This document shows positions 1 to 64,000 of a DNA stretch of 64,000 bases, in pieces. How positions within the stretch are numbered: the first letter of the stretch is position 1; each line of letters begins with the position of its first letter. This stretch comes from Asterias amurensis (lineage: Eukaryota; Echinodermata; Asteroidea; Forcipulatida; Asteriidae): assembly GCF_032118995.1 (NCBI RefSeq), contig NC_092649.1:20335832-20399831 (forward strand), read 5' to 3'. The notes beneath the pieces are model-generated. The model saw nothing but the letters and a program-made list of their open reading frames with translations, was not told the DNA's origin and did no database searches. The position numbers were made by a program, and so were the translations under genes.

Positions 1-2044
1 TTTGGTATTTAGTGGCTCTAACCGTAAAATTGTACCTGATTTGTTTATTTATAAGTTTGTTGGTTCTCTTTCTGATTTTATTTTCATCGCAGCTTGTGTT
101 TGGATGTATTTATAGTAGCTAGTTAAAGTCAGCCTCTGCTTTATATATATATATATTTTTGTTTTAATCAAAAACTTTTTTTGTGTTGTCAAGATTTCTA
201 CTATCAAATTTTTGTATTAGCCATCAAATTTGGAGTTTTCAGCATAACTTAAGTTTGCCACAAATGATCAATCAAAGTACACAATATTGGTATATATTTA
301 GCTCAAATCTACTTCATTATATTTAAAGGAAGTCAGAAGAACTTATGCCATAATATTTTTTTTTTATTATATATTTTTTTTTTTTGGGGGGGGGTTGTTT
401 TGTTAATCATACCGCCGTATTATTCTGCTAAAATACACATAATAGAAATGCCATTTTTGAAAAGCAAACACCAAAAGCACAAATGCTTTTTTCATTTAAC
501 TGTTTCCAGGTTTTTCATGCCAATCATTTAATTTAGGTTAAATGAAACACTGTTAGAACACAATACATTAAATAGACAAACACAACCTTTATTTAAATAT
601 GCAATTTCTATTAGAGGCTTTTTTAAACCCTGGTTTTGAACTACAATTTATGAAAATTAATTCAGTTGATGTTTTTCTTTGACATAGGGTTTACACCTGA
701 TGACTACAGTTTCCCAACCCGTCTTCAACAAGAAAGAAAGTAATGTAAGTGTCTTAAGATATTGCAGTTACTTCTTAAAGATCAAATTCTGAGAGGATCA
801 TTGTTGAAAACAAATTTAAAATAGTTAGTACTTGACAACCACTGAATACACGGACCTAGGATTCCCTTGGCAACCAAAATTAGCTGTACATTGCCAGCCT
901 GTGTTGAACTGTCGAACAGCTGGGGCCAAGTAAGTGCAAGGACTATCATTGACCAAAGTTTGACTAAGCCCAACCTCTGTCTAGTTGGACTACTCTAGTC
1001 AACTATTTGACTACCAGGCATTGTCGCACCGCTGTTTACCACTAGCTGTTTTCATAGCACAGTGCACACTGGACCAGTTATAATAAAAAGAATACAGGCG
1101 TTAAACTGCTGGTCGCTCCGAGATTACTTGACAAGAGTCATTTTTTAATGAACTAATACCCCGTTCACACAGGACTATGACCTTACGAAGATATTGCCAA
1201 TCTCCCCGATTTCGGGGGGTTTGATCGCTGTCAAAATCCACCAATTTAGCAAATTGAAGACTCCACTCAACTTTACTGCTTCTACGTAAACAATGTTTTT
1301 GACTGGCTTGGTTAGCGATTGGTCAAGCTCTCGGCCACTTTTCCATCATAGTAGAAGCGGCGTCTATGTGTGAACGGGGTATAAGACTGGTAGTGCGAGT
1401 AAAATAACCAATAACACTGAAAGTGGGGGTTAAACCCTGTGTTTCTGGTTCATTTAGCAGGCCCCCATGTTTACACAGTTCCTCAGTGATTAAGTTCACG
1501 TATGAGGCATCCTTGGTTTCATTATCAGAAATATATATTAATATATCCAAATATCTATTTGTCTTGCCCTGACAGCGAGAGCAAGGTATTTTACTTGGAG
1601 TTGCTGGGGTGGATGTTCCTGTCAAAGAACTTCTAAAACTGACTCCGCCCTATAAGGTAAGCTAAGCTTTAAAATCAACCAGGACAAGCTTCGTTGGCTC
1701 AGTGCTGAAAGGTCTTTAATTGCAATATCATACTCTTGATAATCAAAGGTTGTTAAAAAGTACATCAGTTTGAGAACAAAATGCTTTTCTTAGAGAGTTA
1801 ATACTTCTTTTCGCCAACAATTACTTTGGAGAACACTGTTGATCAATAAACTACATTTCCTCAAAATAGTTTATACTATCAACAGTTGCAGTGCTTCTCA
1901 CAAAGTAAGTTATTTAAGTATTTACCAATCTATGTATAACCCTACCTTTAAAGTGAAATGTAGGGCCTACTTATGGACTTTAGAAGAGATATTTTCCCCT
2001 CTTTTTTTTAAGTGTTTCTGTAATGTTTTTATGTGTATATTCAG
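1..2044. other. Intron of the alpha-2/delta gene (presumed), no exon identified
   Basis: This is AT-rich DNA with T and G homopolymer runs at about 352-396. It contains a terminal-inverted-repeat element at 1157-1381. No exon matching the alpha-2/delta segment before the Cache block could be recognised. Confidence 0.6.
1157..1381. mobile_element. MITE with ACCCCGTTCACAC inverted termini
   Basis: The left end TACCCCGTTCACAC is matched by the inverted right end GTGTGAACGGGGTA. Both ends are flanked by TAA, suggesting a 3-bp target duplication of the PIF/Harbinger type. No transposase is present. The superfamily is inference. Confidence 0.65.
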
Positions 2045-2197
2045 CTTGGTGTAAATGGCTACCCATTCGCAATCACCAACAATGGCTACATCCTATATCA
2101 TCCTGACCTTCGACCTAAGGATTCCTATGGCAACCTCAAGCCTAACTACAACAGTGTGGATCTAGCTGAGGTGGAGTTGTCAGATGTAGACGAACAG
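2045..2197 (+). CDS. alpha-2/delta exon encoding Cache-domain core (first exon in window)
   Basis: The exon is phase 0-0 and 51 codons long. It reads [35 protein letters not shown], the most conserved block of alpha-2/delta-3/4 Cache domains. The acceptor is ATTCAG and the donor GTAAAG. Its protein continues without a gap into the exon at 11155, across a 9-kb intron. I did not find the preceding exon between 1 and 2044. Confidence 0.95.
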
Positions 2198-5100
2198 GTA
2201 AAGAATCTTCTACTAAGTTATATTTCAGCTTTTGACTTTGGGTATTTGTGATTGGCAGTGAGAGGTAGCAACTCAATGTCTCATGAAGTTTGTTAACAAT
2301 GGCGTGTCATGGCAGTTAATAGCACCGGATTCAAACTCTGATATTTCTGATCAGCAGAGTGTGGGTTCGAGTCCTAGCCGTGACGCCTGTGTCCGTGAGC
2401 AAGATACCTAACCATGTTGCTTCATCTTTCGGATTTGACGTAAGGCCGTTGGTCCCTTGTGTCAAGTAACGCACGTAAAAGAAACCCAGTGCAATAGTGG
2501 AAAAGAGAAGGGGTTCGCCCGATGTTCCTGGTTTGATTGGCAGCATATTGAGCCACTGCACCTTGTAAACCATTACATGGTGCTATGTAAAAAGAATAGG
2601 TCTCATATTTGAAATATAGTCCAACATATCTTGCAGTTAAAGGCAGTGGACACTATTGGTAACTACTCAAAATAATTATTAGCATAAAACCTTTCTTTGG
2701 TGACAGGTAATGGGGAGAGGTTGGTGGTATAAAACATCGTGAGAAACAGCTCCCTCTAAAGTGCCATAGTTTTGGAGAAAGAAGTAATTTTCCACGAATT
2801 TGATTTGGAGACCTCAAGTTTAGAACTTGAGGTCTCGAAATCAACCATCTAAACGCACACAACTTCGTGTGACAAGGGTGTTTTCTTCTTTCATTATTAT
2901 CTCGCAACTTTGATGACCGATTGAGCTCAAATTTTCACAGCTTTGTTATTTTATGCATATGTTGAGATACACAAACTGTGAAGGCTAGTCTTTGACAATT
3001 ACCAATAGTGTCCACTGCCTTTAAAGCGCCTTGAGGGTCACTGAGTGACGGATATGCACACTATATAAGAAGCCACTATTATTATTATTATTATTACCAT
3101 TTGGAATGAATTGAAATGATAACGGATCTATCACGAAATGCTGAAAAATGCTCAGTTGCAATGTCTATTTGCTTGTCTGTGGGGTTTGTTTGTTTGTTTG
3201 GTTGTTTGCTTGTGTCTGTGCTTGTTGGTTTGTTTGCTTGATTGCTTGTCATGATTGCTCGCTTGTCATGTTGCATTTTTCCCTCCTTTTTTGTCATAGG
3301 TTGTTTAGTTTTGTGGTGGTTGGCTGTATTGTTTTTCTTTTGGTTTGTTTGTTTATTTGTTAGTGTGTGTTTTTTTTTTTCAATCATGCATTCATTTTTG
3401 GTCGTTACTCAATTTCTGTTTTTCATTGCTCTTCTTTGTATTCTTGTGTGTTTTATGCGTTGTGTGTTTACTGTTTCTTTTTCTGGTGTCTTTGTGTTTG
3501 AACATTGCTATTCATTCAGGTTTCTGTTTTGGGTTTTTTTCACCAGCTCAACTACAGGAAAGAGTAACCACATTATCGTGCTTCACTTATTCACAATGCC
3601 TTCTTCTTATATATTCGTTGCCATAGTTACCTCCTAACAGTCTAATCGTCTAATCATTCAGGTTGCTGAACCAACCTTCATAGGTCGATATTTTGTGGTA
3701 CACTAAATCTCTGACATTATGTTCACGTCAGCGAGCTATTTTCGTTTGCATTAAAAGATCTCTCAGTCATTCTGTTTGCGCAGTCATGTGTTGTTAATAT
3801 TATTCCACCTCAGGAAAAACCTCTTTTGTATTTGTTTGTAAAGATGCTGACAATGAATCATTGACAAAGTGAGTCGTTTGATCCAAGGAAAGTGAAATGC
3901 CTTGGTTGACCCAATACTCCAAGAAGCCGATATTATCCAACTCTAAAGCAACTTAAAAATATGGTGCAACAAAAGTGACAGAACGCCGATTAAAACTGTG
4001 CAGCACCAAAAGTGATAAAAATACTATTGAGAGCGCCATCACGCTGTTAAAATATGGCGCATTGAAACTTCAGATAAACTGAAACTTCAGTTAAACTGAA
4101 ATAAGGTGTTTGTACATGTAGCTGTTTTTACCTGTGAAGCTTTTACAAATGAATATTTTACCGTTTTGCGTGTCATGGTCGAGCACTGGACTCAAGCCTT
4201 GGGTTTTTCTTTTAAGCAGAGTGTGGGTTAAGTCTCAGTCGTGACAAGTATATATGTCATTAATCAAGACACTTTTAAGACCGTTAAAACCGTTATTGCT
4301 GCGTCCTTCGAATGGGGCGTAAAGCCGTTGGTCATGTGTGTTGTGTAATATACATACAACAACCAGTGCACTTATCGAAAAGAGAAGGGGTTCGCCCCGG
4401 TGTTCCTGGTTTGATTGGCAGCATATTGCGCCACAGCAACCATTACGTAGTGCTATATGTGAATGAATTTGGTTTCATCCCTCAAAAACGTAGCTCCACA
4501 ATACTGAATGTTGAAGTGCCTTGAGTGTCACTGAGTGACGGATATGAGCGCATATAAGAAGCAACTATTATTATTATTTGTTGTAGTGATGCAAATAGTC
4601 AGAAATAATATTGATTACCCTTCCTCTTATTTCTATACCATTCAAAATAATAACTGAAAAGCACTTGCACCGTTTCCTCTTCAAATGAAACCGTTACAAT
4701 ATGGCGATATCCTTAAATACACCTTTTCAATATGCACTGTGATTTATTTCCATGGAAACTACAGCAAAAAGCTTTCTGTATTGATATTTGCAAAAAGATA
4801 TTTAATCTGGCTATTAATATTTCTATATTTAGTATCTTCATCCTATATTTCAACACATCAATAACAATTTCATTTATGTCATAATGTTGCACCTTCTTTC
4901 TTTTTTCCCTTCAAGCCAAACTGGAGGTTTCATGTCTCCATCCTTGACACCGCTTGTATTTTTTATTGCCAAATCATCATCATTCACGTTGTGCCTTATT
5001 ATTATTATTATTATTTCTCTTTCTTCTGCTCCTTCATCTTCATAATCATCATCATCATCATCTTCAGGAGTTCGAACGAACGTCTTTAGATCTAGACCAA

Positions 5101-8100
5101 ATTCAGGTGATGGTATCCAACTGCACCCACAACCTCGTTATTATTACCCTCCTCCGGCCTTGGAAAGTTTTGATTAGCCTCCCCTTTCCTTCCTACTCTA
5201 AACTCTCTGGCCCTGAATGGTGTGGTTGTTAACTCTCTTTATCTCATTCTTCTACTCAGACTTAATTCTTAACTCCTCGTATCTTTGGAAAGATAAGATG
5301 CAAAAATGTTGATAAGCAAAAGTTTATTTCTTTAAAGGAAATGTATCAGTTGGTAATCACTCTTAAAATCGATGGCAATAAATACCTCTGGTTAGAAGCC
5401 TTTAGCAGCATTTGTTGTAGTAAAAGACATTTTGAGAAACATTTCACTCTGAAGTAATGTTTTTCCCAAAATTTGAATCTGAGAAGGGTATCTGCATTAT
5501 TCTTCTCAGATCGTGTAGTCCTATGAGGGAATAAAACATTAAAATGCATCTTATTTATCTAAAGACAAAAGATATATCGCTCAAAATAATCTAATTCTAG
5601 CCTAAGCCAAATTGCTTAAAGAAGCTTAACAGTAAAAACATGGCGTATTTGCTGGCTTACCAACTTTGTTATTGCTAAGCAGATTGGAATGAGCAGCACT
5701 AATCTAAACTTCAGTTGTACAAAAGGGTAAAAACAATTTAAAATCATCATTTTGGGAAATTGTTTCTTTATTAAAAACTAGGAAACAAAATAATCCTGTT
5801 AAAAGAAAGGATGAAATACCAAAAGAACACAAATACGATTTGGGTGATATATCTTATCTTACAAATATTGGACGCATATGAGTACAATGTAGCAAAAAAT
5901 GATCATGAGGTAAAATCTGGACTGTTCTATTTCATGAGGCAAAGCCGAGCGAAATGGAATAGTCCAGATTTCAACCAATTAATATCATTCTGCTATATTT
6001 TATAAATAAAATGCATCCTGTGTTTGTTTTATATACCTCACACATAGATCCTTGTCATTTGATATTTTCCATATCATTTTTTTTCTTTTTCAACAATAAA
6101 TAAGACAAAGTTTTGAACATACGGCTTGTAATTTATTTCAACCATAAGATATTAAAGGCCGATAGTTGCATAGCTTGTGTCATTGGCAAGCAAGCATTTG
6201 TGCGTGTGCTTTTATAATATAATGCAATTAACACAAACAGGCTGACTGCCACAAATCTGATTGTACAGGTGCAAAATGTTCAAAGCATCCTATATTTGTC
6301 AATTTATGACTCCTATATTTGTTAATATAGGACTCCCATATTTATCAATACAGGACTCCTATATTTGTTTTTAATACAGGACTCCTATACTTACCAATAT
6401 ATGACTCCTATATTACGCAATACAGGACTCCTATATTTATCAATATACTGATATAGGACTCCTCTATTTATCAATATTGGACTTTTGGTGTGTGAAATTT
6501 TGGTGTGTTGGAACAGTATAGCAAAATAAAGTATGACACGTGATGAGTATTCCTACCAAACAAATGACAAGGATCTATTAGTGTGGATATACAAAAACAG
6601 TTCTAAAACTAGTAATTTTAGCCCATTCCATGAATGTACCAAACCGATCACCTTGACTCACCAATAATTGACATTTTGAAAAACCCTCCAACCAATCTCA
6701 CTGTACCACCAAAGGTAACACCAACTGTAGCTGGAATGACCCCCCATCACTCCCTACTCCATTCATTTAACACTTAAACCTTCACCTTTGAACTCTGACC
6801 TTTTGATCCTTGAACTTGCCTTTATGACAACCTGCATCTTTCTATCATGCACTTTGCATCTTGAATAGGCATCCTATATTTATCAGGGATAGGTATCCTA
6901 TATTAATAAGACAGCTGCTGAACTCGGCATTTGTTATTGTGATAACAACTGTTAATCTTAATCAAGTGTGCTTTATAGCATGCCGATAACTAGTGTGTTT
7001 GACACATGAGTATAAAGGTTAAAATGTTAGGAAACAGTCATTTTGATATTCAGCCTGTCGTGATGTCATGAGTCTTTACGAGCACTGGACTCAAGCTTTG
7101 GTGTTTCCAATCAACAGAGTGTGGGTACTTACAAGAATACTTCACCATTATTGCTTTGTCTTTCAGATGGGACATCAAGCGGTATAGGTCCCCTTAAATT
7201 GGTAGAATTCTTAGTTGCAATGTAAAATAGCCACTGTGCTTGTATAAAAGTTTCTAAGCATCAATATTGCGCTTGTATAAAAGTTTCTTAGTATCAATAT
7301 CACTCAGATATTTAATGGTAAGAAAATTTGGTAGTTAAAACTAAGCAACATTCTTTTAAGCAAACTCCTTTTTACACAAATTTTGCAAGAAAAGGATTGT
7401 TCCATATTCATGTGTCACTCGCTGGCTAGATATATTTGTCAGCAATTCTTTTTTTCCAAGCAGCATCAGGGAATAACATTAGGCAGATGTTCCAAGGATA
7501 GTAAAAAACCAGCATTATTGGATTTCGATCAATTCAAGTCAAACCATGCACCAATAAATTTAATTATGAATCTATTATAACCAATGCAGTATTAAGTCAC
7601 GTACCTAGGGGAATACATAGGGAATGGGAATTAATACTGTCCGCAGCACACCTGTGCGCTATTCTCAAACGTAAATTTTCATGATGTATGTTTGTATTGC
7701 GACATACAGCCATAATCAATGTCAGATACTCCCATGTGCTTACTCGGAGCTTTCAGGGCCCAATTTCATAGAGCTGCTAAGCACAAAAATTTGCGTAGCA
7801 TTCTTTCCTTAATAAAAACAGGATTACGCACTGTATCAACTAAATTTCCAAGTAATTTTCAGGATAAGCCAATGATCTGAATACCAGTATCAAGCAATAT
7901 GCAACTAATGGAAATTTGGTTGGTAATCCTGTTTTTAAGGAAGAAATTACATGATAAGCAAATTTGTGTGCTTAGCAAGCTCTATGAAATTGGGCCCTGG
8001 AGACAGATGACATTGCACAGATTCCCTATGGAGAGAACTCACACAAATCAAGAGGAAAGATTTGTAATATTTGCTCGTCCTTCTAGTGAAACTTGGAGGC

Positions 8101-11100
8101 GAACAGCAAGGATTGTTTTTTTTTAGCAAGGATGAGTAGTTTATAAATGTTTGCATCGAGGACAAAGAATAATATTCTGTTTTCCCTGATGTGTGTAAAG
8201 CACTGTATACCACTTTCTCTGAGTCCTAGGAAAAAAATTCTTAGTTACTCGGATGAGGTTCGAACCTGGGATCTTTGCCATTCTAGAGTAGATGTCTTAC
8301 CACTGGACCACCGAGTTTGCCTGCTAGCTTAAAGCCATTATACACTTTCGGTAAACAGTATTGTCCAAGTCCCACACTTCGTGTATCACAACTTATATAT
8401 AAAATAACAATCCTGTGGAAATTTAGGCTCAATCGGACATCGGAGTCGGGAGAAAATAACGGGAAAACCCACTCCTGTTTTCGCGCGTTTCGCCGTGTCA
8501 TGACATGTGTTTATAACAAATCCGTAATTCTCGTTAACGAGAATTTATATTGTTTTACCGTTTTCTCAAAAAGTAAAGCATTTCATGGACTAATATTTCA
8601 AGAGAAGTCTTTCACCATTACCTTCTGTAAACCCTGTAAATTATTTGTAAATCTGTGAACTTTTTTTTTTTTTTCTGTACCGAAAGGGTCCAATGGCTTT
8701 AAGGTGGTTTGAAGTTATATTATAGCTGCGGATACTGCAACAATTCAATAGATCTTAGTTGGTTTTACCCATGCACTGATGCTTGGTACTGTCAAGAGTC
8801 CTGTGAAGAAGAAAAACACAGGCTGGTTACTTAGGTGGGATTCGAACCCACAACCCCGCTAGAGCAAAGCACGTTCCCAAGTCCTATGAAAACTAACCCA
8901 CAGGCATATCACTCCGGTGGGATTCACACCCCTGATCTTTGCCATTCTAGTGCAAATTTACTAGAAAATTACTAGAAAATTTCTTACCGTGATTATTTGG
9001 GCTTAATCCAATTTGTGAGTCGGGAGAAAATACTGAAAATCAGGCACAATTTTTCAGCATGTGAACACAGACTATCCCTTGGGTTTTGTTTGTTACAACC
9101 AAAATCAGCTGCTGCTTTTTGTCAAGACTTAATTTCAGAGGGAAATATTTCACAGAAAAAAGGGTTCTAGTATAAACTTCATAATCATTTAGCTTTTTGC
9201 CAAATTGTTTAACAATTGTGTTTTACCCATAACAATCCCTTATATTACCTTTAATATGTATGTTAAATTGTTGACTCATCTGCAATGCCTTGTAGAGTAG
9301 GCTGTCAATGAAGGACAGCTCAGTAGATTAAAACTGACATTCATTTTGATTCATTACTCACAATATTGACAATACTATTATGTTAAATATTGTTAATTAA
9401 TTGACTAGCAACTCCAGCGATTCAATGGGAAAATACGAACCACATCCCTGCTCATGAGGTAGAAGGTCAACCATGAGAATGTCATTATATAATAGTTTTT
9501 TTTTTTTAAGGGAAGGTACACGTTTGGTACTTACTCAAAACAAATATTAACTTGAAAACTGATTTGGTAACGAGCATTGGAGCGTGGGAAATGACTCCCT
9601 CTGAAGTAACGTAGTTTTTGAGAAAGAGGTTATTTCTCACTAAAATAATAAAAGACTTCTAGCTAGAAATCTTTTATTTCTATCTGAAAGCACACAAATT
9701 CGTCCAATAAGGGTGTTTTTTCTTTCATTATTTTCTCGAAAACTTCGATGACCGATTGAGCCCAAATTTTCACAGGCTTGTCATTTTATGCTTATGATGG
9801 GATACGCCAAGTGAAAAGACTGGTCTATGACAATTACCAAAGGTGTACCTTCCCTTTAAGGAGGGACTTCGAGAACAAATTCAGTTTGCTGATTCAATAT
9901 TTTCCAATAGGTTGACTCCTTATAAAAATGGGTAATCTATAACCTCACGTTAAACTATGGTGTAAAATACCGCTGTGTTTGATACTCGTCATGTGCAATG
10001 GTTTTCAGAATCCAATCATTTTTAGAAAGCAATTATACTTAGTAGTCTGATGTTTCGAGCCTAGCAGAGTCTTTCTTGAAGAAACCCACAGCAAACACAA
10101 ACAGGTATTCTATACATTGTCATTTAGCCTTCAAGACAGAGACTTTGCTAGAGTCAAGACTACAGGCAACTATTTGTTTTGGGCCAGTTAGCAGTTTGTA
10201 ACAGCTCATTCTATTTTTCAATTCGAATTACAAACAGCTCCTTTTGGTGGTTCAAATTGAAGAAAAACTTGGTCAAACATTGACATTGTGCTCCTAGATT
10301 GGAGGTTGTTTTGTTTTTTCAGTTGAAAATCAAATAATTCTTAATGGAGATGCACTTGCCTAAACTAACATTGTTCCAGGACTAAGAATGTTACCTACAG
10401 GCAACTGTTTGCATGGCTTGCAGTGAAGACTACTGTGTAATGTTAAGGCATGCAATAGCAAAGGTTTTGGGGCATGAAAGATTTATACATAGGTTGCCGT
10501 GGAAACCAACCTTCACAGTTTTATTAATCCTGTATGTGTCACTCGATATGGTTCCAATATTAAACATGAAAAAAAAATAGTTCAAGGGTTTCACATCAGA
10601 TGTTAAAGGTAGGGTCATAGATTGGTTTTGTCAACGTAACCTATTGCTGATTTCTAAGTAAAATTACCTAGAAAGATATAATAATAACTACAGTTGAATA
10701 CATGTAAAAACAGCAACAAAAACATGGTATTTTCACCATTGGAATCCATCCACATATAGCAAGGTAACGGAGGATAGCAACCGCATCTCTGGCTGCAGTG
10801 TTCGCAAACAGACACCGACCCTCAGAAATCTGAGACACAATTCATGCATAAATCGCTTCTCACATCCCAACTTCAAATGTGTTGGGATGAAACATCTTCC
10901 AAACTACATGTATTATTACTTTGAAGAAAATCCTTTCTCAAAATAGTTTTTACTATCAACAGCTGCAGTGCTTCTCACCAAGTAAGTTGTCATGGTAATT
11001 ACATTTTACAAATTTATGACCCAACCTTTAAAACCAGACATGTAATAATAATTCATTGTAAAACAAAAATTCTTAAATTATTTTCTTCAATGAATAGAAT

Positions 11101-14100
11101 GAAACAATCTATGTGATGTTTGGTAATGAGGTTTTCTTGATTGTTTTACAACAGCTTCGGACGGCGATGGTGGACAGAAAAACCGGATACATGAATATGA
11201 CTGTCCGGATACACTCCAAGGATATGGTAAAAGGAATTCTTTATAACATAACATTAACGGCAGTGGACACTAGTGGTAGTTACTCAAAATAACTATTAGC
11301 ATAAAGCCTTACTTGGTAACGAGTAATGGGGAGCGGTTGATTGTATAAACCATTGTTAGAAACGGCTCCCTCTGAAGTGACGTATTTTTCGGGAAAGAAG
11401 TGATTTTCCACGAATTTGATTTCGAGAACTCAGATTTAGATTTTTAGGTCTCAAAATCAAGCATCTGAAAGCACACAACTTTGTGTGACAAGGGTGTTCT
11501 TTCTTTCATTATTATCTTGCAACTTCAACAACCAATTGAGCTCAAATTTCCATAGGTTTGTTATTTTATGTATATGTTGAGATACACCAAGTGAGGAGAC
11601 TGGTCGTTTGACAGTTACCAATAGTGTCCAGAGTCTTTATTTTACTCATTTCTCATTCAAAAAGTACCCAAACCCTTTAAGATCAAATCAAAGGTTGTGC
11701 TTGCCAATTCCATTATGGTTTATTAAACGGGTCATGCGTGTAAAGGCCACTGTGTAATCTAAGCACACTTTCTCTTAACATCCCAGTGGGTTTCTGTCAG
11801 CCCTCTAATGTGACGAACGTGACTTCCCTTCTCTGAAATCCAAGTCCTTTTCGCTGCATTGAGTTTCCGATCAATATTGATGTACTGCGGTTAAAATCGG
11901 GCGTTATTTGGTTTTACCGATTTGTAATTAAAAAAACGCATATGCGACAGTAACATTTAATATTGCTACTGGTCTGTGTATAATTGAAGGATGTTTTTTT
12001 TAGGTCAACATTGAAGGCTCATTTTTAACCATTTACAATTACTTCTTTCATTGTTTTTGCTCTGTAAAGAAAACAAACATATGTTGTTGCTTTTAGTCTT
12101 GAATTTTCATTTTTTGAGGAGCTCTTGTTTAAATCTCTAGCCTTGCCATTGAAGTGTGCTCTTGTTTTTTTTCTTTTTTCTTTTTTCATTTCTGTCTTTC
12201 AGAAGCGTTTATATTTTCAGCTGAATAATATCAGTTCTTGTATTAATTGCTAGCCTTAATTTCCCTTGAAGTGTGCTCATTTTAAAGCTTACATTTTCCT
12301 GCATTTGTATCTTTCCGAAACGTTTATATTTTGTATAAAATGCTAGCCTTATTTCCATTGAAATGTGTTCATTTTAAAGCTTACATTTTCCTGCATTTGT
12401 ATCTTTCCGAAACGTTTATATTTTGTATAAGTTGCTAGCCTTAATTTCCATTGAAATTTGCTAAATTTAAAGCTTTCATTTTCCTGCATTTCTATATTTC
12501 AGAAACGCTTATATTTTCGGCTGAATCACTACTACTACACTGACTTGGCAATGACGCCCTTCAGGTAATTTTAGCCCAGGGAGAGTGGTTTGGGGATGAG
12601 GTGTTATGATGTACATGTAGCAGTGTTATGGTGGAGAGGGAGAAATGAGGCTTGGGTGTTATGATAATGGGGAGGGGGTAATGAGGTAGTGGTTTTCAAG
12701 TGATGATTGGTAGGTTAAAAACCAAAATTAATATTCTTTATCCCCGGTGCAAATTTAACATTTAACTGGTACAGTAGGTTTGTTCTATCCACAAAGCTTA
12801 TCCCAGTTGATTTAAAACCCTTTTACATGGCTATGTTTAAACACCAGTTTAACATGATGGTAGGGAGTGTTTGAACATGGCAAAGTGTTTGTAACATGGC
12901 AAGAGGAATTTGAGTTAAATTTTGTAGAAATTCAACCCAGAGTTACGGCAAGCTGAGGCTTAAATGTCAGATTTGTTCTCAATTTTTAAAGGTTTTTTGA
13001 AAATGTTTTTGAACATTGATTCGGTGTCCAGAACTGTTAAGCCTGTCTGATAAATAATCAACCGTTTTTCTTGACGTTTTTTGACACAGTTTTGGTATTG
13101 TACTGTCTGGTGAAGCCGGTCATAATCAGCTAATAGGATATGAGACCTTCACTGATACTAGCGGAGATGGCAGCGGTAGTTTCATTGCAGACCTCTGCTT
13201 ACTTAGAGAAGGTTCGTGCGTAAAGGATTGATATTGTTGACAATTTGCTTATATTCAGGAAACCTTTTCTTAATGGGTATATGATTTACAGAATATATAA
13301 TCGTAATCAGTTTTTATATCGCACTTTTCACACTCGAAGGGCTTCTCAAACGCCTCCAATATCATTACCCCTGGTCACTGGACCATTTAATTCATTCCTT
13401 TTAACCATCTCATCTCCCTGGAGGAGTATACAGCCTGTGCAACAAATAGGCACTACAAAGATAAATCAATCGCAAGAACCATCTCTGCCCTCACAGGTAC
13501 CATCTACCCCTGGGTGGAGAGAAGCAATTATAGTAAAGCATCATGCTCAAGTGTTATGACCGGGACTTGAACCCACACTGCTGATCAGAAACACCAGAGC
13601 TTGAGTTCGGTGCTCTTATCCGCTCGGCCACGACACCCCATATATATATGGCAACAATAGCATAAAGAGCTTAGAGTCTTCACTGCAAAGTAATGATCAG
13701 GTTGGTGGCTAGCCGCTTTTATTAACAGCGGGCAGCCACTAACCAAGGTCATTACCACACAATGAAGACCTCCTCACACTGCCATTAATAAATACCTTAA
13801 AGTCACCTGGAAGTGGTATTTTTTCAAAATAAAGCTTTTGTCACTAATATATGTGTTTTGATGAGTGGAATGTGAATAAACAGTTAAGTAGGTTCTAAAA
13901 AATCAGTTCTTATGTTATTTACAAATTTAAGAGTAGACTCCGACCCGAGAGGGCGCTGTTCGTGACGTCAATCGAGGCAGACTTTGCCTGTAATGCGTAG
14001 AGTAAACACAATTGCAAAGTACATGTACGGACCAAGTCGTGAGTTTGTAAGTTAAAAAAAAATGGCAATGCCGCCCAGGTGTATTGCTGCTGAATGTAGA

Positions 14101-17100
14101 AAAACACTTTTTGAAATGTACCAGCTCGCGACTTGGATGTACATGTACTTTGCACGTGTGTTTACTATACGCATTGCAGGGAAAGTCTGCCTCGATTGAC
14201 GTCACAAAAGGGGTAGGCGGAGTCAGCCCCCCAAACAACTTTATATATTTTTTAAACATATAAATCGTGACAAACAATTACTAAAAAAATTGTTTTATTG
14301 TTCGTAAGCATATACTCTTATGTTTGAAAGAAAAAAAATATATATATTTCCAGGTGACTTTAAGCAAAAACAAAATGTGCTTCACTCTCGCCAATTCTCT
14401 TTGAAAACCCAGCACCCCTTGCACAGATGCATCTTTGGTTTTGTAGACAAATGTAGTTATTAACTAATAATTTTGCATTTACTGAAGTTCCATTGAAAGT
14501 TTGATACTTTTAGAAAAATTATGAGAAATATTCATGACTATCATTTGTTTGCATTTTTTTCAAGTAACCTTCTTGACAAAGATATTTTTATTTCACCTCA
14601 TTGTAATTTTATTGTTCTAGGTATTGACAACTTGTTTGGTTATGAGGAGACAGACAGAGTAGTTCTTGCGAATTGGTGAGCTTTTCCATATTACCTTTTA
14701 TTTATTTGAGAAATCTTGCTGTTAATGAGCTTCTAAAACATTTCTGCTGTAAGTGAGCCATTGAAACACACAGAATTTCTGCTGGCAAACAAACTAGTAA
14801 GGATCTAGAAAGTGACAATTTAGCAAAAAAATAAACCTACAAAGAAAAATTGCATTAAAAAGAGCTGGATCTAGCCACGATGTTCGCGGTCTCCCTATTT
14901 TGTCAATATCTTTGCTTGGGGTGCCAGTCTAAAGCTACCTGTAACTGCTTTATCAGCATAGCTACCATGGGCAGCGCGCCGTATCGATACCTCTCGTCAC
15001 TAACCCCTGGGAGGGATTTACTAAGAAACAACGCTGATTGTCTCAGAAAATTGGTTATGCATTAGATGTCAAGTGGGTGCGCGCAGTTTAAAGATATTGA
15101 ATGTTGATCTTGCCCGCGTTTTTTATGACACAAACATGTTTTTTTTAAACAAAAACATGCCTAATCGATCGCAGATGCCTAATTTAAATGTGCTAGCATA
15201 TAGCACATTCAAATGTGCCAATTCCAGGGGTTAAGATCGAGCAAGGCATGCTGGGGGAAAATGGCTCGGCGAGATCGATCACCCCTGGGAACGAGGTTGC
15301 TGCTGTATATAGTCAGGGATTACACCCAAGTTTATGATACAACCTGGGAAGCCATACACTCTTTAACTGCTGTAGTAGCCAGCCGTCGATTTCACAAAAC
15401 TCTTCCTAACTTAAGACTAATCTTAGGAATTAGGACGAGTCCCAACCCTGCACTGTTGCATGCGGACCTTAAGATTAATCCTAAGTTAAGACGAGTTACT
15501 CGTCCTAACTCGAGATAAGACGAGTCCTAACTCTTTGTGAAATCGAACCCTGGTATCACACCTGAGGTAGGTCGCATCCCCTTTAGGTGAACCTCTGGCT
15601 GCTGCTTTGGGTAAAGTTTGGTGTGATCCCTGGCTACATAGCAGTAAAAGTTTGTATGGCCTCTGATGACTGGCACCCTCGAACAAAGATATTAACATTA
15701 TACATAGGGAGACTGCCAGCATGTAGGGCTAGTTGTTTGAGCGCCGGCAAATTAATCCGGAGGTCATATAGACCTTAAGCATTGGCGTCATCCAGCCGCC
15801 ATCTTAGAGGAAAAACGGTGGCGAAACAATCGGGACGCACGGATTTGTACGCGGGGCGCACAGTATTGGCCAATGAAAAACCTCCTTTTGACCTCTAGGT
15901 GAGGGCGCCCTACTGAAATGACGTCATGTGCATGAGGTCTATTGGTTCAAGTTTTGCTCCAGTCAATTTTTCTTTGTTCAATCCAAAATTATTTAAAGGT
16001 TGGACAGTCAGTTTCCCTTGTGGTTTATTACTTGACAAAGGAAAAACTTGACTTAATATAACACTTATAATTATTAGCTAAAAACCGGACATGGTATGGA
16101 GTAATGGGGAGAGGTTGGTAGTATGAATTAGTTCCCTCTGAAGTGGAGAAGTGTTCAAGAAAGGAGTAATTTTCCATCCAATTTGATTTTATGACAAAAT
16201 CAAGCATCTAAACGCACACAACTTCGTGTGACAAGGGTTATTTTTCTTTCATTATTATCTCGCAACTTTGACGACCAATTGAGCTCAAAGTTTCACAGGG
16301 TTGTTTTTTTATGCATATGATGAGATACACAAAGTGAAAAGACTAGTCTTTGACAATTACAATAGTGTTCAGTGTCTTTAAACAAAGATTAATATTGTTT
16401 GAAGCTTTGCATTGTGTGGTTGAATAGGAAGACACTATAAATACAACTTGACGGTACACCATGTTTAATCTCTCAGAGCCAACACTCCCACAAAAGAGAT
16501 TACATTTGATTGATACTCGCAACTTTACCATTTATTTATAGTCTCTTTCTAAACAAAGACTGTCTTTATTATCTAGGATTTACTGTAATTTGAACAATAC
16601 TGAAGCTCGGCGTATGTCAAGTCCTAAAGCTTTAGAGACATATCTTCATCTAGCCATGGACAATGGGGGTTATCTTAGCGACAAATGTAAGTATTATTCT
16701 TCTACTATAATCACTTTGATTTCTTTTTAAATTCTCTTGCAAAAATATAATCCTTTTCCCGGCTCAAAAGGCTTCATGAGGTTTGCCTCATTCAAGTGAT
16801 GTGGTTATCCCCAAAGGAAATATTCTTTTGGCAAGATTTTTAGGAAGGATTTTGGAATGATTGAATGCAAACAGCATCTTGAGCAGCAGGATAAAAATCT
16901 TTAAGAAGCTTCAATTCTTTGAAAATACTGATATTTAATCTGATAGATTCAAATGAGATGCTCTTTGTTGATGGAAAGATTGGGCTTTCAACAACTTTGT
17001 TTGTGTCTGTAGTGATGCACCGTTCCATTCATTCAAATTATTGAAAAAGAAAAGTGAGGTATACATAACTGACGTTAATTAATTTTTCCAAAAGAGGGGT

Positions 17101-20100
17101 ATGTTCAGTTGCTGTTTTTAAACCCATTCATGCACCATTTATTTTAGTGATTAAATTTATCATATAGACCCATGTACTGTTTATTATTTTGCAAATGGCA
17201 ACATTTCTTTTGCAAATGGCAACCTCCATCCCCCCCCCAAAACAGCACCCTCAAGAGTCCTCTTTCCATTCTGAAAACTGTGTGGTCGTGTGATCTTTAT
17301 TTTTTGTTTTACATCTATTTTTCTGAAGGGATTTAAACCAGTTGCTAGCAACCAGTGGGTGCATTAAAGAGTCCATAATCGAAACAAGATATTTACTATG
17401 ATAAGAAGAATCACTTTATGAAAATGATGTTGTGTATTTTTTTTCAAGCTCCAAGTTTTAATTTGCTGATAAGAGAAAGTCATATTCTATTTGCTATATT
17501 GCAGTGTTACTAATGGCCATGACAGTTCACTGTTTTTGCTCTGTAAAGAAAACAAACATATGTTGTTGCTTTAGTCTTGAATTTCCATTTCTCGAGGAGC
17601 TCTCGTTTAAATTGTTTAAATTGATAGTTCACTGTTTTTGCTCTGTAAAGAAAACAAACATATGTTGTTGCTTTAGTCTTGAATTTTCATTTCTCGAGGA
17701 GCTCTCGTTTAAATTGCTAGCTTTGACATTGAAGTGTGCTCTTTTTGAAGCCTCAATTTTCCTTCATTGCTATCTTTTAGAAGCGTTTATATTTTCGGCT
17801 ACGAATTTGAATCTTTCTTGTACAATTTGTTGTTTTAGGTGATGCACATCTAATGAACCATGTGATATTTGACGCCAATGTGACCCAACCACTCATCAGT
17901 TACTGGGAAGATATTTATTCTGCGCCTGCTCAAGAGTAAGTGCCATTTTATTGGATCGTTGTTGCCTTTATCTTGATTGTACTATTATTTGTATAAAGAA
18001 TGATATATTTCACACTTTCTAAGTAAATTCAATCAAGCTAAGGCCCTTTCACACTAAACAATTTTTAACAAGGGACATTGCAATGGACACTATTGGTAAT
18101 TACCCAAAATAATTATTAGCATTAAACCTTTCTTGGTGACAAGTAATGGGGAGAGATTGATGGTATAAGTCATTGTGAGAAACGGCTCCTTCTGAAGTGG
18201 CGTAGTTTTTGAGAAAGAAGTAATTTTCCACGAATTTGATTTCGAGACCTCAAGTTTAGAATTTGAGGTCTCGAAATCAAGCATCTGAAAGCACACAACT
18301 TCGTGTGACAAGGGTGTTTTTTCTTTCATTATTATCTCGCAACTTCAGCGACCAATTGAGCTCAAATTTTCACAGGTTTGTTATTTTATGTATATGTTGA
18401 GATGCATTAAGTGAGAAGACTGGTCTTTGACAATAACCAATAGTGTCCACTGTCTTTAAACCATTATAGCATTTATTTTAAAAATCAGACAAATCCCTCC
18501 TGACAGGGATAAGTCCTGTCCCATCGTTACAGTTGGCCGGAGGAACTTTCCAGTTGAAACTTTTTGAACATAAGGTGGCTTGGGTGGTGTAGTGCGTAGA
18601 GCTCTTCTGTGCCTTTCATTACTGTAGTCTCTCATAGATAGATAGATATATACGTTTATTCAATGTTGCAAATAGTGTATAATACAGAATAATATTATCA
18701 AAATTATTGTAAATATAAAAAGAGATTAAAAGGTGAAACTTAAAACAAAATGCAACATCTAGAAGCACAGCTTTTGTTCCCCAGCCTATGAACGGACAGA
18801 CCTACCCAAAAAAATATTAAACCAGACATACATTGTCATCACTGCAACCAGTTAGATTAAGACCATAGATTAATCCAAAGTAAAGAAGAGTTTGGTGAAA
18901 ACGATGTCTGGTTCAATTCCCTGCTAAGGCCATACTGTGAATAGAGGTTTGCATTGGTTCTCTATACCGTGACACAAGTATTTTTTTTCTTCCGGCCGTT
19001 CAGTTTTTCATCCTCTGAGAAATCCAACACTTTGATCTCTGGATGTGCTAATAGTCCATGTTAATAGTTAATGCGGCTGGGTGCCAAACCGCCCTCGCAA
19101 GCCTTCTTCTTTAACACATTGCAGCCGCATCTTTCACAATTTAGCTAATCTAATCAAGTAGCAACTGCAAGGAAGGACGGTTAGCCTAGCCCAGAATGTT
19201 ATATCTTGTTGTTAATAAGTTATTGTTTGTATTTTTCCCTCTTTCCTTTGATGACGCCATTCCAATCAATCTTACAGCCCAGTGACACTGTCCAATGAAA
19301 CTCTAGCCACCATTGCCAGATATCAAGCACTATGTAACAATGAAACCCTAGAGACAGACGCCAATATGGTTACTGATACCCTAATCAATCCAATACTACA
19401 AATGGCAACAGACAACATCCCCCTAACCACATCTGATACAGGGTGGTCACCACCATTCACTTCCATTTCAAACACTATTGAGAATGAAGAGACTTCAACA
19501 GATACACCCTCAACCCCATCCTTTCTGGAATCGACCCAAGATGAGTCAAGTGAGGGCAATGTCACAGATATGCCAGAGTTTCCTAGGTGGGTTTATCTCT
19601 TGCCAATTAAGAGTTTGCCGTGATGGATGCCTTCAACTGATGGCCAAGATGTCCACTGATTTAATTCTTCCTTTGAGTGCGCACTATACTAATAAATCAT
19701 ATGATTCTGCTTGTTTTAAGTGCATAGTTTTCCTCTCAGACTAAACAAAATTAAAATAAGGTAGTGGCCAAGAGTAGAAAACATGCTGTGTTTGATAATA
19801 TAACATTGTTCAATTACTTAACAGTTCCCACTGGTTTTTGCACACACTTTCCGCCGACCGCGGACATTTACCCTACTGGTGACCTTAAACCTACCAGGAA
19901 CACTATGATCCTCTTTTTTAAGAGGTCCTCAGTTTGAATGTGTTTACCCACCCACTTGTGAGTTGAATCTACTAATGTGCATATTTGATAACCCGGTTTG
20001 CCTTTGCAGTTCAAGACGGTTAAGCAGCTTTATGAAATAGGTCCCTGATTTGTTATAGGTTTCCTGAATGTGTATTCCTATACCCACTTGGGTTGAACTA

Positions 20101-23100
20101 CTAATAATATGCATAATTAATTTAACCATGGAGGTAGAAATAGAACACACTTTGCCTTTGCAGTTGGTGCATCTACAAGGAGTTGAGTTCTGAAGAGTAT
20201 TTGAGACAACTTTACACATTATTTGAGCTTGTGTAGTTTCAATTTAGTCTGTCACAGAACTCGAAATAAATCCAAGCTTTCATCATACATTTCCTTGTAT
20301 TTACCATTTACATCACTACTTTTATAAATATAAACTAACATCTGTTTCTTTCTGTCTTGGATATGCTGTGTTGTGGGGAATGTTTTGCTCCCTTTTTTTT
20401 TATTTGTGTATACTTTATATTTATTAATCTCTTTTTTTGGGAGGGGGGGAGGCGTGGAGTGGGCTGTATATAGGTACTTCTGTTTAGTGTTGTTTTTGAA
20501 AATTGCAAAAATCAGATTATTTAGTCCCCAGGAGTGAGTGGTTGCCGACGGAATCAGTTTGTAAATTCTCAGATCAAATTGATCTTACCGTATCGATGCT
20601 GTAAATGTCTAGAATTCTAGATTGAAACTGCAAAATACAAATACTGTGTCTGTACCAGTCAGAGCTCACAAGGGTGTGAGTTAATTGATTGGACAGGGTG
20701 ATAGGCCAGGTTGATAGGCCAGGTTGATATCATGTTTGTTTAATGGGTCGGTACGTTTCATGTTGGGAATATTCGTTACATCTGCTTCTATGGTGTTTCC
20801 GATCAATCCATGGCCACTCAACATCATTTGATCAGATCTGACTTAAAGTATCATTTAGGGGCGGTTCAAAATAATAAATCTTAAAAAATTTATGATTTTT
20901 TCAAAATTGTCAAGTGGTTTGTTGGTTAAAACTGAAAGCTGAAAATCAGTTAGCAGTAACAATAATAATTTTGAATTGAACAGATCAACTTAAAATTGTT
21001 TGAATATAAAGGAGTTATGTTACCTAGAAAATAGGCTATTGCAAACCCATTTGAAATGTTCTCGTTGTTTTTCAAATTGTCTCTATTGTTTTCCAGACCG
21101 GGCATTATTTTATCCTTTGTTGGCACCAAAGGAGGACTGACAAGAGTTTTCCAAAACCCTCATTCTGATAAACAAAGGTAAGAATACTGATCTGCAATAT
21201 CAGTTAATTAATCAATCGTTTGCACTTTTTATAAGTTAATCAGTCAATCGTTGAATTTATAAGGTTAATTAGACGCTCATTGCTCTTACCACCTTACAAT
21301 AGGCTCTCAAAAAAATGGGAGATTTGCAAGGTTATAAGATTGCACTTTTAATAAGTTAATCAATTAATCGTTGAGTTTATAAAGTACCAATTCGACGATC
21401 ATTGCGCTTAACGCTGAACAATAAAGCTCTCAAAAAAATGGGAGATTTGTAGTGTTTCAAGGCTGAGCGGTCTAGGTCACGGACCCAAGCTCTGGTGTTG
21501 TCAGCAGCAGAGTGTGGGTTCGATTCCTCGTCTTGATACTAACTTGTGCCCTTGAGCAAGGCACAGGCTTAACCACAATTGCTTCATAAAGTTTGGAATG
21601 TAGTGCATTCTGCTCAACATGCCAAGCTCTTCTTGGATGATAACCATGCCTACATCCTTACGGACTTTGAAGGGGGTAACCCTGTTTCAACCCCATGGTG
21701 GCAACATGCACCTGGTGGCAGTAGATCTGGGTCGATAGCCCAAAATATTTATATATATTTTTTATTTTAACAAGATTACTATTGAAGTAAAGAATATTCA
21801 TGATTTCTCTTTCTCGTCGTTGAATGTAGCAATTTTGGCAAGGAGTTTGTAAACACAGTAGAGGAGGAATATTATCAGCGAGCATCGTCCTCTCCAACAG
21901 ATAAATTCATCTACTCTGTCCCTCTACAGGGTCAACAAGGTATGTTGTTATTAATGGGGCAAATACGTTTGTTACACCGCGGTAACAGATCCGAAAGTTT
22001 AATTGGTCAAGAACCAATCACATGATGTGATACAAAGACGCATGTTACATGTCCAAGGATGCGCACTACGCATGACGCACATCGTAGAGGGTAACGTGAG
22101 TTAACCGGTGTACATTACCTTGATCGTCCCCACATTGGTTGATTTCCAACGCTTTGTACTAAACAGCTCTGGATTTGAGGGAACAGAGAAGAGTTGTTTT
22201 TTATTTGAACTGTTCGTCTGCTATACCATGCTCTACTCCTGTAGCAATAATGTTAGAGGAGGAATATATTACCATGATAATGATAATAATAATAATAATA
22301 TCAAAGTCTTATATAGCGCACGTGTCTACCAAACAAGGTACTCAAGGCGCTGAGTGTAGACAAACTTTCAGAAAGATATGTTATTGCAGTGATGAATTCT
22401 GAGACCCAATTATGTAGCACCTTATAAGGGTATATACAAGGTGCTACGGCGCATTCAGCAGCCACAGCTAGGAGCACCAGGGTGATCCCCTTATCTTTTC
22501 GATAAGTGCACTGGGTTCTTTTACATGCTTTACACAACACATGGGACCAAAGGCTTTACGTCCCATCGAAGGACAAAGCAATGGTTAAGTGTCTTGCTTA
22601 AGAAGTGTCGCGGCTGGGGATTTAACCCACAAAATCCTTCTTTGTTTTCTGAAACCCTTCTTGGGGTTCTGAAATCCTTTTGAAATACTTTCTGCGATGT
22701 CTTCTCTCGCCTACATTTTAATTTTCATCTCACTGTTTGGAACAAAAGTTTGACTTTCAAACGCATTTACTTAAAATACATTTATTGTCATTTTCTAGAT
22801 GGCTTTACTTCAGATAGTTCTGAATATCTTGTGACAGCAAGTACAGCAGTCCTTGTGAAGAGAGACAACAAAAGCAGTTTAGCTGCAGGTAAGAAGTCCT
22901 CAATTTTTCTATCCCACCAGTTTTTAGAAAATTGTAATTTTTTTATCCTGATGATGACTAGAGCAAGCCAAGAACTGGCTCCACGGTAGTACAGTTAATT
23001 ACGATCCTATAAGCTAAAGTAGTAGTCCCAGCCTATTTCTATACCATCCGCCCAGGTAATAGTTAATAAGCAGGACAGTTCTTTTCAGAACTGAGAAGTG

Positions 23101-26100
23101 TCCCGAACACCCGAACAATCTACTCCGCGGTAGTAGAATTAAGCCAGACAGTTCTCTAAGAACAAACTCTACCTGGCAAGTAGATACACACATGGTGTTA
23201 CCGCAAACCAAATATATATTTTTTGTCATGTTATTTATTTACTTATTGTTCTCCTTTTGGGGGCTGAGAGTGTTCGTTTTTGCAAAACTTCATGTAGTGC
23301 TATATTTCTGTGTTGTTGTTGTACATTGTGTGTATTTATAGGCTTTCTTGTTTTACTGTATTTTGATGTAATTTTACTTTTGGGTAATTTTTTTTAATAC
23401 ACTCAGATTCTCCCAATGTAATATGAAGTATTGCTTATTTTTATTACAATTTCATACTGGCTTGAATATACTGTTAAGTGATTTGATTGGTTGACCTTGT
23501 GTTGTAATTAAATTAATACATTTTTGATGACCCAAAATTGTTTTATTAGGCCTGGTTGTTTAATGAGTTGGCAAGATGCTAACATTCACAAACAAGCTTA
23601 TTGGGGTGTTTGTGTGTGTATTTGATGTATGCTTTTATCCTATAATTGTTAATTTCTAGGTTCTTAACTTTGTGAGTTTGAATGGTGTCATGGCTTTTTG
23701 TTGGTTTTTTTTTATTTAAATGAATCAACCAATAATAATAAAATGTCAGATAATTTTGTAAATAATATCATGTCCGATCTGATGTTAGCGATTGGTCATC
23801 AGATGCTATTGGATGACTTCAGAGATCTCCTAATGGAAACCACACTCAATGTAAGTGAAGAAAACCTAATCTATGTCATAATTAATTTACATCAGTGTCA
23901 AGGCCAATCTTGTTGTCCACCATCTTACAATGCTATAATAGTATACAAATATTGAATGTTTCGAGTGCTATGGTTAAAACTACGACTCCCGAGGTGTTCT
24001 CCTGAGCGTACTATTTTCCCGAGGCACAGCCGAAGGATGGAACAGTCTGGGGATCACCCCAGGAGTGGTAATTGTAACCATAGCACAAGTTAAAGCAGTC
24101 AATATTTGTTTTATAACACCTCAACAGACTATTTATTATCTTCCTACACGTAACGTTCGTACGCCCATTTCAGATACACAGATGCACAACTGATTGGGTT
24201 CGAGCTGGTTAAAAAGATGTCTGGGTACTGCATGCCGACGGCAAACGATGCACTATCACACGGCCGCCGTCTAGTAAAACTAAGACATATGTATCATGTG
24301 ACGCGCTCTAAACCAATGAAAAGGCAGAATATTTGTAAGGGGTGTTATAATGTTCTTTATCCCCTGTGCAAATTTAACATCAATTCATCATTGCAGTACC
24401 CACTGCTAAGATAAAGTATTCAAACTGCCTCTAGCTACTGGGCAATCTCGGTGGTCTAGTTGGTATGACACTGCTCTAGAATTGCAAAGGTCGTTGGCTC
24501 AAATCCCACCAGAGTATGCCTGTGAATTTTTGTTCAAAGATCTCAGGAAAGTACTGAGTATAAGTGCTTAATTGACATCAGTGTAAGAGATTTAGACAAA
24601 TAACAATCTAAACCTTTTTTATCTTTAAATTGTTTGTTTGGAATGCATTTTTATTTCTCTGCACCTTGAGCTCCTAGCAGGGTGGATATTTGCACACTAA
24701 ATTATTATTTGTTATTAATAAAGGATTTCAATTATTCTTTATTGTGCAGCTGATGGAAGATTGCAACGACGTTGCATATCATTGTGAACTCACCTGCTAT
24801 AATGATGTAAGTTTAAAGACAGTGGACACTATTGATAATTTTCAAAGACCAGTCTTCTCACTTGGTGTATCTCAACATATGCATAAAATAACAAACCTGT
24901 GAAAATTTTAGCTCGATTGGTCGTCAAAGTTGCGAGAAAACAATGAAACAAAAGAACACCCTTGTCACATAAAGTTGTGCGCTTTTAGATGGTTGATTTT
25001 GAGACCTCAAATTCTAAATCTGAGGTCTCAAAATCAAATTCTGGAAAATTACTTCTTTCTCGTAAACTACATTACTTCAGAGGGAGCCGTTTCTCACAAT
25101 GTTTTATACCATCAACCTCTCCCCATTACTTGTCACTAAGTAAGGTTTTATGCTGATAATTATTTTGAGTAACTACCAGTAGTGTCCACTGCCTTTAACC
25201 ATAATACGAAAATAGTTTTTTAGTACTGTAACTGTACAGCCACGTGTAAAAACCTCTGTTTGGGAGGAGTGTGGGCTCTGAAAGGAGTCCGTATGGTCTT
25301 GATGTTTCGGAACAGTATACTCTGCTTATCTTCAGTACGAGTAGAGAAGCTTTGAGACCACTGGCTCTTTCCAGCGCAAACACTCCTACAAAAAAGTTTT
25401 TTTACACATAAGTTTACTATTTATAGTTTATTCTGATCTTATTCTCCTCACTGATCAAAGCTTCAAACACAGGCATGGAACTCTTCCGCATTTAAAAATT
25501 CGGCGCTAAAATCGGCGCCTAATATAAGCCTGGCAACAACAATGTACAACTACAATAATGTAAAATAAGCCTAGTACATGCTAACAATGCACCTCAGAGC
25601 ATAATAAACCTCAACCCTTTCTTGGGTACCATTGTGGGTCTCATGTCCCGTGGCGTTTCGGCTGCCTCGTTCCGCACTTGCGTTGTGCCTTTGCAAATTT
25701 CCCCTTTCTTTTCAACGGCCAGTTGCATGCCTGCAAACTCCACTTAGTATATAATCTGTTGTTGACTATTTTGTGTGTGATTTCGTGTCAATACAGCTAC
25801 TTAGTAATGTCCTTAAACTTTTCCATATTTGTATTTTGTTTAGTCTGTGGGTTGCTACCTACTTGATGAGCATGGCTACGTGGTTGTGTCCAAAGAACAA
25901 GCTGAGGTAAGTATTCCAGAAGTAGTTCTAGAAATCTAAAAACTGCTTACTACAGTGTACATTTGATTGTCACATTGTATGTTTGAATGTGTATGGAAAA
26001 AGAATAGTTTTAGGTTGAACAAAGTAAAATGTTACCGTTCAGTTTCTCTTGTGGTGTAAAATTACTTCAATGGTATTTGAAACAAAAAAAATCAAATCCC

Positions 26101-29100
26101 CCTTAAGATGATGCCCCTGGTTACTGCTTTCCAGGTTGTATCATAAACTTGGCTGTGATCCCTGGTTACAACAGCAGTTACAGGTTGAATGGCTTCTGAC
26201 TGGCACCCCAAACAAAGATATTGGCAAAGTTAATATTCTTTATCCCCGATGCAAATTTAACATCTATTATATCGTTGCGGTACCCGCTGCCAAAACATAG
26301 GATTCGAACTGCCTCTAGCTGCCGGGCAACCTCGGTAGTCTAGTTGGTAAGACACTGCTCTAGAATTGCAAGGGTCGTGGGTTCGAATCCCACCCGAGTA
26401 ACATGCCTGTGATATTTTTTCACAGGACTCGGGAAAGTACTGAGTATACAGTGCTAACACACATCGGTGTATGGGTAAAAACCAAAATTAATATTTTTTG
26501 TCCCCGATGCAAATTTAACATCTATTAAATTTGTTCATAGTTCAACCCAAATTGTTTTAAAATTCACTTCGTCAATTTCGGTTTTTCTGAATTACTTTAA
26601 ATGAAAGTAAAATTTTGATTGTCGTTTTCTGAGTAAGTAAGAGGATAACTTTCTCCAAGGTAAAGTTTGACTGTGATCTGATCTTAAAGTTTGTTGTTAC
26701 TTTTGTCGTTTAGGTTGGTGTGCAGTTTGCTTCGTTAACGCAACATGCTGTAGTCTTTGATGCAATGCTGGAGAGAAATGTGTTCACTGAGTAAGAGAAG
26801 TCTTTTGTTCTTGTCAAGGAAAAATTATCATATTTATTTAGTGCACTGGACACTATTGGTTATTACTCAAAATAATTGTTCGCATAACAACTTACTCGGT
26901 AACAAGCAATGGAGAGCTGTTGATTATAACACATTGTGAGAAACGGCTCCCTCTGAAGTATCATAGTTTTTGAGCAAAGATGTAATTTCTCACTCTAATA
27001 ATGAAAGACTTCATCAGGCCTAAAGCCTTTTATTAGGCATCTGAAAGCACACAAACGTGTGTATTTAACGAGGGTGTTATTTAATCTCTTAATCTCTCGC
27101 AACTTCAATGATCAATTGAGTTCAAATTTTTACAGTTTTGTTATTTTATGCATATGTTGAGATACACCAAGTGAGAAGAATTGTCTTTGACAATTTGTTA
27201 CCAAACGTGTCCAGTGACTTCAAGTCAGTGATTGGCATATTTTACATCTTTTTAACATATTATTGCATGGGTTTTGATGGCAATTTGACCAATTACAATT
27301 TGTAACTTTGTTGTGAATATGTATGAATTATCGTAAAGATTTTTACAATTCTTTTTTTTTTCAGAATAAAGCATATTGATTACCAAGCGATGTGTACAGA
27401 GATTATTATCAATGTGAATAATGCAGCATCACACCTATTGGATGTAAGTATTAAAGCTATTTTTAAATTCACATAAAATTTGAATAAATATTTGTCAAGT
27501 TCTGTGAATGTATTCATAATTATTTGGTTTGTACGTAAACACCAATGTGTTTCTCGAGTAGTCTAAAGACATACTTTGTGGTGTGTCATGTCCGAGTGGT
27601 CTAGTACACTACACCCAAGCTCTGGTGTTGTCAGCTGCAGAGTGTGGGTTCGAATCCCGGTTATGACACTTGTGCACTTGAGCAAGACACTTGACCATAA
27701 TTGCTTCAGAAAAAGTTGGGAAGGAATTGCATTCTGCTCTACCAGTCAGGCTCCTAGTGGATCATACCCAGTACTACATCCTTGCAGACTGTGGTAGGAG
27801 AAACCCTGTTTCAGCCCCAGGAGTAGGTGTCAAATCGATTAGAGGCAGCCCTCAACTTAAAGTGGCTGCCCAGCCTTGTGATGTTGGGGGATATCTCATT
27901 GTACACATGGGTGAGATTCGAACCCACAAACTTTTCCATTCTAGAGCAGCTGTCTTTCGATTAGACCACCAAGAGTAGCTAGAGGCAGCTTGAATCCTTT
28001 ATTTCCTCTTTGATGTATGATTTAAACCAAATACAATTTGTTGTCTTGTTTCTTTTACCTTTCAGCCTCTGATATCACTTGGCACATTTGTGATGGGCTT
28101 CACCAAACAGCTGATCCTGTAAGTTCCAAATACTCCTGTCTTTAAAGACAGTGGACACTATTGTATCTCATCATATGCACGAAATAACAAACCTGTGAAA
28201 ATTTGAGCTCAATCGGTCATCGAAGTTGCGAGATAATAACGGAAGAAAAAACACCCTTGTCACACGAAGTTGTGTGCTTTCTGATGCTTGATTTCGAGAC
28301 CTCAAATTCTATAGGTCTGAAATCAAACTCAAGGAAATTTACTTCTTTCTCGACAACTACGTCACTTCAGAAGGAGCCGTTTCTCACACTGTTTTATGCT
28401 ATTAACCTCTCCCCATTACTTGTTACCAAGTAAGGTTTTATGCTAATAATTATTTTGAGTAATTACCGATAGTGTCCACTGCCTTTAAGCCATTGCTGAA
28501 TGAAAGAGCTCTCCCTCTTTTTGGTCACGCTCATGAAAGATTCTCCAGTTCATATTTGCCATTTGAATCTTCTTCTTTGCAGGGTTTTGTCTCATCTTGG
28601 GCTCTTTTACAGTCGGGATGATTCCTTTGTTGGGGCATCAACAAGTACATGTAAGTCAATAGATATTTACCAAGTGCAATTAATGTTTAAACATTACTTG
28701 GTTGAGATTTAATTGTGCTTTGGTATATGCATATGTATATATATATGATTGCCTACTGTTAGTTGAATCCTGATGCAGCTTGTTCTCTAATCCTACCCTT
28801 GTTTCCCCGCAATGTAATACATACAATGCATTTACAATCCACCCTTTCATACTGACCATCCTTTGTCCTCACAACTGTACTCTTATTGGTTCATAGCCAC
28901 CAATTGTTTATAAATTGATAAGTTTAATTGGCTACATTTTTTCCGCTTTCTCTTGATACCTTCTCTTATTCCTTTGCTCCTCCTTTTGCTTAAATCAGTA
29001 TGTTTATGTTTGTGCGAAGGTCTGCTCTGGATCGAATGCTGAGGCCATCTCCCCAACCTCGCTACCATGGGTAGCGCGACGTATCACGCTAGCTCTGCGA

Positions 29101-32100
29101 ACGTCTCTAACCCCTGGGAGGGAAACTCCGATCCGTGTCTTTGATATATGCGCAAAATTTGAAACGCTGTGCGTCTCCAAAAGGCTCTATACGCCGAAAC
29201 GCGTGCGTATAAAGACATACGTATTAACTTTTTTTTGTCACGCAACACTGAACCCCATGGCAAGTTTATGACTTTATTACACAGCGCATCCAGTGTGTGC
29301 GCTCCCAACACAGAACGGATCAACCACAGGACTAATTGTAATATCCCTTATATTTTGATATTTTGGAGCAAGGCATGCTGGGAAAAAATGGCGCGGCGAG
29401 ATCGATCACCCCTGGGAACGAAGTTGGCCATCTCCCCTACTCATTTTAATATGTATAGATATATATAGTGACCATATTTCTGTAAAAACTGCAGAGCTGT
29501 TACCCAATTGCATTTTGATAATTTGATTGTAATTCCATATTTATTTATTTGTTTGTACTTTTGAATTGCATTTTTATTTGAATCTTTTCATGAAATTCAT
29601 ATCTCATTCTTTGTTTATCTTGTCAAAAAATGATTGAATTTGAATGTCTCAATCTCGCTACAGAGAAATGCATTGATGATTATGTGTAAACGTTTGTCAT
29701 TGCCAAGTGTACTTATGTTGGCCTGTGACATCAATATGTGACCATATTTCTGTACAAAACTGCAGTTCGTACCCAAGTGCATTTTGATAACTTGATCTCT
29801 TGTTCTTTGTACTCGTGAATTGTCATTTGTTTGAATCTTTTCATGAAAATTATATTTCACATATTGTTTAACTTGACATTGAACTTTTGAATTTTTTGAA
29901 TTTGAATGTTTCAGTCACACTAGTACTGAGAAATGCATTGGTCATTAGCAGAGTGTACCCATGTTGGGCTGTGATAACCAATATGTGGCCATATTTCTGT
30001 AAAAAACTGTAGATCTTACACAATTGCATTTTGATGATAACTTAATAACTTGATAACTTGTTCTACATGTAATTTGTACTCTTGCATTGCCATTTGATTG
30101 AACATTGGTTGACTGTTTATCCTGGCAATAATTGTCATTGCTAAGCTTTCAGCAGTGTACTATGTCAGGGGACCTTTGGGGGGGGGGAGGGGGTCTGTAA
30201 CTCCCCTGCTTCCACCCAACTGCAGCTGTTACCCATTTGTTTCTTGATAACTTGTTTGTGATTCCATATTTCTTTCTTTGTAATTTTGAATTGAAATTTG
30301 TTTGAGTGTTTTAAAGCGAAAGCATATTTCTTGCTTCGTTATCCTGAATTTGAATCCTCACAAGGATAAATTGCATTGAAGATTGTGTGTAAAATAGTTC
30401 CATTGCTAACAAACCCCGTAAGGGGTCCTGGGGGGGGCGGGGTCTGTAACCCCTCGTCCCCAATCAAATTTTCCAGTAATTATTAGTGACAATGTTTTCC
30501 ATCATTATTCATGAGGGTGCTACACCTGTCCTAAGGAAAACAGTGTTAAATAGCAACAATGTTCGATTAACTAGCTTTATTGAATAATTATTTAGTTTAT
30601 TTGTCATTGTTCATTCTTCTGTGTTATTTCTCTGGTATTCTTTATTGTTAGGTAGGCCTAATACTGTCTAAGTAACATTTCCCTTAATCCTAGGATCCGA
30701 TACTTTGCTTATTTATATACAATCCATGCTCGTTGCCCACATTAGTGTTTTATCAACCTTTGTTTTTGTTATTCTTGTAAACATTTTGTACTACAGCTTC
30801 TTTATGATTGTTGTTTAGTACCTTCTAGGATCTGATACTATATATTAGCTTATGCCTAGAGTTTTATCTAACATCCAGATACATGTGTGAGTAGGAACCA
30901 AATATAGGGACAAAATAAAGTTTTAAAACCTCTATTTGGTTGTTGTTTACAGCTGAAGAGGTGATTTACGAACCATGTGATCAGGAAATGTTGTACTTCA
31001 TCGCACAGAGTGAGAGACTTCCAAAAGATGGCTACGTTCAGTGCCAGTATTGTCGGAAGTAAGTAAAAATGACAAATCATTCTTCAAATGGTTTTGGCAA
31101 GAGTTTAGGGGAATATTTGGTCATGAAATAGTTTGTTTAAATTATTAGTAGTCGATGTTTAAATAAGGGAACCAATCCGGGTGAAGAGGATTTAAACTAG
31201 TGGTTTAATCCCAACGAGGCCTGGTTCTTGGCTATAATCATTAAGTAGGATTTAAAACTTTTCATGGTGGAAATAAGATATAGAAGAGTTTGCGGTAACA
31301 CCATGTAATAACAATCTCTAAATGAGTTGGGGTGGTTCTGAAAAGAACCGTTGGGTTAACTCTTTTTTTTTTTTTTCTTCTTTTTTTTACGGTTTGAGTT
31401 AACCCAACGGTTCTTTTCAGAACCACCCCAACTCATTTAGAGATTGTTATTACATGGTGTTACCGCAAACTCTTCTATATCTTATAATCATTGTAATGCC
31501 TCAAATCCTATATTGTCCAATCTATGTAATAAAACTATCATGTGAAAATTTCATTTCAAAAGGTGGTTCATTTTTGAGATGTCGCCTAAAATCTGGGGCA
31601 AAGAATAATCGCAAATAGGAAAACACAATCTGAGAAGCCTTACTGACAGTAATGCTTCTCAGATTTTGGTACAAAAACTGATATCTTTTTTACATAACCA
31701 CGTCACTGCGAAGAGAAATGTTTCTCAAGACGCTTTATACAATTTAAAGCCATTGGACCCTTTCGGTTCAGAAAAAAAAACAGAGTTCACAGATTTACAC
31801 ATAATTTACAGGGTTTACAGGAGGTAATGGTGAAAGACTTCTCATGAAATATTATTCCATGAAATGCTTTACTTTTTGAGAAAACGGTAAAACAATATAA
31901 ATTCTCGTTAGCGAAAATTACGGATTTGTTATAAACACATGTCATGACATGAAGAAACGCGCGAAAACAGGAGTGGGTTTTCCCGTTATTTTCTCCCGAC
32001 TCCGATGTCAGATTGAGCCTAAATTTCCACAGGATTGTTATTTTATATATAAGTTGTGATACACGAAGTGTGGGACTTGGACAACACTGTTTACCGAAAG

Positions 32101-33188
32101 TGTATAATGGGTTTAAATCTGCTGTAGGCTTCTAACAGAAAGTTTTTTTTATTATTTGAAGAGTGATTACCAAGTGTATACCTTCCCTTTAATAACTTTC
32201 TGTTAATTTTGCAAAAGGCACGTTACAAATACGGTTATTGTTATTTTTATTATTTTTTGTTTATCTTTTCAGATCTTACAGTATTCACAACGTTCCTCAC
32301 AGTAATCTGATCTTACTAGTGGTGGATTCAGACTGTGAATGTGTGGTCACGGACCCTATCAATTTGCAACCTACTAAGGTTGTCTACAATTCCGTCGAGT
32401 GGTGTGAAAGGTTACGAACACAAACGCATCGTAGGCGACCGGAATCATGCCACTCGGAGCATGATTTGGTAAGTTGAGGAGTCTGGGAACCAGATTTTAT
32501 GAGAAGGGAGCTTTTAAGAACTTATTCAGCAGCAGTGAAGTAAATAAAGAGAAGTTCCCTATACCCACTTAGGGAAAGTAGGTCCCCAGCTGAGTTTCTA
32601 CCTTCCGCCAAGGTTATATGACTAGTTAAGTAGCAAGACAGTTCTTTTCAGAACCAAGCAGTCTCTTGTGTTCTAAAATCTACTTTACAGCAGTAGAATA
32701 AAAAGCAAGACTTAGCTCTCAAAGAACAAAATCTACCCATCAAAGTAGATATACATATGGTGTTACCGCAAACATTGATACCTCACCAATTCCTCAGTCA
32801 AAGTCTATTATAAGGGAGCTTTTTACAATTATTATGGTAGCACCGAGTGTAAATCTCTTTTGAGTATGGTTGGTTCTAACAAAGAACTGGCAGTTGCCTG
32901 GAAGAACCGGTGGTTGTCAACTTCTGGTTGTGTTCAGTCCCAACACTACTCAAATAGATTTCCAAAATCTCACCTAATTATACTCCATGCAAAGTTTCAA
33001 ATACCTCAATTTTTTATGTTAATTTTCAAACATTTGTTCCATCTCTTAAATCTAAATTTTCGTTTTTAATTCAACAGGAAAATTCCACTGATTGTGGTCG
33101 AGGAACATGGCTTAGACCGTCCATGAGTTGGATGCTACTCATGCTGCTACTAAAAGCAATCCTCACACAAGCATCACTAAGATCATGA
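2045..33188 (+). CDS. CACNA2D3/4-like: Voltage-gated calcium channel alpha-2/delta subunit, CACNA2D3/4-like (3' part, 21 exons)
   Basis: This is the C-terminal 710 residues of an alpha-2/delta subunit, the extracellular GPI-anchored partner that traffics and modulates voltage-gated calcium channels. Coding exons, all with AG acceptors, GT donors and matching phases, are: 2045-2197, 11155-11226, 12503-12564, 13090-13211, 14621-14675, 16577-16686, 17839-17935, 19278-19586, 21097-21177, 21830-21939, 22799-22888, 23789-23850, 24750-24806, 25844-25906, 26714-26790, 27365-27443, 28066-28118, 28583-28650, 30953-31058, 32273-32468 and 33078-33188 (stop TGA). The first exon has the Cache motif [14 protein letters not shown]. 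Later exons give [30 protein letters not shown] and RRRPESCH, all family hallmarks closest to alpha-2/delta-3 and -4. The last exon carries DCGRG followed by a hydrophobic tail, as in GPI-anchored members. The signal peptide and VWA/MIDAS domain must lie upstream of the window. Exon 8 has an unusual Thr/Ser-rich insertion. I chained exons by eye; any extra cassette exons would be missed. Confidence 0.95.
2301..3096 (+). mobile_element. tRNA-derived SINE (type A), split by a TTAA element
   Basis: The tRNA-like head (B box around GTGTGGGTTCGAGTCC) is at 2301-2400, the body runs to 2636, and the tail at 3025-3096 ends in (ATT)n. A palindromic element at 2641-3020 interrupts it. The uninterrupted relative at 4169-4579 shows the same body and tail joined directly. 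Confidence 0.85.
2641..3020. mobile_element. TTAA-flanked palindromic element, family A (copy 1)
   Basis: The termini AGGCAGTGGACACTATTGG and CCAATAGTGTCCACTGCCT are exact inverses. TTAA flanks both sides (2637-2640 and 3021-3024). The body is shared with about ten other copies in the window and has no coding capacity of its own. Confidence 0.9.
3160..3560 (+). repeat. T/G-rich low-complexity tract
   Basis: Irregular TTTG/TTGT repeats give long open frames with no recognisable protein. I treat these frames as spurious. Confidence 0.7.
4169..4579 (+). mobile_element. tRNA-derived SINE (type A), near full length
   Basis: The sequence runs from a GTGTCATGGTCGAGC tRNA-like head through AAGAGAAGGGGTTCGCCC and GTCACTGAGTGACGGATATG to an (ATT)n tail. 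It is the uninterrupted counterpart of the copy at 2301. Confidence 0.85.
4963..5067 (+). repeat. Microsatellites (ATT)n and (ATC)n
   Basis: Runs of TCATCAT and ATTATT lie in intron 1, directly before an exon-like 39-nt segment at 5068-5106. Confidence 0.8.
6286..6485 (+). repeat. Minisatellite, about 24-bp unit (GACTCCTATATTTATCAATA type)
   Basis: About eight imperfect units of ACTCCTATATTTatcAATA are in tandem, inside the 9-kb intron. Two related isolated motifs follow at about 6868-6905. Confidence 0.85.
7058..7260 (+). mobile_element. Truncated type A SINE
   Basis: This stretch has GAGCACTGGACTCAAGCTTTGGTGTTTCC and CAGAGTGTGGGT as in the SINE at 4169, then loses similarity. Confidence 0.65.
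7754..7998. mobile_element. MITE with CAGGGCCCAATTTCATAGA termini (family E)
   Basis: Left end CAGGGCCCAATTTCATAGAG and right end TCTATGAAATTGGGCCCTG are inverted. GCTAAGCACA/TGTGCTTAGC extends the arms. Related copies lie at 52944-53570. Confidence 0.88.
8247..8328 (-). mobile_element. tRNA-like SINE head (type B), reverse
   Basis: The reverse complement reads as a tRNA-like segment with a B box (GGTTCGAACCT on this strand) and CCATTCTAGAG, matching the forward copies at 24446 and 26322. Its repetition argues against a functional tRNA gene. Confidence 0.65.
8333..8698. mobile_element. TTAA-flanked element, family D (copy 1)
   Basis: The ends are AGCCATTATACACTTTCGG and CCGAAAGGGTCCAATGGCT, with TTAA at 8329-8332 and 8699-8702. 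It is in opposite orientation to the copy at 31748-32112, which shares the whole body. Confidence 0.88.
8836..8965 (-). mobile_element. tRNA-like SINE fragments (type B), reverse
   Basis: Two B-box-like stretches, GTGGGATTCGAACCCAC and GTGGGATTCACACCC, are followed by TTTGCCATTCTAG as in the copy at 8247. Confidence 0.55.
9510..9855. mobile_element. TTAA-flanked element, family A variant
   Basis: The ends are GGGAAGGTACACGTTTGGTA and ACCAAAGGTGTACCTTCCC, with TTAA on both sides (9506-9509 and 9856-9859). The interior resembles family A (GGTAACGAGCATTGGAG, CCTCTGAAGTAACGTAG). Confidence 0.85.
11258..11636. mobile_element. TTAA-type element, family A (copy 2)
   Basis: The element starts CGGCAGTGGACACTAGTGG after TTAA and ends ACCAATAGTGTCCAGAGTC; the right TTAA is degraded. 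It lies 31 bp after the splice donor at 11227. Confidence 0.82.
12203..12502 (+). repeat. Tandem repeat duplicating the acceptor end of exon 3
   Basis: The exon start AAACGCTTATATTTT at 12503 is preceded by related copies at 12203, 12318 and 12410, about 92-115 bp apart. Each carries a pyrimidine tract. Only the first repeat copy keeps an AG directly before the exon-like start. Confidence 0.8.
13290..13640 (-). mobile_element. SINE with tRNA-like head, reverse
   Basis: TGACCGGGACTTGAACCCAC and CTTATCCGCTCGGCCACGACAC are the reverse of a tRNA-like head. The body (CCCCTGGGTGGAGAGAAGCA) is shared with 55080-55200. Confidence 0.65.
13801..14359. mobile_element. TTAA-flanked palindromic element, family B (copy 1)
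   Basis: The ends are AGTCACCTGGAAGTGG and TTTCCAGGTGACT, with TTAA at 13797-13800 and 14360-14363. The two halves are long inverted arms containing TCAATCGAGGCAGACTTTGC. An internal short frame begins [13 protein letters not shown]. Confidence 0.88.
14959..15296. mobile_element. Repeat with ACCATGGGCAGCGCG and CCCCTGGGAACGAGG (family M, copy 1)
   Basis: It shares CTAACCCCTGGGAGGG, AGCAAGGCATGCTGGG and CGGCGAGATCGATCACCCCTGGGAACGA with 29059-29425. Local inverted matches suggest a non-autonomous DNA element. Confidence 0.65.
15380..15547. mobile_element. MITE with GTCGATTTCACAAAACTC termini (family C, copy 1)
   Basis: Inverted repeats of TCCTAACTTAAGACTAATCTTA type and near-inverted ends (GATTTCACAAA/TTTGTGAAATC) are present. 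It sits inside another repeat (about 15300-15690) related to 26090-26225. Confidence 0.8.
15770..15955. mobile_element. Possible MITE with ATAGACCT ends
   Basis: The sequence starts ATAGACCTTAAGC and ends GCATGAGGTCTAT in inverted orientation. Only one copy was seen, so the call is tentative. Confidence 0.4.
16052..16378. mobile_element. Degraded family A element
   Basis: The body matches family A (GTAATGGGGAGAGGTTGG, ACAACTTCGTGTGACAAGGG), but the left terminus is eroded. It ends CAATAGTGTTCAGTGTCTTTAA. Confidence 0.75.
17515..17802 (+). repeat. Duplicated segment of the 12.0-12.5 kb intron with exon-3 fragment
   Basis: Two tandem units of about 110 bp (CACTGTTTTTGCTCTGTAAA...) match 12048-12180. 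They are followed by a pseudo-acceptor and AAGCGTTTATATTTTCGGCT, a partial copy of exon 3, 37 bp before the real exon at 17839. Confidence 0.82.
18080..18455. mobile_element. Family A element (copy)
   Basis: The body is full and runs from CAATGGACACTATTGGTAATTACC to CCAATAGTGTCCACTGTCT before TTAA. The left terminus is slightly eroded. Confidence 0.82.
19278..19586 (+). CDS. alpha-2/delta exon 8 with Thr/Ser-rich insertion
   Basis: This 309-nt exon is the largest coding exon of the gene here. The frame is fixed by the phase-2 exon ending at 17935 and the exon starting at 21097. It encodes about 103 residues rich in Thr, Ser, Asp, Glu and Pro, with N-glycosylation sequons NET (twice) and NVT. 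In vertebrate family members the flanking segments (the SYWEDIY-like block and the [15 protein letters not shown] block) lie only some ten residues apart, so most of this exon is extra sequence. Confidence 0.88.
21231..21449 (+). repeat. Tandem duplication, about 110-bp unit
   Basis: Units at 21231-21326 and 21341-21449 both start TGCACTTTTxATAAGTTAAT and end CTCAAAAAAATGGGAGATTTG. Confidence 0.8.
21454..21745 (+). mobile_element. tRNA-derived SINE
   Basis: The head is GGCTGAGCGGTCTAG..GTGTGGGTTCGATTCC (A- and B-box-like). The body is shared with 27581-27880 (GCATTCTGCTC, CATCCTT..CAGACT, CCCTGTTTCA). Confidence 0.75.
22280..22625 (-). mobile_element. tRNA-derived SINE, reverse orientation
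   Basis: It starts with (AAT)n, then CTTATATAGCGCACGTGTCTACC, and ends at a reverse tRNA-like head (GGCTGGGGATTTAACCCAC). It contains TTCGATAAGTGCACTGGGTTC as in the type A SINEs. Confidence 0.72.
23027..23215. mobile_element. Family J element (GCGGTAACACCATG type)
   Basis: It contains ACAGTTCTTTTCAGAACTGAG and ends ACATGGTGTTACCGCAAACC. Related to the perfect foldback at 31273-31485 and to 32565-32775. Confidence 0.65.
24446..24590 (+). mobile_element. tRNA-like SINE (type B)
   Basis: TCTCGGTGGTCTAGTTGGTATGAC and a B-box-like GGCTCAAATCCCACC lie in a block shared with 26297-26470, down to GGAAAGTACTGAGTATA. I do not call it a tRNA gene because it is repeated and its anticodon stem is poor. 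Confidence 0.65.
24817..25194. mobile_element. TTAA-flanked element, family A, abutting a splice donor
   Basis: TTAA at 24813-24816 follows the donor hexamer GTAAGT (24807-24812) directly. The right TTAA is at 25195-25198. It is in reverse orientation relative to the copy at 2641. Confidence 0.9.
26229..26525 (+). mobile_element. tRNA-like SINE (type B) with flanking direct repeats
   Basis: The tRNA-like segment at 26322-26400 (B box GGGTTCGAATCCC) is flanked by direct copies of TCCCCGATGCAAATTTAACA at 26229-26275 and 26478-26525. A similar block is at 24360-24590 and the flank motif recurs at 12718. Confidence 0.65.
26842..27221. mobile_element. Diverged family A element
   Basis: GCACTGGACACTATTGGTTATTACTC at the left and ACCAAACGTGTCCAGTGAC at the right are inverted. 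The interior is a diverged family A body. Confidence 0.75.
27581..27880 (+). mobile_element. tRNA-derived SINE
   Basis: The head TCATGTCCGAGTGGTCTAG and GTGTGGGTTCGAATCCCGG resembles a class II tRNA. The body matches 21454-21745. Confidence 0.75.
27896..27990 (-). mobile_element. tRNA-like SINE head (type B), reverse
   Basis: GTGAGATTCGAACCCACAAA and CATTCTAGAGCAGCTGTCTT match the reverse of the copy at 26322. Confidence 0.6.
28146..28484. mobile_element. TTAA-flanked element, family A
   Basis: TTAA at 28142-28145 and 28485-28488 flanks AGACAGTGGACACTATTG...TAGTGTCCACTGCCT. It fills most of the intron between exons 17 and 18. Confidence 0.88.
29059..29425. mobile_element. Family M repeat (copy 2)
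   Basis: GCTACCATGGGTAGCGCG, CTAACCCCTGGGAGGG, AGCAAGGCATGCTGGG and CGATCACCCCTGGGAACGA are in the same order as at 14959-15296. Confidence 0.65.
29466..30420 (+). repeat. Tandem repeat, about 250-bp unit, four units
   Basis: The motif CCATATTTCTGTAAAAACTG, then ATTGCATTTTGATAAxTTGA, recurs at about 29470, 29740 and 29987. A weaker unit starts at about 30222. It lies in the intron before exon 19. Confidence 0.8.
31273..31485. mobile_element. Perfect 90-bp foldback element (family J)
   Basis: Arms 31273-31362 and 31396-31485 are exact reverse complements over 90 bp by my base-by-base comparison. They are separated by a 33-bp T-rich loop. The arms carry GCGGTAACACCATG and GAACCGTTGGGTTAAC, shared with diverged copies elsewhere. 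Confidence 0.93.
31748..32112. mobile_element. TTAA-flanked element, family D (copy 2)
   Basis: It starts AGCCATTGGACCCTTTCGG and ends CGAAAGTGTATAATGGGT, with TTAA at 31744-31747 and 32113-32116. It is the reverse of the copy at 8333. Confidence 0.88.
32565..32775. mobile_element. Family J element (diverged)
   Basis: It contains AGTTCTTTTCAGAACCAAG and ends ATATGGTGTTACCGCAAACA. It is related to 23027-23215. Confidence 0.6.
33078..33188 (+). CDS. alpha-2/delta terminal exon (GPI-type tail)
   Basis: There are 36 codons plus TGA. The exon starts ENSTDCGRG, matching the conserved DCGG-type motif before the C terminus. It ends with a Met/Leu-rich hydrophobic stretch and a short polar end (SLRS), typical of a GPI-attachment signal. 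The stop is at 33186-33188. A mobile element starts about 120 bp downstream. Confidence 0.93.
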   Translation, partial: ENSTDCGRGTWLRPSMSWMLLMLLLKAILTQASLRS

Positions 33189-33311
33189 CAGTAGGCCCTC
33201 TAGTGACCAAAGATTTGTACAGTAAACTAAAAAAGCAATCAAACAAGGAAGGCTGGCCTTCTGGATTTGTTGGAGTGCGGTGTATTTGTATCCAATGTCT
33301 TCAGGGTTTAA

Positions 33312-33535
33312 TATCATGGCTCTGCTTACGGCAAGCAACTAATTGGCGCTTGCGGAAGCAGGGTATTCTGCGCTTAGGTCAAGCGTATTTCACAGGTTAA
33401 CAGGGAATTTTGACCCGGGCCTACTCCACATTACATAGGCATTCTTCACTTACAGCTTCCGCAGAAATTTTGCGCTTGCCCTGTAAGTGGTGAATGGTAA
33501 TTGTAAGCGGTAAGCATGCAGAGCCATGAAATTGA
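33312..33535. mobile_element. Palindromic element in the alpha-2/delta 3' flank
   Basis: Inverted ends TCATGGCTCTGCTTACGGC and GTAAGCATGCAGAGCCATGA enclose about 220 bp with internal GCGCTTGCGGAAGC / GCTTCCGCAG matches. Confidence 0.72.
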
Positions 33536-33710
33536 GCCCAGGTTTCTTAATGTGTGTCGTGACTCGACTAGTTTTCGTTGTTTTTACTGAGGTTGGACTT
33601 TTTTTTTAATATTCTGTGTGGACAGAGATTTCAACTTCTTGGTGTGACGCTTGGGATTCAAATATCATGAAGTCTGGGATGTGATTGTGTGGAAGACAGC
33701 TACACACGTT

Positions 33711-33910
33711 AATGAATATTCATGATTGCTGTACACCTGCCACATGGTTACAGGTCATGAATATTCATGATTGCTGTACCTGCCACATGGTCCAAGAGTC
33801 ATGAATGTTCATGAATATATAGCTGTACCTGTTGTACCTGATTACAGGTCATGCATATTCATGATTGCTGGGCTGGTCCATGGTCGTGAACATTCATGAT
33901 TGCTGTACCT
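33711..33910 (+). repeat. Tandem repeat with CATGAATATTCATGATTGCT core
   Basis: Four to five imperfect units of about 48 bp each contain the palindrome CATGAATATTCATG followed by ATTGCTGTACCTG. It lies about 520 bp after the alpha-2/delta stop, possibly within the 3' UTR. Confidence 0.8.
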
Positions 33911-36225
33911 AAGTCCCGATCACCTCCAGCAAGATAGGCCTTCATTGCCACTGGTTGAATCATAGTGTCAGCCAAAGGGGTGTCTGGGTGTCTTTTGAAC
34001 ACCATGTTTTCATTTTGGACACCATGTCTTATCCATCACACAAATGTAAATGTATTGTTTGTGAACAATTTGGACACCCGGTTTTAAAAGTTCCAGCAAA
34101 CTTGAATACCCTTCAATCAAATCCTGGCTAAGTTGAATGACATATAAGGTTTGCACTAAAAGTTTGGTACACTTCAGCATAGTCCTTCATTGCATGGCCA
34201 CAACCCTGCCGGTTTTAAATTGCATTTTCAGACCTCATCGCCTACTCAGTGATTCCCTTATTTTAGATCAATAGGGGAGCATGATTGAGGGGTTTATAAC
34301 CCTAACTATATGTGTGGAGCTTTGTCCACACGTGTATGCATTAATGTATCTTACAAAACGTCCATGGCTTACAGGGTCGAAATCACGCTCTTTAAATACA
34401 TTTTCGGTCATATAGCTTTCTTAAATATAAAAACTTTCAATTAACAGACAAGAAAAGTGAAAGGAACTTGGTGAAGGCAACACTTAAAGTAATCACCAAC
34501 AGTTTGTGATTTTATAAAGCAAATATTTGACGGCTTGAATTCGGGTAAAAGCACAGCGTGATTTTGATGGTAATTAGTGCACTTTTCGCCATTTATCATA
34601 AATCTTATATACTCCTACTCCTTGTTTTATATATTCACAATTGTGGTTACAATTTTGTATGGAAGCAAATGGCACATTTACTTCAATTGCATTCCTGTTA
34701 GCCAAAATACCGCCCTCTCTTGTTAACTTCAAGCTTTTGAAAATATTGGGCACTGTAAAATCAGAAACTTGTTTTCTATCAAAATTGTGATTTGTACAGA
34801 AAGTTGTTATGTGAGATGAGCTGTTGTGAATGTGCAGGAAGAGTTTTGTTTGGTGTGTTAAGGATGTAAACAATATTAATCTTACTTAATTATTGTTTCA
34901 AAAGTGTTTGCAAATTCCTCTGAAATTGATTTTGAGTAGATCATGAGGACACAGCCCTTTTAACTTTTGATAAAATTTCAAATTTTCAAGCAAAAATTTC
35001 GAGTGGATTACAGTTCTGAGTGAAGATTACACATTAATGGGTGAACCTTTTAATTTGTGGCAATTCAAGTGAGATTTTGCTTTGCTGTCTCTAAGAATAG
35101 CTGTTTTGCAAATAACAAATACTTGTTATTTTTTTTTTTTTTTTCTCTTTGCACTAGGTTCGGGGTTGAACTTTTCAAAAAAACAATTAATAAGGATGAA
35201 TCGTCGGTCAGTTCTATATTGTCAGTAATTGCAATTTTATACTCCTAATGATCAAAAGGTCATAAAATGGAACTAAATAAATCAAAATCAAATTTTTTGT
35301 TTTCATTTAGAAAATACAATGTTTCCTTTTGCCAAGCAAATACATTGAAAACCACTCATGATCAATAACCAAAATGGAGGGGCTCCAAAGTATATGCAAA
35401 AGCAATTTTATCAAACCCATACATATTGCACTAATGACTGTACAGTTCTGAGCAGACGAAATGATGTTTCTAAGTTAAGTCTTAAATCGGAATGGATACT
35501 GATGGTGTGTTACTTCACAGATAAGTTTTAACAAGAGCTCTCTTTTGAGAAAACTAGTTCCTTTGAAGATCTCGCTGATTGATGGATAGTTATGTATATT
35601 TTGGATGTGTGCCTTTGTGTTGCTAAGGGATAGCCAATCAGAGAGAGGAGAGTTATTGTTCTTTTGTGTTTTCAAATTGTCATCTTTTTGACAATATCAG
35701 TTACTGTACATATCTGTGGTCGGGAGAAATATTTATATTTTAATGTTGTTGCTAATATGCCAAATTGTGGGTGTTTATAAAGATTATTTGTTTGCAGTGG
35801 TTCCAATTTTTTAAGGGTGTTTCAATTTTGTTTAAGGGTAAGGCAAGCATGTTTAGTGCATAGGAAATCACATGTGGGTTTTCTTTGGGGTTTAGATTTG
35901 AATCCACGATTCTGGTGCTTTTTCAGATTGCTAACCATAATTGCTTCTCGCTATCCAGGTATATATAGTTGTAGAGTGATACTCCTTAAAACATATCCAC
36001 ACATAAAACAAATCACATGAAGAAATATTCTCATTCGAAATTCGAAATTATTGTATTTTTTTCTATAGACCTAATTACAAAATTCACTTCAGACATAGTT
36101 TTTCTAAGGGGCAGAAAAAAACTGTTCTTTTCTCATAATTTTTTATTGTAGGTTTTGATTCTCTCTTTTTTATGGGGGGTGTTTTTTTTTAATACACTGA
36201 AGTTCAGTAGTTTAGTTAAGAATAT

Positions 36226-36365
36226 CAGCCGATTTCACGAAACGCTAGGATTAATCCTATCTCATGTTAGGACGAGTGTCCTAACTTAGGATTGGTTCAA
36301 TGCATCCTAATAAGGAAGTACAAGACTAATCCTAAGTTACGAAGAGTTTGGTGCAATCGACGGCT
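36226..36365. mobile_element. MITE, family C (copy 3)
   Basis: GCCGATTTCACGAAACGCTAGG at the left and GAGTTTGGTGCAATCGACGGC at the right are inverted relatives of the ends at 15380 and 56792. Confidence 0.65.
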
Positions 36366-36481
36366 GCTTCGGGAACGATTATGTAGCCTTTCTCCCATTA
36401 AAAAAAAAATGTAATTGTTCTTGTTTGAACTTTGACCTTTATTTGAAATACAGGCAGCTTTAAACAATGTCTCAATGGGTG

Positions 36482-36613
36482 ACTTTGGAACGCTAGGTGG
36501 CAGCAGACTTACCAGGTAAACTGCCATTGTTTACGTAGTTCTGAGCATGCGCACATTACCGAGAACAATGGATTTTACCTGGTAAGTCTGCTGCCACCTA
36601 GCGTCCCAAAAGT
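36482..36613. mobile_element. Short palindromic MITE, family K (copy 1)
   Basis: CGCTAGGTGGCAGCAGACTT and AAGTCTGCTGCCACCTAGCG are exact inverses, extended by ACCAGGTAAA/TTTACCTGGT. A second copy is at 59263-59360. Confidence 0.88.
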
Positions 36614-37758
36614 TTCCCATTGACCTTAGATCATTACCATAACAAAGAGCAGCAGCTGTTATTCGTATGTAGTGCACATCTTTAAACTCTCAGACAAATA
36701 ATATGTATAATAAAGCTTTTTAATTATAAACTATTTATATAATGTCTTCCAGCTAGCGGAGTTTTGGAATGCAAACCGAAATTGGGGTAGTTTTTATGAA
36801 GTTAACATGCTAAAATCATATTAAGGTGGGGTACCGCTTGTAAAGAGCGTGTATTTATTATTAACTGTGCATGGCATTCAGTTCCAGGCAGTCCGTTCCA
36901 CCAAGAAAATTAATTCACATTTCAGTTGTCTCATTCTTTTTAATTTATGTTCACTAATTGAACGAGTATTGGAGAACATTTCGTGATCAATATTTGTTAT
37001 GGAATGTTACAAAAATCTACTTTCTTGGAATGTAACACGGTACAAACTAGTTTTGACACTGTTTACTACCTACATCGCATCAAAGATCATGGGGTGTAAA
37101 ATGTTGTTTTATTAATAATTATATGATTTGTATGTTAGAAGTTTTTCTGTTGAACGGGGAAAGTGGACAAGCCAAAAAGAAGAAATCAATTCCTAATTGT
37201 ATCAGTATTGTGGACAGGGTCATTTTTACAATTCCTGTTATTAATATTTGTCCCTTTTTGTGTGCGTGTGTTTCACCCGTATTTATATTCACGACTTGGA
37301 TGAACTTTGTTAGAAGCAGTCACCAAACAAAGTGATGGATCTTTACTTATTTTACGTTCTTCAAATGCACAAGTTACGTTTTATTACGTCTAAATTAACA
37401 ATCTATCACGTCTAAATTAACGTTCTATCACGTCTAAATTTCAATCTCTTAGAAATGAACGTTCGATCGCGTCTAAATTTACGTCTCTTAAAAAATGCGT
37501 TTAAATTTGTTGGCCGAGTGATTGGTTTAGCGATTGGACCCAGTTCTGTAATTTACAGAATGTTGGTTCGAATCCTGGCATGGTCAGTTTCGACGCTTGT
37601 GTTCTTATAATACAATACAATACATGAACAATACACTACATCATGATTGCTTATCTCTACCCAGAAATACAAATGGATACCGGTAAGAACATGGGGAGTA
37701 ACCTTAGGTGGACTGTCGTCCTGTCCAATGGGATTACAAAGATGTTCTCGGTGGTTAA

Positions 37759-38133
37759 AGGCAGTGGACACTATTGGTAATTACTCAAAATAATTATCAG
37801 CATAAAACCTCACTTGATAACGAGTAATGGGGAGAGGTTGATAGTATAAAACATTGTGAGAAACGGCTCCCTCTGAAGTGACGTAGTTTTCGAGAAAGAA
37901 GTAATTTTCCACGAATTTGATTTCGAGACCTCAAGTTTAGAATTTGAGGTCTCGAAATCAACCGTCTGAAAGCACACAACTTCGTGTGTCAAGGGTGTTT
38001 TTTCTTTCATTATTATCTCGCAACTTCGATGACCAATTGAGCGCAAATTTTCACAGGTTGGTTATTTTATGCATATGTTGAGATACACGTGAGAAGAGTG
38101 GTCTTCGACAATTACCAATAGTGTCCACTGTCT
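37759..38133. mobile_element. TTAA-flanked element, family A, near-consensus copy
   Basis: AGGCAGTGGACACTATTGG and CCAATAGTGTCCACTGTCT are flanked by TTAA (37755-37758 and 38134-38137). The interior contains GACCTCAAGTTTAGAATTTG, part of an internal palindrome. Confidence 0.9.
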
Positions 38134-38811
38134 TTAATGCCAAGCCAGCCGAATATAAACGCCGGCCTGATGAGCCATATTGGCTCGGGACAGTATTTAC
38201 TACATTACGTCAAAACTTACGTTTCTAGTAAATGTTCCGTAATGATCAGTTGCGTTTAAATTTACGTTTTCATAAAAAAACCTCTTAAAACAATTGTCAT
38301 GATATCGAATGATATTGTTGACTTAATTTCCGTCTTTGTTAATTAATGTACTTTCTCAGCTGCTATAGCCGTTTCATATGCTCGTCTCCTACTAAGTAGT
38401 TATTTGTTGTTTATAGGTAAGTAATTCTATAAATATCATTGTGTGCGTCATTTGAAATGGAAACAAATCTATGCAGAATAACATTGTAAATTTATTGGCA
38501 TATGCTGATACAACGTGTATAAAAGACAATAAAAGTTTTGAATGCACTATTATAAGATATTGTGTATGTATAGTAGTGACGGATGTGTTGTGTTGGATCG
38601 AAAAATATTATTCATGCATGAATATGTCTTTCTACTTTATTCCGACTTCCGACTTTTTGCCCTTGAAAAATGTGATAAAATTGCCTGAACAAATTTCGCC
38701 TACACCACTTGAATAATTGGTCAGCCCTTGTACTTGATAACATGTTCCTACTTTATTTCCAAGGGCCAAATTACCACCAGCGTGTGGCTGTGTTGTAATG
38801 AAAAGGGACCT

Positions 38812-38922
38812 TGGACACTACGCAAGTTGTTTTCCATTCACACGAGGTACATTTTTTTTCAATTTTACAACCTTGCTACAATTTAGCAATGGACCCTTGC
38901 TAAGTTGCTCTCGTGTGTGTTG
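38812..38922. mobile_element. Palindromic element with CACACGAGGTAC / GCTCTCGTGTG (family L)
   Basis: CTTGCTACAATTTAGCAATGG and GACCCTTGCTAAGTTGCTCTCGTG are shared with 54459-54620. Confidence 0.55.
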
Positions 38923-40134
38923 GCGTCAAAGAGCGAGTTGTAGAATTTGAAAATTGTGAAAATTAAAAAGTGGTTTTTAGAAATGTATTCACAATGAGAA
39001 GGCCCTCTTTCTCCGATTCTCATGCAACCTTTCAGAGACCTTTTTGGGTTTTTTCTGCCTGCATAAAAACCCAACTTCTGGTCTATAGCCTAGCCTATTA
39101 ATTTAAAACGACTGACCGTTAAGCCTTTAGTAAATATCACACGTCTGTTTGCTAAAAGGCACCGTGGCGTCACGGCCAGTGGCTAAACTGGCAGCGGAGC
39201 CCCCCCCCCCCCACCCTCCCCAGGTCCTTTGTTTAGAATGCCTGACTTGCAATTACAAGGTTGTAGGTTCGAATCCCACAAACCTAACCGCTGATTCCAC
39301 AATTACCAGAACAAGTTTTGTCGTCTGGTAACTGAATCACAATTTCTTGATTTGTGTAAATCATAATCATAAATCAATGTTTGTATCAGAGAGATTTGCT
39401 GTTGCCAGCTTAGTGTTTAAATCCCCTTGGAGTTTGCCGAGTTCCCTTGACGGAAAGATCAGACAGACATACATGTGAACATTTTAAAAAATTCCGTATG
39501 CAAATGAACGGTTTGATTCCACCAAAAGCAAATCCCTAGTCACACGAAAAACAGGTGAATCTCGGTTCAACTTTGACGCCACAAAATTCGCGACGAATAA
39601 TTCGCAACAGTTGCCCTGTGCTCAAGTCCTGCGAAAACATGCACGAACAGTAGTATGAACTGGTTTTGTAAACAAACCTCCCCTTCTTTAATGTAAAGTG
39701 TTTGGTCAACCACCCACAGGTTGTCGTGAAGTACATAGACGTACAGAAGAATAAACTTATTATGAAGTTTAACATTGCGACGACACAATAAAGACTTTTG
39801 GGGACCCCAAAGTAAACCTAAACGCTAGTATTGGTACAACAGTATTTGAACTGGACATGTGTGAGAGGTCATTGAAGATAAGTTCTACGCCAAAGAGTCA
39901 ACCTTAAGTCCATCTGCAAACAAAATAAATCGCCATTGCTATGTACGCAATCGCTAATCCTCACAAAAGTTTGGCCACAAAACAATTTGATTTGATGCTG
40001 GCCCAAGGTTTGTCAACATTGGGTGGCCGTTTTTGCACTGTTTGAGTGTTCAAAGACGTAATACAAAATGATAAGCGTAAAACTAGCATTTTAAACCATA
40101 GATCAACAGCACTGGTTGCAGCCTTGTCTCTATG

Positions 40135-40220
40135 GTTGCCACGAGGCCGGGTTATATTATCATAGAGGGAGGACGAAATGCATTCTTGAAGTCGCCAGAA
40201 GCTTGCAACAAACTTTATAA
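40135..40220 (+). promoter_or_regulatory. Candidate promoter of the Tctex1-domain gene
   Basis: TTATAA at 40215-40220 lies 45 bp before the ATG. A GTTGCC half-site at 40135-40140 resembles half of an RFX X-box, used by many cilia genes. No full X-box could be matched, so this is weak. Confidence 0.3.
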
Positions 40221-40264
40221 ATGAAGTCTGGCAGATAATTGTTGTGGATTGAAGATTCGACAGG

Positions 40265-41014
40265 ATGGCAGAAGCCTCTCAGAGCAGCTTTGCGACCAGG
40301 TCGTCTCGATCGTCATCGTTTTGGAGTCAAGTATCCGGCTCGACAAACCAACTTAATAGAGATAGCAGCAACGTCCATGAGAAGTCATTCGGCAGACGAC
40401 AGCAGCAACCCAAACCAACCAAGTGGACATCGACCATCCAGGCTGCAGCGGCCGCTCTGTCGGGCCGTGGGACTGGTGGGGAGGCGACCTCAGTCCGGCC
40501 AGCTCGACCGGACAGCTCGAACAGCACCAGATCCAGAAAGGATACTTTATACTTTGGCCGAGACATCTCGACCTCCATGTGGTGGCGATTTCGACGGGGC
40601 GGAGAGGACGAGGACACCCGTCGGTTCATCGACAAGAGTGACGAGGCCCCGCCCCGGTACGAGAACTCATTTCGTATGGATCCTCAACCAGGCTGTAAAT
40701 TCCAACCAGAGATGGTTGAGGAAATCATGACTAAAGTCTTGGAAGATGAATTCACTAGAGTGACATATCGACCTGAAGAAGGTCCTGAAATTGTGAAGAG
40801 ACTAGCAGATGATATTAAAACAAGAGTCAAACTTCTCCAGTATGAACGTTACCGACTCGTAGTCTTGATTCAGGTCGGACAGATTGAAGGACTTGAGATG
40901 ATGATTAATAACCGCTGTGTTTGGAATACTGAAACCGACTGTTATGCCACGGCTACATTTCAAAACGGGTACATTTACGCCATCGCAACGACGTACGGAA
41001 TATATTTAGACTAG
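40265..41014 (+). CDS. Tctex1-domain dynein light chain family protein (DYNLT5/TCTEX1D1-like), intronless
   Basis: This is a 249-aa protein. The C-terminal 120 residues form a Tctex1 domain: FQPEMVEEIMTKVLEDEF, a helix with KTRVKLLQYERYRLVVLIQVGQ, NNRCVWNTETDCYATATFQNG and the terminal IYAIATTYGIYLD. The family serves as dynein light chains or as ciliary and signalling adaptors. The N-terminal half is Ser/Arg/Gln-rich and looks disordered, except for a short MWWRFRRGGEDEDTRRF segment and PPRYENSF just before the domain. That makes it longer than vertebrate DYNLT5 (about 180 aa). The ATG at 40265 is the first in frame. The reading frame is unbroken with no intron, unlike the calcium-channel gene. 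AATAAA at about 41153 is a likely poly(A) signal. DYNLT4-like is the alternative assignment. Confidence 0.9.
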   Translation: MAEASQSSFATRSSRSSSFWSQVSGSTNQLNRDSSNVHEKSFGRRQQQPKPTKWTSTIQAAAAALSGRGTGGEATSVRPARPDSSNSTRSRKDTLYFGRDISTSMWWRFRRGGEDEDTRRFIDKSDEAPPRYENSFRMDPQPGCKFQPEMVEEIMTKVLEDEFTRVTYRPEEGPEIVKRLADDIKTRVKLLQYERYRLVVLIQVGQIEGLEMMINNRCVWNTETDCYATATFQNGYIYAIATTYGIYLD

Positions 41015-41259
41015 TCTATTTATTGTAAACTCTCCTTTTGCAAACTGCTGTTGCAAACTACTTATGATAAGGACAATGATAATGGTGTAAATGCAAAAAA
41101 CATTGAATGACCTGACGTTTAGACCTTAGCAGAATATTTCTCGAAGGCTAAAATAAAACACCTTGAAGAGCCTTGAAACCGTTTATATAAAAAACAAAAT
41201 AAGTTTATTATTCAATGTAACTAATCATACAAAAAAATAGCTTGCTTTAAAACCTTTAA

Positions 41260-41839
41260 AGTCACCTGGAAATATAATTTTTTTTCTTTCAAACATAAGA
41301 GTACATTATATGCTTACGAACAATAAAACAATTGTTTTAGTAATTGTTTGTCACGATTTATATGTTTAAAAAATATATAAAGTTGTTTGGGGGGCTGACT
41401 CCGCCTACCCCTTTTGTGACGTCATTCAAGGCAGACTTTGCCTGCAATGCGTATAGTAAACACACGTGCAAAGTACATGTACGTCCAAGTCGTGAGTTGG
41501 TACATTTCAAAAAGTGTTTTTCTGCATTCAGCAGCAATGCACCTGGTCGGCATTGCCGGAAAAAAAAAAAAAATTTTTTTTTTGAAACGTACAAACTCAC
41601 GACTTGGTCCGTACATGTACTTTGCAATTGTGTTTACTCTACGCATTACAGGCAAAGTCTGCCTCGATTGACGTCACGAACAGCGCCCTCTCGGGTCGGG
41701 GTCTACTCTTAAATTTGTAATTAACATAAGAACTGATTTTTTAAAACCTTAGTTAACTGTTTATTCACATTCAACTCATCAAAACACATATATTAGTGAC
41801 AAAAGCTTTATTTTGAAAAAATACCACTTCCAGGTGACT
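41260..41839. mobile_element. TTAA-flanked palindromic element, family B (copy 2)
   Basis: TTAA at 41256-41259 and 41840-41843 flanks AGTCACCTGGAAATATAATT...CACTTCCAGGTGACT. It is inverted relative to the copies at 13801 and 49541. On the minus strand a frame begins [13 protein letters not shown]. Confidence 0.88.
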
Positions 41840-43087
41840 TTAAGTTTAAAACTGCTGTAAAACAGATTGTCAGAAATTCCCAATGGTGGTTATGTCATGG
41901 CAGTGACGTCATTGATCCACACGTGTTTCATCAATTGCCTCGAAAAGAACTAAGTTCTGTGAAAGTCAGGTCCTTAAAGACTACTTTATTCGGACAGGAA
42001 GTGGGTTTTTTAATACACAGATCAAACATTATACCTTCGATTAAGAACATATAATAACAATGTCATACAACAATCATATACTTTTCTTATAGCCTAAAAT
42101 ATTAATACCAGTAATTTTAATTTAGGAAGAGATCAGGCGTTGACTTAATTAAAGAACATCAATGATCATGTTAATCATGCTTCTAAGTTTGTGATACTAT
42201 ATTTTAGAACATTAAACTAGGACAGTGGTGTAAACAGGCATTTGGAGGGAGGCTCATGCCCTCGAAACCACGGCTTCGCTTTGAATTCGGCTTCAGGCTC
42301 CTTTCTCTCGTCTGAAGACCTGAGTATATTGTCACGCGCAACCGGGCCAAGCTATCCTGAGTCGAATCTAGAGCCGCAGACGTGGTTTCGAAAAGGGCCC
42401 GAGACACACTTTGGATAGAGGGGAGGGGGGCAAAGAAACAGTTCTTGGGAGGGTTATGTATCGAATGAATATTCATTTTTGTCAGTCTTTTTTTTCTTTG
42501 GGGGTGGTTCATCGGAATGGGTCAGGGCTCCCCCTCCCAGCCAATCCTGACCACGCCTCTGTGAGGAGCTGCGATGCTCTACTCTCATGTCGAAACACCG
42601 ATAGAAACCAACGGTTCTTTTCAGATCCACCCAACTCTTTAGAGATAGTCATTACATTGTGTTACCGCAGACCTTATATACCGTATTTCCACCATGCAAG
42701 GTTTCAAATCCTACTTACCGATAGATTTATACATATATAATTCCTGTAATAATTCATCATCACTTCCCTGCGTGAGTGGCATGTGATTAACTGTTTTTAA
42801 ACACCGGTATGAATATTAGCATATTAGCAATAGCAATACACGTGCATCCGGGTGCTGTGGTTAAGTTAGTTACACGGTCACCTTGCATTTTGTCATAATA
42901 TTACGAGTTGGTATTGTAGGCAGAGTGATCACAGCCCTGACCTGTGTAACACTATACTTAAAACAAAAATGACCACTATTTACCGCGAAATGTGACGTGT
43001 TTGTTATTGCGTTCCAAAAACACCCACTTTACATCCGTAATCCTTCAACTGAATCAAATAAAAGGGACTGAATTCGTTTCGAAAGTC
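41840..43087. other. Intergenic, no gene recognised
   Basis: Apart from a family J fragment at 42598-42675 (CAACGGTTCTTTTCAG, TTACATTGTGTTACCGCAGA), I see nothing with coding similarity. An ATAAAAG element near 43057 could be the TATA-like box for the next gene. Confidence 0.5.
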
Positions 43088-43185
43088 AGAGTTGTTTGTA
43101 TAACTTCAAGTGGGATCTTCACTATCGGAACGGCAAAGTCCCAAAAGTCGAGTTAGTTGTTTCAACCAGCGATTGGATTTTTTTG
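43088..43185 (+). other. Candidate 5' untranslated exon of the Kazal gene
   Basis: A strong donor (G/GTAAGT at 43186) could splice to the acceptor TTGACAG at 43841-43847, just before the ATG at 43859. An ATAAAAG motif lies about 30 bp upstream of the proposed start. No coding evidence is available. Confidence 0.35.
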
Positions 43186-43858
43186 GTAAGTACTTCACTT
43201 GCTTGTGTTTTTATGTTAAAAAATTTTAGAAGTATAATAATAAATTTCAATGTTGAGCTATTTTACATCATTGGCAGGATTAAAAGACATTTTTTAGCTG
43301 GTGGGTTCGTTCTCTTTTATATATTTTTTTGTTTTTTCTTGTGGACTTTTAATTTTGTTTTTAGCGGTTTGTCTATAGCATTGACATCGCTGTGTTTGTA
43401 TTGTTTGATTGTATCAATTTTTTTTGTTTTTCTGTTAATTAAAGATAGGTAGGCCCATAGTCGCTGCAGTGTTTGTATAATCAAACATGTAAAACAACAA
43501 ACCTGTGAAAATGTTGGCTTAACCCGTTATGCGAAAATAGTAAATATATGTAATAGTTTTCAGCAAGTTGTTAACTTTGGTTGTAACAACCGAAATTTGC
43601 AGTTTTGTTTTTCAGGTTTTTAGATACAGTTTTCTAAGACATGACTTCATTTCAAAGGGAATTATCTCACGGAAAAAATATGGTGCTTGTTTGAACTTCA
43701 TATAATTCATTAAGATTTCAGACTAAAAATTAGCAATAGTGTTTCTTATCCTCACAAATATTATACCTTTAAGAATAAAATGTAAATTCAAACTTTTTCA
43801 GATTAAGTATGTATTCAAAATAAACAAGTGTGTTTTTATTTTGACAGGTAGCTCAAAG

Positions 43859-44908
43859 ATGAAGACATTTACAGTACTCTTTGCTGTGCTCTTGGTGTCG
43901 CTGTTTATTACAACTGAGGCTAAACCTTGGGGCAGACCAGGCCGAGGCAACAGACCCGATCGACCAGGTAAGCCCAGTCATATAACTGCATATATTTGGT
44001 AAATGTCCAAGACCGGTATCCTCACTCGAGGTATCCAACATTTCGACAGGTTGTTATTTGATGCATATTTTTTATACATCCTGTGAAAATGTTGGCTCAA
44101 TTGGTCATCGAGTTTTAAGGGAAAAATGAGGGAAGAAAAAAAAGTAAATATACATTCACTAAACAAACCTGTGTGAAAGTCCAATGTCTATAATAAAACT
44201 AACTTTACTTTTATCACTTTTCCTGTCTTATTGCGCAGGTCGTCGTGATGACCGGCCCGATCAACCCAACGGTTGTATCCGCCGATGCCCCCGACCAAAC
44301 CCAAACACTCTAGTCTGTGCGTTCGACGGTGTCCGCAACCGGACATTCCCGTCAGAGTGTTTCGTAGAGAGGTTCGAGTGCAATACCGGCCGAAACATGA
44401 CAATCACCGATGGTCCTTGCCCTGATGTGGCCTTCCAGATGAACGGCATGCTATCAATGGAAACTGAAAGCGAAGAAGATAGTAGTGAGGAAAGCAGAGA
44501 AGACGGTTCCACACCAGGTAATCAGCCATTTTGTTTTTATCAACAGACGCAAATCAAGGCTTGTCGTGGCCGAGCGGTCTAGTTGTATACAAATTTCACT
44601 GTACATTGAAATTGAAAATATCTGCACAAGTTCAGCAATGATGACCGTGTTTTTTTCAAATTTTTCACTTAACAGGTCAATCAACAAGTGTTCCAGTTGA
44701 GCCCTCATTTGCAGCAACTACGTCACGAACTACGCCACCAACAACGGGAACTGCGTCACCAACTACGTCGCAAACAACAACGCCAACTACGGCGACAGCA
44801 ACAGCAACGGCGCCAACAACAACACCAACACAAGCGGCACCAACAACAATGCCAATTGGCTCTGGGGCAACTGCACAAAATGTACCAACACAACCTACAC
44901 CCCCGTAA
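43859..44908 (+). CDS. Secreted single-Kazal protein with acidic segment and Thr-rich tail
   Basis: Three coding exons (43859-43967, 44239-44517, 44676-44908) join in phase 1 to give 206 aa. Residues 1-22 form a signal peptide (MKTFTVLFAVLLVSLFITTEA). An Arg/Pro/Gly-rich linker follows. Exon 2 encodes one Kazal domain with six cysteines spaced C-x3-C-x9-C-x13-C-x6-C-x12-C. Arg sits two residues after the second Cys, the usual P1 position, which suggests trypsin-like targets (inference). An acidic Ser/Glu stretch (ESEEDSSEESRED) follows. Exon 3 is a Thr/Pro/Ala mucin-like tail of about 77 residues ending in TAA. AATAAA occurs 5 nt after the stop (44913), and again at 44946 and 45125-45135. It lies 2 kb from a convergent Ig gene. 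Confidence 0.85.
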
Positions 44909-45139
44909 ACTCAATAAAGGACATTGCTTCCGCAGTTTTCAGCAGAATAAATAGAAATACAAGTTCCCCCAAAAACCAATATGGCATGCAGCACAGCAAA
45001 GTAAATGGTGTATAACCGCAACCGTTACAAATACATCTTATACCTGTTTCCAATGATGTTTGTGTGATAATGCTGATGTTTTAAAGTGATTATGTTCTTA
45101 AAGTGTTTATTTTCCATTCATGTTTTGAAATAAATCAAT

Positions 45140-46089
45140 ATTTTGATAAATTGAGATACAACTTATATTCTGATCTTCGCATTTATTTGTGTTATATTTC
45201 AAATATTATTGCCATATACATGAAGCCGACTTTCATTTGAGTTCCATAAATTTTTTTTCACAAAACTTCATACTTCAAAAATACCATCGTTTATAGTCAA
45301 GATCAAAGAAATTGTGGCCATTCATAACTATGTTGGACCTTTGTGCAACCCAAAATACCAAACCTAAACAGACAAACAATTACGGTCCGATGTTACAACA
45401 TGTGTGTTCACACAATACAGGCTTGTCCAACTTTGTCAAACAAAATTCTCCCGTTTCATCTTTTTAAAAGTAGCGAAGTCAATTCATTGAACATTATTCT
45501 GTGATTTATTTTTCATGTTGCACGCAAAGGTTTGAAGGCAAATGCGCCGTTCCACATTATGAAAAGGTCAGAAGTATCTAACAAAGGCAGAAAATGGTAG
45601 CTTGTGAAAAGCGTAATGAGAGAGCTCTCTGCACGAAACAAAATTGATAAATATCTAGACATTAGTTATTAGGAACGAATCTACACACAGCAAAGTAGAT
45701 AATATACTAGTAATACCGTAAATTTAATAAAATAATTTCAATGATACCTCACTAAACACAACGCCCCAACCCCGTTGATGAGTTTACTATTTAGTATAAT
45801 GGGACCTTTTCGACTATTCTTAGTCTGTTCTTTCAAAACATTTCGAATTTTTTCCTCCAAATTACTTACTGACTTTTGGAATTGGGCCTTTACGGATCCT
45901 CAAAAGGACCACGTAAAATCACAAAATCATGCGATGACTTCGAGTGCTCCAAATAAATGATTTTGGGCACACGAAATAATTCATTTCGCGGTGCACACAC
46001 CCACATAAATTCTTGCCACGTGAACTTGTTTTCATCATTGTGTCCCTTTATGGCTTCATACAAGGAAAAGGAAAAAAGTGCTCCACACT
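45140..46089. other. Intergenic, nothing recognised
   Basis: AT-rich sequence lies between the Kazal gene and the 3' end of the convergent Ig gene. I see no coding similarity and no clear repeat. Confidence 0.5.
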
Positions 46090-46093
46090 TTAA

Positions 46094-46473
46094 AGACACT
46101 GGACACTATTGGTAATTGTCAGAGACTAGCCTTCACAGTTGATGTATCTCAACATATGCATAAAATAACAAACCCGTGAAAATTTGAGCTCAATCGGTCG
46201 TCAAATTTGCGAGATAATAATGAAAGAGGAAAAAACCTTGTGTCACTAAGTTGTGTGCTTTCTGATGATTGATTTCGAGACCTCAAATTCTAAACTTGAG
46301 GTCTCGAAAACAAATTCGTGGAAAATTTCTTCTTTCTCGAAAACTACGTCACTTCAGAGGGAGCTGTTTCTCACAATATGTTTTAAACCATCAACCTCTC
46401 CACATTACTCGTAATCAAGTAAGGTTTTATGATGACAATTAATTTGAGTAATTACCAATAGTGTCCACTGCCT
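46094..46473. mobile_element. TTAA-flanked element, family A, joined to a family F element
   Basis: AGACACTGGACACTATTGG...CCAATAGTGTCCACTGCCT. The left TTAA is at 46090-46093. The right TTAA at 46474-46477 is shared with the next element. Confidence 0.9.
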
Positions 46474-46477
46474 TTAA

Positions 46478-46859
46478 AGAAACACGTTGCCTCGGATCGG
46501 TCGAGTTGGTCTTTGAAAAGCGTTTGTAACCGTTTGTTATAAAATGCATATGGGTAGAAAGATGTTGTAAAAGTAGAATACAATGATCCACACAAACATG
46601 CCTCGAAATTGCGTGGTTTTCCTTTTACCTTGTCGACTAACACGTCGGCCATTTATGGGGGTCAAAATGTTGACTCCCATAAATGGCCGACCATGTTAGT
46701 TCGCACAGTAGAAGGAAAACCACGCAATTTCGAGGCAAACTTGTGTGGATCATTGTATTCTACTTTTAAAACATCTTTCCAACCATATGCATTTTATAAA
46801 AAACGGTTACAAACGCTTTTGTTTTGACCAACTCGTCCGATCCAAGGCAACGTGTTCCT
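46478..46859. mobile_element. TTAA-flanked long palindrome, family F (copy 1)
   Basis: The arms run from AGAAACACGTTGCCTCGGATC to GATCCAAGGCAACGTGTTCC. Matching internal blocks include AATTGCGTGGTTTTCC / GGAAAACCACGCAATT and CATTTATGGG / CCCATAAATG at the centre. It starts 52 bp beyond the stop of the minus-strand Ig gene, so it may sit in that 3' UTR. Confidence 0.9.
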
Positions 46860-46910
46860 TTAATGCAACAAATCTTGAAATGAGTTCAGTTTGTTTAGAC
46901 CCTTTGCCTT

Positions 46911-48836
46911 TTAAACATAACTCTGTACACCTTCGTATTCATCTTCATTCACATCGTATCTCAATGTGTCATTCCAATCATTATGGTTTGATCCATGTTC
47001 GTGACTCTGTGTTTCATTCCCTACGTCACTCATTTCACTTGGGGTGAGTCTACCAAAAGACTGCTCCTCGTTATTCGATACGCTGTCGGTGTCCGACTTG
47101 ATTCCGAAATCGATTTGCGGGTATTGTTTATTTTCGTCATCATTATAAGCATCATTGTTGTAGTCGTAGAGGTTGTTCAACACGTTTTTGTCGTCGATAT
47201 TTTGATATCGACTGTGAATGGGGTCGATACCGTAAGCTGCATTACATCGTGTGTAATGGGAACGAGATCCGTAGTCGACTGTCCCATCGTCGGAGTTAAA
47301 GTATCGATACTTGTTACCCCTTGAACAAGTTGCTTGCCTTATAGGGGAATCCCCTCTTCCTGTGTGTTCTTGTTCTCTGTGAATGCCCATGAGCTCAAGA
47401 GGCTCATGACTTCCTTCAAGAACTGAGCTTCCAGCTTTACGTTCTACGTGTAGAGTTTGTAGAACTGGTGGGTAATTGCCATCATCATGAGCAACCTCAA
47501 CTTGGTGGTGTGAGGGTATCTCGCGAGAGGGCGCCGTGTTATTATGTTTTATTTCGGCTCGTGAGACATCCGGTGAAGATTTCTTAGGCCGTACCTCTCT
47601 GTAGTACCAAGTACAGATCATAACAACCATGATGAGGACAAGCAACGCTGCGAATAACGAACCTATAATGACGGCACTATAGTCCTCTGGTGGTGTTTCT
47701 TCGGTAGTATATGCCGTTGCACCCCTTGTGGTATCAGGGTAAGGGGGTTGGGTCGCTAGATCACCAGCATTGATTGTTTTAATGGTTACCATAGCAACCC
47801 CCTGTATCCCATCATTATCAATCACGACATACATGAGGCTCGCGTCACCGTCCTCTTCTCCTATATCCCGCAACGTGAACTGATTTTCTTCTATTCTGTA
47901 GCGATCTGTCGCATTCTGCAGCTCTTCGGACACTCTCCAGAATGTTCTGTTGATTGCTGACGTCACGGTAGTGGCAAAGGAGGTGAACACCACCGTACTT
48001 CCCACAATAACAAACCCACTCTGGTTCTTGTAGTGTATTGTCACCGTAGGCTCCGAGACGATGTCAAATGAGTCCACAACGCAACGTCTTTCCATTTCAT
48101 CCGTCAATAATGGGCGTGTCATATTGCATGCAAACACCACGCCCTCATCGTCCAATGAAGGGATGAAAGTGACTTCAGAGTACGTAAACTCACCGTCCGA
48201 TGAGGTCTCTGATGTAAGATAATGACCACCTCTTTCCCAGGTCAAGTTAACGGGTGGCTCACCGACCTCCGAGCGGCACAGCATGACAACAGTCTCCCCA
48301 AGGTAAACCCGCAACCTCCCATGCTTAATGCTACTAACCCCACCCTTAACAAAGCTGCTACAGTTCGGATAGACATCCCCGGGAGCATACCTCACTGTGA
48401 ACTCCACGATGTCTGATTCCAAGATGATGTCACTCTCTGCACACCGAGCATCGGTTAAATTCCTCACACAGACCACGAAGGAGAACCACGCTGTGTCCAG
48501 ACGGGTCGGGTTACTCAACCTGAGAGAAAATCTTATATTATCCGGTAACACCACTTGTCGAGTTATCACGTAGTTATCCGCATCAAGACCAAGCGACTCA
48601 AACACCACATCCCGTTTGACCGTGTCATCCGCAATGACAACTCCGCGTCTTCTGATAGCAGCGATCTGAGTACGAACATCCATGTTGCTGACTTGAAAGA
48701 CTAACGGGGCGAACGAGCCCGGTTCCCCCTCATCACCCTCAGAGCTAACCGGTTGAGTCGTAATGCTCTGCCCGTAAATTAGCGATTCCGTCCACAGAAC
48801 AATCATGATGTGCACAAAAATACGTGTAGCCGACAT
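46911..48836 (-). CDS. Intronless Ig-domain single-pass receptor with long tyrosine-rich tail
   Basis: The 641-aa reading frame is uninterrupted. Residues 1-22 are a signal peptide. Domain 1 (about 24-152) is Ig-like but lacks the canonical Cys pair; it keeps C123 and C132. A YAPGDVYPNC linker leads to domain 2 (about 160-268) with canonical C187, W200 and C237 plus C159 and C252. Domain 3 (about 270-355) is Ig-like without cysteines. The transmembrane helix is 387-409 (VIIGSLFAALLVLIMVVMICTW). The 230-residue tail has an ITIM-like SRYQNI (Y544), other YxN motifs (Y512, Y559), and ends QSYV, a class I PDZ-type terminus. Domains 1-2 align with the + strand gene at 51876, so the two are paralogues. 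It is convergent with the Kazal gene and divergent from the 51.9-kb gene. Function is unknown; surface recognition is inferred. Confidence 0.88.
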   Translation of the reverse strand: MSATRIFVHIMIVLWTESLIYGQSITTQPVSSEGDEGEPGSFAPLVFQVSNMDVRTQIAAIRRRGVVIADDTVKRDVVFESLGLDADNYVITRQVVLPDNIRFSLRLSNPTRLDTAWFSFVVCVRNLTDARCAESDIILESDIVEFTVRYAPGDVYPNCSSFVKGGVSSIKHGRLRVYLGETVVMLCRSEVGEPPVNLTWERGGHYLTSETSSDGEFTYSEVTFIPSLDDEGVVFACNMTRPLLTDEMERRCVVDSFDIVSEPTVTIHYKNQSGFVIVGSTVVFTSFATTVTSAINRTFWRVSEELQNATDRYRIEENQFTLRDIGEEDGDASLMYVVIDNDGIQGVAMVTIKTINAGDLATQPPYPDTTRGATAYTTEETPPEDYSAVIIGSLFAALLVLIMVVMICTWYYREVRPKKSSPDVSRAEIKHNNTAPSREIPSHHQVEVAHDDGNYPPVLQTLHVERKAGSSVLEGSHEPLELMGIHREQEHTGRGDSPIRQATCSRGNKYRYFNSDDGTVDYGSRSHYTRCNAAYGIDPIHSRYQNIDDKNVLNNLYDYNNDAYNDDENKQYPQIDFGIKSDTDSVSNNEEQSFGRLTPSEMSDVGNETQSHEHGSNHNDWNDTLRYDVNEDEYEGVQSYV

Positions 48837-49540
48837 TGCGAAAAGTCTGCATTTTACACCGTTACGGAGACCGACTCAATCATGTTATACCTAGAATGAC
48901 AGAGGGGCAATCGTTGCTGGGAGTAACATGAAAACCAAACATTGTGAATTGCCAACACGATCTTTAGGCATCCCTAACCCTTGTGCAAATATCACTGGCA
49001 TTCAATAATTTATTATGATAATCATTTGGCAATAGCTTAAAAAAACATATACAGGTACCGGTGCGGGGAGCAAAGTAGAGCAATTATAACGAACGACAGA
49101 AAGAGTCGTTATTTATTACCAGACACTGATCATAGGAATTGAAAAACTACGCTTCAATGTATAGTTACACCATCAATAATGTATGGTCTTTTCGAAACCA
49201 CTGCTTGGGATCGAGCTTCGGCTTAGCGGCTTTAGAAAACGTGTGCTTTCCTAATGGGGTTTAAAACAAGCAGACAGAGCCCGAGTCGGAGCCAAAAACT
49301 TTGTTTCGAAAACGCCAATGTCTGCATTATTGATGAAAAGCAAATGTGCACAACCACAGTCATGGGAACACATTGTTTTCGTGTCCATTTTATGCAGATT
49401 TTGAAAAACACTGATGCAGCAGTTATCTCACTGCCATTTGTAATATCAATTCACAATAGCTGTGTCAATGATTAAATAATAAGTGCTTGAGTTTAAGATC
49501 TGTAAATTTGTTTAAATATTAAATGTACCCGTTGATTTAA
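48837..49540. other. Intergenic; presumed promoter region of the minus-strand Ig gene
   Basis: I see no clear TATA box or gene here. The segment at 49190-49310 has inverted matches around TTCGAAACCACT and TTTCGAAAACG, possibly an old element. Confidence 0.4.
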
Positions 49541-50066
49541 AGTCACCTGGAAGTGGTATTTTTTCAAAATAAAGCTTTTGCCACTAATATATGTGTTTTG
49601 ATGAGTGGAACGTGAATAGACAGTCAACTAAGGTTTTAAACAATCAGTTCTTATGTTATTTACAAATTTAAGAGTAGACCCCGACCCGAGAGGGCGCTGT
49701 TCGTGACGTCAATCGAGGCAGACTTTGCCTGTAATGCGTAGAGTAAACACAGTTTGTTTTTGTTTTTTCCGGCAATGCCGACCAGGTGTACTGCTGCTGA
49801 ATGCAGAAAAACACTTTTTGAAACGTACCAACTCACGACTTGGACGTACATGTACTTTGCACGTGTGTTTACTATACGCATTGCAGGCAAAGTCTGCCTC
49901 GATTGACGTCACAAAAGGGGTAGGCGGAGTCAGCCCCCAAACAACTTTATATATTTTTTAAACATATAAATCGTGACAAACAATTACTAAAAAAAATTGT
50001 TTTATTGTTCGTAAGCCTATCCTCTTATGTTTGAAAGGGAAAAAAAAAATCTATTTCCAGGTGACT
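49541..50066. mobile_element. TTAA-flanked palindromic element, family B (copy 3)
   Basis: TTAA at 49537-49540 and 50067-50070. It is in the same orientation as the copy at 13801. On the + strand a frame starting near 49776 begins MPTRCTAAECRKT. Confidence 0.88.
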
Positions 50067-50116
50067 TTAAAATCAACGTGTCGACCAAATTTGAGCCTCC
50101 AAACATCGCCCTCCTG

Positions 50117-50460
50117 GCACAGAACACCATTGGTAAATACTCAAAATAATTGTAACCAACAAACTTACTTGGTAGCGAGCAATGGAGAGCTGTTAATTTG
50201 TGAGAAACGGCTCCCTCTGAAGTATTACGTATGTTTTTGAGAAAGGGGTAGTTTCTCATTCAAATAAAAGACTTTAAAGCCTGAAGAAATTTTTAGCCAT
50301 CTGAAAGGGTGTGTTTTCTTTCATTATTCTTTTGCAACTTCGATGACCAATAATAATGAGTCCAAATGTTCACAGATGTGTTACTGTTATTATGCATATG
50401 TTGGGATACACAAAGTAAGAACACTGGTCTTTGACATTATAACCAAATGTGTCCATGCCT
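50117..50460. mobile_element. Diverged family A element
   Basis: ACACCATTGGTAAATACTC at the left, TTTGACATTATAACCAAATGTGTCC at the right, and TTAA at 50461-50464. The left TTAA is lost. Confidence 0.7.
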
Positions 50461-50821
50461 TTAAGGGGGAAACGTACTTTTGGAAGCGCTTTTTGATGCT
50501 TGTCCAAGTAGTTGTCAGAACCAACCCATACAACTTCAAAATCGAAAAAAAGTACATGAATGACCCAATTTTCAGGCACCTGTTTCGTGTTCAAGTGTCC
50601 ATATTTTTATTGGAAACAACTTGTGAATAATGATATAGGTTACAATTCTCACTCTCATAAAACACAAATCCCACGACGTGTTTCCCGCAGGGGTAGAGAT
50701 ATTTGATCGATCAAAGGTCCTGATCAAGTGAACATACTTTACTCGCGGGGGCCCCAGCGTGAGCTAAATTGATTTCAGAGTTTGTCCTAACTGGGCGTAC
50801 TATACCAGGTGTTACCCTTAA

Positions 50822-51421
50822 AGGGACACGTTGCCTTGGATCGGGCTAGTTGGTTTGTTATAAAACGCGTATGGTTAGAAAGATGTTTTAAAAGTAGAAT
50901 ACATAACGATCCACTTAAATACGCCTCGAAATTGCACAGTTTTCCTTTTACGCCGTGGATGAACTCACACGGTACACTATTTCGTCATGGAGATAGAAAT
51001 GATTACGTGGAGTCAAATGTTTGACTCCAGAAAATGGACGACTGTGTGTTAGTTCACAAGGTAAAAGGAAACGGTGCAATTTTGAGGCACGTTTTATGTG
51101 GTGTGGATCATTGTTTGTTTGTCCATGCAAGTCGCCACACACAAGGCCTAAAGGCCACTTCACAAGGTGTGGGCTACGATCAACTATTTTCCAGGGGCCA
51201 TTGCCACTCCTACTCCTGGGGCTGACCCATTTACAGCCCTTATGGATGTAGGCTTGGGTATCATCCAATCAGAAGCCTGGCTGGTAAAGCAGAAATCAAT
51301 ACCTCCCCAACTTTAACATTCTGCTTTTAAAGCACCTTTCTAACCGTTACGCATTTTCATAACAAAATGGTTAAAAACGCTTTCCAGGACCAAGTCGACC
51401 GATCCAAGGCAACGTGTCCCT
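50822..51421. mobile_element. TTAA-flanked palindrome, family F (copy 2) with internal insertion
   Basis: Ends AGGGACACGTTGCCTTGGATC and GATCCAAGGCAACGTGTCCC, TTAA at 50818-50821 and 51422-51425. Compared with the 382-bp copy at 46478, it carries about 190 extra bp at roughly 51117-51310. Confidence 0.88.
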
Positions 51422-51875
51422 TTAAATAACGAGCCTAGCACGTATCATGCCGTTCTGGTAGTCGCCACTGAACCGAGTGTGTTCGTTTTTGTATGTTGTC
51501 ACCGTGACAACCAGTTGTCCAACATATCAGAGCACTGAAATACAAAGTACACAGTTTGTTCTGAAATTGTATTGTAGAGAGATATGGTTTTATCAGTAAT
51601 CTTATGGCACACATTGAAGTGGTTCATTGATCACACTGTCTGGTCCAAACGAACTTTTTAGCAGAAACTGACACCGATATACCGATAGCTGTATTTGTTG
51701 TCCATGGTATTGAATAATCGATTGGATTACGGAAGCAAAGGTTGTTCAGCATGATGGCGTTTATTGTCGTGGACAAGGATTAATAATGTGAACATCACTG
51801 TGAAATCAGCCTGGAGCCTATTGTCAAAGATTGGTGTCTGCTGACTTTTTACAGGACCAGTGGAGAACTTTAAAA

Positions 51876-52895
51876 ATGGCTCAACTTTGTGTTGCTCTGT
51901 GTCTGCTATTGAGCTCAATATCTGTATTTGCTCAGTCCATCGTAAGACAACCAGTTGATGTTACTGTGTATGAGGGGGACGGTCTAGCCACAATAAGTTG
52001 TGAGTTTGTCGCCGTAAACGAACGGGACCAGGTTGTTTCTTTCCGGAGAGGGAACGACATCATCAGTGACGAGCTTGGGCTCCGTTCTGGTGAACTACAA
52101 CAACTGGGTCTGATAGCTGAGAACTACAGCATCAAACGTAACATCAACGTGGGGACATATTCTAGGTCGTATGACCTTTCTATCAAATCGCCAACCAGGA
52201 ATGACACAAGCGATTACAAGTGTGTCCTTTGTAAACGGGATAAAATCACTAGCATGTGTTCTGGTAAAATTGTCCTGTCGTCTCAGGTAGCCAGCCTTAC
52301 TGTACAATATTTACCCGGTGATGCATATCCTATATGCAATGTACCATCCAATATTGAATCCAATGCCAGCTATGTTGATGTACAAGAAGGTAAAGCTGTG
52401 GAGATCGTCTGCTCATCAGAAACCGGCAGTCCACTTGTTGAGCTCGCTTGGACACAGCATGGAGCTGCGGTCAAAGGTCAAGTAGCGGTTGAAGGTCAAG
52501 TATCAACCGGTAAAAATATGCTGACTGAATCGAGAGTGATGTTCGTGCCAAGCATGGAGGATAATGGGACAGTTCTGATTTGCACTTTAACAAGTGCTGC
52601 TTTTGAGGGTGATGCACGAAACTGCAGCACCCTTCCATTCGTTGTTTCCGCTGATGGGAGCAATGGCAAAGAGGGACCTTTAGGTCTCGGGGGACTAACC
52701 AGAACTATCATCATCATTGTCATTCTTGTCCTGGTCATTGTCATTCTAATTGTCACCATTGTCATTGTCTATGTGACGAAGAGGAAGAAGAGAGATCGGG
52801 GATCGACACGAGGTCACAATATTGAGTACCAGCCTGCTGACACCGTAGATAAAGACGATGGTGGTCAGATCAAAATAGAGAGGGATGAAATCTAG
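51876..52895 (+). CDS. Intronless Ig-domain single-pass membrane protein with short tail
   Basis: I chose the ATG at 51876 (AAAAATGG context) because it directly starts a signal peptide (MAQLCVALCLLLSSISVFAQ); an upstream in-frame ATG at 51831 would add 15 polar residues. The protein is 339 aa. Ig domain 1 (21-145) has C42 and C116 plus C119 and C128, and lacks the usual core Trp (VVSFRRG). The linker YLPGDAYPIC is followed by Ig domain 2 (155-257) with C179, W192, C236 and an extra C154/C250 pair. The transmembrane segment is 277-300, almost pure Ile/Val/Leu. The 39-residue tail starts KRKKR and has one tyrosine (IEYQPA) that does not fit ITIM. It is a paralogue of the 46.9-48.8 kb gene and, by its N terminus, of the gene at 63874. 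The ligand is unknown. Confidence 0.88.
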   Translation: MAQLCVALCLLLSSISVFAQSIVRQPVDVTVYEGDGLATISCEFVAVNERDQVVSFRRGNDIISDELGLRSGELQQLGLIAENYSIKRNINVGTYSRSYDLSIKSPTRNDTSDYKCVLCKRDKITSMCSGKIVLSSQVASLTVQYLPGDAYPICNVPSNIESNASYVDVQEGKAVEIVCSSETGSPLVELAWTQHGAAVKGQVAVEGQVSTGKNMLTESRVMFVPSMEDNGTVLICTLTSAAFEGDARNCSTLPFVVSADGSNGKEGPLGLGGLTRTIIIIVILVLVIVILIVTIVIVYVTKRKKRDRGSTRGHNIEYQPADTVDKDDGGQIKIERDEI

Positions 52896-52943
52896 CTGCA
52901 TCAAACAACAATTTACTCTGTATTACAATCAGTGATATACCTA

Positions 52944-53570
52944 GGGCCAATTTCATAGAGCCGTTTAAGCACAAACATAAGCTAAGCACAAGCAAGTTTG
53001 GCCTATCCCAGGGCCCGATCTCATAAAGCTATTTAGCAGAAAATACTACTTGACAAATTTCTTTGCTAAGCAAAAATTGAGTAGGACACCAGTCAATGTT
53101 AACCTAATGTAATTTTGACTGGTAGTCCGTTTCTACCAAGCACTAGTTGTCTAAGCTTAGCAAAACTTTCGTGCTTACAGTCTTTATGAAATCGGGCCCA
53201 GAATAGGGTTCTAACAAAACACAATGTGACTGGCATCCAAACAGCTCTATTGAGCCCGGATGACTATCCTTGTAAAATCTTCTAGTGAATTTGACTGAAA
53301 TCCCGCACCGCACCCGACTCAGACCCCGCATGTATTTTTTTATGTACTCTCCATGCACACAAGCCCTTTGCCCTATTTCATAAAGCTGCTAAGCATAAAA
53401 TTATGCTAAGCAAATTTCTTTGCTAAAGCAAGGAAGGATCAGTGGTGTACCAGTCGCCAGCAATGGTACTTCTATAGTACTCTGGCTGGTAACCTGTTTT
53501 GTTATTATCAATCATTTGTTTTGCCTAGCAAGTTTTTTTTTGTGCTTACAGGCTTTTTGCAATTTGACCT
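52944..53570. mobile_element. Cluster of family E MITEs (three copies)
   Basis: Fragments lie at 52944-53008, 53019-53201 (CAGGGCCCGATCTCATAAAG...TTTATGAAATCGGGCCCAG) and 53369-53570 (GCCCTATTTCATAAAGCTGC...). They are diverged relatives of 7754-7998. Confidence 0.75.
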
Positions 53571-54458
53571 GATGTACTAGGGCCCCCCCCCTCCCCGCCC
53601 TACCGCTAAGAGGAACACCCACCGGTTTTATATGTCAGACTATGTACCATTAATTGTATTATAATCTTACGCATTGGTGTTTATTACGTATGCCTTCCTA
53701 GTGAGACCTACCAATGCCATGTAAAGTTTCTCTTTACTTCGGTAAATCTTACATAACTTTGGTTAACTGCAATACTTACTCTCAAAACATGTATAGATTT
53801 TTTTACACTACAAATCAGTACATATTTTTGGCCGTGTTTTACTTAATTTAGGTAGTTTCTTACACAACTTTTTTTACATAACATCTTTTTACCATTTGTT
53901 TTCTGAGTGTACTTTAAAATGCATGGGTTTTTTTTGTGGGGGAACCCTTTTACGGTACTATATCAAAATACTGTACATACAAATAATTTTTTCTATGAAA
54001 AACTTTAATTTTAAGACCGTTCTGCGGGTAACATGACTCAAACTTTCCATCGAGTGAACTTTTGTTTGTTTACTAGAATCAGTCTAATTTAGCAATTACT
54101 TTAAATGAGTCCACATCTGTGATCTATTTGTTGTAAATTCATTTCATAGAATCTGTGAGTATCAATCTGTGAAGAATCAATGAGATTGTCGAGCTCTTCT
54201 TGAACCAGAGGCTGAAAGTTTATTTTGTTTGTGACAAATTAAAAGTGATTAATGCTATGTTTTAGAAACAAGTTGTTAAAGCCGTTTATACATGATGATT
54301 ATGGAATAGGAGTATCGCGTGCTGTATAAGATGTGTACTCCGTCTTCCTTAGTCGTTGCCCACTCGTCGCAAAGAGCCTCCCACCCCCGCCCTTCCTGTT
54401 GTCTTAAGCGTTCAATACAGTGTGTTGTTGATCTTACACAGATGTAGACTAAACTGCT

Positions 54459-54620
54459 ATTCACACGACAGCAATTTAACTAGGGTCCCTTGCTTTATTT
54501 TAGCACGGTTGTAAAATGTAGCAACGTTTGACAAGATTGTCCTCTCATACGAGGTACATTGTAAAAATTTACCATGCTACAATTTAGCACGGGACCCTTG
54601 CTAAATTGCTCTCGTGTTAT
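54459..54620. mobile_element. Inverted-repeat element, family L
   Basis: CACACGACAGCAATTTAACTAGGGTCCC at the left is inverted at the right as GGGACCCTTGCTAAATTGCTCTCGTG. Confidence 0.72.
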
Positions 54621-54989
54621 TTATAAGGCTGCGATCGTGGTTTTTAGCCGTATTTGCAGTTGCGGCTACGGCTACGACTGTTGCTAAGGGTGTTGCTAAG
54701 GAGTTCACATAACCCATGATGACGAGGCAATCAAGCCGTAGCCGAAGCTGTAGACCTGTGGCTCACGGGATGTACATTATATTATGACGGTAGCCATGTA
54801 TATATGACTCTTCCTCTGTGATGTACACTGTAAGATAATACGAAAGTGTAAGGCTGCCAGGGCTAACTATGATGGCTAAACTTTGTGCATGAAAGTGACA
54901 ATAAATGACTTGAGTTTTTGCAATGTGTTTTTCTTCAAATTAATTTTTATAAGCTGTAAGTAAAGTATAAATCTGCCACCCGAGCCAAT

Positions 54990-55230
54990 GTGGCTCAGCT
55001 GGTCGGTGTTTATATCCAGTTTCATTGGCATTAAACAAATGAGAATATTAGTAGGAAAGGATGCAAGTCCATTGCAGGTTACTCCCCTGCTCTCCCCTTT
55101 GTATCCCTGGGTGGAGAGAAGCAGTCATGGTAAAAGTGACTCGCTCAAGGACGCAAGTGTCACTACTGACCAGGCCGGGAGTCGAACCCAGATTTTATTA
55201 AGTACAGAGCTTGAGTCAGATCGATCCGTA
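54990..55230 (+). mobile_element. SINE fragments with tRNA-like head
   Basis: GGCTCAGCTGGTCGG at the start and CAGGCCGGGAGTCGAACCCAG near the end are tRNA-like. The middle (CCCTGGGTGGAGAGAAGCAGT) is shared with 13500. Confidence 0.55.
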
Positions 55231-55827
55231 TAGTTTGTAAACAGTGGCCTCCCTCCTGTAATCCACCCTATTACAGAGTCAACTCGACTTTGCAACTCGT
55301 CTCGAAAGGTATCATGGTCGAGTTGACCCACTATGGGAGACCAAGCCACTTATACCGTTCCTGTCTTTTCCCCTATTTGTAGACCGTTATCTTTAGTAGC
55401 CATCTTTATTATCTCAACTTAAACCCAATGAAACAGAAGTGAGTTTTGAAGGACAAAATAGTCTGGTTATACTATGTGTAATAGACCTTTCTTTTGCAAC
55501 GTCACGGCACGATTTTTTGCCAAGCACATGAAAAGCCATATTATATACAGAGAGCAAAAACAGATATCTACTGCCTGTCTGTATCAATGTTACACAGATA
55601 TTCAAATAATATAGAGTTGAATGTGTTTGAAGCAAAGCAACCGATCATGGGAGGTATTTCATAAAGTTGAAAGTTTTTTTGCATAAAGTATTTAAATTGT
55701 TCACAGCATGCAATCCGTTAAAAAACACAACTGATTTTGTGAGGTAATATTCAGCCGCACATGCCAACTAGCGCACTTCGTTTTTCTTTCGAGAAAGACT
55801 CTTGTGGTCGAAACGTCAGGCCATTAA

Positions 55828-56184
55828 AGGCAGTGGATACTATTGGTAATTACCCAAAAAATTTATCATATAACCTTACTTGGTAACGAGAATGGGGAGA
55901 GGTTGATAGTATAAAACATTGTGAGAAACAGCTCCCTCTGAAGTGACGTAGTTTTCGAGAAAGAAGTAATTTTCCACGAATTTGATTTCGAGACCTCAGA
56001 TTTATAATTTTGAGGTTTCGAAATCAAGCACCTGAAAGCACACAACTTCGTGTGACAAGGGTGTTTTTTCTATCATTATTATCTCGCAACTTCGACGACC
56101 AATTTGGCTCAAATTTCACAGGTTTGCTATTTTATGCATATGTTGAGATACACCAAGTGAGAAGACTGGTCTTTGTCCAGTGTC
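55828..56184. mobile_element. Family A element with small terminal deletion
   Basis: The left TTAA is at 55824-55827. The body is complete, but about 16 bp are missing in the right terminus (CTTTG joined directly to TCCAGTGTC). Confidence 0.8.
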
Positions 56185-56410
56185 GTGACCTATTTATTTT
56201 TTGCAAAACAATGGAACGTTCCATGCTACTGTTGAGTATAGGTACCATGCAAGAAATTTCGACGTAGCTTATGCGTTGATCCATCCAAAATCACCCCATG
56301 TCTCAGACTTTCTTGCTAAATTCTAAGAAACATTGTGGCTTCGTTTCCTTCACGGTGTTGGCAAAATTTGGCACTGTTCGAGAACGTTTAGACGGGCAGA
56401 AAAAAAATGT

Positions 56411-56430
56411 TATAAATACCCATGACGTCA
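56411..56430 (+). promoter_or_regulatory. TATA box and CRE-type site of the four-Kazal gene
   Basis: TATAAATA at 56411-56418 is followed 5 bp later by the palindrome TGACGTCA (56423-56430), the consensus of CREB/ATF factors. The initiating ATG is at 56606, consistent with a 5' UTR of about 160 nt. Confidence 0.55.
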
Positions 56431-56605
56431 TTGTTGTTTCTGTTTAAAACGGGAGGTCGGCGAATGATGACACCAGAATTTACAAGAGACGCAGTGCTGA
56501 CGTGAACGTAATTTACGACTTCTTCAAAAGCCCAAACACTCTGAACTTTTCTGGAACTTTGTGTATTTAGGCTCAAGGCAAAGGAAGGGTATCCATCAAT
56601 CACCT

Positions 56606-59600
56606 ATGAGGTATGTAGGATTTTGCATTTCAGTGTTTATTTCTGCATGTGTATATTGGTGTTGCAACTTTAAAAGTTCCGCTAATTTGTCGTTGTTAAG
56701 TTATTGAAAAAGGTAAACAGTACCCATAAATGATGTAGGCCTATGATGTAGTTTAATACTATATCAACCTCTCCCCATTACTCGTTACCAATTCAGCCGT
56801 CGATTTCACAAAACTCTTCCTAACTTAGGACTAATCTTATGACTTAGGACGAGTCCCAACCCTGCACTGTAGTTTGCAGACCTTAAGATTAATCCTAACT
56901 TAGGACGAGTTACTCGTCCTAACTCGAGATAAGACGAGTCCTAACTCTTTCTGAAATCGACGGCAGGTTTTATGCTAATAATTATTTTGAGTATTTACCA
57001 ATAGTGTCCAGTGCCTTTAACTGCTGTACATTATTTTGATTCAAAACGGCATGTGTGGGTATTCCATGGTAGCACCAGCAGTATTTCAACGACAGTCCCA
57101 TCTCTTCTTCTTATGCCATGTTTTCAGCTTATTATAGCCAGCGGTGGGTCCTGGATAAGTCTTTATTGCCGTCAGTTGTTCAACTGCTGTAATGAATAAA
57201 TACCTCATTGCAACTTTGAAAAGGTCCGTGATCCCCAAAATCCCACAATCTCGGCAACTTCTTAACACCTGTAAGGAAGTTGTTAACTAGGGAGCCTATA
57301 CCAACATGACAACCCACAGTTTCCCCAAAGCAGTGAGTCATTTTTAACAATATTACAGTCTCTGGTTTGGCATTGGAGGGGAGTTCTGCATGGGGCCGGA
57401 CACTGGGGAAGGAGGGTGAGTGGGCCATGTCTGTCTGGATATTAACAAGATTACACGTTTTTGAGAACATAACCCCCAAACAATAGGCTGCATTATTTAA
57501 ACAGGTGTTCTCTCAAATTGGCTTTGTAAGTAATGACGACTTTTTGGGATGGGGTGTCGGTTGTTAGTCTGCCCGTACACAAGCAACTGCTTCAAGGGTT
57601 TGTCTCCATCTACCTAATTAGTTTTCTATATGCCTAATTGATGTAATATTAACTATTATTTGTATGCATTTATTTATTGTAAATCAGTGAAATGGAAACG
57701 AATAATAAGTTGTGTTTGCACCATTGGGGGCGCTTTAATGTTTGGCGACTGTTAAGACCTGACACTAAAATCTCCAGGGTCAGAATTTACCCGGATTCTT
57801 GGGTGTGACTCTTTTTTTTCTTACCTGGATCAAAATGACCCAGTACTGACGCAGTATCCGAATACAAAATTTTTTTTAAACCATCTTTCGGGTCAGGTTG
57901 ACCCCAAAATGGGTCAGGCCCTTGGACCAGGTCATTTTTGACCGGGCGTTATTAGAGTATTAGTTTAAGTTTGTAGTCATAAAGTCCGTATGTTGTGATT
58001 ATCTTTTCCAGAATTCTTAAAGACTACTGCAGTTCACTGAGGATTGTTATTCCTATAGTGGTTCTTGTATGCTCAGTATGTACATTGCTAGTTTACCTTG
58101 GCATACAGTCCTACAACAACGAGACCAACCAGGAACAAGGTAAAACAAAACAATAACTCTGCTTCGATCCAGAAAAAAACAATAATACATAATTAGTTAC
58201 ATTCAATTTTACAGTTTATATTAAGCAGATTGATATCATCAATAATATTTAAACGTGTCCTTAAGCAAGGCACTAAACCGTAGGTGCTTCTGCTTAACCC
58301 AAGTGTATCAATGGGAGGGCCAAGCCAGTATCGTGTTGGGTTAACCCCCTCAGCATTAAAAGTAAGCAGCTTGAGGTTGTGCTCCACAGGGAGTTCAGAT
58401 AGTTTGACGAACAGTCTTTTTAAAGACTGTTTAAAAGTGTGCTCGACTGAATGGATAAGAGCCTCTTCTATTAGCTACATATGATAAGAGCGCTAGTAAA
58501 GGCGTTTTTCTATAAATGTGGTTTGATTTGGGTTTTGGACAGTAAAATTCATTCGGAGGAAGGGTGACTTTGGAAAATCATATCAAGCTTCTTTTTAAAT
58601 AAAGCATACTCAATATTTTCACGATATTTTTATGAAGTTTGGGAGAAGTGACCAATTGGCAATTTTCCGTTATATTGACTGCTTCAGGGCTGCACACAAC
58701 TTCGCAAACGACAACCCATGATATAATTGAAACAGCGGTTGGTGTAACAACAAAACGCCCGTATCCTGTGTCAACGAACAGTGCGTCTACTACCAAAGCT
58801 CCGGATCTAGAAACATCAGAACCAACCCAACAAGAAACTCTACCACAAACTACAAACCAAAATGAGCCGCCAACAGCTGGCAAATGGACACCATCACCTT
58901 CAGCAAGCAACGCAACCTCGATTGCGTCACCAACAACGCCCTCTGCCGTCACTATGCCCCAACAAACAACTTCAGACCAATCACAGTCCACACACGCGGT
59001 TACCGAAATGATCCGAGGAACAACGGAGGCTGCAGCCTCGGGTTCACCCGTTGATGTATCGGGGTCAACTTGGTCATGTCCAGCGGACGGCCAGTGTGAT
59101 TGGTTGCCTTCTGATCCAGTTTGCGGCTCGGATGGCAAGACTTACTCCAACCTTTGCGTGATGAGAGATTCGGCTTGCAAGGCTGCAGACTTCACGCTCC
59201 AACCAGTGAAGAGGGGAAATTGCACCAAAGGAGTTGGAAATGAAGGTAAGTCTTAATGTGAGAGTTTGGAGCGCTAGATGGCAGCAGACTTGCATGCGCG
59301 CATTACCTAAAACAACAATGGTTTTTACCTAAGTCTGCTGCCACCTAGCGTCCTAAAAGTCAACCATTGCTTGAACCAGGTTTTTTGCCTTTCTCACATT
59401 ATAAGCCTACCATAATAACAGTCGCTTCTTTAAAGCGCTAATATCCGTCATTCAAACACTCTTTAAAATGGGCCTAATTCACCCTATCTTCTTCTATTCA
59501 GAATGTTTCGACTGTGAAGATTTCTTCGACCCGGTGTGCGGGTCAAACAAACGGAGTTATCTCAACGTCTGTCAACTGAAAAGAGAAGTTTGTCGTACCA

Positions 59601-61738
59601 GAAACTTTCAGCTCAAAGTCTCCTTTGAAGGACTTTGCGAGCTACCTGTTATGGGTAAAATAATATTTTTGATAATATTAGTGTAATCAATATAAAATCT
59701 TGCTCAACAAATATAATATCATGCTCAATAGAACAGCTATTTTTTAAGCCAAAGTGTACCTTTTGTTTTTGGAACCATCTGAATATTCAAATTCTTTGAG
59801 GTTGCCTGGAACAGGCCCGAATCGCTTCGAGTGACATGGCCTTGTCACACGAGGCAATTTCTTTACAGGCAACTTGTAAGCAACCAACTGGTGCATGCTA
59901 CAAGAGTATGGCCTACTATGGTAGCACATGAGTAATATTCAAAATTTGTTTTCCCTTACGATCCACAAAAGAAAAATGTGAACATCCAAATTTTATTGTG
60001 ATTGGATTCTCATCATGTAGATTGCCCAGGACTGTCTGCATGTAAACTATCGCATCATATGACATGGCCCTTACAATCACAAAATTACCAAACAAAGTAT
60101 TATTAATATCAAGCAATTGTTTTTTTTCTAGTAAGGTTCGCAGTAACACTGTGTAATGATAATCACTAAATGAGTTGGGGTAGTTCTGTAAAGAACTGTA
60201 GGTTTTAATTCGACGTTTTTGTTTCTTCTTTCAGTTTGTACGAGCCGTCAATGCGATCCTTTTAAGGGTACTCCGATGTGCGGAACAGACGGAGTGACGT
60301 ACCCTTCTCTGTGCTACTTGAGGAAGACTGCGTGTAAGAGACGAGATTACAGTCTGGTAGAGGCATACGATGGCGGATGTGTAGCTGGCAAGTTAACCAG
60401 TAAGTTGAGTCTCTCATAATAGTATCCTTCAATGTTAAAGGCACTGGGCTCTATCGGTAATTACTCAAAATAATTATTAATATAAAACCTTACTTGGTAA
60501 CGAGTAATGGGAGAGGTTGAGAGTGTAAAACATTGTGAGAAACGGCTCCCTCTGAAGTGACGTAGTTTTCGAGAAAAAAAGTAATTTTCCGCGAACTTGA
60601 CTTCGAGACCTCAGATTTAGAATTAAATTGAGGTCTCGGAATCAAGCATCTGAAAACACACAGCTTCGTGCGACAAGGTGTTTTTCTGTCATCATTAGCT
60701 CGCAACTTCAACGACCAACATTGAGCTCAAATTTTCACAGGTTTGTTGTTTTATGCATATGTTGAGATACACCAAGTGAGAAGACTGGTCTTTGATAATT
60801 ATTACCAATAGTGTCCAGTGTCTTTAACACAGGCCCAACATAATGGTCATGGCTCAGTTATAGCTTGAAATTATTATTCAATCAAAATACACAAGTTAAC
60901 TGTTTATTTGTAGCCATGGCATTGGCGGCCAGGTTGGTGTATAGTGGTGTCTTACCTCGCCGTCCACCTCTTGGACCCGGTTCGAATCCCACCGGGGCAC
61001 TATGTGGATTGGGTTATCAGTCCATACTTGGCTGCGCGGTGTTTTTCCTGGAATAATTATCTTGGGTTTTCCTACCATATCTAAATGTCTTCATTGTCTT
61101 CTCTCTTCTCGTTTGGCTCTTATTATAAGAGCGTTTAGAATTATTATATCCATACCCAAATGAAGTAGTTTTTCCAGAGGTATGTGACGAAACCTACGTA
61201 TGTGACAAGGATGGGGCTCATAATTTGTTTCGTGTTATCATTCTATGATCTAGACGTTTGTCAAGAGCACTGCATTGGCATCTGGTCACCAGTTTGCGGT
61301 TCGGATGGACTGACTTACCGTAACTACTGCTTCTTGCAGCGAGCGGCCTGCCGGGTACCAGGGCTTTTTCATGCTAATGACGGACCGTGCAAACTGAAGA
61401 GCAACTTTTGGCCAGGTAAGAAACACAGATAGCCTATAGGTACACTACAAACATCCACGCCCTTCTTAAATACCTTTAAATTATTTATCTAAACCATTTT
61501 GCATTTCATAACAAACGGTTTCAAACGCTTGTCAAAGACCAACTCGACCGATCCGAGGCAACGTGTTCCTTTAAACTCGGTGTGTTTTGAGAAAAAATAT
61601 ATTTATGACACTCATTAAAGCTAAACAATTAGTTCATGTTGTTAGTCATTACTTCCTAAACTTAAAGATAAAAGTTTAACATGTGTTTTTCTTCCTCTCA
61701 ACCTCTTACCTACAGATATCGTGGCATCTATTCCTTAG
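56606..61738 (+). CDS. Type II membrane protein with mucin-like stalk and four Kazal domains
   Basis: Seven coding exons are 56606-56610, 58012-58139, 58688-59245, 59502-59654, 60235-60399, 61254-61415 and 61716-61738 (TAG). All phases fit, giving 397 aa. Exon 1 contributes only ATGAG. Residues 2-44 give a short cytoplasmic head and a membrane anchor (RIVIPIVVLVCSVCTLLVYLGI) with no cleavage-type signal, hence type II. Residues 45-170 are a Thr/Ser/Pro/Gln stalk. Kazal domains start at C175, C232, C283 and C339, three with the PVCGSDG or MCGTDG type motif; domain 2 reads PVCGSNK. Domains 2-4 sit on separate symmetric phase-1 exons. The residues at the expected P1 sites are Trp, Asp, Pro and Gly, so trypsin inhibition is unlikely (inference). 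AATAAA is at 61930-61935. The 5-nt coding exon 1 and 7-codon last exon rest on splice logic only. Confidence 0.82.
56757..57016. mobile_element. Family A fragment interrupted by a family C MITE
   Basis: The sequence from ATATCAACCTCTCCCCATTACTCGTTACCA resumes at GGTTTTATGCTAATAATTATTTTGAG and ends at GTCCAGTGCCT/TTAA (57017-57020). The interruption is 56792-56964. Confidence 0.85.
56792..56964. mobile_element. MITE, family C (copy 2), nested
   Basis: TTCAGCCGTCGATTTCACAA at the left and TCTGAAATCGACGGC at the right are inverted. The interior matches 15380-15547 closely. Confidence 0.88.
59263..59360. mobile_element. Short palindromic MITE, family K (copy 2)
   Basis: GCGCTAGATGGCAGCAGACTT and AAGTCTGCTGCCACCTAGCG. 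It lies about 17 bp after the splice donor at 59246, in the intron between Kazal domains 1 and 2. Confidence 0.85.
60127..60215. mobile_element. Family J fragment
   Basis: GGTTCGCAGTAACACTGTGTAATGATAATCACTAAATGAGTTGGGG is a diverged copy of one arm of the 31273 foldback, just upstream of the exon at 60235. Confidence 0.65.
60439..60823. mobile_element. TTAA-flanked element, family A
   Basis: TTAA at 60435-60438 and 60824-60827 flanks AGGCACTGGGCTCTATCGG...CCAATAGTGTCCAGTGTCT. It lies 39 bp after the exon ending at 60399. Confidence 0.88.
60920..61080 (+). mobile_element. tRNA-like SINE fragment
   Basis: A B-box-like CGGTTCGAATCCCACCG follows GGTGTCTTACC. The 3' part ends in CTTGGGTTTTCCTACC. 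Single copy in the window, so the class is uncertain. Confidence 0.45.
61474..61571. mobile_element. Remnant of a family F element (right arm)
   Basis: TTTGCATTTCATAACAAACGGTTTC and CGACCGATCCGAGGCAACGTGTTCC match the right arm of 46478-46859, ending at TTAA 61572-61575. Confidence 0.75.
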
Positions 61739-63873
61739 GAACTGCCTCGGGCCACCCGGCCCGAAATGCCAAGTTTATTAGCGGACGTTTGCCATCCAGC
61801 AAGGAGTTCTGCAGCAGTTATTCACACTCCAGCTGTAGCCTATATTCAATGATAAAATTTGTTCCATTTTGCGTAGCCAGCTTCTGGAACCGTTCGATTG
61901 TTTAATCCTTTATGTAGATAATTAACCACAATAAATCTAACCTGTGAAATTTCATTTCAAAGGGTGGTTGGTAGAGTGGCGTTTTTGATATTATTTCCTA
62001 GGCATAATAATCTCTTATTGGCGATCTGAAAAACGTTTTATGCAAAAATGTTTTAATTTACTATATCTCTCTGTGAGGAGAGCTGTTTCTCAAGTTTTAA
62101 ACACAACATCTGTAGTGCTTGTGACCATATAGCGCCCTCTTGTGGTGAGGACGTCACTTTCTACACCGTTGACGAGTGAGGGTTTTCATTGTGCTTTTTG
62201 GCACTTGCTTGGTCACTCTCGTAATAAAGAAAATATAAGTGAATTTCTTGTTGCATTGAAATGCTGTTTTTGGGGGTCGGAGAACTAATATCAGAATTCA
62301 AAAAAAAAACACGCATGTTTTTGTTGATCAGATATTTGTATTGAGTGTATGAAACATAAGCCCTATATCTAAAGTTTTTTCTTTAAAGACAGTGGAAACT
62401 ATTGTCAAAGACCAGTCCTCTCACTTGGTGTATCTCGACACATGCCTAAAATAACAAACCTGTGAAAATTTGAGCTCAGTATTGGTCATCAAAGTTGCGA
62501 GATAATAATGAAAGAAAAAAACACCCTTGTCACACGATGTTGTGTGCTTTCAGATGTTTGATTTCGAGACCTCAAATTCTAAATCTGAGGTGTCGAAATC
62601 AAACATGGAAAACATGATGGAAAATTATTACTTGTTTCTCGAAAATTACGTCACTTCAGAGGGAGCCGTTTCTCACAATGTCTTATACAATCAACCTCTC
62701 CCCGTTACTTGTCACCAAGTAAGGTTTTATGCAATTGTTTAATGTCGATATACAAACCACATCACTGTAGTTCTTCTTTCATTTTCGGCAATCTCTAAAT
62801 TAGGACTCCAACTGTTTTTCTTTCTTTCCTTTGTGGTTCAACTACTCTTGCTGTCCCTTTTAATGTTTTTTATTATAATGTGCATTATTTTTTTAACTAC
62901 CCGACAAAATTAAGTGCAATATTATCACCTGTGGATTCACCTTGTCTTTCCAATTAATTTAGGCATAGCGCCCTCTTGTGTTCACAAGAGATATATTATT
63001 CTGAAAACAAGATTTTGTATTCCCTCTTTGGCCAACAATTGCCCGAAAACACAACACGAAAAATATGTCACAAATTGTAAATGTACATTTTTAGTCAATT
63101 CATCAACTCAAATAAATACCACATCGAAAGGAACTTCACACTCCGACTCTTGTTTCAGTATGTATCAAAAAACTATAAAGCTATTGGCAGGCCACTATTT
63201 TCTGTCATTCAAATTATGTACCAAACCCCAAAATTAAAACCAAATAGATTACTTTGTTTTTTTAATAGTGTCTATTTTCTGATCGTTGCCCAAATATGGC
63301 TTAGAAAAACAATGTTTTATGCAAAGCCAGCGGTCCGTATGATTTGCCTGTTGACATTCGGAACGACCAATCAAATTACTGTAAGCTCCATTCCGATTTG
63401 CATAAAGATAACAACGCTGCGTTACGGGAAGGTCCCGGATGTCAGGAAGTGCCCTACGATACATGCAGTCAGTCACTGCACAATGATACGGCATGTACGG
63501 CATGTACGGTATGTACAGAGCTAGCGAGAGGTGTAGGCGACGCGACGACGACTTTAAAAAAAGAAGCATCATCACATTACACACACACACGGTCGACGGA
63601 GGTACATGTACGTGTACGGCACATAGCGACTGAGTTTTGCAGAGCATGCAGAGGATGTCCCTATTACATTAATTTCTTGTCTACCCACCTAAACTGAAGG
63701 AACTGTGACAGTCCAAGTTTTTGCTGCTGCTTGACAAGGTGAGCAGTTTCAGGTTGATTTGAGCGTGATTTTTCTTGTGCTATTGTCACAAAAGTGGGAC
63801 TTATTTGATTGATTCGACAATCCCACCGTCTGGAGTAACAAATTTACCTCACCACAACCACAGAAACGAACCA
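61739..63873. other. 3' flank of Kazal gene and intergenic; no gene recognised
   Basis: AATAAA at 61930 is the likely Kazal poly(A) signal. A truncated family A element is at 62387-62742. The open frames at 62914-63697 resemble nothing I recognise and contain simple repeats (CACACA, TACGGCATG). Confidence 0.55.
62387..62742. mobile_element. Family A element, right end truncated
   Basis: The left TTAA is at 62383-62386, followed by AGACAGTGGAAACTATTGTC. The body is in reverse orientation and similarity stops at AGGTTTTATGCAATTG. Confidence 0.78.
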
Positions 63874-64000
63874 TGGCTCGGTTGTGGTGTATTCTCGTTA
63901 TTTTAGTGCCGTTTTTGGGGTCAACTATGGTAGTGGATGCACAAACATTTACCGTTCAACCAGTAGATACAACCGTAAAGGAAGGTGATGCTTCAACACA
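63874..64000 (+). CDS. Third Ig-family receptor gene, N-terminal fragment (runs off window)
   Basis: ATG in a good context (ACCATGG) begins a signal peptide (MARLWCILVILVPFLGSTMVVDA), then QTFTVQPVDTTVKEGDAS. This aligns with QSIVRQPVDVTVYEGDGLA of the 51.9-kb gene at the same place, right after signal cleavage. Only about 42 codons are visible, so domains, tail type and intron status are unknown. Confidence 0.8.

Follow-up and report, generated by a model that had tools for sequence, protein, structure and literature searches.

IgA, IgB and IgC, the three immunoglobulin (Ig) genes of the window (the whole 64,000-nucleotide stretch of sea star DNA that was analysed, C2:20335832–20399831 in genome coordinates), are probably ancient genes conserved within a large superfamily of single-frame type I receptors in sea stars, with tail swapping elsewhere in the genome, and the two Kazal genes lying among them, K1 and K2, are probably chance neighbours. 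All five genes lie within 20 kb where the initial annotation placed them (Table 1). The Ig and Kazal genes are interleaved, as described there, whereas the strict alternation that it claimed does not hold, since two Ig genes in a row separate K1 from K2 and the third lies after K2; we note that interleaving of genes within one window does not require a functional cluster. The paralogy of the Ig genes is confirmed (31% identity between IgA and IgB across 240 aa, E 1e-32), and both complete Ig genes have no coding introns, each being a single frame, as is IgC after the contig is extended. "Intronless" refers here to the coding part of the Ig genes only, and their 5′ untranslated regions may contain one. 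A retrogene origin of the window genes, considered in view of the missing introns, was not adopted. Other features of the window are a ~390-base repeat that is present many times in either orientation, its copies being roughly 73–91% alike, a pair of histone 3′ stem-loop matches (35.6 bits each) that lie ~50 bases from each other on opposite strands, and a frame encoding a Tctex-1 (dynein light chain) domain (1.2e-22).

Table 1. Positions of genes and other features; coordinates are those of the window unless a contig is named
Feature	Position	Strand	Remarks
K1	43859..44908	+	exons 43859-43967, 44239-44517, 44676-44908
IgA	46911..48836	-	single frame, 641 aa
IgB	51876..52895	+	single frame, 339 aa
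K2, exons 1-4 of seven	56606-56610, 58012-58139, 58688-59245, 59502-59654	+	
K2, exons 5-7 of seven	60235-60399, 61254-61415, 61716-61738	+	
IgC, part in window	63873..64000	+	first 42 codons; remainder past window edge
IgC, extended (genome search)	C2:20399704-20401893		one frame, 730 aa
~390-base repeat copies	2636-3024, 11254-11650, 18080-18460, 24812-25199, 26843-27223, 37754-38137, 46090-46477, 55824-56175, 60434-60827, and others	both	
Histone 3′ stem-loop matches	31308-31450	both	
Tctex-1 frame	40265-41014		
Leucine-rich-repeat-like frames	G000:C2:20445379-20446947, 20451895-20453559		right of window
Reverse-transcriptase-like frame	G000:C13:18893370-18894998		
Family places, C13	18.875-19.038 Mb		11 places
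Family places, C1	25.591-25.637 Mb		6 places
Family places, C6	2.300-2.341 Mb		4 places
Family places, C14	9.503-9.516 Mb		3 of 8 places
Family places, C18			5 places
Family places, window cluster			3 places
Family places, elsewhere			5 places

IgA and IgB start with a hydrophobic stretch (a hydrophobicity rule being the sole criterion for signal peptides), followed by an Ig region, a membrane span and a tail. Each of the three proteins matches an Ig domain model above its curated cut-off, i.e., ig for IgA (2.4e-06), C2-set_2 for IgB (2.9e-08) and Ig_3 for IgC (1.4e-15). The membrane span of IgA comprises residues 388–408, and its tyrosine-containing tail ends in SYV and includes SRYQNI, the one ITIM-like motif of the triplet, there being none in IgB and IgC. 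In addition, the two canonical cysteines of domain 1 are missing from IgA and its relatives, which keep another cysteine pair nearby. IgB has two Ig-like domains and a short tail with the stretch RGHNIEYQPA. In the predicted structure of IgB, domain 1 is good (block pLDDT 70–93) and domain 2 poor; among the 50 rows listed by a fold search with it, the antibody-like matches have TM-scores below 0.5, which says only "Ig", and the predicted fold of IgA (mean pLDDT 31.6) is useless. The best match of IgB in a sequence search of the PDB is CD276 (E 7e-4), and that of IgA is no better than 0.08.

The annotation of these genes as cell-surface Ig receptors, each in one coding frame, is supported, and their family far exceeds the window. 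A search of the genome with IgB (491.5 Mb, 23 contigs, E 1e-3 or better) yields 42 places, every one of them in a frame that stays free of stops for 258 to 1242 codons; four contigs other than that of the window have clusters. The number is a lower bound, because 20 kb of C13 contains four such genes, two of which are absent from the IgB matches. The architecture consists of a signal peptide, a V-like domain 1, a linker of the form [YF]xP...[YF]PxC, a cysteine-bracketed domain 2 and sometimes more Ig domains, followed by one membrane span and a cytoplasmic tail. The YPxC linker with its two prolines and cysteine, both cysteines of domain 2, and one further cysteine after domain 2 are invariant throughout an alignment of 19 members selected from 30, and the extra cysteine pair bracketing domain 2 would form an additional disulfide around it. 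A membrane span is present in all 28 rows examined (4 of 32 were dropped beforehand). Upstream of the start codon, a splice acceptor reaches a score of 0.70 in 9 of 30 genes (17% of shuffles) and of 0.75 in 5 of 30 (6% of shuffles), a signal that is suggestive at most; the C13 copies are, moreover, not independent. Two of these copies, L027 and L028, located ~160 kb apart, are identical at 3475 of 3477 bases, which points either to a very recent duplication event or to duplication in the assembly; some copies may thus be assembly duplicates. The C13 receptor cluster also encloses a reverse-transcriptase-like frame, recognized by eye.

Within this family, the lineage-specificity that had been suggested for the triplet of the window is not supported. 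In a tree of 34 ectodomains, a single clade (96/95) unites IgA, IgB and IgC with four relatives; IgA groups with P0001 and P0003, and IgB with P0004 and P0005, each with support of 100/99, so that each of these two genes has separate relatives in other sea stars. Judged by this tree, the triplet is an old clade and not a fresh local burst. The only named organism among the Ig matches is the sea star Patiria miniata, with an uncharacterised protein. The C-terminal SYV of IgA and IgC recurs in P0001 and P0003 (P0002, from a 1,696-base contig and perhaps partial, has no such end), and the IgB tail stretch RGHNIEYQPA is identical in three of three sequences. P0001, a relative of IgA, and P0005, a relative of IgB, are each listed with a 43,894-base contig from the same source, presumably a single contig; the IgA–IgB neighbourhood would in that case be conserved.

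Elsewhere in the genome, tandem clusters pair closely similar ectodomains with either of two unrelated tails. Eleven related receptors on C1, C13 and C18 fall into two tail classes with no cross-class BLASTP match at E 0.01, i.e., long tails with ITIM-like motifs (L012, L017, L024, L025 and L029) and short tails with several tyrosines (L014, L018, L023, L027 and two more on C13). The ectodomains of L025 and L027 are 87% (domain 1) and 94% (domain 2) identical, those of L012 and L014 are 96% and 52% identical, and in both pairs the tails are unrelated. On the ectodomain tree, tail class requires five changes (three of them being forced by supported branches) compared to an average of 3.9 for shuffled labels, and thus does not track the ectodomain at all; on the tree of domain 1 alone it requires four.

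The DNA of these genes is mosaic. L012 and L014 are 95–100% identical from −300 to +500 and 37–59% thereafter, and the reverse is seen for L014 and L018, which are 56–84% identical up to +400 and 82–99% beyond. In accordance with this pattern, dS for domain 1, domain 2 and tail is 0.10, 0.67 and saturated between L012 and L014, and 0.70, 0.12 and 0.08 between L014 and L018, and no synonymous change is found in the 25-codon start in any of the 15 pairs of six C13 genes. A sharp identity break within a single frame indicates that parts were swapped by recombination or gene conversion, and the jumps in dS within one frame point to the same processes rather than to selection. Among the C13 copies dN/dS ranges from 0.45 to 1.38 for domain 1 and from 0.28 to 1.61 for domain 2, with no firm excess that would indicate selection on domain 1. 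As the whole receptor is encoded in one frame, its front and back halves can be swapped near the linker without disturbing splicing. It is very unlikely that the mosaics are instead assembly artefacts, in which haplotypes or paralogues were misjoined: the near-identity of L027 and L028 would fit such an origin, but the same kind of break site is seen in two clusters on different contigs, both tail classes are present in both clusters, and 16 kb of C13 contain neighbouring genes with different tails.

The long tails contain ITIM-like motifs in pairs such as IVYAEL/VTYASV in L017, IVYADL/VVYATV in L024 and IVYADL/VLYSSV in L029, or singly, TAYAEL in L012. The short tail of L027 has TYYQPV, TSYEVV and YQNI, and the ITIM-like pattern is absent from the tails of L014, L018 and L023. 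Of 26 tails, 10 contain the strict pattern, with 14 occurrences in total where shuffling predicts 5.5 (a total of 14 is reached in 3 of 2000 shuffles), and the pattern with T allowed occurs 23 times against 7.4 expected (0 of 2000 shuffles), figures that overstate the evidence because the tails are mutually related; the other 16 tails have no strict motif. No charged residue is found in the core of any of 28 membrane spans, and there is thus no sign of a vertebrate-type activating partner, for which reason we liken the family to paired receptors in its working and do not class it as one.

In the mechanism that we propose, the ectodomain would meet a ligand on another cell or on a microbe, and Src-type kinases would phosphorylate the tyrosines of the tail. 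The long tails would then recruit SH2 phosphatases, resulting in inhibition, and the short tails would recruit other SH2 proteins, such that one recognition surface could be read out in two ways. In the triplet, this role would fall to the SYV-ended, tyrosine-bearing tails of IgA and IgC and to the short tail of IgB with its NxxY motif. The triplet has a single ITIM-like tail motif, however, and is placed outside the tail-switching clade in the tree, so the mechanism may not extend to it. In a different reading, the family would consist of KirrelL-like adhesion or fusion proteins for skeleton and tissue, not defence, with tails that differ by cell type. In echinoderms, the Ig membrane protein KirrelL is encoded without introns and is required for skeletogenic cells to fuse (PMC8903837); in addition, the triplet is conserved between sea stars, and the SYV ends (IgA, IgC, P0001 and P0003, not P0002) could bind PDZ scaffolds. 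However, the clusters on C1, C13 and C18, in which copies have exchanged halves and bear ITIM-like tails, better fit recognition receptors, and we regard the KirrelL-like reading as unlikely, albeit the least so of the alternatives considered.

K1 and K2 are Kazal-type by domain, and protease inhibition is their putative function. K1 has 207 codons including the stop in three exons and specifies a secreted-type protein that has a single Kazal domain and ends in a Ser/Thr-rich stretch; the domain-model scan gives a Kazal_2 match in its exon frame (3.5e-05). K2 encodes 397 aa in seven exons, and the same scan matches Kazal_2 (2.2e-33) in four stretches, i.e., four Kazal domains. The exon models are predictions set by eye and by splice rules. 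The introns had been described as phase 1, which holds for both introns of K1 and for five of the six of K2 (phases 2, 1, 1, 1, 1 and 1), the first K2 intron being phase 2. The start of K2 (58012–59245) specifies an anchor-like hydrophobic N-terminal stretch and a long Ser/Thr-rich stalk, followed by the Kazal domains. Dipetalogastin-like and agrin-like Kazal arrays likewise have consecutive Kazal domains, and K2 differs from them in its anchor-like stretch and its stalk.

The initial annotation had proposed that the Ig receptors and Kazal inhibitors work jointly as a lineage-specific recognition cluster, a reading for which the presence of five genes within 20 kb speaks and which we nevertheless consider very unlikely. 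With 30 Ig-family proteins, K1 and K2 as queries, tblastn matches nothing but the five genes inside the window and nothing but IgC (E 1e-3) in the right flank to C2:20498999, so the cluster does not continue with more Ig or Kazal genes in these ~99 kb. The Ig triplet, moreover, is not lineage-specific. Two long leucine-rich-repeat-like frames, identified by eye, are located in this flank. Outside the window, no Kazal match lies near the other Ig genes covered, in 226,293 bases of which some overlap the window or one another. Among the matches listed (120 of 271), the relatives of K2 are mostly generic multi-Kazal proteins, and none is on a 43,894-base contig like that of the IgA and IgB relatives; the nearest by identity, P0012, is 73% identical over 39% of the query and comes from a 2,138-base contig. 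We call the co-location unexplained and probably due to chance, and K1 and K2 are probably bystanders. A functional cluster of Ig and Kazal genes was dropped as a candidate for lack of support and was not disproved.

Returning to the superfamily of tail-swapping receptors, we tentatively suggest that sea stars may have evolved a paired-receptor-like innate recognition apart from vertebrates, in which one-exon Ig receptors would let gene conversion recombine binding domains with ITIM or other tyrosine tails, the triplet being a conserved, slow branch. A literature search of titles and abstract starts, covering few subscription journals, returned no ITIM-bearing or paired single-exon Ig receptors of echinoderms. 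If the suggestion is true, the evolution of tail-sharing receptors is open to study in an independent lineage with visible break points, and whether ITIM signalling on Ig receptors is older than vertebrates becomes a testable question.

Sharing of ectodomains among receptors with different tails is best known in vertebrate leukocyte receptors. Like the sea star family, the vertebrate paired receptors (KIR, LILR/PIR, SIRP, CEACAM and Siglec) are tandem Ig-domain genes with similar ectodomains on different tails and with pairs of ITIM-like motifs. Unlike them, the sea star family has a single coding frame, an extra cysteine pair around domain 2, and no charged residue in its membrane spans, and so no sign of a DAP12-type activating partner. 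The sea urchin TLR family is likewise an expanded set of receptor genes with a single coding exon; its members have LRR and TIR instead of Ig domains and are not known to exchange tails. KirrelL, a transmembrane Ig protein without introns in all echinoderms its authors examined (PMC8903837), shares with the sea star family an intronless coding region, a likeness of features. That paper concerns one skeletogenic gene, whereas the sea star family forms clusters with exchanged tails.
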